Assembly (NCBI GenBank): GCA_938016515.1
Contig: CALILP010000105.1
Location: 1 to 41,808 of the forward strand
Length of the DNA stretch: 41,808 bases
Reading direction: 5' to 3'
Origin: an uncultured Paracoccaceae bacterium
GTDB lineage: Bacteria; Pseudomonadota; Alphaproteobacteria; Rhodobacterales; Rhodobacteraceae
In this document: positions 1 to 41,808 of the stretch, piece by piece
Numbering within the stretch: position 1 is the first letter of the stretch
How the letters are laid out: every line of letters begins with the position of its first letter
Position numbers and translations under genes: made by a program
The notes under the pieces: generated by a model
Databases searched by the model: none
Told to the model about the DNA's origin: nothing
Seen by the model: the letters and a program-made list of their open reading frames with translations, nothing else

Positions 1-614
1 ATCGTGCCAAGGAAGACAACCAGGTATGTGACCCAAACGATTGTCAGCCAGATGTCCACGTACCATTCTGGCTCTGCGTACTCTTTGGATTGAGTGGCAC
101 CTAGCAGGTAGCCGGTTGCGGCCAACACGATGAACAGCTGGTAGCCCCAAAAGACGAACCAATGCGCGTTCCCGCCAAATAGGCGCGCGCCAGATGTCCG
201 CTGCACCACGTAGAAGGACGTGGCGATTAGGGCGTTCCCTCCAAAAGCGAAGATCACCGCACTTGTGTGAAGTGGACGCAGCCTGCCAAAGTTGCCGTAG
301 GGTGCCGCCCACTCGAAATTCAACGCAGGAAAGGCAAGTTGGAAGGCAATATATGTCCCGACCAGAAAACCGGCGATGCCCCAAAAGGCGGTTGCGATCA
401 CACCCGCGCGGATCACCCCGTCACAATAAGCACCCTCCTCAGGGTTGGGCAACAAGGGCTCGTCTGTGCCGCGGATCGTGACGATCAGCATCACAAACGC
501 AATGGCAGCGATCAACAATGCGTGGAATTGATAAGCGAGGTCGCGACCCCAGTCCGCTGCAAGTAACGCCAAAAGCGTTATGACAGCCAAAAGCGTGATT
601 TTGAGATAATTCAT
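1..614 (-). CDS. ccoN: Cytochrome c oxidase cbb3-type subunit I, 5' part (cut by window edge)
   Basis: This is the N-terminal 204 residues of the catalytic heme-copper subunit of the cbb3 oxidase, the high-affinity terminal oxidase used at low oxygen. The start is the ATG at 614-612, preceded by an AGAAGG ribosome site 7 bases away. The reading frame stays open to the window edge. It begins [17 protein letters not shown] (first membrane segment). The motif [15 protein letters not shown] carries the first heme-ligand histidine of CcoN, and YAEPEWYVD is another segment typical of this subunit. Several hydrophobic helices are visible. ccoO, ccoQ and ccoP would be expected just outside the window. 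A perfect FNR box at 701-714 lies upstream, so anaerobic activation by the neighbouring FnrL is likely. Identification is by motif recognition and is secure. Confidence 0.93.
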
Positions 615-700
615 CGGTTTGCCTTCTGTCACATCGGCACGACACAAAAAGAGTCGCACTGGTCTGAAGGCATTCCTAGCGGTGGGGGGGGAGGGCTTCC

Positions 701-714
701 TTGATCTGGATCAA
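701..714. promoter_or_regulatory. FNR box upstream of ccoN
   Basis: The sequence is TTGAT CTGG ATCAA, a perfect match to the FNR/FnrL consensus TTGAT-N4-ATCAA. It is centred about 93 bases upstream of the ccoN ATG and 6 bases beyond the fnrL stop codon. Class II FNR activation (centre at -41.5) would put the ccoN transcription start near 666. FnrL encoded next door is the obvious regulator. Confidence 0.85.
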
Positions 715-719
715 AAGGT

Positions 720-1454
720 CTAGAAGATCATGCCGCCGTCAGCATCATCACCTGTCTCATCATGCAAGCGGGCAAGGTCGAGAACAGTGAACTGGCGGCG
801 GTCGCTAAACATAAGAACACCTTCTTTCTTCAGGGCATTCAACTGTCGAGAAACCGTTTCCAAGGTCAGACCAAGGTAATTCGCAATTTGGTCGCGGGTG
901 AGCGGCAAGGCCAGACTATGACGGTTGCCTTCCACATCCTCTGAGCGGGACCGGATCACGAGCATTTCCACAAAGGTGGCGATCTTTTCGCGGGCGGTCT
1001 TGCGGCCCAGCAGAAGCATCCAATCACGGGCAGCGTCCAACTCGTCCAGCGCCAGTTCCATCAGGCGTTGGGACAAATGCGGAGTGTCATCGACCAACCG
1101 TTCAAACTGCTGGTGCTTGAAACAACACAAAGTCACATCGGTTGTCGCGGTCACATCAAACTCGATCTGTGCGCGTCCGGGTCGACCTATAAAATCAGAC
1201 GGCAGAAGCAAGCCAACCATCTGGGTCCGCCCATCTTCCAATGTCTTGGAAAGCGAGGCCACGCCCGCCACAACCGAGGCAAGATATTCAAGCGGCTCGC
1301 CGCGCCACATGATCGGGTCGCCCGCTTTGAAAGTCCGATACACTTTGATGCTGTTCAGAACGGCCAATTCATCATCATCGCACTTCGCACAAACAGCGCG
1401 ATGCCGGATTGGGCACTTGCTGCATTGCATATTTTCGTCGCGCAAAATGTTCAT
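720..1454 (-). CDS. fnrL: Crp/Fnr-family oxygen-sensing transcription regulator FnrL
   Basis: This 244-residue Crp/Fnr protein has four N-terminal cysteines in QCSKCPIRHRAVCAKC. Together with a further cysteine (TLCCF, about residue 111) these supply the ligands for an oxygen-labile [4Fe-4S] cluster. A cAMP-receptor-like beta-roll follows, then a long dimerisation helix, then a C-terminal helix-turn-helix around LTRDQIANYLGLTLETVSRQ. The ETVSRQ recognition helix (E..SR) is typical of FNR and reads TTGAT half-sites. The frame extends upstream to 1568, but the ATG at 1454 gives the usual family length and does not run through the FNR box or into hemN. The gene lies between ccoN (same strand) and hemN (divergent), the known Rhodobacter arrangement. 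An FNR box ends 4 bases before its start codon, suggesting autoregulation. Confidence 0.92.
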   Translation of the reverse strand: MNILRDENMQCSKCPIRHRAVCAKCDDDELAVLNSIKVYRTFKAGDPIMWRGEPLEYLASVVAGVASLSKTLEDGRTQMVGLLLPSDFIGRPGRAQIEFDVTATTDVTLCCFKHQQFERLVDDTPHLSQRLMELALDELDAARDWMLLLGRKTAREKIATFVEMLVIRSRSEDVEGNRHSLALPLTRDQIANYLGLTLETVSRQLNALKKEGVLMFSDRRQFTVLDLARLHDETGDDADGGMIF

Positions 1455-1457
1455 GGA

Positions 1458-1471
1458 TTGATCTGTATCAA
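1458..1471. promoter_or_regulatory. FNR box in the fnrL-hemN divergent promoter
   Basis: The sequence TTGAT CTGT ATCAA is a perfect FNR dyad. Its centre is 42 bases before the hemN ATG and 10 bases before the fnrL ATG. For hemN this is the class II activation geometry with transcription starting at or next to the start codon. For fnrL the site covers the region where RNA polymerase or the ribosome would load, as expected for autorepression. Confidence 0.85.
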
Positions 1472-1506
1472 GGTTTTCGTTCCCATACCTCACCATAAGC
1501 ATAGAC

Positions 1507-2862
1507 ATGGAAAAGAAAAACGTTCTTCGCCGCCTAGGGCTTTTTGACGCATCCGTTCCGCGGTACACCAGCTATCCGCCGGCCAATCACTTCGGTCTGG
1601 ATGTTGGGCGACGAAACCAGAAAGACTGGCTGCAAGCGATCCCGGATGGGTCAGCAGTGTCCGTCTATATTCACATCCCATTCTGCCGCCGCCTGTGCTG
1701 GTTTTGTGCCTGCCGGACCCAAGGGACCAAAACGCTGACGCCGGTCGAAAACTACGTCAACGTTTTGCTGCAAGAGATCGCAGCGACCCGCGCGGCCTTG
1801 CCCGGAGGGGTCAAAATGTCCCGCCTGCACTTCGGCGGTGGCACCCCCACATTGCTTCCGGCTGCGACGATGGACCGTTTGCTAGGCAAAGTCCTCGACG
1901 CTTTTCCTCCCGCCGACGATTGGGAGTTTTCCATCGAGATCGATCCGACCGAGGCAGCAGATGACCTCCTTGTTTCGCTCGCGGCTCATGGCTTGAACCG
2001 GGCCAGCATCGGCGTTCAGGACTTCGCGCCAGAAGTACAAGACGCTATTGGTCGCCATCAAACGGTTGCGCAAACGCGCCGCGTCTCTGACCGGCTCAAG
2101 GAACTTGATGTGGCGAATGTAAATTTTGACCTGCTCTATGGCCTACCGTTCCAAACCCACGATAGCTTCGACGAAACCCTGCACAATATCATGAACCTAG
2201 AGCCGACGCGCCTTGCAATCTACGGCTACGCGCATGTGCCGTGGATGTCGAAACGACAAATCATGATCCCGGAATCCGAACTCCCGAACACCGAAATGCG
2301 CTATGACATGGCCGAACAAGCCCGTGTCGCCTTTACCAAGGCTGGCTTCGTCCCGGTCGGTATTGATCACTTCGCTTTGCCAGGCGATGGCCTTGCCGTT
2401 GCGCAATCAGAACGGCGGCTCAAACGCAATTTCCAAGGGTACACCGATGATCCTGCCGAAACATTGATTGGCCTTGGTGCATCTTCAATTTCGCGTTTCC
2501 GCGAAGGCTATTGCCAGAATGCAGTCGCGACCTCAGCATATCTCGACCGTGTCGGCAACGATGGCTTGTCCGGCCACAAAGGCTTTGAGATGAGCCCAAC
2601 CGACCTGTTGCATGCCCAAATGATCGAAGAACTGATGTGCACATTCAAGTTGGATCCGAACGCTTTGATTGCGGAATTTCCGGATCAAGAAAGCAATATC
2701 CGCGAGGCGATCACAGGGTTGCGCCGCAAGTTCCACACGATTTGCGCACCCGGCTTGCCGGTGTTCGAAATCGCCGACGGTTATCAGGCACTGGTGCGGA
2801 TCATTGCGTCCAGCATTGACGGTTACATGACTGACGAGATCGCGCACTCCACTGCGATTTGA
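1507..2862 (+). CDS. hemN: Oxygen-independent coproporphyrinogen III oxidase
   Basis: A 451-residue radical-SAM enzyme that decarboxylates coproporphyrinogen III to protoporphyrinogen IX without oxygen, for heme (and bacteriochlorophyll) synthesis under low oxygen. The N-terminus has RYTSYPPANHF, typical of HemN. The cluster-binding motif HIPFCRRLCWFCACR gives CxxxCxxC plus the extra cysteine of true HemN proteins. Downstream are FGGGTPTLLP (SAM binding), SIEIDPTE and IGVQDFAPEVQDAIGR, all family hallmarks. Length matches HemN (about 450). No Shine-Dalgarno sequence is visible before the ATG, and the FNR box position suggests a leaderless or nearly leaderless transcript. In Rhodobacter the equivalent gene beside fnrL is called hemZ. 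Identification is firm. Whether it has other paralogues cannot be seen here. Confidence 0.94.
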   Translation: MEKKNVLRRLGLFDASVPRYTSYPPANHFGLDVGRRNQKDWLQAIPDGSAVSVYIHIPFCRRLCWFCACRTQGTKTLTPVENYVNVLLQEIAATRAALPGGVKMSRLHFGGGTPTLLPAATMDRLLGKVLDAFPPADDWEFSIEIDPTEAADDLLVSLAAHGLNRASIGVQDFAPEVQDAIGRHQTVAQTRRVSDRLKELDVANVNFDLLYGLPFQTHDSFDETLHNIMNLEPTRLAIYGYAHVPWMSKRQIMIPESELPNTEMRYDMAEQARVAFTKAGFVPVGIDHFALPGDGLAVAQSERRLKRNFQGYTDDPAETLIGLGASSISRFREGYCQNAVATSAYLDRVGNDGLSGHKGFEMSPTDLLHAQMIEELMCTFKLDPNALIAEFPDQESNIREAITGLRRKFHTICAPGLPVFEIADGYQALVRIIASSIDGYMTDEIAHSTAI

Positions 2863-3231
2863 GTCGCGGCGCAAGTCCGGCCGGCGGCATTCAAAATTCC
2901 CGATTTAAGACAGAAACTCTGACCCTTATGGCCGGATTTTGGAGCTATTTGTCTGGTTTTCTTGAATTGTCTGACATTTTGGATCAATTGTCTGACATTT
3001 TACTTGCTTGATGGCCTCTGCCCGGTTTTCAATCAAGGGGCGACTCACCCGGTGGCCGGGTTGTGGTAGTGTTAAGGGTCATCCTGAAGTCGTCTTATTG
3101 TGTCGTGGTGCAGCCCGAGGAGGGGGATGCAGCGCGTATTTGGAGGGAATGCGGGCACAGCAACACGGGATCAAACCGGTCTGAGAAACAGATGTTTCTG
3201 ACGTGCCCCAATGAATTTAGGGAGGATTACC
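2863..3231. other. Intergenic leader of the mtoX-like gene
   Basis: About 370 bases without a convincing gene. The region holds AT-rich repeats (listed separately at 2948-3001), a short perfect inverted repeat ACCCGG-TGG-CCGGGT at 3047-3061 without a following T-run, and the ribosome site GGGAGGA at 3220-3226 directly before the downstream start codon. It most likely contains the promoter and operator of the downstream gene plus the end of the hemN transcript. Confidence 0.6.
2948..3001. promoter_or_regulatory. Operator-like direct repeats upstream of the mtoX-like gene
   Basis: The 16-base sequence AATTGTCTGACATTTT occurs twice, at 2965-2980 and 2986-3001, exactly 21 bases apart (two helical turns). 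A third, weaker copy, TTTGTCTGGTTTT, starts at 2948, 18 bases before the first. Phased repeats of this kind are typical of a regulator binding cooperatively. The regulator is unknown. Confidence 0.5.
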
Positions 3232-4629
3232 ATGAATTTAAGACCAGACCCGACGTTTCACGCGTCCCCGAAACTGGCCATGCAAGCGCCTGTCGAGAAT
3301 TACGGCTTCACCGTCATGCTCAGCCCCGATGGCTCGCAATCCGACGGCATCGCGGTTGTTGACCTGAACCCCAAAAGCAAGACCTACGGCGAAATCGTGC
3401 ATCAGGTCATCGTCCCCACAAAGGGTGACGAATTCCACCACTTCGGTTGGAACGCCTGTTCCTCGTCTCTGTCGCCGCTGACGGGCCACGCGTTTCTTGA
3501 GCGCCGTTACCTGATCGTACCGGGCATCCGCTCGTCCCGTATTTTCATCATCGACGTGAAAGAGCCGCTGAAGGCCAAAATCCACAAGACAATCGAACCC
3601 GAAGAAATTTTTGAAAAGACAGGCTATTCCCGTCCCCACACAATCCATTGTGGCCCAGAAGGCATCTATGTCTCTACCCTTGGTGGCGGCGGCAAGGACG
3701 GCACTGACGGCCCTCCGGGTATCTTCATTATGGACTGCGAAACCTTCGAGGTGATCGGCCGCTATGAGATGGACCGTGGCAAGCAGGACAAGCACTATGA
3801 TTTCTGGTGGAACCTGCCGCAGGACTACATGGTCAGCTCTGAATGGGGTCTGCCACCACAGTTCGAAAACGGCGTCGTTCCAGAAGATTTGCTGTCCAAC
3901 AAATACGGCCACTCGATCCACTTCTGGGACCTGCGGGCGCGCAAGAACGTGCAGACGATGGACTTTGGCGAAAACTACCAGATGGCGCTGGAAATCCGCC
4001 CGGCGCACGACCCAACCAAGTCTTACGGCTTCTGTGGCGTCGTGGTGGATACAACCAACCTACAGGGTGCCATCTTCACGTGGTGGCGCGATGATGATGG
4101 CGTCTGGCAGTCGAAGAAAACGATCACCATCGACCCTCGGCCAGAAGACCCCGCGAACCTGCCACCGCTTTTGCAAGGCTTCGGTGCCGTGCCACCGCTG
4201 GTCACGGACATCGACCTCAGCCTCGACGACAAGTACCTCTACGTCGCCTGCTGGGGATTGGGCGAGATGCATCAGTATGATGTGACGGACCCGATGAACC
4301 CTGTTTTGGCTGGCAAAGTCGAACTCGGCGGGATCGCCAAGAGCGAGAAGCACCCGAACGGCAAGCCCTTCGTCTATGGCCCGCAAATGGTTGAGGTCAG
4401 CCGCGACGGAAAGCGCGTCTACTGGACCAACTCGCTTTATTCCACATGGGACGACCAGTTCTACCCGGACGACGAGGGCGGCCAGATGGTCATGGCGAAT
4501 AACGATGAAAACGGGTTCCATCTGGACAAGGATTTCTACATCGACTTCCCCAAGGGCTATCGCAGCCATCAGATCAGGCTTGAAGGGGGCGACTGTTCCA
4601 CAGACAGTTTCTGCTATCCGTCTGTCTAA
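3232..4629 (+). CDS. mtoX: Methanethiol oxidase / selenium-binding protein 56 (SBP56) homologue
   Basis: A 465-residue SBP56-family protein. Characterised members (bacterial MtoX, human SELENBP1) oxidise methanethiol to formaldehyde, hydrogen sulfide and hydrogen peroxide. Family segments seen are FHHFGWNACSSSL, LIVPGIRSSRIFIIDV, SRPHTIHCGPEGIYVSTLGG, GHSIHFWDL and the C-terminal YRSHQIRLEGGDCSTDSF, all rich in the His and Cys residues expected of a metal (copper) site. The start chosen is the ATG at 3232 because GGGAGGA lies 5 bases before it; an in-frame ATG at 3211 has no such site. No signal peptide is visible, unlike the periplasmic Hyphomicrobium enzyme, so a cytoplasmic form is implied. 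The next gene starts directly at its stop codon. Family assignment is sure. The substrate is inferred. Confidence 0.85.
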   Translation: MNLRPDPTFHASPKLAMQAPVENYGFTVMLSPDGSQSDGIAVVDLNPKSKTYGEIVHQVIVPTKGDEFHHFGWNACSSSLSPLTGHAFLERRYLIVPGIRSSRIFIIDVKEPLKAKIHKTIEPEEIFEKTGYSRPHTIHCGPEGIYVSTLGGGGKDGTDGPPGIFIMDCETFEVIGRYEMDRGKQDKHYDFWWNLPQDYMVSSEWGLPPQFENGVVPEDLLSNKYGHSIHFWDLRARKNVQTMDFGENYQMALEIRPAHDPTKSYGFCGVVVDTTNLQGAIFTWWRDDDGVWQSKKTITIDPRPEDPANLPPLLQGFGAVPPLVTDIDLSLDDKYLYVACWGLGEMHQYDVTDPMNPVLAGKVELGGIAKSEKHPNGKPFVYGPQMVEVSRDGKRVYWTNSLYSTWDDQFYPDDEGGQMVMANNDENGFHLDKDFYIDFPKGYRSHQIRLEGGDCSTDSFCYPSV

Positions 4630-5298
4630 GTGATCGCTGAACTCAGCACGGCAGCGGCCCTTTGGTGGGCCGTTGTTGTCTCTGGCTTGTACCACGGCCT
4701 GAACCCGGGCATGGGCTGGCCGCTTGCAGTATCCGCGGCCCTGATGGAGCAAAAGCGCAGCGCTTTGCCACGGGCGCTGGGCTTGCTCGCACTTGGCCAT
4801 TTCCTTGCGATGCTCGCGATCCTATTGCCATTCTCGTTGATGCTGTTTCTCGTGGAATGGGAAACCAACATCCGCATCGCGGCCGGTGCCATCGTCATCG
4901 TAATGGGGATCTATCTGCTGATTAACCGCCGCCACCCCAAGATCCTCGCGCGCGTGCACCCGGCACGCCTCGCACTCTGGTCTTTCCTCGCAGCCAACGC
5001 GCATGGGGCGGGCCTCATGCTTGTTCCACTGTTCCTTGGCATCTGCGCTATCGACGCAGACACCGGGCACAAAGCGGCTGAAGCGCTTATGCGCGGCAAC
5101 GTTCCCACCGCATTCGCCGTCGCTTTCGTCCACACAGCCGCCATGACTATCGCGGGTGGGGTCATCGCAGTCATCATCTACCTCTGGCTTGGCCTGCGGT
5201 TCCTGTCAAAGACGTGGTTCAACCTTGATATCGCATGGGCCATCAGCCTCATTCTGGTCGGGGCCTTCGGCATCTATTCAGCACTCTACGGCCACTAA
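4630..5298 (+). CDS. Polytopic inner-membrane protein coupled to the methanethiol oxidase homologue
   Basis: A 222-residue integral membrane protein with about six hydrophobic segments. The GTG start directly follows the TAA of the upstream gene with no gap, so translation is almost certainly coupled. The N-terminal segment has SGLYHGLNPGMGWPLAVSAA and the middle has FLAANAHGAGLMLVPLFLG. Small-residue helices bearing a conserved HG motif recall the broad group of metal-ion or small-molecule exporters (RcnA/NicO, UreH-like), but I cannot place it in a named family. Its position suggests a role with MtoX, such as copper supply or substrate/product transfer across the membrane; this is inference. 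It ends one base before the convergent stop codon of the next gene. Confidence 0.75.
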   Translation: MIAELSTAAALWWAVVVSGLYHGLNPGMGWPLAVSAALMEQKRSALPRALGLLALGHFLAMLAILLPFSLMLFLVEWETNIRIAAGAIVIVMGIYLLINRRHPKILARVHPARLALWSFLAANAHGAGLMLVPLFLGICAIDADTGHKAAEALMRGNVPTAFAVAFVHTAAMTIAGGVIAVIIYLWLGLRFLSKTWFNLDIAWAISLILVGAFGIYSALYGH

Positions 5299-5299
5299 A

Positions 5300-6301
5300 T
5301 CACACCTGCGCCTGACGCCACTGGGACGGTGTCAAACCGGTCACCCGTGAAAACTCGCGATTGAAGTTCGATTTCGTCAGAAAACCAGCAGCCAAAGAAA
5401 CCTGCAGGATCGATTGATCCGTCTCTTTTAACAGTTCGCAGGCGTCCATGATCCGGTAAGTATTCACGTATTGAGATACGCTCATATCCTGCGTGCGATT
5501 GATCGCCTGCGACACAGCACGGTCCGGCAGCCCAAGCCTGCGGGACAAACGGCGCAGGTTCAGATCGGTGTCACGGTGAAGACGGGCATCGACAAATAAG
5601 GCGTTAAGGCGCGCCATGATCGCCTCAGCCTCCTCCTGCGCCTCTGGCGTCTCGGTGATCGCAGCTGTCTCCATCTCTGAAACACCGGATTGCCCGGCCA
5701 TCGCGGCAATCCCGATCAGCAGCAGAAACCCGCTTTGGCCAAGGGTCACCGTGAACCCGATATTCTGGCCGCCCGTGCGGATGAAATCGACAATCACAAA
5801 TAGATCAGCAACGGCAGAGGCGACCAAAGCTGCGCCGGTCAAAACCATCGCGCTGTGCGCTGTGTCCTGCTCGGTCAATCGCACCAACGCGAGCATGCCA
5901 TTTTCCCCATATGATTGGCGCAGTATCGCGATCCCAAAGCCCAGGAATGTCGTAAGGATCAAAAAGTCAGCCACATCGGGCAGCGCAATCAGCACAGCCC
6001 AATTAAGGGCAACGATCCCAAGTGGCCAAAATGATATGACGGTCAGGTGTCCATTCAGGGTGCGATAGGCCAAATAAGCACAGACAGGCAGCAACGGCGC
6101 GATCATGCCAATCGGCAATCGCAGGGCTTGAACGTCGTAGCCCCATCGCACTGACAGCAAGCCGGATTGCAGACCGTAAAGACCTACAAGCAGGGCGAAA
6201 GCCTGATTGGACACAAGGGCCATGTCCCGGAACCGCACCATATGAAACAGCAGATACGTCAGGCAAAGCGTGGCAAATAGGGGCAGGGGAACGAAGATCA
6301 T
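5300..6301 (-). CDS. Membrane-anchored AraC-family transcription regulator
   Basis: A 333-residue protein with two halves. Residues 1 to about 205 contain six or seven hydrophobic helices (MIFVPLPLFATLCLTYLLF, FWPLGIVALNWAVLIAL, GFLLLIGIAAMAG). Residues about 225-333 are an AraC/XylS DNA-binding domain with two helix-turn-helix units: LNLRRLSRRLGLPDRAVSQAIN and then SILQVSLAAGFLTKSNFNREFSRVTGLTPSQWR, the second matching the AraC signature. Such proteins sense something in or across the inner membrane. It is divergent from the exported hydrolase at 6447, which is its most likely target, with a shared intergenic region of 145 bases. Its 3' end meets that of the membrane protein gene. No ligand can be inferred. 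Confidence 0.85.
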   Translation of the reverse strand: MIFVPLPLFATLCLTYLLFHMVRFRDMALVSNQAFALLVGLYGLQSGLLSVRWGYDVQALRLPIGMIAPLLPVCAYLAYRTLNGHLTVISFWPLGIVALNWAVLIALPDVADFLILTTFLGFGIAILRQSYGENGMLALVRLTEQDTAHSAMVLTGAALVASAVADLFVIVDFIRTGGQNIGFTVTLGQSGFLLLIGIAAMAGQSGVSEMETAAITETPEAQEEAEAIMARLNALFVDARLHRDTDLNLRRLSRRLGLPDRAVSQAINRTQDMSVSQYVNTYRIMDACELLKETDQSILQVSLAAGFLTKSNFNREFSRVTGLTPSQWRQAQV

Positions 6302-6446
6302 AGGTGCGGTCTCGGTCGTGTGAAGTCCCGATCCAGATATCCTCGATCACGATTGAAGGCGACCTTGAACGCGTTTGAGGACGCAATGCTAGATGGTTTG
6401 GGCTGAAGTGAGGGCATCACACCCCACACGACAGAAAGGCAAACCC

Positions 6447-7547
6447 ATGTCGACGATGACCAAACTGATCAAAACCATAGCCTTTGCCGCAGCGATCGGT
6501 TGCGCCACGTGGGGCTTTAGTTATGCCACTGCACCGGCCTACGACGGCACAACCGGTATCACCTACGGCAAAGCTTTCGCCCCGGCGCGCGACGATCATG
6601 TCGACTTTCACATCTGGTACCCTGCCACTCCGGGCGGACGGACTGTCACAGTTGGTGGCAACGGTGTCTTTTACGGGACTGCAGCCGGGCGCAACGCACC
6701 TCATACAGGTGACCGATACCCCATGATCCTGATCTCTCATGGTGCTGGCGGCAACGCAGGCCAATTCGGCTGGATCGCTGCGACCTTGGCCCAGGCTGGC
6801 TACGTCGTTGTTCTGCCCAACCACCCCGGTACCACAAGCCGCAACGCCTCTGCCCAAGCGGCTGTGCGGGTCTGGGAGCGGCCCAAGGACATCACAGCAG
6901 TCATCAACGAAGTCACCGGTAATCCAGAGGCCTATCCCTTCATCGACACCACCCAAATCGCGACACTTGGCTTTTCGGCCGGGGGTTACACCGCGATAGC
7001 GCTGGCAGGCGCACGCGTTGATCCAGACGCGCTGCAAACGTTCTGCGACGACGGCGACCACGGCATGTCAGATTGCGCCTTTCTGGAACGGGGCGGGGTA
7101 GACCTGCATGCGATGGATTTGTCCCCGGCCAGCCAGGACTTGCGTGATCCGCGTATTGATACGGCGGTAATCATCGACCCCGGCATCGTCGAGACATTGA
7201 CCAAAGAAAGCTTGTCAGAGATCGACATACCACTGTTGATCATAAATCTGGGAGACGAGGAAAAAGTCCCTGCAGGCGTCTACGCGCGTGAGGCGGCAGA
7301 GACGATCGCCACCGCCACATACCAAATCGTCCCCGACGCGACCCACTTCAGCTTTCTGGCAGAGTGCAAGGCCAAGGGGGCGGCTATCCTTGCCAACGAG
7401 GGTGAACCAGACCTTCTTTGTGATGACGCAGGTGGGCAGAGTCGTGCAGATATCCATGCCAAGCTTCGCACCTTTATTGTCAGCTACCTCGACACGGTGG
7501 TATGGGATCAGACCCCGGTCGCCACAGCGTCGCTGACACAGAACTAA
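6447..7547 (+). CDS. Exported alpha/beta hydrolase (dienelactone hydrolase / PAF-acetylhydrolase-like)
   Basis: A 366-residue predicted secreted hydrolase. The start chosen is ATG 6447, with GAAAGG just upstream; an in-frame ATG at 6393 would put a non-signal extension before the hydrophobic leader. [18 protein letters not shown] to about residue 28 is a signal peptide. [13 protein letters not shown] provides the oxyanion-hole HG motif. [11 protein letters not shown] is the nucleophile elbow with the catalytic serine. [11 protein letters not shown] holds the likely catalytic histidine. An aspartate near [12 protein letters not shown] may complete the triad. The overall layout resembles predicted dienelactone hydrolases and platelet-activating-factor acetylhydrolase-like proteins. 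The natural substrate is unknown; an ester or lactone is probable. It is divergent from the membrane AraC regulator, which probably controls it. Confidence 0.8.
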
Positions 7548-7553
7548 ATGTCA

Positions 7554-7580
7554 GGGCCGGTCCACATCGCGGGCCGGTCC
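7554..7580 (+). terminator. Terminator-like hairpin after the hydrolase gene
   Basis: GGGCCGGTCC occurs twice, separated by ACATCGC. In RNA the two copies pair along all 10 positions (eight Watson-Crick, two G-U) with a 7-base loop. It starts 6 bases after the hydrolase stop codon and has no T-run behind it. It may be a weak terminator, an mRNA 3' stabiliser, or part of the mtnA leader. Confidence 0.45.
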
Positions 7581-7651
7581 ATTCGCCATTTGTAAACCAT
7601 CCCCGCTGTTGCATAAGGTGCACCAACTGCATCAACGCGATGAGGACACCA

Positions 7652-8749
7652 ATGAAAGTCAACGGCACCCCATACCGGTCTCTCTGGTGGCTGGCAGACC
7701 GCGAGGTCCTCCAGATCATTGACCAACGCTGGCTGCCGCATGACTTTCGGGTGCAGGATGTGGCAACCCTGCAAGACTTCGCGGATGCCATCGTGCAAAT
7801 GCGGGTGCGCGGCGCGCCCTTGATCGGAGCCACTGCCGCCTATGGCATGGCCCTCGCGATGCGGCTGGACCCCAGCGACAGCCACATGGATCATGCGTGG
7901 GAATTTCTGCATGACACTCGGCCGACGGCGATCAACTTGCGCTGGGCATTGAACCGATGCCGGGACATGCTGCGCCCTTTGCATTTGAATCATAGGGCCA
8001 ATGCCGCACTGGCCCTTGCCCACGCCATCGCCGATGAAGACGTCGAGATCAATCGCAACATTGGCTTGCATGGCCTCGAGATCATCAAAGACATTGCATC
8101 GCGCAAACCTGCGGGAGAGCCAGTGAATCTTCTGACCCATTGCAACGCCGGTTGGCTGGCGACGGTCGACTGGGGCACTGCCACCAGCCCGATGTATCAC
8201 GCCCATGACGCAGGCATCTCCCTGCACATCTGGGTCGATGAAACCCGGCCTCGCAACCAAGGCGCGCTTACGTCGTGGGAACTGGGCAGCCACGGCATCC
8301 CCCACACCTACATCTCTGACAATGCAGGCGGGCACCTGATGCAGCACGGCCAAGTTGACATGGTCATCGTCGGGACAGACCGAACAACGGCACAGGGCGA
8401 CGTCTGCAACAAGATAGGCACCTACCTGAAGGCCCTCGCGGCCCGCGCCAACAACGTGCCCTTCTATGTTGCCCTACCGTCGCCCACCATCGACTGGACC
8501 GTCACCGACGGCATCAGCGAAATCCCCATCGAGGAACGCGACCCAGCCGAGGTTTCTCATATCCAAGGCCTCACCGACGCAGGCGACATCGGCACCGTGC
8601 AAGTCACGCCGACTGGCACTCCCTCCGGGAACCCGGCCTTCGACGTCACGCCTAACCACCTTGTCACCGGGTTGATCACCGAACGGGGTGTCAGCCTGGC
8701 CTCTGGCGATGGCCTGCGTGCCATGTTCCCCGATCTGGCCGCTGCATGA
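7652..8749 (+). CDS. mtnA: S-methyl-5-thioribose-1-phosphate isomerase
   Basis: A 365-residue aldose-ketose isomerase converting 5-methylthioribose-1-phosphate to 5-methylthioribulose-1-phosphate in methylthioadenosine salvage. Family motifs are [43 protein letters not shown] (catalytic cysteine), TRPRNQGA and [21 protein letters not shown] (catalytic aspartate). The related eIF2B-alpha subunits lack this Cys/Asp pair. The ATG at 7652 is preferred because TGAGGA lies 6 bases upstream and the N-terminus then begins [13 protein letters not shown], as usual in MtnA. In-frame ATGs further upstream would include the hairpin region. Its stop overlaps the start of the aldolase gene by 4 bases (ATGA), so the two are co-translated. 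Identification is secure. Confidence 0.93.
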
Positions 8750-9399
8750 GCGCGCTGCAAGACACCACAGCCCTGCGCGAACAGATCATTGCGACGTGTC
8801 ATAGCATGGTCCAATCCGGGCTCGTCGACGGCACCGCAGGCAACATCTCAGTCCGGGTCACAGACGGCCTGCTGCTGACCCCATCGGCATTGCCCTACGA
8901 GCAGATGACACCAGACCACATCTGCAAACTGGCCCTGACAGAGGCACCCGCGCCCAACGCATCCCCCAAACCAACGACCGAATGGGCCTTCCACCAAGCC
9001 GTGATGCAAGCGCGCCCTGACGTCACCGCCGTTGTACACGCGCACCCGCCCTATGCGACGGCAATCGCGATCCAAAGGCGCAAGATTGAAGCCGTGCACT
9101 ACATGGTGGCCGTCTTTGGCGGCACCGATGTGCCCTTGGTTGACTACGCGCTTTTCGGCAGCCCCAAACTGGCCCAAGGCGTGGCAGACGCGGTCAAAGA
9201 CCGAGATGGCTGCCTCATGGCCAACCACGGTGCGCTGACCACTGGCAATTCCCTTGATCAAGCCCTGTGGCGGATGCAAGAGTTGGAAAACCTCGCGCGC
9301 ATGGAAACTTATGCGCGCATCGGCGGCGAACCCGTCCTTCTGTCCGACGCGGATATCGCAGAGGTTCTCGCCTCTTTCGCCGACTACAAACCGCAGTAG
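8746..9399 (+). CDS. Class II aldolase, probable methylthioribulose-1-phosphate aldolase (DHAP shunt)
   Basis: A 217-residue class II aldolase/adducin-type zinc enzyme. [11 protein letters not shown] is the phosphate-binding N-terminal signature. [12 protein letters not shown] carries the catalytic glutamate. [11 protein letters not shown] gives the two zinc histidines and [10 protein letters not shown] the third. Translational coupling to mtnA points to 5-methylthioribulose-1-phosphate as substrate. Two enzymes of this family act there: the aldolase (Ald2) of the DHAP shunt, giving dihydroxyacetone phosphate and methylthioacetaldehyde, and the dehydratase MtnB of the universal methionine salvage pathway. 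No mtnC, mtnD, mtnK or mtnP is in the window, and MtnA with this aldolase alone is the shunt pattern described in Rhodospirillum rubrum, so the shunt is favoured. Its stop codon abuts that of the convergent DUF1501 gene. Confidence 0.78.
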
Positions 9400-10596
9400 C
9401 TACCCCAGCAACGACAGCTTTGGCGCACCTTCCACCGCAAATTGCGGCGCATCAATCGCCCATAAATCCCTGAGCGTGGCCTCGTACAGCGTCCGGTAAT
9501 CCGTCGTATACGCCAGATCACCATCCACCAGCTTGTCCAACGACGGGCGCTTCCCGCTTAACCCGCCAGCCACATTGCCGCCAATCGCAAACACCGGGGC
9601 TGCGGTCCCATGATCCGTGCCGCCCGAGGCATTCTCGCGGGCAGTCCGGCCAAACTCGGAGTACGTCAGGATCGTCATCTGATCCCAGAGCCCGATATCG
9701 CGCATCGCGCGCGAAAACACCCGGATCGCTTCTGACAAGTCGCCCAACAACTGCGTATGCTCCCAAGTCTGCGCATCATGGGTGTCATAGCCATCCTGCA
9801 CGACCTTCAGCACCGGAACATCCACACCCGCATCCAGCAATCGGGCCGCCGTCCGCAACTGTTCGCCCAATTGGGTCTGCGGAAAGTCCCACTGCCGGTT
9901 GCGGCTGGCTTCCAGCTTACGCCGGATCGCCTCGCCGGTGACCTGCGCGCTTTCATAAGTGGCCAGCACATGATCCAACGGCGACCGGCCTTTGTAGGGT
10001 CGCACGGCATGCTGTCCGCCCGGCAGGTTCTGCAAGGTCTCTAGGAACAGGCCTTCATCGCGCATCGCAGAAAATCGGCCGTCGCCTACCAGCGGGCCCA
10101 TCTCACCCCCCAGCGCCAAGCCTTGCGCATCAACAGCCGCTGGGCCGCCACCCTCAAACCCAGTCGCGACCCAGCCATCACGGACAACGCTATTGGCACC
10201 AAATCCCGCATTCCAAATCTCGATCGAGCGGAAATGTGACCGGTTTGGGTTCGGATAGCCGACACCTTCGACAATCTGCACCTCGCCCCATTCCCACATA
10301 TCAGCAATCCCACGCATCGAGGCATGCAAACCAACGTCCGCATTCAGCCCCAAAGTCTCGGCTGCGTTGATCCCGATCTCGGGGCGCAAATGGCGATAGC
10401 GTGGGTCTTTCAATGGCACGACAGTATTCAGCCCGTCGTTTCCACCCGCCAACTCGATCAGCAACAGAATGTTCCCGGTCGGACGATCCGGCGTGGCGGC
10501 CTGCACAAAACCCGGCAATGACAACAAGGGCAGGGCACCTGCGCCCGCACCAAGGGCAGATAGAAAACGGCGGCGTGACAAAGAAGAATGTGTCAT
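9400..10596 (-). CDS. DUF1501 family protein, Tat-exported
   Basis: A 398-residue DUF1501 protein. Its N-terminus SRRRFLSALGAGAGALPLL is a twin-arginine signal, so it is folded in the cytoplasm and exported. ELAGGNDGLNTVVPLKDP, GLHASMRGI, VEGVGYPNPNRSHFRSIEIW, DTHDAQTWEHTQLLGDLSEA, LTYSEFGRTARENASGGTDHG and AAPVFAIGGNVAGGL are characteristic. The family is distantly related to the sulfatase/alkaline-phosphatase superfamily, and the Asp/His-rich motifs suggest a metal site, but no activity is established. It lies 17 bases downstream of the DUF1800 gene, with AAAGGAA before its ATG. The pair is a widespread conserved unit. Function unknown. Confidence 0.88.
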   Translation of the reverse strand: MTHSSLSRRRFLSALGAGAGALPLLSLPGFVQAATPDRPTGNILLLIELAGGNDGLNTVVPLKDPRYRHLRPEIGINAAETLGLNADVGLHASMRGIADMWEWGEVQIVEGVGYPNPNRSHFRSIEIWNAGFGANSVVRDGWVATGFEGGGPAAVDAQGLALGGEMGPLVGDGRFSAMRDEGLFLETLQNLPGGQHAVRPYKGRSPLDHVLATYESAQVTGEAIRRKLEASRNRQWDFPQTQLGEQLRTAARLLDAGVDVPVLKVVQDGYDTHDAQTWEHTQLLGDLSEAIRVFSRAMRDIGLWDQMTILTYSEFGRTARENASGGTDHGTAAPVFAIGGNVAGGLSGKRPSLDKLVDGDLAYTTDYRTLYEATLRDLWAIDAPQFAVEGAPKLSLLG

Positions 10597-10613
10597 AGAA
10601 GTTTCCTTTCAGA

Positions 10614-12707
10614 TCATTTCACTTGATACGCAGGCGACAAAATCAGACGGCGCAGCAACGCCTCTGGGTCCTGCACGACCAGTTCGTCGCGCAGACCACC
10701 GCTTGCACGGGGCACAGCCAACAAGGTCTTGGCAGCACGGGCACTTTCCAGCCCGGTGCCTGGCAACGCATTCATCCAGTCGCGGCCAGAGGCATAAGTC
10801 ACCGGCGGGATCAACGGCATCGCGCGCTCTGCTTCGGTGGCTTCCAGATAGTCCCCGACATTGCCGCCCTGTGCAGCATCTAGCCCGGCGAGGCCCAGCA
10901 CATTCGGGCGGCTGAACCCCGTCACCAACGCCCCATCATGCGCACCCATCTGGGCGGCCACAGCATCCGCAAAGACCTGCGCGGCGGTCACCAACGGGGC
11001 CAGTTCCACAGGCCGCGCATTCGGGTCATCCGCATTCACGCCGTAGATGATCTGACCTTCCGTACTGGCAATCATTGCCGGAAGATGGGTCGCAAGGGCG
11101 CGCATCAGGTCGTGATCATGGCCGCTGACATCGGGGTGTTCACTGCCGAACCCGTCCCAAGTTTCAAACCCGACCCATCCCGGTTCTTCGTCATCAACCG
11201 GCAAATTGGCAAAGCAATCGGGCGCACAATCCCCTGTAAACACGTACAAGCTGGTCCAGCCTTCGGTATCCGAATGCTCCATCCAGAAATCGAGCGACCG
11301 CCAGTCGTGACCGGCAAAACCCACATCATACAGCGTAAACGACCCGCCATAGCCATGGCCCGGATCGCGCAACTCCACATAGGTGGCAAACACCTGACCG
11401 ACCCGCAGATTATCGGGGTCGGCCGTGACAATTGCCTCGCCGCGACCGTCATTCAGCATCATCATCGGGGCGGGGTTCGCCAGATCCGCAGGTTCCGCAT
11501 CCGACAACAGCATCGTCAGCGCCGTCGCCCTGCCGGAGGCGGTCGCATCGTTGATCCATTCCACACCGTAAGGCCATCCGCCCACATTCGGCGGCATGAA
11601 CGGTTTCTGCCCCAGTTCCTCGGCCACCCATATCAGATCGCGGGCATCGGCCAGCGTGATCCCCAGTGACCGTGTGGTCCCGATCAACATCTCCAGCGGG
11701 CTTTTCACCAACCGCCCGCGATTAGCCTTGTCCCAGAACGCATCCGACAGAAACATCTCTTCCAAAAGCGGCGCGATCTCCAGATCATGGGCGCGCCAAT
11801 GGGCGGTCAACCGGGTCACCTCGGCGGCATCCACGTGATCCGACACAAAGGCGCGCCACAGCTTTTCAACGATATACGGACCAAACTCTGGATTGCTGAG
11901 GGTCAGCTCAACCAGGTCATCGGCATCAAACCGGCCCGTCTGGCCAAAGATCGTCTTCTTGCCGGGGTCAAACTGCTCCGGATCCAACACGACCGTCGGG
12001 GTCCCGCTGTCCTCAATCGTGGTCCCCGTCAGCATCCGGGCAGCGGCACGGACATCGTCTTGTGTATACCCACGGCCCTCACCCAACGTGAACAATTCCA
12101 AAAACTCGCGGCCCAAATTTTCATTCGGGGCGTCTTTGACGTTCGACACATTGTCCAAAAATACCAACATAGCCGGATCCCGCAGCGTACCCGCAGCCAA
12201 ATCGGCAAAATTCCCAGCGGCATGCGCCCGCAAGAACCGGTTCTGTTTGGCGGTCCATTGGCTGTTCTCATGGGCGTCAAAGCTGCTAGCAAAGTGGTCG
12301 GACCAGAACAAAACCAACCGCTCGGTCAGCGGCGATGGGGTTGCGGCCATCTCGGCCAGCCACCAGGCTGATAGCTGTTCCAACTCGACCCAACGGTTCG
12401 TATAGAATAGCTCGGTCGTGGTCTGGTCCAACGTCCAGATCTGCTCGTATGGATAGGCCCAATCATCGATCCACGCGGGCATCGGCAGGGTCGGATCAGC
12501 TTGCAATCCGGCCAGTATCTGCGCCACCCCATCTTGATAAGATAGCCCGATCATCGCCTCGATCTCTGCGGGTGAAGCCCCAAACCCCGTACGCGAAATC
12601 AGATGGCGGGCCTCTTCGGCGGTCATCGCTTTGGGGCTGGCAAGGGCGGGCACGTGCAGCAGGCACAAGGTCGCGGTTGCGGTCAACAAAAGGGTGCGTA
12701 GGGTCAT
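10614..12707 (-). CDS. DUF1800 family exported protein with a large inserted segment
   Basis: A 697-residue protein with a Sec signal peptide (MTLRTLLLTATATLCLLHVPALA). The DUF1800 signature runs from LISRTGFGASPAEIEAMIGLS through ERLVLFWSDHFASSF, NENLGREFLELFTLGEGRGYTQDDVRAAARMLTG and GRLVKSPLEMLIGTTRSLG to PPNVGGWPYGVEWINDATASGRA. Relatives are commonly about 450-600 residues. Here roughly residues 420-530 are extra, containing FATYVELRDPGHGYGGSFTL, DWRSLDFWMEHSDTEGW and a Cys pair (TGDCAPDCF). The usual tail, DPEALLRRLILSPAYQVK, then closes the protein. The ATG has CGGAGA 6 bases upstream. It forms an operon with DUF1501 and lies downstream of the histidine kinase, whose regulator may control it. 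Biochemical role unknown. Confidence 0.85.
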   Translation of the reverse strand: MTLRTLLLTATATLCLLHVPALASPKAMTAEEARHLISRTGFGASPAEIEAMIGLSYQDGVAQILAGLQADPTLPMPAWIDDWAYPYEQIWTLDQTTTELFYTNRWVELEQLSAWWLAEMAATPSPLTERLVLFWSDHFASSFDAHENSQWTAKQNRFLRAHAAGNFADLAAGTLRDPAMLVFLDNVSNVKDAPNENLGREFLELFTLGEGRGYTQDDVRAAARMLTGTTIEDSGTPTVVLDPEQFDPGKKTIFGQTGRFDADDLVELTLSNPEFGPYIVEKLWRAFVSDHVDAAEVTRLTAHWRAHDLEIAPLLEEMFLSDAFWDKANRGRLVKSPLEMLIGTTRSLGITLADARDLIWVAEELGQKPFMPPNVGGWPYGVEWINDATASGRATALTMLLSDAEPADLANPAPMMMLNDGRGEAIVTADPDNLRVGQVFATYVELRDPGHGYGGSFTLYDVGFAGHDWRSLDFWMEHSDTEGWTSLYVFTGDCAPDCFANLPVDDEEPGWVGFETWDGFGSEHPDVSGHDHDLMRALATHLPAMIASTEGQIIYGVNADDPNARPVELAPLVTAAQVFADAVAAQMGAHDGALVTGFSRPNVLGLAGLDAAQGGNVGDYLEATEAERAMPLIPPVTYASGRDWMNALPGTGLESARAAKTLLAVPRASGGLRDELVVQDPEALLRRLILSPAYQVK

Positions 12708-12772
12708 GTGGGTCTCCGATCGGTTAAGACCGGTTTAGCACGCACCTTGCGTCAGAAGGTTTACATGTCAGC

Positions 12773-12798
12773 CTCACAAACCATACAAAACCGTAACC
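12773..12798. promoter_or_regulatory. Possible response-regulator binding repeats upstream of DUF1800
   Basis: Read on the plus strand, ACAAACC (12776-12782) and ACAAAACC (12785-12792) are in register at 10 bases and are followed by GTAACC (12793-12798). OmpR/PhoB-type regulators bind direct repeats of 10-11 bases. The site lies 66 bases upstream of the DUF1800 start and just beyond the kinase stop codon. It is offered as a candidate only. Confidence 0.3.
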
Positions 12799-12799
12799 T

Positions 12800-14191
12800 T
12801 CAGGCGGGCCCTGCAAAGCATATGACAAAGGCCGCCCCCTTGGCGTTGGGATCAAGACTGACCTGCGCGCCATGCAATTCCGCAATCGCCTGCACGAGGC
12901 TGAGGCCCAACCCGTTCCCCGGTGTCGAGCGGCTTGCGTCCGCGCGGAAGAACCGGTCAAAGATGCGGTCGCGATCCACCGGCGAAATCCCTGGCCCATC
13001 ATCGGCAATCCGCAACACGATCCCCGCATCACTGCGCGACAGACTGGCGGTGACCTGTGCGGCATCCCGCGAATGCTCTGCTGCGTTTTCCAGCAGATTG
13101 GCGACCATCTGTTCCAGCAGCTCCCGGTCGCCCTGCAAGGAAATCCCTTCGTCAACATCAACACTAAAGGTCTTGTGGGCATCCGTGAACACCGGCTCAT
13201 AGGCCTCGGTAATATCGCCTACCAAGCCCGACAAATCGACCTTAGCAAACGCGGCCTTCCGGCGTCCGGCCTTCACCTCGCCCAGCCGCAGCAACGCATC
13301 AAAGATCCGCATCAATTGCGACTGCGCGCCCTCTGCGGCATCGACATGTTCCGCTACAGCATCTGCATCGGCCCGATCCCGCCGGATCAATTCTAACCTA
13401 CCTCCAATGTTCGTTAGCGGTGTGCGCAGATCGTGGGCCACACCAACCGACACGGCCTCGACGTTCTTGTTCAATGCCGCGACCTCATCCAGCATGTGAT
13501 TGATACTGCCCGACAACCGATCAAATTCGTCATTGCGGGCAGACTGCGGTGCGCGGCTCGCCATTTCGCCCGATCCCACTGCAGCGGCAGTCGCTGATAT
13601 CTCTTCAATCCGGCGAAACACCCGCTGGCTGACGGCATACCCGGTGATCAAGGCCAACGGCAGGACGATCAGCAGCAACGCCAGCGTGCCAAAGACCCCA
13701 AACGATAAGATATCCGCGCGCTCATCAGGGATAAACGCCGCCGTTGCCATCGTATCGCCGCCCCGCAGGCTGACGCGATACGACCGTACCTCTTGGCCCA
13801 ACTCCGGATGATCCAGCCAGGCCATCGACCAGCCTTCGTCGCCATGCAGGCCCTGAAATCCGGCGTTCGCTTCATAATCCGGGCCGCGCAAGACCCAGAT
13901 CAACCGTCCATTTTCCAGAACCTCGTAAAGGTAGTCGTTAGACCAGATCCATTCATCGTCATCCGCGATCTCTTCAGCGATCAATGCTTCCGCACCGCGA
14001 CCGTAATAGACCTCTTGGGCGTATTCCGAATATTCTAAAATGTCGGCATCCAGCTTGCGGTCGATCTGCCAGACCAACCCGCCGCAGATCAGCCAGATCA
14101 GCGCAAGGCTGACCAACACAAAGGCACCACTCGCCAGCAAGGTCTGCTGAAACACGGTGGACCCTAGGGTGTTATTGCGCGCTGATGACAT
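12800..14191 (-). CDS. Sensor histidine kinase (OmpR-type two-component system)
   Basis: A 463-residue membrane kinase. A first transmembrane helix lies at about residues 12-38. A periplasmic domain of about 120 residues is rich in Asp, Glu and Trp (EIADDDEWIWSNDYLYEVLENG). A second helix follows (FGVFGTLALLLIVLPLALITGY), then a HAMP domain. The H-box is VAHDLRTPLTNI with the phosphorylated histidine. N-box MVANLLENAAEHS, G1 ADDGPGIS, F-box FDRFFRA and G2 GNGLGLSLVQA are all intact, so the kinase should be active. Its start overlaps the response-regulator gene by 20 bases. The acidic sensor domain could sense cations or envelope conditions, but nothing more specific can be said. The layout resembles the QseC/TctE group. 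Confidence 0.9.
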   Translation of the reverse strand: MSSARNNTLGSTVFQQTLLASGAFVLVSLALIWLICGGLVWQIDRKLDADILEYSEYAQEVYYGRGAEALIAEEIADDDEWIWSNDYLYEVLENGRLIWVLRGPDYEANAGFQGLHGDEGWSMAWLDHPELGQEVRSYRVSLRGGDTMATAAFIPDERADILSFGVFGTLALLLIVLPLALITGYAVSQRVFRRIEEISATAAAVGSGEMASRAPQSARNDEFDRLSGSINHMLDEVAALNKNVEAVSVGVAHDLRTPLTNIGGRLELIRRDRADADAVAEHVDAAEGAQSQLMRIFDALLRLGEVKAGRRKAAFAKVDLSGLVGDITEAYEPVFTDAHKTFSVDVDEGISLQGDRELLEQMVANLLENAAEHSRDAAQVTASLSRSDAGIVLRIADDGPGISPVDRDRIFDRFFRADASRSTPGNGLGLSLVQAIAELHGAQVSLDPNAKGAAFVICFAGPA

Positions 14192-14846
14192 AACCTGACC
14201 CTCTTACTGTGCGGATCATCTCTGCGTCGAACGGTTTATCAACCTTGGCGCGCAACCGGCTCATGTGGGTCTGGACAAGGCTGGTTTTTGGGTCAAACCG
14301 ATAGCCCCAGACCTTTTCGAGCAAGATCGTGCGGGTCACCACCTCGCCTTCATGCTGCATCAGGTAGTCCAGCAGTTTGAACTCCAATGGCGACAGATCC
14401 AGCAAAGCTTCGCCCCGATGCGCGGTCCGTTTCACCCGGTCCAATACCAGCGGGCCCAAGGTGAAAACAGTCTCATCGACCACAGCCTTTGGCCTGCGGG
14501 CAATGATCTTCAACCGGGCAATCAGCTCTGACATCGCAAAGGGTTTCAGCAGGTAATCATCCGCCCCGGCCTCCAGCCCCTCGACCCGGTCATCAATGCT
14601 GGTGCGGGCAGTCAGCATCAGGACAGGCGTGGCAATATTGGCGCCGCGCATCAGCTTAAGTGCATCAACGCCGTCCATCCCCGGCAACATCCGGTCCAGC
14701 ACGATGACGTCGAAACTGTGCGATGACAACGCCATCATCCCGGCCTGCGGGGTGTCATGCCACTGCGGCTTCCATCCGGCCTCGCGCAGCCCACGTTCCA
14801 GATACTGGCCAGTCTCGGCGTCGTCCTCGATGATCAAAACGTTCAT
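14172..14846 (-). CDS. OmpR-family response regulator
   Basis: A 224-residue regulator. The receiver domain has the acidic pair IIEDDAETG, the phosphoacceptor aspartate in DVIVLDRMLPGMDG, the conserved Thr/Ala in MLTARTS and the lysine in DDYLLKPFAMSEL. A winged helix-turn-helix of the OmpR type follows (LSPLEFKLLDYLMQHEGEVVTRTILLEKVWGY, VQTHMSRLRAKVDKPF, IRTVRGSGYVI). The ATG at 14846 is chosen because MNVLIIEDD is the normal N-terminus; the frame runs on to 15089 without family similarity. It is the first gene of the kinase operon and is divergent from the HAD phosphatase across 138 bases. The DUF1800/DUF1501 genes downstream are plausible targets. Confidence 0.92.
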   Translation of the reverse strand: MNVLIIEDDAETGQYLERGLREAGWKPQWHDTPQAGMMALSSHSFDVIVLDRMLPGMDGVDALKLMRGANIATPVLMLTARTSIDDRVEGLEAGADDYLLKPFAMSELIARLKIIARRPKAVVDETVFTLGPLVLDRVKRTAHRGEALLDLSPLEFKLLDYLMQHEGEVVTRTILLEKVWGYRFDPKTSLVQTHMSRLRAKVDKPFDAEMIRTVRGSGYVISAQ

Positions 14847-14984
14847 AGGGCGCAGACTAGGGCAGGGCGACGCAAAGCGAAACCAACGACTTGGGGCGGT
14901 GCCACAAGGACAGCAACTTTGCCATGTCTTGCCCGGGGCTTGCCCGATATGATTTGTGCGTAAGCATGCGCAAGAGGTTGCAAC

Positions 14985-15590
14985 ATGGGCCATCCCACTA
15001 ACGTCGTCTTCGATATTGGCAATGTCCTGATCGACTGGCAGCCGCACTTGGCGTGGATGGAAGAGCTTGGAACGCACGCGGCCGTGCAAGCCTTTCTGGA
15101 CCGCTCCGGCTTTATGGCATTGAACGAACGCGCCGACGCAGGCGCGCGTTTCGCGGACCTTGCCAAAGAGGTGTCAGACCCGGAAGACAGCCGCCGCGTT
15201 GCCGACTATGTCCCACTATACAGCCGGACCGTGGTGCACGGAATTGAAGGAACCTGGAAGCTTCTTGAGCAGCTGAAGGCACGAGACGTTCCGGTCCATG
15301 CGATCACCAACTGGTCAGCAGAGACTTGGCCTGAAGGCCTTAAAGCGCAGCCGCGTCTGGGAACTGCCTTTGACACGTTGATAGTTTCGGGGGCCGAAAA
15401 TCTTGCCAAACCAGACGTGCGGATTTTTCACCTGTTTTGCGACCGCGCGGGCCTAGCCCCGGAAGAGTGTCTGTTTGTGGATGACAAGTTGGAAAACACC
15501 GCTGCTGCACAGTCAATGGGCATGGATGCTGTACAGTTTACGACGTCTGACGCCTTTGAAGCGGACCTCAAAATACGTGGTTTGCTTTGA
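14985..15590 (+). CDS. HAD-family hydrolase (phosphatase or dehalogenase-like)
   Basis: A 201-residue haloacid-dehalogenase superfamily enzyme. Motif I is VVFDIGNVLIDW (nucleophile and acid aspartates; the second is replaced by asparagine, as in some YihX-like and haloacid dehalogenase-type members). Motif II is AITNWSA. The motif III lysine is in LAKPDVRIF, and motif IV is ECLFVDDKLENTAAAQ. The helical cap is inserted after motif I (subfamily IA). The start has AGAGG 8 bases upstream. Similar short proteins include the YihX glucose-1-phosphatase group, but the substrate cannot be read from sequence. The gene is divergent from the response regulator. Confidence 0.85.
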   Translation: MGHPTNVVFDIGNVLIDWQPHLAWMEELGTHAAVQAFLDRSGFMALNERADAGARFADLAKEVSDPEDSRRVADYVPLYSRTVVHGIEGTWKLLEQLKARDVPVHAITNWSAETWPEGLKAQPRLGTAFDTLIVSGAENLAKPDVRIFHLFCDRAGLAPEECLFVDDKLENTAAAQSMGMDAVQFTTSDAFEADLKIRGLL

Positions 15591-15987
15591 ACGGTCTGGC
15601 CTAAGGAATAGCTGGTCGTCCTTCCGTCAGATGAAGGGGCAATTTCCTGCATCGGATCGCCGTTGATTCGTATGATCGGATCAAACCGGGCGACGATACC
15701 TGCAGACCTCGTTTTCGATACTGTTTCGTGATCCGCATCTAACGGCGCCATCGCTAAGGTATTGTCGCTGCTCTTCGGAATGCTTGGTCAATTCTCCGCC
15801 CGGATTAACCCGATTTGAGTGTGTTTCCGCGCATGATTCAAATCCGATTTGCGTCAACGGAACGGGCGCATCAACCTAAGGCTGCGTCGCGGGGGCTGAC
15901 GTACAAAAACAAAAACACCGCGGCCGCTGCGGTATCGTTGCACAAAGCAATGTTGGCGGTGCGTGGACCAACAAGTGGAACGCCCTC
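15591..15987. other. Intergenic region before the giant RTX gene
   Basis: About 400 bases separate the HAD gene from the RTX start. A small hairpin CCTTC...GAAGG lies at 15620-15637, a possible weak terminator. CCGATTTG occurs in repeated and inverted form at 15810-15851. A GC-rich inverted repeat ACCGC...GCGGT lies at 15917-15933. A 52-codon ORF (15833-15991) covers the last part and is listed separately. No confident promoter was identified. Confidence 0.5.
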
Positions 15988-15991
15988 GTGA
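15833..15991 (+). CDS. Possible 52-codon leader ORF overlapping the RTX start
   Basis: An ATG at 15833 opens a frame that ends with TGA at 15989-15991, overlapping the GTG start of the giant RTX gene at 15988 in the form GTGA. The peptide begins MIQIRFASTERAHQPK and ends LAVRGPTSGTPS; I recognise no family. A shorter version would start at ATG 15950. The overlap geometry is that of translational coupling, which could explain a GTG start with only a weak ribosome site. It could equally be chance. Confidence 0.3.
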   Translation: MIQIRFASTERAHQPKAASRGLTYKNKNTAAAAVSLHKAMLAVRGPTSGTPS

Positions 15992-18900
15992 ATAAGCCCC
16001 TGTTCGACCCGACCGTCGGTGCACAGCGTCTGGATACTGTGACCGCCAATATCGCCCTGACCAACACCGGTCTTGATACGCTCGTTCAATATGCGCTGAT
16101 CGATCCGGGGCTGAACCAGAACATCACGGACGCAGAGATCGTTGCAGGCGCCAAGGCGGCGGCGACGATGAATGCAATTGTGATCGCGGCGATCAAAGCG
16201 ACGGGTGCTGCCAACGACGGTAAGATTTCCGCCGATGATGTCTACGCCTTGGCCGATTGGATCATCGCGAACGATCGCGCCGATTGGATCCGTGCCCACG
16301 GCAACGATGAAAACGATACAGAAACCGGCTTTCACAAGATCCAGAACGACGGCAATGCACTGCATTTGTTCGGGGACAAGCTGCTCGATGAGGTAGCTGA
16401 CGGAATTTATCACCTTGGTTTTGGGTATAAGAAAGACCGTCTGATCAACGAAGACGGCGACAGCAATGCCCGTGTGGAACAAGTCGCCTATTGGCTGGAC
16501 GAACTGCTGGCCGAGGATCTGGCCGCAGGGACGCTCAAGAACACATCCGTCAAAGACACCTTTGACGGAACCACTGGCACTGGCCTGGACGCCGTGATCG
16601 ACATGATCAACGACGATCCGGGTCTTGAGCGCCGCGTGCCCAACGACGAGATCAAGGAAGGCGCGAAGGCTGCCAACGAGATGAACAAGATCATCGTCGA
16701 AGGCATCAAGGCTCTGGGTTTGGCCGACGACGGCACACTTGACCCCTCAGAAGTGTACCGCCTATCAGATTGGATCAAGCGGGCGCGTCTGGAGCCGTGG
16801 CTTGAAGCCCACGGCAATGATGAAAACGACACCGAGACCGCGTTTCACCTTGTCCAAAACGATGGCGCCGAGACCCGCGCCTTTGGCAGGGCTGGCGTCG
16901 ATACAATTGCCGACGCCATCTATCACCTTGGCTTTGGGTATAAAGAAGGCCGTCTGATCAACGAAGACGGCAATAAGAACGAGCGGGTCGAGGATGTCAC
17001 CTATTGGCTGAATGAACTGCTGGCCGAGGATTTGGCGTCCGGCGCTTTAGTCTCCGGTAAAGGCGCGAACATTCCGGGGACAACAGGCACCGGTCTTGAC
17101 CGTCTGGTTGATTTGATCGGAAACGAGTCTGAACTGAACCGCCGCCTGTCGGACGGCGAAATCCGTACGGGGGCCAAGGCCGCTGATGATATGAACAAGA
17201 TCATCATTGACGGTGTGAAGGCTACGGGCATTGCCAATGACGGTCAGATCACGCGTGCCGATGTCATGGACCTCGCCGATTGGATCGCGGCGAACCACAA
17301 GGCGGCATGGATCACGGCCCACGGTGATGATGAAAAAGGTGTCGAGACCGGTTTTCATCTTGTGCAGGGCGACGGTGCCCGCGAACGTCTTTATGATCAA
17401 AACGCCATCGATACGGTGGCTGATGGCCTTTATCACCTTGGATTCGGCTATGACAAAGGCCGGGTGATCAATGAAGATGGTAATGGCAATGCAATGCTGT
17501 CTGATGTGGCTTTCTGGTTGGAAACCTTGCTTGCCGAGGATCTGGCAGCGGGCAGCCTGACCAACAACAGCGTCAATCTGTATCCGCAAGGCACAACCGG
17601 CACCGCCTTTGATGAGATCACGCAGCTGATCACCTCTGACGAAGGCCTGACGAAGCGTTACACCGCAACAGAACTGAAGCAAATCGCGCAGGACGTGGAT
17701 GCGATGAACGGCCTGTTGGTGGATGCAATCTCCGCAACTGGCGTTGCCAACGACGGCAGCCTGACAGCGACAGACGTCGCTGTGGTTGGCGCATGGATCG
17801 AAGAAAACGTGCGCGGCCCTTGGGCCAATCTACGTGGCGATTATGACGACGAAGAAGGTGTCATGGGCCTCGTCTGGCGCGGCAGCGTTGGCGAGTTGGG
17901 CAATGCCAGTGCCCTGAACGAATTGGGTCGGGCGATTTATTCGCTTGGCTTTGGCACCAAGCACGGTGGCATCCGCAACCCAGATGGCGATTGGATGGGA
18001 TCGACCGAGGATGCAGCCAGCTGGCTGAACGTCTTGCTGGCCGACGATCTATTGGCTGCAACCTTCTACAATGCTGCCCAAGATTCGGTTGATCCGGGCA
18101 CATTCGCAGGCGACATCGTCGCCAGCGTTGATGCTGTGCGGGTGCTGGATGACGACAACTACGTTGTGATCACAGACAAAGCCAGCTTGCGTCAGGACGA
18201 CGGCACAATCGCCTTCACCTTCTCGGCTGACCAGCCCGGTGACCACTTTCAGGTTCTGTTCTCCAAGGATGGGTCAGGGTCCAACGACGGCGATATCCGG
18301 GCGTATCTGTACGAAGGTGAATTGCATGTCAAAGTCACGACAGGCGACAAAGATCACTACCTGAAGGTCGAACAGCCGATCATGGCTGATCAACCGCATG
18401 ACATCGCGATCACCTTTGAAAACGGCGCTGTTTCGCTATGGTTTGATGGCATCCGTCAGGTGTTCCGCGACGACATCGACTATGACATGCGCAACAACAC
18501 CTCTGACGTGATCGTGGGCGCCAACAACGGGTCGCAAAAGGGCAACGACACCAAAATCGACGCGCATTTTCAGGGCGAGATCACGGGCTTTGCAATCTAC
18601 GACCGCGCGTTGGACCAAGGCGAAGTACAAGGTCTGTCCGAAGGCGTTCGTAAGAAAGGAAACGCTGGCGACAACAACATGTTCGGCACCGATGGTCAGG
18701 ACCACTTGCTGGGCGAGCTTGGCCGCGATGTGATGGTGGCAGGCGACGGCAACGACATCGTGGACGGTGGCTATGGCGCTGACCGGATCCTCGGGGGCAA
18801 AGGCCATGATATCATCGATGCAGGCCACGGTCAGGACACCGTGGATGCAGGCGACGGCAACGACATCATCATCAGTACATCTGATGGGCGCGAACCGCAG

Positions 18901-21900
18901 ATCGGGCAGTTGATTTATGGCTCCAATGGTCGCGTCCGCGACGACAACGGCTGGGTGGATTACAACACGCTGACGATCTATTCGGATCAGCCGGTCCCTG
19001 CGGATGACGTCTTTACCGGTGGAAAAGGCGCAGACACCTTCCGCTTTCAGTGGAACATCAACGCCAAAGACTACATCATCGAAAAGCACGCCCGCGAAGA
19101 TGGCTCGATCAACTGGCGCGGTGTGGCCGGTGAAAATACCTATCTGCACGACCATTGGGTCGATACCATTGGCGACGATATCATCACCGATTACAGCAAA
19201 GCCGAAGGCGACAAGATCGAGGTGGCGGGCCACACCCTGACCCTCGACAGCATCACTTACACAGACGTGGACCGCGACGGCAAAGACGAGTCGATCATCG
19301 CTTATAAGTCGAACCAAGGAAACGGCGGGGCCCACGACCAAGATAAGCTGGGCACGATCACCGTGTTCGGCGACAAAGTCACAGCCAGCGACATCACCCA
19401 AATCCCGTCAATGACGGTCTTCTATGGGGTGGTCGAAAACATTCGCGATCTGGATGAGGCGGTCACGCCTTTGTCGATCGACGCAGGCACGGCGCGGGCA
19501 TTGCCAAGCAACCTACAAGCCGTCGAAATCGACGGCCCTCGGGGCGACGATATCGCAGGGCCAAAGGCTGTCGCTGACCCAACGATTAAAGCGGCAGCGC
19601 GGACGAACACTGGCCTTGATACCATCCTTGACTGGGTCGAAACTGATCCCGGTCTGCAGGACCGAATTTACAGCGGTGAGATCACCAAAGGCAGTGCTGC
19701 AGCTGCGGCCATGAACGCGATTATCGTTGAAGCGATCAAAGCGACCGGTGCGGCCAACGACGGCGAGATTGATGCAGGCGATGTCTATTCCATGGCGACG
19801 TGGATCAAGAAGTACCGCGAAGACGCGTGGATCAAGCACCACGGTGATGACGAGAAAGGGGTCGAGACCGGCTTCCACCTTGTTCAGAACGACGGCGCGG
19901 CGGTGGATGCTTTCGGACGGAACAGTCTGAACACCGTGGCAGATGCGATCTATCACCTTGGATTCGGGTTCAAGGATGACCGCCTGATCAACGAAGACGG
20001 AGACAAGAACGAGCGTGTTGAATCCGTGGCCTTCTGGCTAAACGAGCTGCTGGCGGAGGATTTAGCGGGCAATGCCCTGAAAAACGCAAGCGCCTCAAAA
20101 CCTGTAGAGGGCAGCACTGGAACGGGCCTCGACCAACTGGTGGATATGATCCAGGACGACCCGGAACTGAGCCGGCGTATCCCGGATGCAGAACAGCAAA
20201 AGGGTGCTGCTGCGGCAGATGCGATGAACAAAATCATCATCAAGCACATCAAAAAGCTGGGTCTAGCCAATGATGGCGAATTCACAGCCGCTGACGTGAT
20301 GGCGCTGGCCGAAGCGATTTATAAAAACGACAAGGCGGCATGGATCAAGGCCCACGGGGATGATGAAAACGACACGGAAACAGGGTTCCACCTTGTCCAG
20401 AACGACGGTGCGATCACTCAGCTTTATGGGCACAACGCGATCAACACGATTGCAGACGGGCTGTATCATCTTGGCTTTGGATACAACAAAAACCGACAGC
20501 TGATAAACGAAGATGGCAACGCAAATGCGTCAACTGAATCGGTGGCCCATTGGCTGAATGAGCTGCTGGCCGATGATATGGCCAAACTGAAAAACACTAA
20601 CGTCAGGGCAGAGAAACCGGGCACAACGGGCACCGGCCTCGACCAGCTGGTTGATATTATCAACGAAGACCTCGGCCTGCAGCGCAAAGTTTCGCTGTCC
20701 GAGATTCAGGCCGGTGCAAATGCGGCTGACGTAATGAACCAGATCATTGTGCAGTCAGTCAAAGCGACCGGCATTGCCAACGATGGCCGGATCACAGCGG
20801 GCGATATGGCGACGCTGGCGGACTTCATCAAAGCAAACCACAAAGAGATGTGGGTTTGGGCCCACGGCGACGACGAAGACAACTCTGAAACAGGGTTCCA
20901 CCGCGTCCAGAACGATGGCAGTGAGCAACGCCTGAACGGCAAAGCAGCAATCGATACGGTCGCAGATGGCCTGTATCATCTGGGCTTTGGACACAAAGAT
21001 GGCCGTCTGATCAACGAAGACGGCAATGGCAACGCCTCGCTGACGGATGCGGCGTTCTGGCTGGAAGACTTGCTGGCAGAAGATCTGGCGGAAGGCCGCC
21101 TTGCGAACGCCAACGCCGGGCCGTTTATGCAGGGAACCACACAGACTGGGCTTGATGCGCTTGTCGAAATGGTTGCGACCGACGAAGGCCTGATGGCCCG
21201 TTTGCCGACAACGGAACTCAGCAAAGCGGCTTATGCTGCAAACGGTCTGAACAAGATCCTGATCAAGGCCATTCAGGAAACGGGTGTCGCCAACGATGGC
21301 AAGATCGATGCGCATGACATCAAGATCATGGATGCCTGGATCGCTGATAACCAAGCTGAACAGCTTGATCGGTTCAACGGCACCAAAGTGGACGACAAGC
21401 GTACCGGCTTTGAAATCGCAGAATTGTGGTCGTCGACCAGCCCTCTGTTTGGCGAAAACGGGGTCAACACTGTCGCAGATAGCATCTACAGCATCGGTTA
21501 CGGGGTCAAATACAACGACGCCATTGCGAACCGAGACGGCGGTTGGCAGGCGTCACTGACAGATGTGGCCGAATGGGTTGATCAGTTGTTGGAAGACGAC
21601 CTTGCCAGCGGCGCGCTATTTGATGCCAGCCAAAAGTTCACTGACCCGTCCAGTTTTGCGGAGGACATTGTGGTGCAGGCGCCACGCGATGTCATTGGCA
21701 ATGGGCAGGGCGGTTTCATCAACATCAAACACACCAATGCGCAGGCGCTGAAAACCGCAACCGTGGCTTTCGCGTTCAACGCAAATGATATCCCTACGAC
21801 TGGCAGCGCAGGGCTGTTCACCAAAGACGGGCGCGACTTTGGTGAAGGGGGGCATACGTCGCTTTATTTCTCGGACGGTGAGCTGTATCTGCGGATGCAA

Positions 21901-22926
21901 TCCAAAGAGAAATCCCAGTACCTTAAGGTCGCGGAACGCGGCACGTTCCAGACAGGCACAAGTTATGCTGTTGCCCTGATCTTGGGTGATGCAGGCGTCC
22001 GGGTGTTTGTGAACGGCGAAGTGGCCGCAAGCAATCTGGACATGACGGAAAACTGGCAGCAAAACGGCGAAGATATCGTTGTTGGCGGGAACGGAAGCTC
22101 TCGTAAGCCCGGACAGATTGACGGTATCCACAGTGCTTTTGACGGGACAATCAGCGACTTTGCGATCTATGACCGGGCGCTGGATTTTGGCGAAGTCAGC
22201 GGTCTTGCGGGCGTGAATAGTGATGTGACCCCGACACCGGGTGCAACCCCCGTTGTGAACACTGACCCCGAACCGGCGGAAACGCCAGCAGATGATCCTG
22301 CGGTCGAAGAGACGCCAGCGGACGTCACGGAAGAAGCCGTCGAAGACGTCATGGCGCAAGCAGACACAACAGACACGCTTGGAACCAGCGGTGGTGTCAA
22401 GACAGGCAGCGCAGGCGTCGACGTCTACATCGGCCTGTCCGGCAAGAACGCACTGGACGGAGCGGCAGGCAATGACCTTCTTGTGGGTGGCTTTCAGGAT
22501 GACACGCTTGAGGGCGGCACGGGCAACGACGCCCTGATCGGCGACTTGAAGGGTGCTGTCTTTGGCGGTGACGACCAGCTTTTTGGCGGCAAAGGCGACG
22601 ACATGCTGCAAGGCGGTAAAGGCGCTGATATCTTTGGGTTTAACCCGGATGACGGTGATGATGTGATTGCCGACTTTGGCCTTAATTTCACCGATGTTGG
22701 GTCTGATAATGGCTTTCAGACGTCACCAACAGGTGCTGATTTTGAGGTAGGCATCGACAAAATACAACTGGCCGGCTTCACCACCATCACCCAAGGCAAT
22801 GTGCTGACAAGTGGGGCGCTGCAGCAAACAGCGGACGGCACGCGCTTTACCGCAGAGAATACGTCGGTCCTGATCTACGGCGTTGACCTTGATACCCTGA
22901 CCGAAGGCGATTTCGCCTTTGTGTAA
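15988..22926 (+). CDS. Giant RTX protein with eight ~171-residue repeats and two LamG-like domains
   Basis: A 2312-residue protein with no signal peptide, as expected for type I secretion. Layout by residue: repeats R1-R4 at 27-711, LamG-like domain at 712-885, glycine-rich RTX nonapeptides at 891-962 with a linker to 1207, repeats R5-R8 at 1208-1895, second LamG-like domain at 1896-2075, Pro/Glu/Thr-rich linker at 2076-2132, RTX block at 2140-2218, and a C-terminal secretion-type region ending in aromatic/hydrophobic DFAFV. Each repeat has an EF-hand-like ANDGxIxxxDV, a W(I)xxHGDDE...TGFHxVQNDG core and YHLGFGxxxxRLINEDGN...WLNELLAEDL. Similar repeats occur, as far as I recall, in large RTX peroxidases of Rhodobacterales; no peroxidase domain is seen here. 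Likely a calcium-dependent extracellular or adhesive protein. No T1SS genes are in the window. The GTG start is the only standard one after the upstream stop at 15877. Confidence 0.85.
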   Translation: MNKPLFDPTVGAQRLDTVTANIALTNTGLDTLVQYALIDPGLNQNITDAEIVAGAKAAATMNAIVIAAIKATGAANDGKISADDVYALADWIIANDRADWIRAHGNDENDTETGFHKIQNDGNALHLFGDKLLDEVADGIYHLGFGYKKDRLINEDGDSNARVEQVAYWLDELLAEDLAAGTLKNTSVKDTFDGTTGTGLDAVIDMINDDPGLERRVPNDEIKEGAKAANEMNKIIVEGIKALGLADDGTLDPSEVYRLSDWIKRARLEPWLEAHGNDENDTETAFHLVQNDGAETRAFGRAGVDTIADAIYHLGFGYKEGRLINEDGNKNERVEDVTYWLNELLAEDLASGALVSGKGANIPGTTGTGLDRLVDLIGNESELNRRLSDGEIRTGAKAADDMNKIIIDGVKATGIANDGQITRADVMDLADWIAANHKAAWITAHGDDEKGVETGFHLVQGDGARERLYDQNAIDTVADGLYHLGFGYDKGRVINEDGNGNAMLSDVAFWLETLLAEDLAAGSLTNNSVNLYPQGTTGTAFDEITQLITSDEGLTKRYTATELKQIAQDVDAMNGLLVDAISATGVANDGSLTATDVAVVGAWIEENVRGPWANLRGDYDDEEGVMGLVWRGSVGELGNASALNELGRAIYSLGFGTKHGGIRNPDGDWMGSTEDAASWLNVLLADDLLAATFYNAAQDSVDPGTFAGDIVASVDAVRVLDDDNYVVITDKASLRQDDGTIAFTFSADQPGDHFQVLFSKDGSGSNDGDIRAYLYEGELHVKVTTGDKDHYLKVEQPIMADQPHDIAITFENGAVSLWFDGIRQVFRDDIDYDMRNNTSDVIVGANNGSQKGNDTKIDAHFQGEITGFAIYDRALDQGEVQGLSEGVRKKGNAGDNNMFGTDGQDHLLGELGRDVMVAGDGNDIVDGGYGADRILGGKGHDIIDAGHGQDTVDAGDGNDIIISTSDGREPQIGQLIYGSNGRVRDDNGWVDYNTLTIYSDQPVPADDVFTGGKGADTFRFQWNINAKDYIIEKHAREDGSINWRGVAGENTYLHDHWVDTIGDDIITDYSKAEGDKIEVAGHTLTLDSITYTDVDRDGKDESIIAYKSNQGNGGAHDQDKLGTITVFGDKVTASDITQIPSMTVFYGVVENIRDLDEAVTPLSIDAGTARALPSNLQAVEIDGPRGDDIAGPKAVADPTIKAAARTNTGLDTILDWVETDPGLQDRIYSGEITKGSAAAAAMNAIIVEAIKATGAANDGEIDAGDVYSMATWIKKYREDAWIKHHGDDEKGVETGFHLVQNDGAAVDAFGRNSLNTVADAIYHLGFGFKDDRLINEDGDKNERVESVAFWLNELLAEDLAGNALKNASASKPVEGSTGTGLDQLVDMIQDDPELSRRIPDAEQQKGAAAADAMNKIIIKHIKKLGLANDGEFTAADVMALAEAIYKNDKAAWIKAHGDDENDTETGFHLVQNDGAITQLYGHNAINTIADGLYHLGFGYNKNRQLINEDGNANASTESVAHWLNELLADDMAKLKNTNVRAEKPGTTGTGLDQLVDIINEDLGLQRKVSLSEIQAGANAADVMNQIIVQSVKATGIANDGRITAGDMATLADFIKANHKEMWVWAHGDDEDNSETGFHRVQNDGSEQRLNGKAAIDTVADGLYHLGFGHKDGRLINEDGNGNASLTDAAFWLEDLLAEDLAEGRLANANAGPFMQGTTQTGLDALVEMVATDEGLMARLPTTELSKAAYAANGLNKILIKAIQETGVANDGKIDAHDIKIMDAWIADNQAEQLDRFNGTKVDDKRTGFEIAELWSSTSPLFGENGVNTVADSIYSIGYGVKYNDAIANRDGGWQASLTDVAEWVDQLLEDDLASGALFDASQKFTDPSSFAEDIVVQAPRDVIGNGQGGFINIKHTNAQALKTATVAFAFNANDIPTTGSAGLFTKDGRDFGEGGHTSLYFSDGELYLRMQSKEKSQYLKVAERGTFQTGTSYAVALILGDAGVRVFVNGEVAASNLDMTENWQQNGEDIVVGGNGSSRKPGQIDGIHSAFDGTISDFAIYDRALDFGEVSGLAGVNSDVTPTPGATPVVNTDPEPAETPADDPAVEETPADVTEEAVEDVMAQADTTDTLGTSGGVKTGSAGVDVYIGLSGKNALDGAAGNDLLVGGFQDDTLEGGTGNDALIGDLKGAVFGGDDQLFGGKGDDMLQGGKGADIFGFNPDDGDDVIADFGLNFTDVGSDNGFQTSPTGADFEVGIDKIQLAGFTTITQGNVLTSGALQQTADGTRFTAENTSVLIYGVDLDTLTEGDFAFV
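16066..18120 (+). repeat. First tetrad of ~171-residue repeats (R1-R4) in the RTX gene
   Basis: Four tandem coding repeats with a period of about 513 bases: 16066-16578, 16579-17088, 17089-17601 and 17602-18120. R1-R3 are close to each other. R4 is diverged: it lacks the HGDDE core and ends TFAGDIV, leading into the LamG-like domain. Boundaries are set at TGLD/TAFD. Confidence 0.85.
18121..18642 (+). other. LamG-like domain 1 of the RTX protein
   Basis: Residues 712-885 show the pattern of a concanavalin/LamG jellyroll: TIAFTFSADQP, FQVLFSKDG, GELHVKV, HDIAITFENGAVSLWFDG and the closing FQGEITGFAIYDRALDQGEV. Such domains usually bind glycans or matrix. It matches the second copy at 21673-22212. 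Confidence 0.75.
18658..18873 (+). repeat. RTX nonapeptide block 1
   Basis: Residues 891-962 contain a run of GGxGxDxhx-type units (GDGNDIVDGG, GADRILGGKG, GHGQDTVDAG, DGNDIII), the calcium-binding beta-roll of RTX proteins. Confidence 0.85.
19609..21672 (+). repeat. Second tetrad of ~171-residue repeats (R5-R8) in the RTX gene
   Basis: Four further repeats at 19609-20121, 20122-20631, 20632-21144 and 21145-21672. R8 shares the peculiarities of R4 (DEGL start, missing HGDDE core, SFAEDIV end), showing that the four-repeat block was duplicated as a unit. Confidence 0.85.
21673..22212 (+). other. LamG-like domain 2 of the RTX protein
   Basis: Residues 1896-2075 repeat the first LamG-like domain in pattern: TVAFAFNANDI, AGLFTKDGRDF, GELYLRM, VRVFVNGEVA and FDGTISDFAIYDRALDFGEV. 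An acidic Pro/Thr-rich linker follows. Confidence 0.75.
22405..22641 (+). repeat. RTX nonapeptide block 2 near the C-terminus
   Basis: Residues 2140-2218 hold RTX units (GLSGKNALDGAAGNDLLVGG, DDTLEGGTGNDALIG, GGKGDDMLQGGKGADIFGF). They end about 94 residues before the C-terminus, the usual position ahead of a type I secretion signal. Confidence 0.85.
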
Positions 22927-22953
22927 GACCCCCACCAGAAAGAGACGACCCAA

Positions 22954-23775
22954 ATGAATATGCTGAAAATTTCGACCTGCGCGATCATTGCTGGCCTTCT
23001 GACGGCCTGCGGTGGCGGAGGCGGGGGCACAGGTGGTAGCAGTGCAGGTGGCGGCGGCGGCGGCGCGGGTGCCTTGCCGCGGATGGACCCACCCCCTCCC
23101 GGACCGACCGTCGATTATACTGAATTAGGCGCGCAAACCGGGACCAGCCCACTTGCAGGTGCTATTCTTGTGGCGGGCACCTCAGTGACTGGGACGACCG
23201 GTACAATCACGCACAGCGCGCAGACTTTTACGGCAAGCGGGATCAGCGGCAGCACCTCGCTGGGTGACGATTCAGCTTTCGATCTGCCTGCTTTCGCGTT
23301 TGCGACTGACGTCGAGATCGACGCCAGCACCGTTGCTATCGTCGGGTCCAGCACAGCAGCAGCGGATGTGCGCAACACCGGGACAGCAGCTTACACCGGA
23401 CAATTCAGCGGCCAACTTGTCGACACGTCGCTTGGCCCAACAGCCGCAACCTTGAATTGGGATGCGGATATTCAGGTAAATTTTGCGGGGGACGGTGACG
23501 TCGACATCACCTTCGAAGGTGGCGGCTCTGATCTGATCGACAGCATTCGCATCCTGAACGCAGACATTTCAGGTAACACATTTGCTGGCGGCACGATCCG
23601 AACATCCAACGATGGCGTACAGAACAATATTACCGGGACAAGCGTCGATCTTGACGGTGCGTTTTTTGGCTACAACGATGCGCTCCTGCTTCCGGCAGAG
23701 GCGGGTGGCGCGATTGTGTCTCAGGATGGTGACACAGACATCTCGGGTGTTTTTCTAACCACAGCAAAGCCGTAG
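22954..23775 (+). CDS. Surface lipoprotein with TbpB-type C-terminal beta-barrel
   Basis: A 273-residue lipoprotein. MNMLKISTCAIIAGLLTAC ends in a lipobox (LTAC, Cys19), followed by an unusual Gly-rich tether (GGGGGGTGG...GGGGGGAGA) and a Pro-rich stretch. The C-terminal half is beta-rich. It finishes with the pattern of the transferrin-binding-protein-B / Slam-dependent lipoprotein barrel: VNFAGDGDVDITFEGGG, NTFAGGTIRT, GAFFGYNDALLLPAEAGGA and the final ISGVFLTTAKP. It is encoded 27 bases after the RTX gene, with AGAAAGAG before its ATG, so co-expression is likely. By analogy it may be displayed on the cell surface and might retain or receive the RTX protein. No Slam (DUF560) gene is in the window. 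The lipobox is firm; the barrel family is a pattern judgement. Confidence 0.72.
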   Translation: MNMLKISTCAIIAGLLTACGGGGGGTGGSSAGGGGGGAGALPRMDPPPPGPTVDYTELGAQTGTSPLAGAILVAGTSVTGTTGTITHSAQTFTASGISGSTSLGDDSAFDLPAFAFATDVEIDASTVAIVGSSTAAADVRNTGTAAYTGQFSGQLVDTSLGPTAATLNWDADIQVNFAGDGDVDITFEGGGSDLIDSIRILNADISGNTFAGGTIRTSNDGVQNNITGTSVDLDGAFFGYNDALLLPAEAGGAIVSQDGDTDISGVFLTTAKP

Positions 23776-23832
23776 TCAGGCCGTTTGGTGCCGCAGGCAG
23801 TACGACACCTTCATGACCGGCATGGCAGGATG

Positions 23833-23991
23833 CTATTCGCGTGCATCGGCAGCAAGTCTATGGATTTCGGCCCAGTCGACCTCTTGCGGACGTATCGTGC
23901 GCAATTCGGCTTCTTTTGTGATCCGGTTCAGCATCTCGGGCTGAAGACTTGGAAAACGTGACTCGGTGGCAACTTTTTCTTCACGACACAT
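23833..23991 (-). CDS. Small hypothetical protein (52 residues)
   Basis: A short minus-strand ORF starting MCREEKVATESRFPSLQPEM and ending EVDWAEIHRLAADARE. The ATG at 23991 has an excellent ribosome site (AAGGGG, 6-base spacer). An in-frame ATG at 24057 lacks one. The composition is that of a real soluble, charged, helical protein. I do not recognise the family. It is alone between the lipoprotein gene and the DUF11 promoter region. Confidence 0.5.
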   Translation of the reverse strand: MCREEKVATESRFPSLQPEMLNRITKEAELRTIRPQEVDWAEIHRLAADARE

Positions 23992-24057
23992 GTGGAACCC
24001 CTTCCCAGCAGACTGATGTGTATCGTCATTCTCGGCGGGAATGTGGCCGCAAGACAT

Positions 24058-24401
24058 GGGAACCCAAAGCAGTAATTCCCCAGACGTAACGTTACGAATG
24101 GATTAATTTATTTGAATCAATGGGATATAAAATTGCAAAAAGTGGCGGCGAGACCGTCAATTTTGCCCAAATAGCGTCCATCAGGGGCGAATCGGTTCAG
24201 AATTCCGACGCATGTTGGCAGGCGCGGACCCTACAGAACCAAAGAATGTCGGCAATTTTACATCCCGAGATTTGTGGTTAGTCTCTGCCCTAAATACCAC
24301 AAGTCTCATTTTTCTGACGGCATGATCGGAAACTTCCCCTTATCTGATCAGCAAAAAGACTAAAAAGACTGACAAAACACGCAGGGTCGGGGTTATCGAA
24401 A
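24058..24401. other. AT-rich intergenic region upstream of the giant DUF11-type gene
   Basis: About 340 bases, more AT-rich than its surroundings, with no gene seen. It carries a perfect 12-base palindrome (24085-24096) and several A/T tracts near 24120-24140 and 24350-24380. It presumably contains the promoter of the 3399-residue surface protein and of the small minus-strand ORF. I cannot place -35/-10 elements with confidence. Confidence 0.5.
24085..24096. promoter_or_regulatory. Perfect palindrome CGTAACGTTACG
   Basis: CGTAACGTTACG is its own reverse complement over 12 bases and is placed about 300 bases upstream of the giant surface gene and 94 bases upstream of the small minus-strand ORF start. 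It could be an operator for a dimeric regulator. The regulator is unknown. Confidence 0.35.
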
Positions 24402-27400
24402 ATGATCAAAGCGTTGAAAAAGTTTCTTCAACGCAGCGCTTTTGCGCTGGTGGCGACTGGTATTGCGACAACCGCTTATGCGGGGCCACCTTTTCAGTGT
24501 GACGGAAACATCTATCAGGTGCAGTCCGGACAGTTGCGGATTTTTGATCCGATCACATCAACTTATCAGAACATTGGCCCACAAAACGGCAGCTACAACG
24601 CAACTGGTTTCAACATCCTCGACAATTATGCGTACGCGTCGCAGGGCGGAAATATCATCCGGATCTCTGCTGACGGAACGATCGAGACAGTTTTCAACAT
24701 CGGTTTCGGCAGTTTCTCGGGGGACGTCGACTTTTCCAACAATTATTGGCTGCGTCGTAACAACAGCCGTTATGCGCGTATCGACCTCGCTACCGGCAAC
24801 ATCGTTAACGTGGATTTCACAGGAAGCGGGGGCGGCCCGGCCGATGTGGCTTACGATCAGTTTGGTGGGGAAGAGTTTCTGATAGGCTTTGGTGGCGGGC
24901 GCATTTTCCGGTACAATATCACCAATCAGACCAGAGAGAACTTTGTGGTTCCGGGACTGCCGGGCGGCGGATTTGGGGCCACCTGGACGGATTCGAACGG
25001 CCGCCTGTTCACCTTCAACAATAACAATGGCCTTTTGTATGAGGTCTTCGATTATTTCTCGAACACCCCGACCGTACAGCAAGTTGGTGTGGGCGAGCCT
25101 AGCGGGAACAACGATGGGTTCTCGTGCTCATTGGCACCCTTCCCAAACCTTGCGCCGGTGGCGTTTGACGACAACTTCACAACGCCGATCAATACCGCAT
25201 TCTCTGGCAATGTAATCGCAGACAACGGCAACGGCGCTGATAACGATCCGGACGGCACACCAGTCACGGTCAATACGACGCCCCTGTCTGGCCCATCCAA
25301 CGGCGTTGTAGTTCTAAGCCCGAACGGTGATTTCACCTATACACCAGACGCTGACTTTTTTGGTACGGACGTTTTCGAATATGAAATCACAGATGCAGCT
25401 GGTCTGACCGCAACGGCGTTTGTATTTATAACCGTCGTTGCCAACCCTGACTATGAGATCACCAAAACGCAGACAGCAGGCCCCGCAAATGTCACAGCTG
25501 CTGGCCAGCTGCTGACCTATTCAATCGAGGTCGCGAATACCGGTAATGCGCCACTGACTGACATCATGGTATCCGACACGTTACCTGATGGATCGGCAGC
25601 AACCCTTAGTGGCCCAACCGAAAGCGGAGCCGCAACCAACGTGCCGGGCCGCTTGGACGTGTCAGAGACATGGACCTACACAACCACTTACACCACAACA
25701 CAAGACGACATCGACGCTGGTGGCATTCTTGTGAACGAGGCCGCAGCGACAACCGAGGAAACCGGGCCACTGCCGCGACGTGACACGGCTGAAACGCCTA
25801 TCACGCAAAATCCGTTGCTAAGCATTGTGAAGGACGTTGATCCTGATGTGCTTGGAATGCCGGATACGCTGACCTACACGATCACCGTAGACAATATAGG
25901 TAATCAAAGCCTTACAGGGGTCTCACTGACGGATGTGTTGCTCCAGAATGGTGGTGCACTGCCACTTAGTTCCGGGCCAACACTTGCCGGCGATACAGAC
26001 GGTGACGCAGAGATCGATGTTGATGAGACGTGGGTTTACACTGCCACATTCGATGCCGAGCAGGCGCAGCTGGATTTAGGCGCGGACATCGTCAATACGG
26101 CTACCATTCAGACAGATCAAACTGGACCACAAAGCGACGATGCAGTCACCAGTATTGGGCAAACGCCCAGCTTCATGGTCGACAAAACGTCAAACACAGC
26201 AATCCTGACCACCCCCGGCACAATTGCATATCAGATCGAAGTGGAGAATACGGGTAACGTTTCGATCACCGGGGTGACCCCGACAGACACGGTCACGCAG
26301 GGGGCGGCCACATTGGCGCTGACCAGCGGTTTGGATCTGTCAGGCGACACAGATGGTGACAACCAGATCGACCCGGATGAGACGTGGGTCTACACTGGCA
26401 CCTACGTTGCTGGGCAAGATCAGATTGATAACGGCGCGCCCATCGTGAACGATATCAGTGTGGCAACCAGCAATGCCGGAACCCAGACGGGGCAAACTTC
26501 AACGTCCATCGGTCAGACTCCCAGCTTTTTGATTAACAAATCGGTGAATGAGACAACGATCACTGCTCCGGGCGTCCTGTCGTTCGAAGTGGTGGTGCAA
26601 AACACCGGAAACGTGTCGCTGACAGGCGTCAACTTGACCGACACTCTGACGCAGGGTGCGCCGCTGGGCTTTACGTCTGGGCCAACTTTGTCGGGCGACA
26701 CCAACAATGATACGGTCTTGGACGTCGGTGAGACATGGGTATACGTATCAACTTTTGCGGTGGATCAGCTGCAAATTGATGACGGCGGGAACATCGTCAA
26801 CAACGCCCAGATAGATACAGACCAAACAGGTCCGCAGTCGGCCCAAACCACAACAGAAATCACACAGACCGATGCGATAGCGCTTCTCAAAGACATCGCG
26901 CCGGGTGAGCCTTCCAGCTTCAGTGCCGTCGGCGATACGGTTGATTTTCTGTTTTCCATCACGAATACTGGTAACACGACGCTGCAGCAACCAATCACGA
27001 TTGACGACGATCAGATCGGTAATGGACTGGCTTGTCTCACCACTGATTTGGCGCCCGGCGCCAGTGCCACATGTCTGCAAACGTGGACGGCTGACCTTGA
27101 TGATTTGAACGCGGGCAGTGTCACGAACGTCGCATCGGCGGTTGATGACAACGGGACCCGCAGCGCGGACCAACAAGAGACGGTCACAGCGGTGCAAGAC
27201 CCATCGTTAAGCATTGTCAAAGCAATCGTGCCACCTGTACCGACTGTATTCGCGTCGGGTCAGACCCTGTTCTATGAATACCTTGTGACCAATACGGGGA
27301 ACGTGACCCTGACCGAGATGATTGACGTCGTCGACAATTTGACGTCGGTGTCTTGTCCGGGGTTGCCCGGCGGCGCGTTGATCCCCGGGGATGCGATCAC

Positions 27401-30400
27401 CTGTACCGCCAACTATGTTCTGACCAGCAATGACGAAGAGTTGGGCAGCACCACAAACGTCGCCCGCGCCGAGACGACATTTGATGGCGCGCCAGTCGTG
27501 TCTCCATCGGATACCGCGATCTTCCCGGTTGCGGCCTCGCCGGTGATCGATCTGCAAAAGTCAGCACCCGCTGGCCTGATCATCGACGACACGACCGACA
27601 CGATTACCTACAGCTACCGGATCGAAAATGTGCCCCCGCCTGCACCTGCCATCGGTGCTGCGCTGACCGAGGTGATTTTCATCAATGACAACAAGTTTGT
27701 TGATCCGATCGTCTGTTACGATCCTGACGCACCAAGTGCCGCCGATCCAAACGTCTTAAACGGCTCTTTCCAGCCGGGTGAGGTGTTCATTTGTACAGCG
27801 GAATACACAGTTACGCAGGACGATCTGGATGCTGGTGTTGTGGAAAACGAGGCGACAGCAAACACGATTTTTGCGCCCAGTTCGCCAAACCCGATTGATG
27901 TGACGTCCAACATCGCGACAGAATCCGTACCGGTGGCAACTGCACCCGGACTTGGGGTCGTGAAAACAGTCACTGGTGGTCCAGACCCGGCAGCCGTTGG
28001 GCAGACGATTGACTACGAAATCGTGGCGACCAACACAGGCAACCAGACGCTCAACACCGTGGCACTTAGCGATCCGGCTTTGGGGGCGCTGACCTGCGAT
28101 GTGCCCGCACCAGTGACGTTACTACCCGGTGAGGCGCTGACCTGTGACGGCAGCTATGTCGTGCAGCAAAGCGATCTGGACGCGCAGACTGTTGGCGACG
28201 GTGACACAGCGATCTTTACCAACACGGCAACCGGATCTGCCAATGATCCGGCTGGCGTGGCTATTCCGCCTGTGGATGGCAGTGTTGATCATCCGCTTAC
28301 ACCCGCGGCCCCAAGTGTCGCTGTCCTGAAAGAGCTTTTCCCGGTCCCCGGTGCAGACCCAGCTTACACGGCGGTTGATGATGTGGTGCGCTTTCGTATC
28401 CGGGTGACAAACGACGGGACAATGACGCTGAGCAGCATCGATGTCACCGACAGTCTGGTGGCCGGGACGTGTACGGTCGGGCCATTGGCGCCGGGTGAAA
28501 CGGATGGCACCTGTATTTTTGACTATACTGTCCAGCAAGCGGACATCGATCGCGGGTTTATCGAAAACGTCGGCAGCGCGTCGGCCCAACCGATTGATCC
28601 GGCAGCTGATCCGGTCTTGGGGGATGACACCCTGACATCCGATGGGCCCGCGTTTGCAGGCGCGCTAGAGGTCATCAAAGCAGGCAGCCTTGATCTTGGC
28701 GCGGATGGGATTGCCACTGTAGGAGACGTGATCAGCTACACGATCACTGTCCGCAATACTGGCAACGTGTCGCTGACGAATACGGTTGTGACCGACCCCG
28801 GCGCAGATCAGATCACTGTTGCGGCTGCCAATGACCCCGATGGGGACAACGACATCGACACACTTGCACCGGGTGATGTTGCAACTGCAACAGCCACGCG
28901 GGCATTGACGCAGGACGATATCAACGCGGGCAGCTTTGCAAACACGGCCACGGCAACGGGGCAGGACCCAGCCGGGGACGACGTCTCGGATGCATCTGAC
29001 AGTGCGGACCCTGCAGACGGGCCGGGTGGGGATGATCCGACAGTTACACCAATTCCGCGTGGCCCCGGACTAAGCGTCGACAAAAGCTTTACGGCGGTCA
29101 ATGGCACGGGTGCAGGCGATACGATCACGTATAGCTATCTGGTGCAGAACACAGGCAACGTGACGCTGACCAATGTCACGCTGACCGATGACCATACCAG
29201 CGCAAGCGGCACTGCGACACTGCCTCTTTCAGGCGGCGGGGTCATCGCGACGCTTTTGCCCGGTGCGACGGCAACGCTCACAGCGACCTATGTCGTCACG
29301 CAGGAAGACGTCGATGCTGGTGACACGCTCACAAACATCGTCACCGCGACGGGGAATGGCCCTGCAGGAACACCTGCGGCCACAGATTCCGACACCGAAG
29401 CAGCAGACGTCGAGGCCAGCGATCCAGACCTTGAAGTCATCAAAACGGTCCGCAGCCAAAGCGGCAGCGCAGAAGGCGACGTCGTTGTTTTTGAAGTGGC
29501 ACTGCAAAACACAGGCAACGTTTCGTTGTCGAACATCGCGGTAACAGATAACCTTTCGCGTGCCGACAATACGGTTGTCACGCCTGCGCCGACGCCAGCC
29601 TTCGAAAGTGGTGATGGTGGATTGCCAGGCCAAATCGATGTGGGCGAAACATGGGTCTACACGGTCAGCTATACGTTAACGCAAGACGACATCGACGCAG
29701 GTGGCATCCGCAATTCGGCGACCGGTTTCGGTGATGCGCCAGATGGTACTATGGTGTCAGACGTCTCGGATAACGGCGCGGGTGGCGGCAGTTCACCGAC
29801 GCTGGTCCCCATCACAGCAATGCCTGCGTTAGAGGCGGTCAAGACAATCACCTCTTCAACCATCGTGGTTGGCCAAACGGTGACATTTGAAATCGCGGTC
29901 GAGAACACAGGCAATGTCACATTGTCGAGCGTCAACATCGCCAGCGACACATTGACCCGCGCGGATGGAACGCCCCTTAGCCTGACAGGGCCTACCTTTA
30001 GTGGGGCCGATATGGGATCGCCTGAAGGTGCGTTGATGGTTGGGGAAACCGCGACCTACTCTGCCTCTTATGTCTTGGTACAGGACGACATTGACGCAGG
30101 CGGGATCGAGAATACGGCGACTGCACAGGGCACACCGCCAATCGGCTCACCGGTATCGGATGTCTCGGACGATGCAGGTCCGGGCAGCGACCCGACCGTT
30201 CTGACAATCCCTGCTGATCCACAAATCGATCTTGAAAAACGGCTGATCGGCGGCGGCCCAAGCTTTGACGCAGTCGATGACGTCCTGGAATACGCGTTCG
30301 AGATCACAAACCTCGGAAATGTGACGCTAAGCGCGCCATATGACGTGGCTGACCCGTTGATCACTGACGCAGGTGGCACCATTAGCTGCCCAACGACGGA

Positions 30401-33400
30401 CCTTGCGCCGGGGGCCAGCCTGACCTGTACCGGCAACTATAGCGTCACCCAAGAAGACTTGGATGCAGGGCAGGTGGACAACACCGCCACCGCAACTGTC
30501 GGCGACGCTGACCCGGTCGACGCAAGCGAAACGGTTCCGGCGGTCCAAACGCCAGAACTGGATATGATCAAAACACCGGACTTGATCGAAGCCGAAGACT
30601 TCATCGTCGGCGCGGTTGTCACCTATACGTTCACAACAACCAATACAGGCAACGTCACGATCACAGACGCGATCACCATTGATGACAGCCTGATCGATCC
30701 GGCTGATATCTCTTGCGACCCTTTCCCGACAAATGGTCTAGCGCCGGGCGACAGCTATGAATGCACAGGCAGCTACACGGTCACAACTGATGATGTGCAA
30801 ATCGCAGTTGTCACAAACCTGGCGACGGCCAGCGCTGGGCCGACGACGTCACCGATTGCCTCAGCGACGATCCCGAATGATGGCGTCCCGGCTTTGACGC
30901 TGGACAAAGAGCTGATCACATCACGTCAGCCAGACGGGACAGATACCGGCGGGACAACCTTTGATGAAGTTGGTGATCAGCTAGAGTATCGCTTTACCGT
31001 CACGAACACGGGTCAGGTCAGTTTCGCCAATGACATCACGGTCACAGACACCTACTTTACGGACCCGATTGTCTGTTACGTGCCGGACGCAAGCAATCCA
31101 GACCTGACGCCCGGAGAAAGCATCGACTGTACGGCCACCTATCCTGTGACCCAGGATGACCTTGATGCGGGCGCTGTGGTGAACGAGGCCTTCGCGCGGA
31201 CTGAATTCGGGTCCATTCCAACGATTGTGCAATCCACGCCGGATACGGAAACCACCTTGGTTGATGCAGACCCAATGGTCTCTATCCTGAAAGAAGCGGA
31301 CCGCACAGACTTTGCGGCCATCGATGAAGTAGTGACCTATGATTTCACGGTCACAAACACAGGCAACCAGACGCTGACATCAGTCATGGTCAGTGACCCC
31401 CTGATCCCCGGCCTGATCTGCGAGGCGGCAACCTTGGCAGTTGACGAGGTGCTGACCTGCTCTGCGCCTTACACGATCACACAGGCTGATATCGACCGTG
31501 GTTTCGTCACGAACAGCGCCACTGCGTCCGGGATTGACCCGACAGGGGCAGGAATCCCGCCTGTTGCTGGCGACGTCACCATTGATGGGCCCAGCGTGCC
31601 GCCTACCTTGGACCTTGCCAAGATCGCAAACCCGGACCCCTTCGGCGGTGTTGGAACAGCGATTGCCTATACCTTCGCGGTGACAAACACGAGCATCTAC
31701 ACGCTGTCAGACATCACCGTCACCGACTTCCTGCCGGGTGAAGCACTTCCTTTCACCTGTGATATCGCAACACTGGCGCCCGGTGCTGTTGACCAGTCCT
31801 GTCAGGTTGTCATCGAGGTCACGCAGGCCATGGTCGACGATGGAGAACTGGAAAACACAGCCACTGCTGAAGGGCAGGACCCATTTGGCAACACCGCCGA
31901 GGCGACGGACACTATCGTCACGGATGGCCCAGACGAAGATCCGTCACTCAATGCAACCAAGCTGGCCAATGTTCCGGCCACGACGTTGGGCACGCAGATC
32001 ACCTTTACGCTGGTCCTTGAAAACACGGGGAACGTGACAATTGCGGCTGTGGTTCTGACCGACACGATGTTGCGTAACGATGGAACGCCCTTGTCACTGG
32101 ACGGACCCTTTGTACGGCTGTCGGGAGACACGAACGCAGACAACCGGATACAACCAACCGAGACGTGGACCTTTGAGGCCCCCTACACAATCACCCAAGA
32201 CGACATCAACGCAGGTGGCTTCAGCAACATTGTCGACGTGCAGGGGCTGTCGCCCAGCGGGGCTACAGTGACAGACCGGGCTGACAACGGTGACGACAGC
32301 GACGGCAACACCACAGATGATCCGACAATGGTGCCGATCACAACCGATCCGGTGCTGAATGTCACCAAGACGATCACGACCACAGGTGCGATGCCCGGTG
32401 ACGAAGTGATCTTTGAAATTCAGGCGGCCAATACCGGCAACGTCGATATCTTCAACGCAACACCTACAGATACTCTAACCCGCAGCGACGGCACCGATCT
32501 GACGGCAGATATCACCGGCCCAACCCGCACAGTGAACCCAACGGATGCCGGGGATACCACCCTTTCTCCGGGCGAGTATTGGAGTTGGGAGGTCGCCTAT
32601 ACCCTCACGCAAGACGACATCGACGCGGGCGGAATTTCCAACGTGGCCAGTGTCACAGGTGAAGACATCGGCGGGGAAAGCGTGACTGACATTGCGGACA
32701 ACGGCGACGATGGGGACGGGAACATCACGGATGATCCAACAGTCCTGCTGATCCCGGCAACACCGGCAATTGAGGCTGTCAAAACCGTCACCGAACTTGG
32801 TGAAGCTGCTGGCGATCTGGCCGAATTCACAGTTGTTGTGACCAACACAGGCAACGTCACACTGTCTGATCTGACGCTTGCAGATACGATGACCAACCTT
32901 GCAGGGGACCCGATTGACCCAGCAGACTTTACTGTCAGCGATCCGGGTGTCGCGTCCTTGGGCGTCGGGGCCGAGGCGATATACACAATCCGTTACACGC
33001 TCACGCAGGCGGATGTGGACGCAGGCGGGCTGAGCAACACGGCGACGGCCACCGGCACGACGCCCGGCGGCCTTGATCTGAGCGATATCTCGGATGATGG
33101 CGACGATACGGACGGCAATACATTTGACGATCCAACGCTGGCGTTGATCGCGGCGAATGGCAGTCTGGTTGCGGCAAAATCAGCAGAGCTGCCAACGCGG
33201 ATCGGGCCTGACCTGTTCGAAGTCACCTTCACGATGACCATCAGCAACACGGGCAACGTGACCCTGACCGACCTCGCGGCCGAAGATGGGCTGCTGCCGT
33301 TCCTGGGGTCGGCAGAACTGGTGCAGGTCAATGAACCGGTTGTCAGCGGCTTTACGACCGGGGCAGCAAACCCACTTTATGATGGCATTGATACCATCAA

Positions 33401-34601
33401 TATGCTGACCGATGGGGCGACCTTGGCGCCGGGCCTTACCGGTACGATCTTGCTGACTTTGCAATACAATACGCAGTCAGGGCCATTGGGCGGGACCAAT
33501 ACGCTTGTTGTGTCGTCCAACGAAACGCCTGAGCAAGCGGTCGCGGTGGCCTCGATCTCTGACGTGGCCCCGGCAGATGTGCTGGCCACTAAGACTGCAA
33601 CGCCATCGTCTGCACTGCTGGGTGACACAATCACCTACACACTGACGTTCCTGAACCGGTTGGAAACGGCAGAGGAAAACCTGACCGTGATCGATGAACT
33701 GCCAGCAGGGATCGTCTACACACCGGGAACAGCCGTGGTTGATGATGTGGCGCTGGAACCAGTGATCAACGGTCGTCGACTGGAATGGTCGCCACTTGCG
33801 TTGGCGCAGAACGGAACGATCACGATTACCTTTGATGCGCGTCTGGCGACCGGGACACCGGGCGAATACGTCAACCGTACGTGGGCGCAGGATGCGGGAG
33901 GCAACGTCGTCTCCAACGTGGCAACTGCCACTGTGGCGCGGCGTCCAGAGGCGGTGTTCGATTGCGCAGACATCATTGGCAAGGTCTTTGATGACCGCAA
34001 CCAGAACGGCTATCAGGACGGCATCGAAGAGGACCGTGCAGCCATCACGGTGCAGGACTATTTCAGCGACAAGTTCGAACGCCCCGAGGGCCCAAAGGGC
34101 GAACCGGGCTTGCCGGGAGTCCGCTTGGCCACCGTAGACGGCACGCTGATCACAACGGATGAATTTGGCCGCTTTAGCGTTCCGTGCGCGGAATTGCCTG
34201 CAGCAATCGGATCAAACTTCCAGCTGAAACTGGACGAACGGACCTTGCCCACAGGCTACAACGTCACCACCGAAAACCCGCGCAACGTGCGGGTCACACC
34301 GGGCCGCATGACGCGTCTGAACTTTGGGGCCACGCTGTCCAATCTGGTCGAGATTGACCTGACCGCAGCGGCTTTTAACGGGTCGGCCATGAACGGAGAT
34401 CTGCAAGCCTATCTGCCGGTCATCGTGCGCGAACTGTCGAAAGAGGCCTCGATCCTGCGGCTGACTTACTACCGCAACGGCGAAGATCCGGGGCTTGCAA
34501 ATGCGCGGCTTGATACGCTGGAAACAGCGCTGCGGCAGCTGTGGGCGCAAAGCAATCGACCCCGACTGACCATCGAACGTACCATGCATAGGGTTCAATA
34601 A
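24402..34601 (+). CDS. Giant exported surface protein with 23 Ig-like (DUF11/DUF7507) repeats and SdrD-B-like C-terminus
   Basis: A 3399-residue protein. Residues 1-27 are a Sec signal peptide (ending TTAYA). Residues 28-249 look like a beta-propeller-type DUF6923 domain (GNIYQVQSGQLRIFDPIT, NIIRISADGTIETVFNIG, RIFRYNITNQT). Residues 250-347 are a cadherin-like/tandem-95 domain (FDDNFTTPINTAFSGNV, GDFTYTPDADFFGTDVFEY). Residues 348-3183 are 23 repeats of about 123 residues, each with a Lys-x start (e.g. LSIVKDVDP), a central NTGNVTLTxVxxTD and the late TQDDIDAGxxxNTATA. Residues from 3184 contain an SdrD-B-like unit (IIGKVFDDRNQNGYQDGIEED, FQLKLDERTLPTGYNVTTEN), then a conserved tail (LRLTYYRNGED...LRQLWAQ). 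Its stop is one base from the next ATG, so the outer-membrane barrel is a partner. Probably a long surface stalk or adhesin. Confidence 0.85.
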   Translation: MIKALKKFLQRSAFALVATGIATTAYAGPPFQCDGNIYQVQSGQLRIFDPITSTYQNIGPQNGSYNATGFNILDNYAYASQGGNIIRISADGTIETVFNIGFGSFSGDVDFSNNYWLRRNNSRYARIDLATGNIVNVDFTGSGGGPADVAYDQFGGEEFLIGFGGGRIFRYNITNQTRENFVVPGLPGGGFGATWTDSNGRLFTFNNNNGLLYEVFDYFSNTPTVQQVGVGEPSGNNDGFSCSLAPFPNLAPVAFDDNFTTPINTAFSGNVIADNGNGADNDPDGTPVTVNTTPLSGPSNGVVVLSPNGDFTYTPDADFFGTDVFEYEITDAAGLTATAFVFITVVANPDYEITKTQTAGPANVTAAGQLLTYSIEVANTGNAPLTDIMVSDTLPDGSAATLSGPTESGAATNVPGRLDVSETWTYTTTYTTTQDDIDAGGILVNEAAATTEETGPLPRRDTAETPITQNPLLSIVKDVDPDVLGMPDTLTYTITVDNIGNQSLTGVSLTDVLLQNGGALPLSSGPTLAGDTDGDAEIDVDETWVYTATFDAEQAQLDLGADIVNTATIQTDQTGPQSDDAVTSIGQTPSFMVDKTSNTAILTTPGTIAYQIEVENTGNVSITGVTPTDTVTQGAATLALTSGLDLSGDTDGDNQIDPDETWVYTGTYVAGQDQIDNGAPIVNDISVATSNAGTQTGQTSTSIGQTPSFLINKSVNETTITAPGVLSFEVVVQNTGNVSLTGVNLTDTLTQGAPLGFTSGPTLSGDTNNDTVLDVGETWVYVSTFAVDQLQIDDGGNIVNNAQIDTDQTGPQSAQTTTEITQTDAIALLKDIAPGEPSSFSAVGDTVDFLFSITNTGNTTLQQPITIDDDQIGNGLACLTTDLAPGASATCLQTWTADLDDLNAGSVTNVASAVDDNGTRSADQQETVTAVQDPSLSIVKAIVPPVPTVFASGQTLFYEYLVTNTGNVTLTEMIDVVDNLTSVSCPGLPGGALIPGDAITCTANYVLTSNDEELGSTTNVARAETTFDGAPVVSPSDTAIFPVAASPVIDLQKSAPAGLIIDDTTDTITYSYRIENVPPPAPAIGAALTEVIFINDNKFVDPIVCYDPDAPSAADPNVLNGSFQPGEVFICTAEYTVTQDDLDAGVVENEATANTIFAPSSPNPIDVTSNIATESVPVATAPGLGVVKTVTGGPDPAAVGQTIDYEIVATNTGNQTLNTVALSDPALGALTCDVPAPVTLLPGEALTCDGSYVVQQSDLDAQTVGDGDTAIFTNTATGSANDPAGVAIPPVDGSVDHPLTPAAPSVAVLKELFPVPGADPAYTAVDDVVRFRIRVTNDGTMTLSSIDVTDSLVAGTCTVGPLAPGETDGTCIFDYTVQQADIDRGFIENVGSASAQPIDPAADPVLGDDTLTSDGPAFAGALEVIKAGSLDLGADGIATVGDVISYTITVRNTGNVSLTNTVVTDPGADQITVAAANDPDGDNDIDTLAPGDVATATATRALTQDDINAGSFANTATATGQDPAGDDVSDASDSADPADGPGGDDPTVTPIPRGPGLSVDKSFTAVNGTGAGDTITYSYLVQNTGNVTLTNVTLTDDHTSASGTATLPLSGGGVIATLLPGATATLTATYVVTQEDVDAGDTLTNIVTATGNGPAGTPAATDSDTEAADVEASDPDLEVIKTVRSQSGSAEGDVVVFEVALQNTGNVSLSNIAVTDNLSRADNTVVTPAPTPAFESGDGGLPGQIDVGETWVYTVSYTLTQDDIDAGGIRNSATGFGDAPDGTMVSDVSDNGAGGGSSPTLVPITAMPALEAVKTITSSTIVVGQTVTFEIAVENTGNVTLSSVNIASDTLTRADGTPLSLTGPTFSGADMGSPEGALMVGETATYSASYVLVQDDIDAGGIENTATAQGTPPIGSPVSDVSDDAGPGSDPTVLTIPADPQIDLEKRLIGGGPSFDAVDDVLEYAFEITNLGNVTLSAPYDVADPLITDAGGTISCPTTDLAPGASLTCTGNYSVTQEDLDAGQVDNTATATVGDADPVDASETVPAVQTPELDMIKTPDLIEAEDFIVGAVVTYTFTTTNTGNVTITDAITIDDSLIDPADISCDPFPTNGLAPGDSYECTGSYTVTTDDVQIAVVTNLATASAGPTTSPIASATIPNDGVPALTLDKELITSRQPDGTDTGGTTFDEVGDQLEYRFTVTNTGQVSFANDITVTDTYFTDPIVCYVPDASNPDLTPGESIDCTATYPVTQDDLDAGAVVNEAFARTEFGSIPTIVQSTPDTETTLVDADPMVSILKEADRTDFAAIDEVVTYDFTVTNTGNQTLTSVMVSDPLIPGLICEAATLAVDEVLTCSAPYTITQADIDRGFVTNSATASGIDPTGAGIPPVAGDVTIDGPSVPPTLDLAKIANPDPFGGVGTAIAYTFAVTNTSIYTLSDITVTDFLPGEALPFTCDIATLAPGAVDQSCQVVIEVTQAMVDDGELENTATAEGQDPFGNTAEATDTIVTDGPDEDPSLNATKLANVPATTLGTQITFTLVLENTGNVTIAAVVLTDTMLRNDGTPLSLDGPFVRLSGDTNADNRIQPTETWTFEAPYTITQDDINAGGFSNIVDVQGLSPSGATVTDRADNGDDSDGNTTDDPTMVPITTDPVLNVTKTITTTGAMPGDEVIFEIQAANTGNVDIFNATPTDTLTRSDGTDLTADITGPTRTVNPTDAGDTTLSPGEYWSWEVAYTLTQDDIDAGGISNVASVTGEDIGGESVTDIADNGDDGDGNITDDPTVLLIPATPAIEAVKTVTELGEAAGDLAEFTVVVTNTGNVTLSDLTLADTMTNLAGDPIDPADFTVSDPGVASLGVGAEAIYTIRYTLTQADVDAGGLSNTATATGTTPGGLDLSDISDDGDDTDGNTFDDPTLALIAANGSLVAAKSAELPTRIGPDLFEVTFTMTISNTGNVTLTDLAAEDGLLPFLGSAELVQVNEPVVSGFTTGAANPLYDGIDTINMLTDGATLAPGLTGTILLTLQYNTQSGPLGGTNTLVVSSNETPEQAVAVASISDVAPADVLATKTATPSSALLGDTITYTLTFLNRLETAEENLTVIDELPAGIVYTPGTAVVDDVALEPVINGRRLEWSPLALAQNGTITITFDARLATGTPGEYVNRTWAQDAGGNVVSNVATATVARRPEAVFDCADIIGKVFDDRNQNGYQDGIEEDRAAITVQDYFSDKFERPEGPKGEPGLPGVRLATVDGTLITTDEFGRFSVPCAELPAAIGSNFQLKLDERTLPTGYNVTTENPRNVRVTPGRMTRLNFGATLSNLVEIDLTAAAFNGSAMNGDLQAYLPVIVRELSKEASILRLTYYRNGEDPGLANARLDTLETALRQLWAQSNRPRLTIERTMHRVQ
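25443..33950 (+). repeat. 23 tandem Ig-like repeats in the giant surface gene
   Basis: The 8.5-kb stretch codes for 23 units averaging 123 residues. The last unit (from about 33567, APADVLATKTATPSS) is a more classic DUF11 form with VIDELPAGIVYTPGT. Several units contain cysteine pairs around LAPGxxxxC, which could form disulfides outside the cell. The units are clearly homologous but have drifted, so no long identical DNA blocks are seen. Confidence 0.85.
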
Positions 34602-34602
34602 G

Positions 34603-37600
34603 ATGCGTATTCTCAATACCTTGACCCCAAGACTGCTTAGCGCGACGGCCCTTGTGATGGTCGGCACACTTGCCGCCGCGCAAGACAGCGGCGGCTTTTC
34701 AATCCGCGTCAACGGCGATGTCATCACCGAAGATCGTGGCGTGGCCAACGTTGCGCGGCAGGTGGACGTGGCATTGGAACAGGCAGACGTGCAGGTCGTC
34801 TTCGACGGGCTTGGGGGCGAACCGCGTCTGGACATGGAAATCGCAGGACCAGCCCAAGGCTACGGTCCCGGCGATCAGGTGACGCTGCAATCGGCGCTCA
34901 ACTACCCGGCCTATGTGGCACGCAGCGAATTCCGGGTGATTGACGAAGCTGCAGTTGGCGGTCCCAGCACCGTTCTGGTGGTTCCAGTTGATACCAACGG
35001 GACTGCAACGGTGTCTTTGCCTCAGGGCGATGCTTTGGTTGTGGTTCACCGGGTCTACGACAGCACCGGACGCTTTGATGAAACGGCACCCCTCGTTTTT
35101 GCGACAGGCGACAGGCGGGCCAACGCAGACGGCGTAGAAGAAGGGGCCGACAGCGCAATCCGGCGCAATATCCCGGTCTACGGCGGGGCGGTCACCGTGC
35201 GGGGGACAGGGGTCACAAATGGCGCGCAAGTTGTGGCTTTGGGTGAACGGATCCAACCAGATAGCGGCGGCGACTTTGTGATCCAACGCATTCTGCCTGC
35301 TGGTGATTATGACGTCGATGTTGCAGTCCAGGGGGCAGGTCAAAACGTGGACCTGACCCGTCGGATCGCAATCCCGGCCTCTGAATGGTTCTACACTGGC
35401 ACCGTTGATCTGACGTACCACCTGCGCGATGGCGACTCTATTTCGCGTGATGCCAACGCCACCGGCCGCGTGGCGGGCTATGTCGACGGGCGCACAGAAA
35501 CCGGCGTCGAGATTACAGCGTCCATCGACACCCAAGAAGGCGAGCTGGACGAGATCTTCCGCAACCTCGACGAAAAAGACCCGCGCCAGCTGCTGCTGCG
35601 GATCGACCCGGATGACCTTTACCCCACCTATGGCGACGATTCCGAAATTGTGGATAACACCCCTACATCCGGCAAGCTGTATGTGCGGATTGCGCGGGAC
35701 AATAACGTGGCCCTTTGGGGTGATTTTGACAGCCAGCTTGGGGGCAACCAATTGGTGCGCAACGAACGCACGCTCTACGGTCTGAAATTGCATGGCGAAA
35801 CCCAAACGGCCACTCCTGCGGGCGAGGCGCGTGGCAACATTGACCTTTACGCCGCCCAACCGGGGCGTCTGCCGCAGCGCGATGCTTTTCTGGGCACCGG
35901 CGGGTCGGTCTACTTTCTTGAAAAGCAAGACATTGGCGCCACCAGCGAGACTGTGACGATCCAACTGCGTGACCCCAAAACAGGACGCGTGATCGAAACC
36001 CGCGAACTGACACCCGGCGTCGACTACGACATCAACTACATCCAAGGCATCATAACCTTGGCAGAGCCGCTTCAAAGCACGCTCGCCCAAACAACAGTGG
36101 TCAGCGATCCGACGTCTGCGGCACAGGCGCAACTGGTTGTGCAGTATGAATTCACACCGACTGCAACGGATATCGACGGCTATTCCACCGGGGGCCGGGT
36201 CGAAGGCTGGGCAACAGATCAACTGCGTTTTGGTCTGTCAGGCATCCGGGAACAAACGGGCGTCGCGGATCAGACGCTGGTTGGGGCAGATGTACGCTAT
36301 CAGCTCAGTGACGGGACGTACCTGCAACTGGACTACGCAGAAAGCGATGGGCCGGGCTTTGGCTCGACCTTCTCGAACGACGGCGGCCTGATTGTCGAAA
36401 ACGTCGCGGGCGGTGACGGGACAGGGCGTGCGGTGAAAGCAGAAGGCAAACTGACCTTCGCAGACATCGGCTGGGCCGCCGACGGGGCGATCTCTGGCTA
36501 TTTCGAGGACCGGAGCGAAGGCTTCGCCAACCTTGATACGACCGTATCAGCGGCCACAGGTGACGAGCTGCTGTGGGGCTTTGCCATAGACGTGGCCCCA
36601 CAAGACGGCCTGCGCGTGTCTGCCTACTATGACAGCTATGAGAACGCAGCGGATGAGTTTGACCGCACCGGCGGCGTCGAGGTGGGCTATGCGCTTAACG
36701 GGCGCACCTCCGTCGACATCGGCGTCGAACACGTCGACCGCAACCGGGGCACAAACGACGGTCAGCGGACTGATCTGGCAGCGCGACTGACCTATGATTT
36801 GACAGACACAACAACGGTTTACGGGTTCGGGCAAGCGACTGTGGCGCGCGACGGCCTGCCGGAAAACAACCGGGCGGGTCTTGGTGGTTCATATGACACG
36901 GGAACCGGCTGGACTGTCGAAGGCGAAGTCTCGGAAGGCTCGCTTGGCTTCGGGGCGCGGATTTTTGCGCGCAGCGATGACGGGCAGGGCAACGAGGTCT
37001 ACGCAGGCTATGAACTGGAACCGGGCCGCGATCTGAACGGTCTCACACTCAGCGGACGGGACCGGGGGCGCTTTGTGACGGGCGGCAAACGGCGGCTGGG
37101 CAGTGACGTCAGCGTTTTCGGCGAAAACACCTATGATATGTTCGGGCAACGGCGCAGTCTGACCAGCGCTTATGGCCTGACGTACACGGCCAGCGACGCC
37201 CTGCGCTACACAACCGCGATGGAACTTGGGCGCGTGGACGACGGCGACGATACTGATTTCGACCGGACAGCCGTGTCCTTTGGGGCAGAATACGAAGATG
37301 AGACACTGCTGGCCTCAGGCCGTCTGGAATACCGGGTCGAAGAGGGCTTGCGCTCTGGCAGTGATCTGGACAGCGACACGCTGCTTTTGGCTGCAGACGC
37401 GCGCTATAAGATCAGCGATGCGGCACGGATTGTCGGGTCGGTTGATTATGTGCGAACCCAGACCGATCAAAGCGCGATCCTCGATGGGGACTTCACCAAT
37501 GTGACGCTGGGATATGCCTTCCGGCCTGTTAAGAACGACAAGCTGAACGTGCTGGCGCGCTATCGTTACCTGAACGATCAGGTCGGGCAACGTATCGACG

Positions 37601-38001
37601 GAACCGACGAAGACGGGCCGCGTCAGCGGTCGCAGGTGGTCAGCATCGACGCGCTTTATGATCTCAACACGCAGTGGACGGTGGGGGGCAAGCTTGGCTA
37701 CCGATCAACTGAATCTGCGGCAACTGAAGATGATGACTTTGCCCAAAATGATGCATGGCTCGCGGTAGCAAGCGTGACCTACCATGTGGTGCACGAATGG
37801 GACGCATTGGTCGAAGTGCGCAGCCTGAACACGGTGCAAGGTGAGACGTCGGACACCGGGTTGCTGGCAGTGGGGTACCGGCACTTTGGAGACAACGTAA
37901 AGGTTGGGATTGGGTACAACTTTGGTCGGTTCTCTGATGACCTGACCGATCTGGTGCAGGACGATCAGGGCGTGTTCATCAACTTTGTGGCAAAGTTCTA
38001 G
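34603..38001 (+). CDS. Outer-membrane beta-barrel partner of the DUF11-type surface protein
   Basis: A 1132-residue protein with a Sec signal (MRILNTLTPRLLSATALVMVGTLAAAQ). Periplasmic beta domains come first, including a carboxypeptidase-regulatory-like unit (GGAVTVRGTGVTNGAQVV, PAGDYDVDVAVQG). The central segment DPDDLYPTYGDDSE, LYVRIARDNNVALWGDF, NERTLYGLKLHGET, AQPGRLPQRDAFLGTGGSVY and PGVDYDINYIQGIITL belongs to a type I recall beside DUF11 giants in many proteobacteria. From about residue 520 the protein is a series of amphipathic strands with alternating aromatic ends, finishing VFINFVAKF: a C-terminal Phe barrel signature. No TonB box or plug is seen. One base separates it from the upstream gene. 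Probable anchor or exporter for that protein; this role is inferred. Confidence 0.8.
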   Translation: MRILNTLTPRLLSATALVMVGTLAAAQDSGGFSIRVNGDVITEDRGVANVARQVDVALEQADVQVVFDGLGGEPRLDMEIAGPAQGYGPGDQVTLQSALNYPAYVARSEFRVIDEAAVGGPSTVLVVPVDTNGTATVSLPQGDALVVVHRVYDSTGRFDETAPLVFATGDRRANADGVEEGADSAIRRNIPVYGGAVTVRGTGVTNGAQVVALGERIQPDSGGDFVIQRILPAGDYDVDVAVQGAGQNVDLTRRIAIPASEWFYTGTVDLTYHLRDGDSISRDANATGRVAGYVDGRTETGVEITASIDTQEGELDEIFRNLDEKDPRQLLLRIDPDDLYPTYGDDSEIVDNTPTSGKLYVRIARDNNVALWGDFDSQLGGNQLVRNERTLYGLKLHGETQTATPAGEARGNIDLYAAQPGRLPQRDAFLGTGGSVYFLEKQDIGATSETVTIQLRDPKTGRVIETRELTPGVDYDINYIQGIITLAEPLQSTLAQTTVVSDPTSAAQAQLVVQYEFTPTATDIDGYSTGGRVEGWATDQLRFGLSGIREQTGVADQTLVGADVRYQLSDGTYLQLDYAESDGPGFGSTFSNDGGLIVENVAGGDGTGRAVKAEGKLTFADIGWAADGAISGYFEDRSEGFANLDTTVSAATGDELLWGFAIDVAPQDGLRVSAYYDSYENAADEFDRTGGVEVGYALNGRTSVDIGVEHVDRNRGTNDGQRTDLAARLTYDLTDTTTVYGFGQATVARDGLPENNRAGLGGSYDTGTGWTVEGEVSEGSLGFGARIFARSDDGQGNEVYAGYELEPGRDLNGLTLSGRDRGRFVTGGKRRLGSDVSVFGENTYDMFGQRRSLTSAYGLTYTASDALRYTTAMELGRVDDGDDTDFDRTAVSFGAEYEDETLLASGRLEYRVEEGLRSGSDLDSDTLLLAADARYKISDAARIVGSVDYVRTQTDQSAILDGDFTNVTLGYAFRPVKNDKLNVLARYRYLNDQVGQRIDGTDEDGPRQRSQVVSIDALYDLNTQWTVGGKLGYRSTESAATEDDDFAQNDAWLAVASVTYHVVHEWDALVEVRSLNTVQGETSDTGLLAVGYRHFGDNVKVGIGYNFGRFSDDLTDLVQDDQGVFINFVAKF

Positions 38002-38010
38002 GGCGCAGCG

Positions 38011-38928
38011 CTATTCGGCGCGACCGACGATGATCACCTCGACCCGGCGATTGGCCTCGCGTCCATCTGCGGACAGATTGTTGGCGACGGGCGCAAGATA
38101 GCCCATCCCCTCTGCGGCAACCTGACGTGCGGGTATGTCATATGCGGCGGTCAGGCGGGCCATCACAGATTGCGCCCGCTTCTTGGACAAGGCAATGTTG
38201 GCGGCAAGCGAGCCTGCGGTGTCGGTGTGCCCTACAAGGGCGACGCGCAACGCCGGATTGCCGCGTAAAAAATCGGCCAAAGCGGACAAAGACGCATAGC
38301 TGTCTGCGGCTAGCGATGATGTACCGGGCGCAAACGACAGATCGGGCAAGATCGCACGGCCGTCTGCCTCAAGCGTGGCGCCCAAGCTGCCGGGCGTCGA
38401 CCGTGTCGCGATCGTCGGGCTTTGCGCGGCGACCGGGGCTGCGGCAGGTGTGCTACCAATCCGGTCAATCTGGATGTAGACGGCCTGCGCGATCTTGCTG
38501 ACCAGCAAAACCACATGATCGGTGTCATTGGTGCCGGTCCAATACTGGAAGTCGGCCAGATTGACCTGCATGTCGGGCGGGGGCAGAACATCAACGGCAA
38601 AGCGAAAGTCAAAACCACCGCATTGGCTGTCTGCACAGCTGAAGGTCTTGGTGTAGCCATCGGATTCAAGCTGAAGCACCATAGGCAGCAGCAAGGCCAG
38701 CGTGGTTTCAGGTGTCTCGGTTATTTTCCAGACGCTGCGGGTCAGGGTGCCTTCGATGATGGCGGTGGGCATGGCACCATCTGCCATCGGTGCAATCGCG
38801 ATCAGCAGTTGGTCAGGTGCGGCGGCAACCTCGGTGGTGATGGAAGCTGCGGCAGGAACTTGCAGGGCCTGGCCAGTCGCCGCAGCAGCCCAGCCGATCA
38901 GACAGAATGGGAGGGCTGCCCGGATCAT
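38011..38928 (-). CDS. OmpA-family outer-membrane/peptidoglycan-binding protein
   Basis: A 305-residue exported protein. After a signal peptide (MIRAALPFCLIGWAAAATGQA) comes a beta-rich domain with a cysteine pair (FSCADSQCGGFDFRFAVDVLPPP) typical of alphaproteobacterial OmpA-like proteins. Residues about 190-305 form the OmpA C-terminal domain (LSFAPGTSSLAADSYASLSALADFL, VALVGHTDTAGSLAANIALSKKRAQSV, VAAEGMGYLAPVANN, REANRRVEVIIV) with the Asp and Arg that bind diaminopimelate. Its ATG overlaps the stop of the peroxidase-like gene by 4 bases. Its 3' end faces the outer-membrane barrel gene across 9 bases. It may tether the envelope near the neighbouring surface proteins, but operon structure ties it to the cinA-like cluster. 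Confidence 0.88.
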   Translation of the reverse strand: MIRAALPFCLIGWAAAATGQALQVPAAASITTEVAAAPDQLLIAIAPMADGAMPTAIIEGTLTRSVWKITETPETTLALLLPMVLQLESDGYTKTFSCADSQCGGFDFRFAVDVLPPPDMQVNLADFQYWTGTNDTDHVVLLVSKIAQAVYIQIDRIGSTPAAAPVAAQSPTIATRSTPGSLGATLEADGRAILPDLSFAPGTSSLAADSYASLSALADFLRGNPALRVALVGHTDTAGSLAANIALSKKRAQSVMARLTAAYDIPARQVAAEGMGYLAPVANNLSADGREANRRVEVIIVGRAE

Positions 38929-39500
38929 CGCGCCTGCGCGTGATAGGCGTCGTTGGGCCGCATATCCGTGGCAGAGGCAACCCGGTTGGTCATGTTAAAG
39001 AACCCGGTCACCGCCGCAATATCCCAAATGTCGCGATCGGTGAAACCAACAGCGCGGAGCGCGTCGCGGTCCGCCTCAACAATCGTGGCACTGCTGGTGG
39101 TCATCTTCTCGGCAAAGGTCAGCATCGCAGTTTGCCGGGCATCCAGATGAGCCACCCGCCAGTTCATCACCAGCATCTCGCCCAACTGCGGATCACCTGA
39201 CATCGCTCGGACGGCAGCGCCGTGGGCGGTCAGGCAGTAAAAGCACTTGTTGATGGAGGAAACGACAACAGCAATCATCTCGCGTTCCAGCTTGGTCAGG
39301 CCGCTGTCTGCGAGCATGACATCGTTATAAAGGCCGGTGAAGGCGTTCAGCTTGTCGATGTCAAAAGCGTAAGCCTGCAGGACATTGGGCACCATGCCCA
39401 GCTTGTCTTGGCAGACGTCAAAGTACTTCTGCGTCGGCTCTGGCAACGGGTCGACCATCGGCAGGTCAAGGGCGGTGGGTTCTTTGGTCACGTCAGGCAT
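38925..39500 (-). CDS. AhpD-like peroxidase-related protein (carboxymuconolactone decarboxylase fold)
   Basis: A 191-residue protein of the uncharacterised peroxidase-related/AhpD family. The redox motif KCFYCLTAHGAAVR has CxxC plus a nearby His, as in alkylhydroperoxidase D. KYFDVCQDKLGMVPNVLQAYAF and FTDRDIWDIAAVTGFFNMTNRVA are family segments. The ATG at 39500 is used: the protein then begins MPDVTKEPTALDLPMV and overlaps the upstream GNAT gene by 8 bases. An in-frame ATG at 39533 would extend it further into that gene. Likely role: reduction of organic peroxides or redox defence in the cytoplasm. The exact partner is not known. Confidence 0.85.
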   Translation of the reverse strand: MPDVTKEPTALDLPMVDPLPEPTQKYFDVCQDKLGMVPNVLQAYAFDIDKLNAFTGLYNDVMLADSGLTKLEREMIAVVVSSINKCFYCLTAHGAAVRAMSGDPQLGEMLVMNWRVAHLDARQTAMLTFAEKMTTSSATIVEADRDALRAVGFTDRDIWDIAAVTGFFNMTNRVASATDMRPNDAYHAQAR

Positions 39501-40218
39501 CCGGTTTGATACGATAGTGATACTGTCCCACAATGGTCATCCCGAGGGAAGTGTAGAGCGCATTGGCCGCTTTGTTGGCGGCAACGGCGGCCAGCGTATA
39601 CCATGTGGCACCCTGTGATTGCCCCCAAACGGCTGTGGCTTGGGTCAAATGCGCGGCAAGGCCCTGACGCCGGGCATCTTTGGCCACCAGTAAGCCATGC
39701 AGCATCGCGCAATCATTTGAAATGCCCGCAAAAGCCACGCCAGCGGGACGGTCGTTCAGACGACCCAGAAAGCTAGATTTGGGGCAGGTGGCCCGATGCA
39801 TGATAGCGATGCGTGCAGGGTCAACGCCACCTTGCAGCCAGATCTCGTCCTGGCTTTTCAGGGGCGGCCAAACCTGAAAACTGGTCACAGGTGGGGGTGG
39901 GATGGCGATGTCTGCGATCGGGGCTGCGTAAAGGTTAGTGGGGTCTTTGATGACGAAACCGTGGTCTGCCAACAGGCTGTCGAGCGCCTCTTCGCCGTCG
40001 CGGATCATGAAGTGCGGGTCTTGGCCCAGATCACGCATAGCAGCTTCTGCGAACGGTAGCTCTTGTGCGCGGGCGGGCGATGTCGCGGTGGCGGCACTCA
40101 CCCGTTTGCCGCCCCCCAGGCCGTTGCGGATGATGAAGCCCGGGACGCGCGATTTTGCGGCTGCCGGCCATGTGACGTCAATGACATCGCAAAGCGTGCG
40201 CGCGTCGGGCAGGGTCAT
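39493..40218 (-). CDS. GNAT-family N-acetyltransferase
   Basis: A 241-residue protein. The C-terminal half is a GNAT domain: AGISNDCAMLHGLLVAKDARRQGLAAHLTQA has the acetyl-CoA pyrophosphate-binding R/Q-x-x-G-x-A loop, and AVAANKAANALYTSLGM is the usual motif B. The N-terminal half (VTWPAAAKSRVPGFIIRNGLGGGKRVSAAT) is a second, degenerate domain seen in related Rhodobacterales proteins. The start overlaps the stop of the CinA-like gene by 4 bases. The acyl acceptor is not predictable. Confidence 0.85.
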   Translation of the reverse strand: MTLPDARTLCDVIDVTWPAAAKSRVPGFIIRNGLGGGKRVSAATATSPARAQELPFAEAAMRDLGQDPHFMIRDGEEALDSLLADHGFVIKDPTNLYAAPIADIAIPPPPVTSFQVWPPLKSQDEIWLQGGVDPARIAIMHRATCPKSSFLGRLNDRPAGVAFAGISNDCAMLHGLLVAKDARRQGLAAHLTQATAVWGQSQGATWYTLAAVAANKAANALYTSLGMTIVGQYHYRIKPDA

Positions 40219-40961
40219 GTCGTAAATATCTTTTCCAGCGCCAGCATCGCATCATCAAGCCGGGTGGCGTCCTGTCCCCGGACCACGATGTTGGACCCGT
40301 ACTTGCCATCTTTCTGGAAAGGGTAGGATCCGACCGAAAGGTCCGCGAAGTCTTGCGCAAAGCTCCCAAGCGGCCCTGCGATATCGCCTTCTCCCCGGTG
40401 AACACGCAGCGTGCGCGACAGCAAAGGTGCGCCACCTTTCAGGGTTGGCAGGACGCTGGCAACCATCGCCTGAAACACCGACGGGACCCCGGCCATGACG
40501 TGCACGTTTCGGATCGTGAAACCGGGGGCAACGCTGACGGGGTTGTCGATCAGGGTGGCACTGTCGGGGATGCGGGCCATGCGCAGGCGGGCGGCGTTCA
40601 GCTCCATCCCATTGCGGTCGTAGTGGGCCGCCAGCAAGGCGCGGGCATCGTCGCGAATGTCGATGGGATCATCAAAAGCGGCGGCGATGCAATCTGCAGT
40701 GATGTCGTCATGGGTGGGGCCAATGCCACCGCTGGTAAAAACAGTGTCGTAGGTGGCGGACAAGGCTTTGACGGAGGCAATGATCGCGGGGGCATCATCG
40801 CTGACCACGCGGACCTCTTTGAGGTCGATACCCGCTTCTGTCAGTTGCCCGGCCAGATGATGCATATTGGCGTCTCTGGTCCGGCCAGAGAGGATTTCGT
40901 CGCCGATCACGAGCATGGCGGCATCCGGGTTCGCACCCGCATTTTTTGTCGTGATTGGCAT
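40215..40961 (-). CDS. CinA-like molybdopterin-binding domain protein
   Basis: A 248-residue protein consisting only of the MoaB/Mog-type (MoCF) domain: VIGDEILSGRTRDANMHHLA, RVVSDDAPAIIASVKAL, VFTSGGIGPTHDDITADCIA and PGFTIRNVHVMAGVP. The C-terminal nicotinamide-nucleotide amidase domain of full CinA (about 415 residues) is absent, which is common in Rhodobacterales. The ATG at 40961 has AGGAGA 6 bases upstream; the frame reaches 41102 but would overlap sfsA. It is the first gene of an overlapping four-gene operon (this gene, GNAT, AhpD-like, OmpA) and is divergent from sfsA across 39 bases. Confidence 0.87.
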   Translation of the reverse strand: MPITTKNAGANPDAAMLVIGDEILSGRTRDANMHHLAGQLTEAGIDLKEVRVVSDDAPAIIASVKALSATYDTVFTSGGIGPTHDDITADCIAAAFDDPIDIRDDARALLAAHYDRNGMELNAARLRMARIPDSATLIDNPVSVAPGFTIRNVHVMAGVPSVFQAMVASVLPTLKGGAPLLSRTLRVHRGEGDIAGPLGSFAQDFADLSVGSYPFQKDGKYGSNIVVRGQDATRLDDAMLALEKIFTT

Positions 40962-41000
40962 CTCTGTCTCCTGTGGTTTGTGCATGTTATAGGCGGTCCC

Positions 41001-41705
41001 ATGCAGTTTGCCACACCCCTCATCCCCGCCCGCCTGTTCCGTCGCTACAAACGGTTTCTGGCCGATTGCTCGTTGGAGGACAGGACCGAGGTGGTGGCGC
41101 ATTGCGCCAACCCCGGTTCAATGATGGGGCTGGCGGAGCCGGGGACGAAAATCTGGCTGGAACCTAATGATGATCCGAAGAAAAAACTAAAGTATGGCTG
41201 GCGTCTTGTGGATCACGAGAATGGTCACTTTACGGGGGTGGATACCTCTGTGCCGAACCGGGCGTTGAAGGCAGCCTTGCTGGCGCATGAGGTGCCCGGG
41301 CTGAAATATGATCTGGTGCGGCCAGAGGTGAAATACGGGGAAAATTCGCGGATTGATTTTCTGCTCAGCGGGCAGGGGCCGGATACCTACGTCGAGGTGA
41401 AATCCGTCACCCTGTCCCGTCAGCCCGGTTTGGCCGAATTTCCTGATAGCGTCACGGCACGGGGGACGAAACATCTTGTGGAACTGGCCGAAATGGTCCG
41501 TCAGGGCCACCGCGCTGTGATGTTGTACCTGGTGCAACGTACGGATTGCGCGGACCTGACGTTGGCCGGGGACATCGACGGGACCTATGTCGCAGCGTTT
41601 CATGCCGCCCGTGCTGTAGGGGTTGAGGTGATGGCGTTTGACTGTGCCATTTCGCCTGCCGGGGTGAATGTGCGCAGGCCAGTGCGGTTTGTGGACCCGG
41701 TGTGA
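41001..41705 (+). CDS. sfsA: DNA/RNA nuclease SfsA (sugar fermentation stimulation protein)
   Basis: A 234-residue SfsA. Conserved segments are LIPARLFRRYKRFLADC, VVAHCANPGSMMGL, VKYGENSRIDFLL and YVEVKSVTLSR, giving an E/D...D...ExK catalytic arrangement of the PD-(D/E)xK nuclease fold, then ARGTKHLVELAEMV and VMLYLVQRTDC. The ATG at 41001 gives the normal N-terminus and length; the same frame is open far upstream through antisense cinA sequence, which is not coding. SfsA was first linked to maltose gene activation in E. coli. Its physiological role in alphaproteobacteria is unclear. Confidence 0.92.
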   Translation: MQFATPLIPARLFRRYKRFLADCSLEDRTEVVAHCANPGSMMGLAEPGTKIWLEPNDDPKKKLKYGWRLVDHENGHFTGVDTSVPNRALKAALLAHEVPGLKYDLVRPEVKYGENSRIDFLLSGQGPDTYVEVKSVTLSRQPGLAEFPDSVTARGTKHLVELAEMVRQGHRAVMLYLVQRTDCADLTLAGDIDGTYVAAFHAARAVGVEVMAFDCAISPAGVNVRRPVRFVDPV

Positions 41706-41808
41706 TGGGCATTGGCCGGTGTGGGGATGAAACTGCGGGAGCCTCCGGCGGGGATATAGAAAGAAACAAAGAAGTCTGGGTGCGGTGGTGGACTGGTCAT
41801 GGCCCGAT
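41706..41808. other. Short intergenic tail with a Rhodobacterales-like repeat motif
   Basis: The segment at 41735-41774 reads CGGGAGCCTCCGGCGGGGAT followed by an A-rich ATAGAAAGAAACAAAGAAG tail. In my recollection GC-rich runs ending in GGGGATAT...AAAGAA(A)CAAAGAAG recur between genes in Rhodobacterales. No gene can be supported in the last 100 bases. Confidence 0.35.

Follow-up and report, generated by a model that had tools for sequence, protein, structure and literature searches.

The closest described relatives of the locus discussed here are the OmpA-anchored fibrillar adhesins of the CshA/CLIPPER type, exemplified by B9T28_05395 of Acinetobacter silvestris (PDB 9IFR; PMC12617251, PMC10952558). 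The words “barrel” and “secretion” are absent from the main text of both reports, which thus name neither a barrel partner nor a route of export. In the available text of the literature, including PMC12617251, PMC8286594 and PMC10952558, we recognised no paper describing the gene pair or its barrel partner. The original prediction that no mechanism has been described for such pairs agrees with this for the barrel partner, but has to be narrowed in that fibrillar adhesins “anchored” by OmpA are already in print.

Organization of the locus

The window, i.e. the whole stretch of DNA analysed, comprises positions 1-41,808 of the forward strand of contig CALILP010000105.1 (assembly GCA_938016515.1) from an uncultured Paracoccaceae bacterium. 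It encodes a giant putative surface protein followed by a predicted outer-membrane barrel protein, and the features of both are summarized in Table 1. Exactly one base (34602) separates the stop codon of the giant from the start codon of the barrel, and the open reading frame coordinates agree with the one-base spacing noted originally. No plus strand frame of at least 100 aa is found between 23775 and 24402, and the genes farther upstream encode an RTX/laminin-G giant and a lipoprotein resembling TbpB. A custom OmpA HMM picked up an OmpA gene at 38011-38928. It was rejected as a member of the set, because the same HMM detects no separate OmpA gene in the 2.5 kb that follow the barrel at loci L004-L030, where 24 of 26 barrels have the full 2.5 kb of downstream sequence.

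Table 1. Features of the gene pair in the window
Feature	Size or residues	Position	Strand	Basis and remarks
Giant putative surface protein	3399 aa	24402..34601	+	ATG to TAA; ORF list, Pfam
Sec-type signal peptide of giant	1-27	24402..24482	+	By eye
Head, DUF6923 (PF21959)	52-242	24555..25127	+	Pfam E 1.4e-18
Big_9 Ig/cadherin-like unit	249-344	25146..25433	+	Pfam E 5.9e-17
Stalk, 22 DUF7507 (CLIPPER_2) repeats	about 350-3058	25449..33575	+	Pfam; outer bounds approximate
Last Ig domain, DUF11 (CLIPPER)	3059-3177	33576..33932	+	Pfam; 9IFR among fold matches
Tail part 1, SdrD-B-like, two invariant Cys	3184-3308	33951..34325	+	Profile, Pfam, fold model
Tail part 2, apparently degenerate OmpA-like (beta-alpha-beta-alpha-beta)	3309-3399	34326..34598	+	Model, hhalign
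Predicted outer-membrane barrel protein	1132 aa	34603..38001	+	ATG; ORF list, profile, fold model
Signal peptide of barrel protein	1-26	34603..34680	+	By eye; low-confidence helix 8-23 in model
N-terminal beta domains, presumably periplasmic	49-257	34747..35373	+	Fold model
Conserved “G.DY.I.Y..G.I.L” segment	464-559	35992..36279	+	Profile; weak local T9SS SprA match
Main beta-barrel strand run	508-1132	36124..37998	+	Profile, fold model

Domain architecture of the giant protein

The head consists of DUF6923 and Big_9, the latter corresponding to the predicted cadherin-like unit, and a recognised adhesive domain is absent from it in Pfam. A relative, L077, contains CshA_NR2; both long CshA_NR2 proteins among 397 genomes surveyed (L077 and L079) are giants with the same tail adjoining a barrel, and L077 matches 9IFR with an E value of 8e-19. 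The 22 DUF7507 stretches together with the final DUF11 domain account for the 23 Ig-like repeats counted originally, and constitute a tandem CLIPPER/CLIPPER_2 stalk like that of the OmpA-anchored CLIPPER fibrillar adhesins. Candidate isopeptide residues recur along the stalk, with Lys and Asp in 23/23 repeats and, by a loose pattern, Asn in 22/23. Pfam reveals no TPS, RTX or T9SS C-terminal domain, i.e. no alternative export signal, in the giant.

The tail had been described as SdrD-B-like. This is borne out for residues 3184-3308, where the match to PF17210 is sub-threshold (E 0.048) and the fold model has SdrD among its best matches in the PDB; of the fused relatives, L074 (E 5e-8) and L084 (E 2e-12) match the same domain above threshold. 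The description does not extend to residues ~3309-3399, where a separate OmpA-like domain had been missed. These last ~90 residues align with OmpA in hhalign at 77%, compared with 0.4% and 0.2% for the controls, and look like a degenerate OmpA domain; no OmpA (PF00691) match was obtained with Pfam for the tail of the window giant up to E 0.5. L077 matches solved OmpA domains in the PDB. A search of PDB sequences with the tail profile returned just two matches, viral polyproteins with E above 1, which were taken as chance. Since many relatives have genuine OmpA domains at this position, the comparison suggests that the tail is periplasmic.

Modelled structure of the barrel protein

The model of the barrel protein is beta-rich throughout, with 34 to about 41 long strands, and is of moderate quality (pLDDT 77, pTM 0.70, 29 sequences). 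The C-terminus carries a conserved GVGYNF..FSDDLTDL motif and ends in Phe, as expected of the large partner with C-terminal Phe that had been proposed, and the protein is probably inserted in the outer membrane. The 50 listed PDB matches of the model are generic large barrels with TM ≤0.29, except for one small secretin with TM 0.40 by target length. Pfam yields two sub-threshold matches, DUF2490 (E 0.0035) and OMP_b-brl (E 0.011), while nothing matched in NCBIfam at E up to 1, nor among PDB sequences searched with the barrel profile at E up to 10. The barrel is without a named sequence family.

Co-occurrence of tail and barrel

Among 397 genomes of the window's phylum, the tail was detected in 38 (threshold E 0.001) and the barrel in 57. 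All 38 tail genomes also contain the barrel (hypergeometric p = 4e-39, uncorrected for kinship); in G192 both are present as pieces at contig ends. The finding that had been named in advance as counting against the pair, namely that giants with the same tail commonly lack the barrel, failed to appear: a barrel match exists in 38/38 tail genomes. Nineteen of the 57 barrel genomes have no tail match at E 0.001: 17 possess long frames of the fused class (1255-2422 aa; only some retrieved), and the other two contain a remnant (G213) and a weak match (G183).

The neighbourhood was analysed for 110 barrel frames, a total in which at least 3 genes appear twice. The tail frame lies directly upstream on the same strand in 56 (gaps of -29 to +31 bp) and downstream, in reversed order, in 4; in another 40 the barrel is preceded, within one frame, by modules of stalk, tail or OmpA type. 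The tail profile is seen in 29 of these 40 fused frames and weakly in one more (L083). The other 10 lie at contig edges, are fragmentary or have no clear assignment. L032, L034 and L220 were rejected as partnerless barrels; in L032 and L034 the tail is encoded on a different contig, by a frame that stays open up to the contig end. In L092, a complete long frame, neither stalk nor tail nor OmpA is matched. Taken together, the co-occurrence, the adjacency, the neighbours in reversed order and the natural fusions strongly support a dedicated pairing of tail and barrel.

Co-evolution had been suggested as a further check, and here the strong co-occurrence stands, but by distance correlation the tail is not set apart from DUF11. 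Over 40 pairs (one of 41 was left out, having no DUF11) the correlation with the barrel is 0.86 for the tail vs 0.80 for DUF11, and over the 23 closest pairs 0.83 vs 0.87; the measure was discarded as proof of tail-barrel co-evolution since it is not discriminating.

Fusions, OmpA placement and distribution

In the 2079-aa fusion L074, the tail (770-949) runs into the barrel (948-2079), and the Myxococcales phylum contributes 18 fused loci of 3501-5145 aa. The order stalk, SdrD-B-like, OmpA-like and barrel is constant while the gene boundary shifts. OmpA is located on the tail of the giant in 11/13 loci of the Neomarinimicrobiota phylum, at the N-terminus of the barrel protein in L033 and L067-L070 (L068, Pfam E 8e-18), on a gene downstream of the barrel in L078, L080-L082 and L257, and in a single chain in L084. 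The custom small OmpA HMM is positive in 6/18 fused loci of the Myxococcales phylum and negative on the tail and barrel proteins of two cyanobacterial loci; Pfam OmpA is absent from L091 and from the checked stretches of L199 and L205. OmpA domains at the tail position, and fusions with the tail directly before the barrel domain, agree with the original proposal that the barrel holds the conserved tail, which would form a foot under it.

By record names, the set extends to Myxococcales, Bacteriovoracaceae, Neomarinimicrobiota and Cyanobacteriota. The pair, noted originally as conserved across many proteobacteria, reaches beyond them, its order is reversible and it also exists in fused form. 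Deinococcus/Thermus plasmid matches to L091 were set aside, as they cover the DUF11/SdrD-B part only and leave the barrel part uncovered.

Comparison with known systems

The giant resembles the OmpA-anchored fibrillar adhesins in its CLIPPER-type (DUF11/DUF7507) stalk, and the set has in common with them a variable head and a C-terminal OmpA-like domain, which appears degenerate in the window giant. Like type Va autotransporters, the fused relatives begin with a passenger and end with a barrel on the same polypeptide. Nevertheless, the window barrel protein has no PF03797 match (E up to 1) and far more strands in its model, SdrD-B-like and often OmpA domains intervene between passenger and barrel, and two genes are used in the window. 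A large Sec-type protein side by side with a dedicated barrel is reminiscent of type Vb TpsA/TpsB. In contrast to that system, Pfam finds no TPS domain in the giant and no POTRA/Omp85 family in the barrel, and the conserved module of the giant is C-terminal rather than N-terminal.

Type IX SprA is likewise a very large barrel, and a local segment of ~80 residues aligns with it (hhalign 43%, pairwise E 2.5e-4). SprA membership was rejected because only this segment matches, full-length similarity is absent and TIGR04189 (NCBIfam, E up to 1) is negative; moreover, the giant lacks a T9SS sorting domain. Genomes of the Neomarinimicrobiota phylum also carry SprA (40/41 matched, 39 over the cut-off). 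Outer-membrane exchange in Myxococcus likewise pairs a surface protein, TraA, with a partner in the outer membrane that bears OmpA, TraB. In L084 nothing but the OmpA domain was matched by the TraB model, which showed no similarity to the barrel here.

Proposed mechanism and alternatives

We consider it probable, though by no means assured, that the tail is a periplasmic foot and the barrel a dedicated exporter and clamp, with stalk and head exported. The window genes would represent a single surface machine divided over two genes. The giant would enter the periplasm via Sec, and its tail, SdrD-B-like and degenerate OmpA-like, would remain there, docked on the N-terminal domains of the barrel; in relatives with intact OmpA domains, the tail is probably also bound to peptidoglycan. 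Head and stalk, the latter with its 23 Ig domains, would reach the outside by passing either inside the large barrel or next to it. This would resemble an autotransporter passenger, but with a separate polypeptide as the exporter, recognising a C-terminal tail. From the architecture we infer docking and the direction of export, a surface-exposed giant with the role of an adhesin, secretion through the barrel and outward projection of the repeats.

The barrel may instead merely anchor or stabilise a giant that reaches the surface otherwise, e.g. by the general BAM machinery. The tail-barrel pairing would look identical for an anchor, transport being our own deduction, and OmpA-like “anchors” of fibrillar adhesins are in print (available text of PMC10952558 and PMC12617251). 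We regard anchoring alone as unlikely, considering that a barrel of 34 to about 41 modelled strands looks far larger than an anchor needs, that an OmpA domain, taken in print as a sufficient anchor, is often present besides the barrel, and that the fused forms carry passenger and barrel on one chain in autotransporter-like fashion. A port serving the secretion or assembly of several DUF11 proteins of one fibre, beyond the adjacent or fused giant, appears quite improbable. It is suggested by 1-4 smaller secreted-looking frames, some with DUF11 or repeat matches, directly upstream in several classes (L084, L091, L096, L097, L100, L208, L209, L213, L219, Acinetobacter L246, cyanobacterial L255 and L256), but the window pair has no such flanking frames.

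There is very little to recommend a TonB-dependent receptor with the giant as accessory, although 7 of the 20 plasmid records listed (23 matched) are named “TonB-dependent receptor” and L248 adjoins exbB, exbD and a TonB gene. Up to E 1, the barrel protein has no TonB plug or receptor match in Pfam, receptors do not typically come with a near-obligate stalk partner, and the neighbours listed for L249, L250 and L251 in an incomplete gene table include no TonB genes. With no such family and TonB genes beside only one of four plasmid loci (L248-L251), this assignment was dropped.

A broader reading of the export machine is offered speculatively, as a possibility we would not bet on. The loci could form an as yet undescribed outer-membrane export class spanning at least 5 phyla by record names, in which a ~40-strand barrel exports isopeptide-type Ig rods, possibly pre-folded and covalently locked, and the periplasmic SdrD-B/OmpA foot acts as plug and peptidoglycan tether. 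In the Myxococcales phylum it would operate as a giant autotransporter made of a single chain, elsewhere as two genes, and it might be the route, so far missing, by which OmpA-anchored fibrillar adhesins cross the outer membrane.

Implications

Published adhesins of Gram-negative bacteria include long Ig-domain proteins with OmpA at their end, and the available text of those reports leaves unsaid how the stalks cross the outer membrane. The present analysis places in a family context a barrel annotated in public records as “hypothetical protein”, “TonB-dependent receptor” or “OmpA family protein”. The machine can be compared between its naturally occurring one-chain and two-chain versions, and with a near-obligate barrel partner, sometimes in the same polypeptide, export becomes a directly testable question.

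Organization of the gene pair

The giant and barrel ORFs lie on the same strand and are separated by one base, as originally noted, and the 23 Ig-like repeats ascribed to the giant are recovered by Pfam as 22 DUF7507 stretches and a last DUF11 domain.

Features of the giant and of the adjoining barrel gene
Feature	Position	Strand	Basis
Giant ORF, 3399 aa	24402-34601	+	ORF call
Barrel ORF, 1132 aa	34603-38001	+	ORF call
Sec-type signal	giant N-terminus		judged by eye
DUF6923	giant residues 52-242		Pfam
Big_9	giant residues 249-344		Pfam
DUF7507, 22 copies	giant, between Big_9 and last DUF11		Pfam
Last DUF11	giant residues 3059-3177		Pfam
Tail, 216 residues	C-terminal end of giant, after DUF11		

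The names CLIPPER and CLIPPER_2 have recently been given to DUF11 and DUF7507, which are Ig-like domains with predicted Lys-Asn isopeptide bonds (PMC12617251). In the giant, a loose pattern places candidate Lys and Asp residues in all 23 repeats, 22 of which also have a candidate Asn. The genome has a second, paralogous tail/barrel pair, which the assembly breaks between contigs C186 and C101 (loci L003 and L002); the ends of these two contigs have 141 identical bases in common.

Elsewhere in the window, a 2312-aa protein (15988-22926) combines RTX repeats and two laminin-G-like domains with a unit of ~160 residues that occurs eight times and is matched by no Pfam family above cut-off; it is possibly a second large secreted protein. 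The lipoprotein-like ORF of 273 aa at 22954-23775 has a barrel domain of TbpB type (PF01298, above cut-off), while its match to Slam-dependent surface lipoprotein is below threshold. At 9400-15089, on the minus strand throughout, DUF1501 and DUF1800 genes adjoin genes for a histidine kinase and a response regulator.

Co-occurrence of tail and barrel

The barrel search of genome contigs returned 33 loci, mostly from Rhodobacteraceae judging by record titles, the rest including other Alphaproteobacteria, a Myxococcales, a Bacteriovoracaceae and a Neomarinimicrobiota MAG. Among 397 genomes from the window's phylum (Pseudomonadota, going by the named relatives), the barrel is present in 57 and the tail in 38, and all 38 tail genomes fall within the 57 (hypergeometric 4e-39, uncorrected for kinship). 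The predicted co-occurrence is borne out in this sample, and giants with the same tail commonly lacking the barrel, which would speak against the pairing, were not encountered (barrel match in 38/38). Both matches in genome G192 are pieces at contig ends. At the tail threshold of E 0.001, 19 barrel genomes have no tail match; 17 of them carry long fused-class frames of 1255-2422 aa (part of them fetched), and the remaining two are G213 and G183, the latter with a weak match. What is left of the barrel in G213 is 91 aa long and interrupted by a stop, and the tail is not matched there, as if both parts were lost together. Neither tail nor barrel was matched in the two other listed genomes of the window's genus. 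Barrel matches extend to 25 of 95 genomes in the phylum of the Myxococcales genome, 2 of 78 in that of the Bacteriovoracaceae genome, 18 of 61 in that of the Neomarinimicrobiota genome (17 once G610, a local SprA match only, is set aside) and two cyanobacterial plasmids; these phyla are named after the record titles.

Gene neighborhood and module order

The neighborhoods of 110 barrel ORFs (loci L004-L036, L067-L106 and L188-L226) were classed and recounted; at least three genes are entered twice (L104 = L011, L222 = L036, L224 = L032). An ORF matching the tail profile lies directly upstream on the same strand, with a gap of -29 to +31 bp, in 56/110, and the tail lies directly downstream in 4/110 (L013 and L104 by profile, L011, which is L104's gene, and L220). 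In 40/110, stalk, tail or OmpA matches precede the barrel within one frame; the tail profile is found in 29 of these and weakly in L083, and the other 10 have stalk or OmpA matches only. Ten of the 110 fall outside these classes. Six are at contig or locus edges (L014, L025, L028, L032, L034, L224), where for L032 and L034 the tail sits in an open frame that runs off the end of a different contig from the same genome. The other four are L029, the second piece of a broken barrel gene; L217, with an OmpA ORF directly upstream and a tail ORF just before that; L206, where a repeat ORF is all that lies upstream; and L092, a 1673-aa ORF in which no stalk, tail or OmpA module was found.

The fused class is exemplified by L074, in which a single frame of 2079 aa encodes DUF7507/DUF11 repeats together with the tail (770-949) and the barrel (948-2079). 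The 18 fetched loci of the Myxococcales phylum (L188-L205) are likewise single frames, 3501-5145 aa long and ending in the barrel; the tail profile matches 16/18, and 6/18 have one to three OmpA domains. The OmpA domain is found on the giant's tail (11/13 Neomarinimicrobiota-phylum loci and both Bacteriovoracaceae-phylum giants), at the N-terminus of the barrel protein (L033 and L067-L070; Pfam E 8e-18 in L068), as a gene of its own downstream of the barrel (L078, L080-L082, Vibrio campbellii L257, Acinetobacter L246), or, in a single chain, flanked by the SdrD-B-like part and the barrel (L084; PF00691, 716-818, E 1.2e-9). It is missing or undetected in several locus classes, so the constant set consists of stalk, SdrD-B-like module and barrel. 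The linear order of the modules is the same whether the genes are split or fused. This unchanged order, as read from the sequences, is the chief new finding and the leading argument for contact between tail and barrel.

The window also contains an OmpA-family gene (38011-38928, 305 aa, E 4e-17), convergent with the barrel gene; a separate OmpA gene was not found at the corresponding place in L004-L030. In L098, an ice-binding-like gene (606-1817; PF11999, E 2e-60) lies directly downstream of the fused barrel gene.

Models of the tail and the barrel

In the AlphaFold2 model of giant residues 3059-3399 (26 sequences, pLDDT 87, pTM 0.49), the Ig domain of DUF11 is followed by a beta domain and, at the C-terminus, by a unit of beta-alpha-beta-alpha-beta topology. 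The 50 Foldseek matches listed are to SdrD, pilins, 9IFR (a CLIPPER structure) and further beta-sandwich proteins; an OmpA domain is not among them, which would be expected should the model's first domains dominate. Profile comparison of the last ~90 tail residues with OmpA segments from the set's own loci (113 before duplicate removal) gave a probability of 77% and E 2e-5 for the pair, against 0.4% for reversed OmpA and 0.2% for the SdrD-B-like part. We read these residues as a degenerate OmpA domain; the tail, noted at first as SdrD-B-like, would then be so in its earlier portion and OmpA-like at its end. OmpA-type domains bind peptidoglycan in the periplasm, and the tail is therefore most likely periplasmic, a candidate peptidoglycan binder in its degenerate form.

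The barrel protein has no NCBIfam match and no Pfam family above cut-off, and its profile retrieved nothing from PDB sequences at E up to 10. Its AlphaFold2 model (29 sequences, pLDDT 77, pTM 0.70) has N-terminal beta domains and, counted from DSSP elements, 34 strands of at least 8 residues from 508 to the end; seven further strands at 261-430 were counted apart and may lie in the wall or outside it. PDB matches listed for the model are generic large barrels (Cir, Deinococcus SlpA/SDBC, LptD, SprA, PapC) with TM ≤0.29, except for one small secretin (TM 0.40 by target length). A local resemblance of residues ~464-559 to SprA (hhalign 43%, pairwise E 2.5e-4) is no more than a lead. Public records name the protein “TonB-dependent receptor”, “hypothetical protein”, “outer membrane protein transport protein” or “OmpA family protein”.

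Relation to published fibrillar adhesins

Fibrillar adhesins with CshA_NR2 heads and OmpA-like anchors were described in Proteobacteria (PMC10952558; also PMC12617251), and those with other anchors were surveyed in PMC8286594. The words “barrel” and “secretion” are absent from the main text of the first two. Three CshA_NR2 proteins occur in the 397 Pseudomonadota genomes: the two long ones are tail giants beside a barrel, and the third, a frame of 639 aa, comes from a genome whose fused-class barrel lies elsewhere. A literature search, with most subscription journals outside its coverage, returned no publication recognized as describing the giant/barrel pair.

Proposed export arrangement

By sequence and model, the giant's near-obligate and sometimes covalent partner is a predicted barrel. 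Pfam detects no TPS domain, RTX repeats or T9SS sorting domain in the giant, and the Sec-exported stalk would therefore need another outer-membrane route. An Ig domain is roughly 4 nm long, so that a stalk of 23 such domains, when extended, would not fit in a periplasm. The C-terminal end probably faces the periplasm. Most simply, the pair is read as an autotransporter-like arrangement divided between two genes, in which the C-terminal foot would be kept in the periplasm and stalk and head would end up outside the cell. This proposal resembles type Va secretion, one difference being that the exporter would be encoded by a second gene. Membrane insertion, docking, transport, its direction and surface exposure are putative steps. 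Distance correlations with the barrel do not set the tail apart from the neighboring DUF11 domain.

Directly upstream of the set in L084, L091, L096, L097, L100, L208, L209, L213, L219 and L246 lie between one and four small ORFs that look secreted; some have DUF11 or repeat matches, and they are possible fibre subunits. Since small DUF11-type ORFs precede the set in several classes, the cargo of the barrel may be wider than the giant alone.
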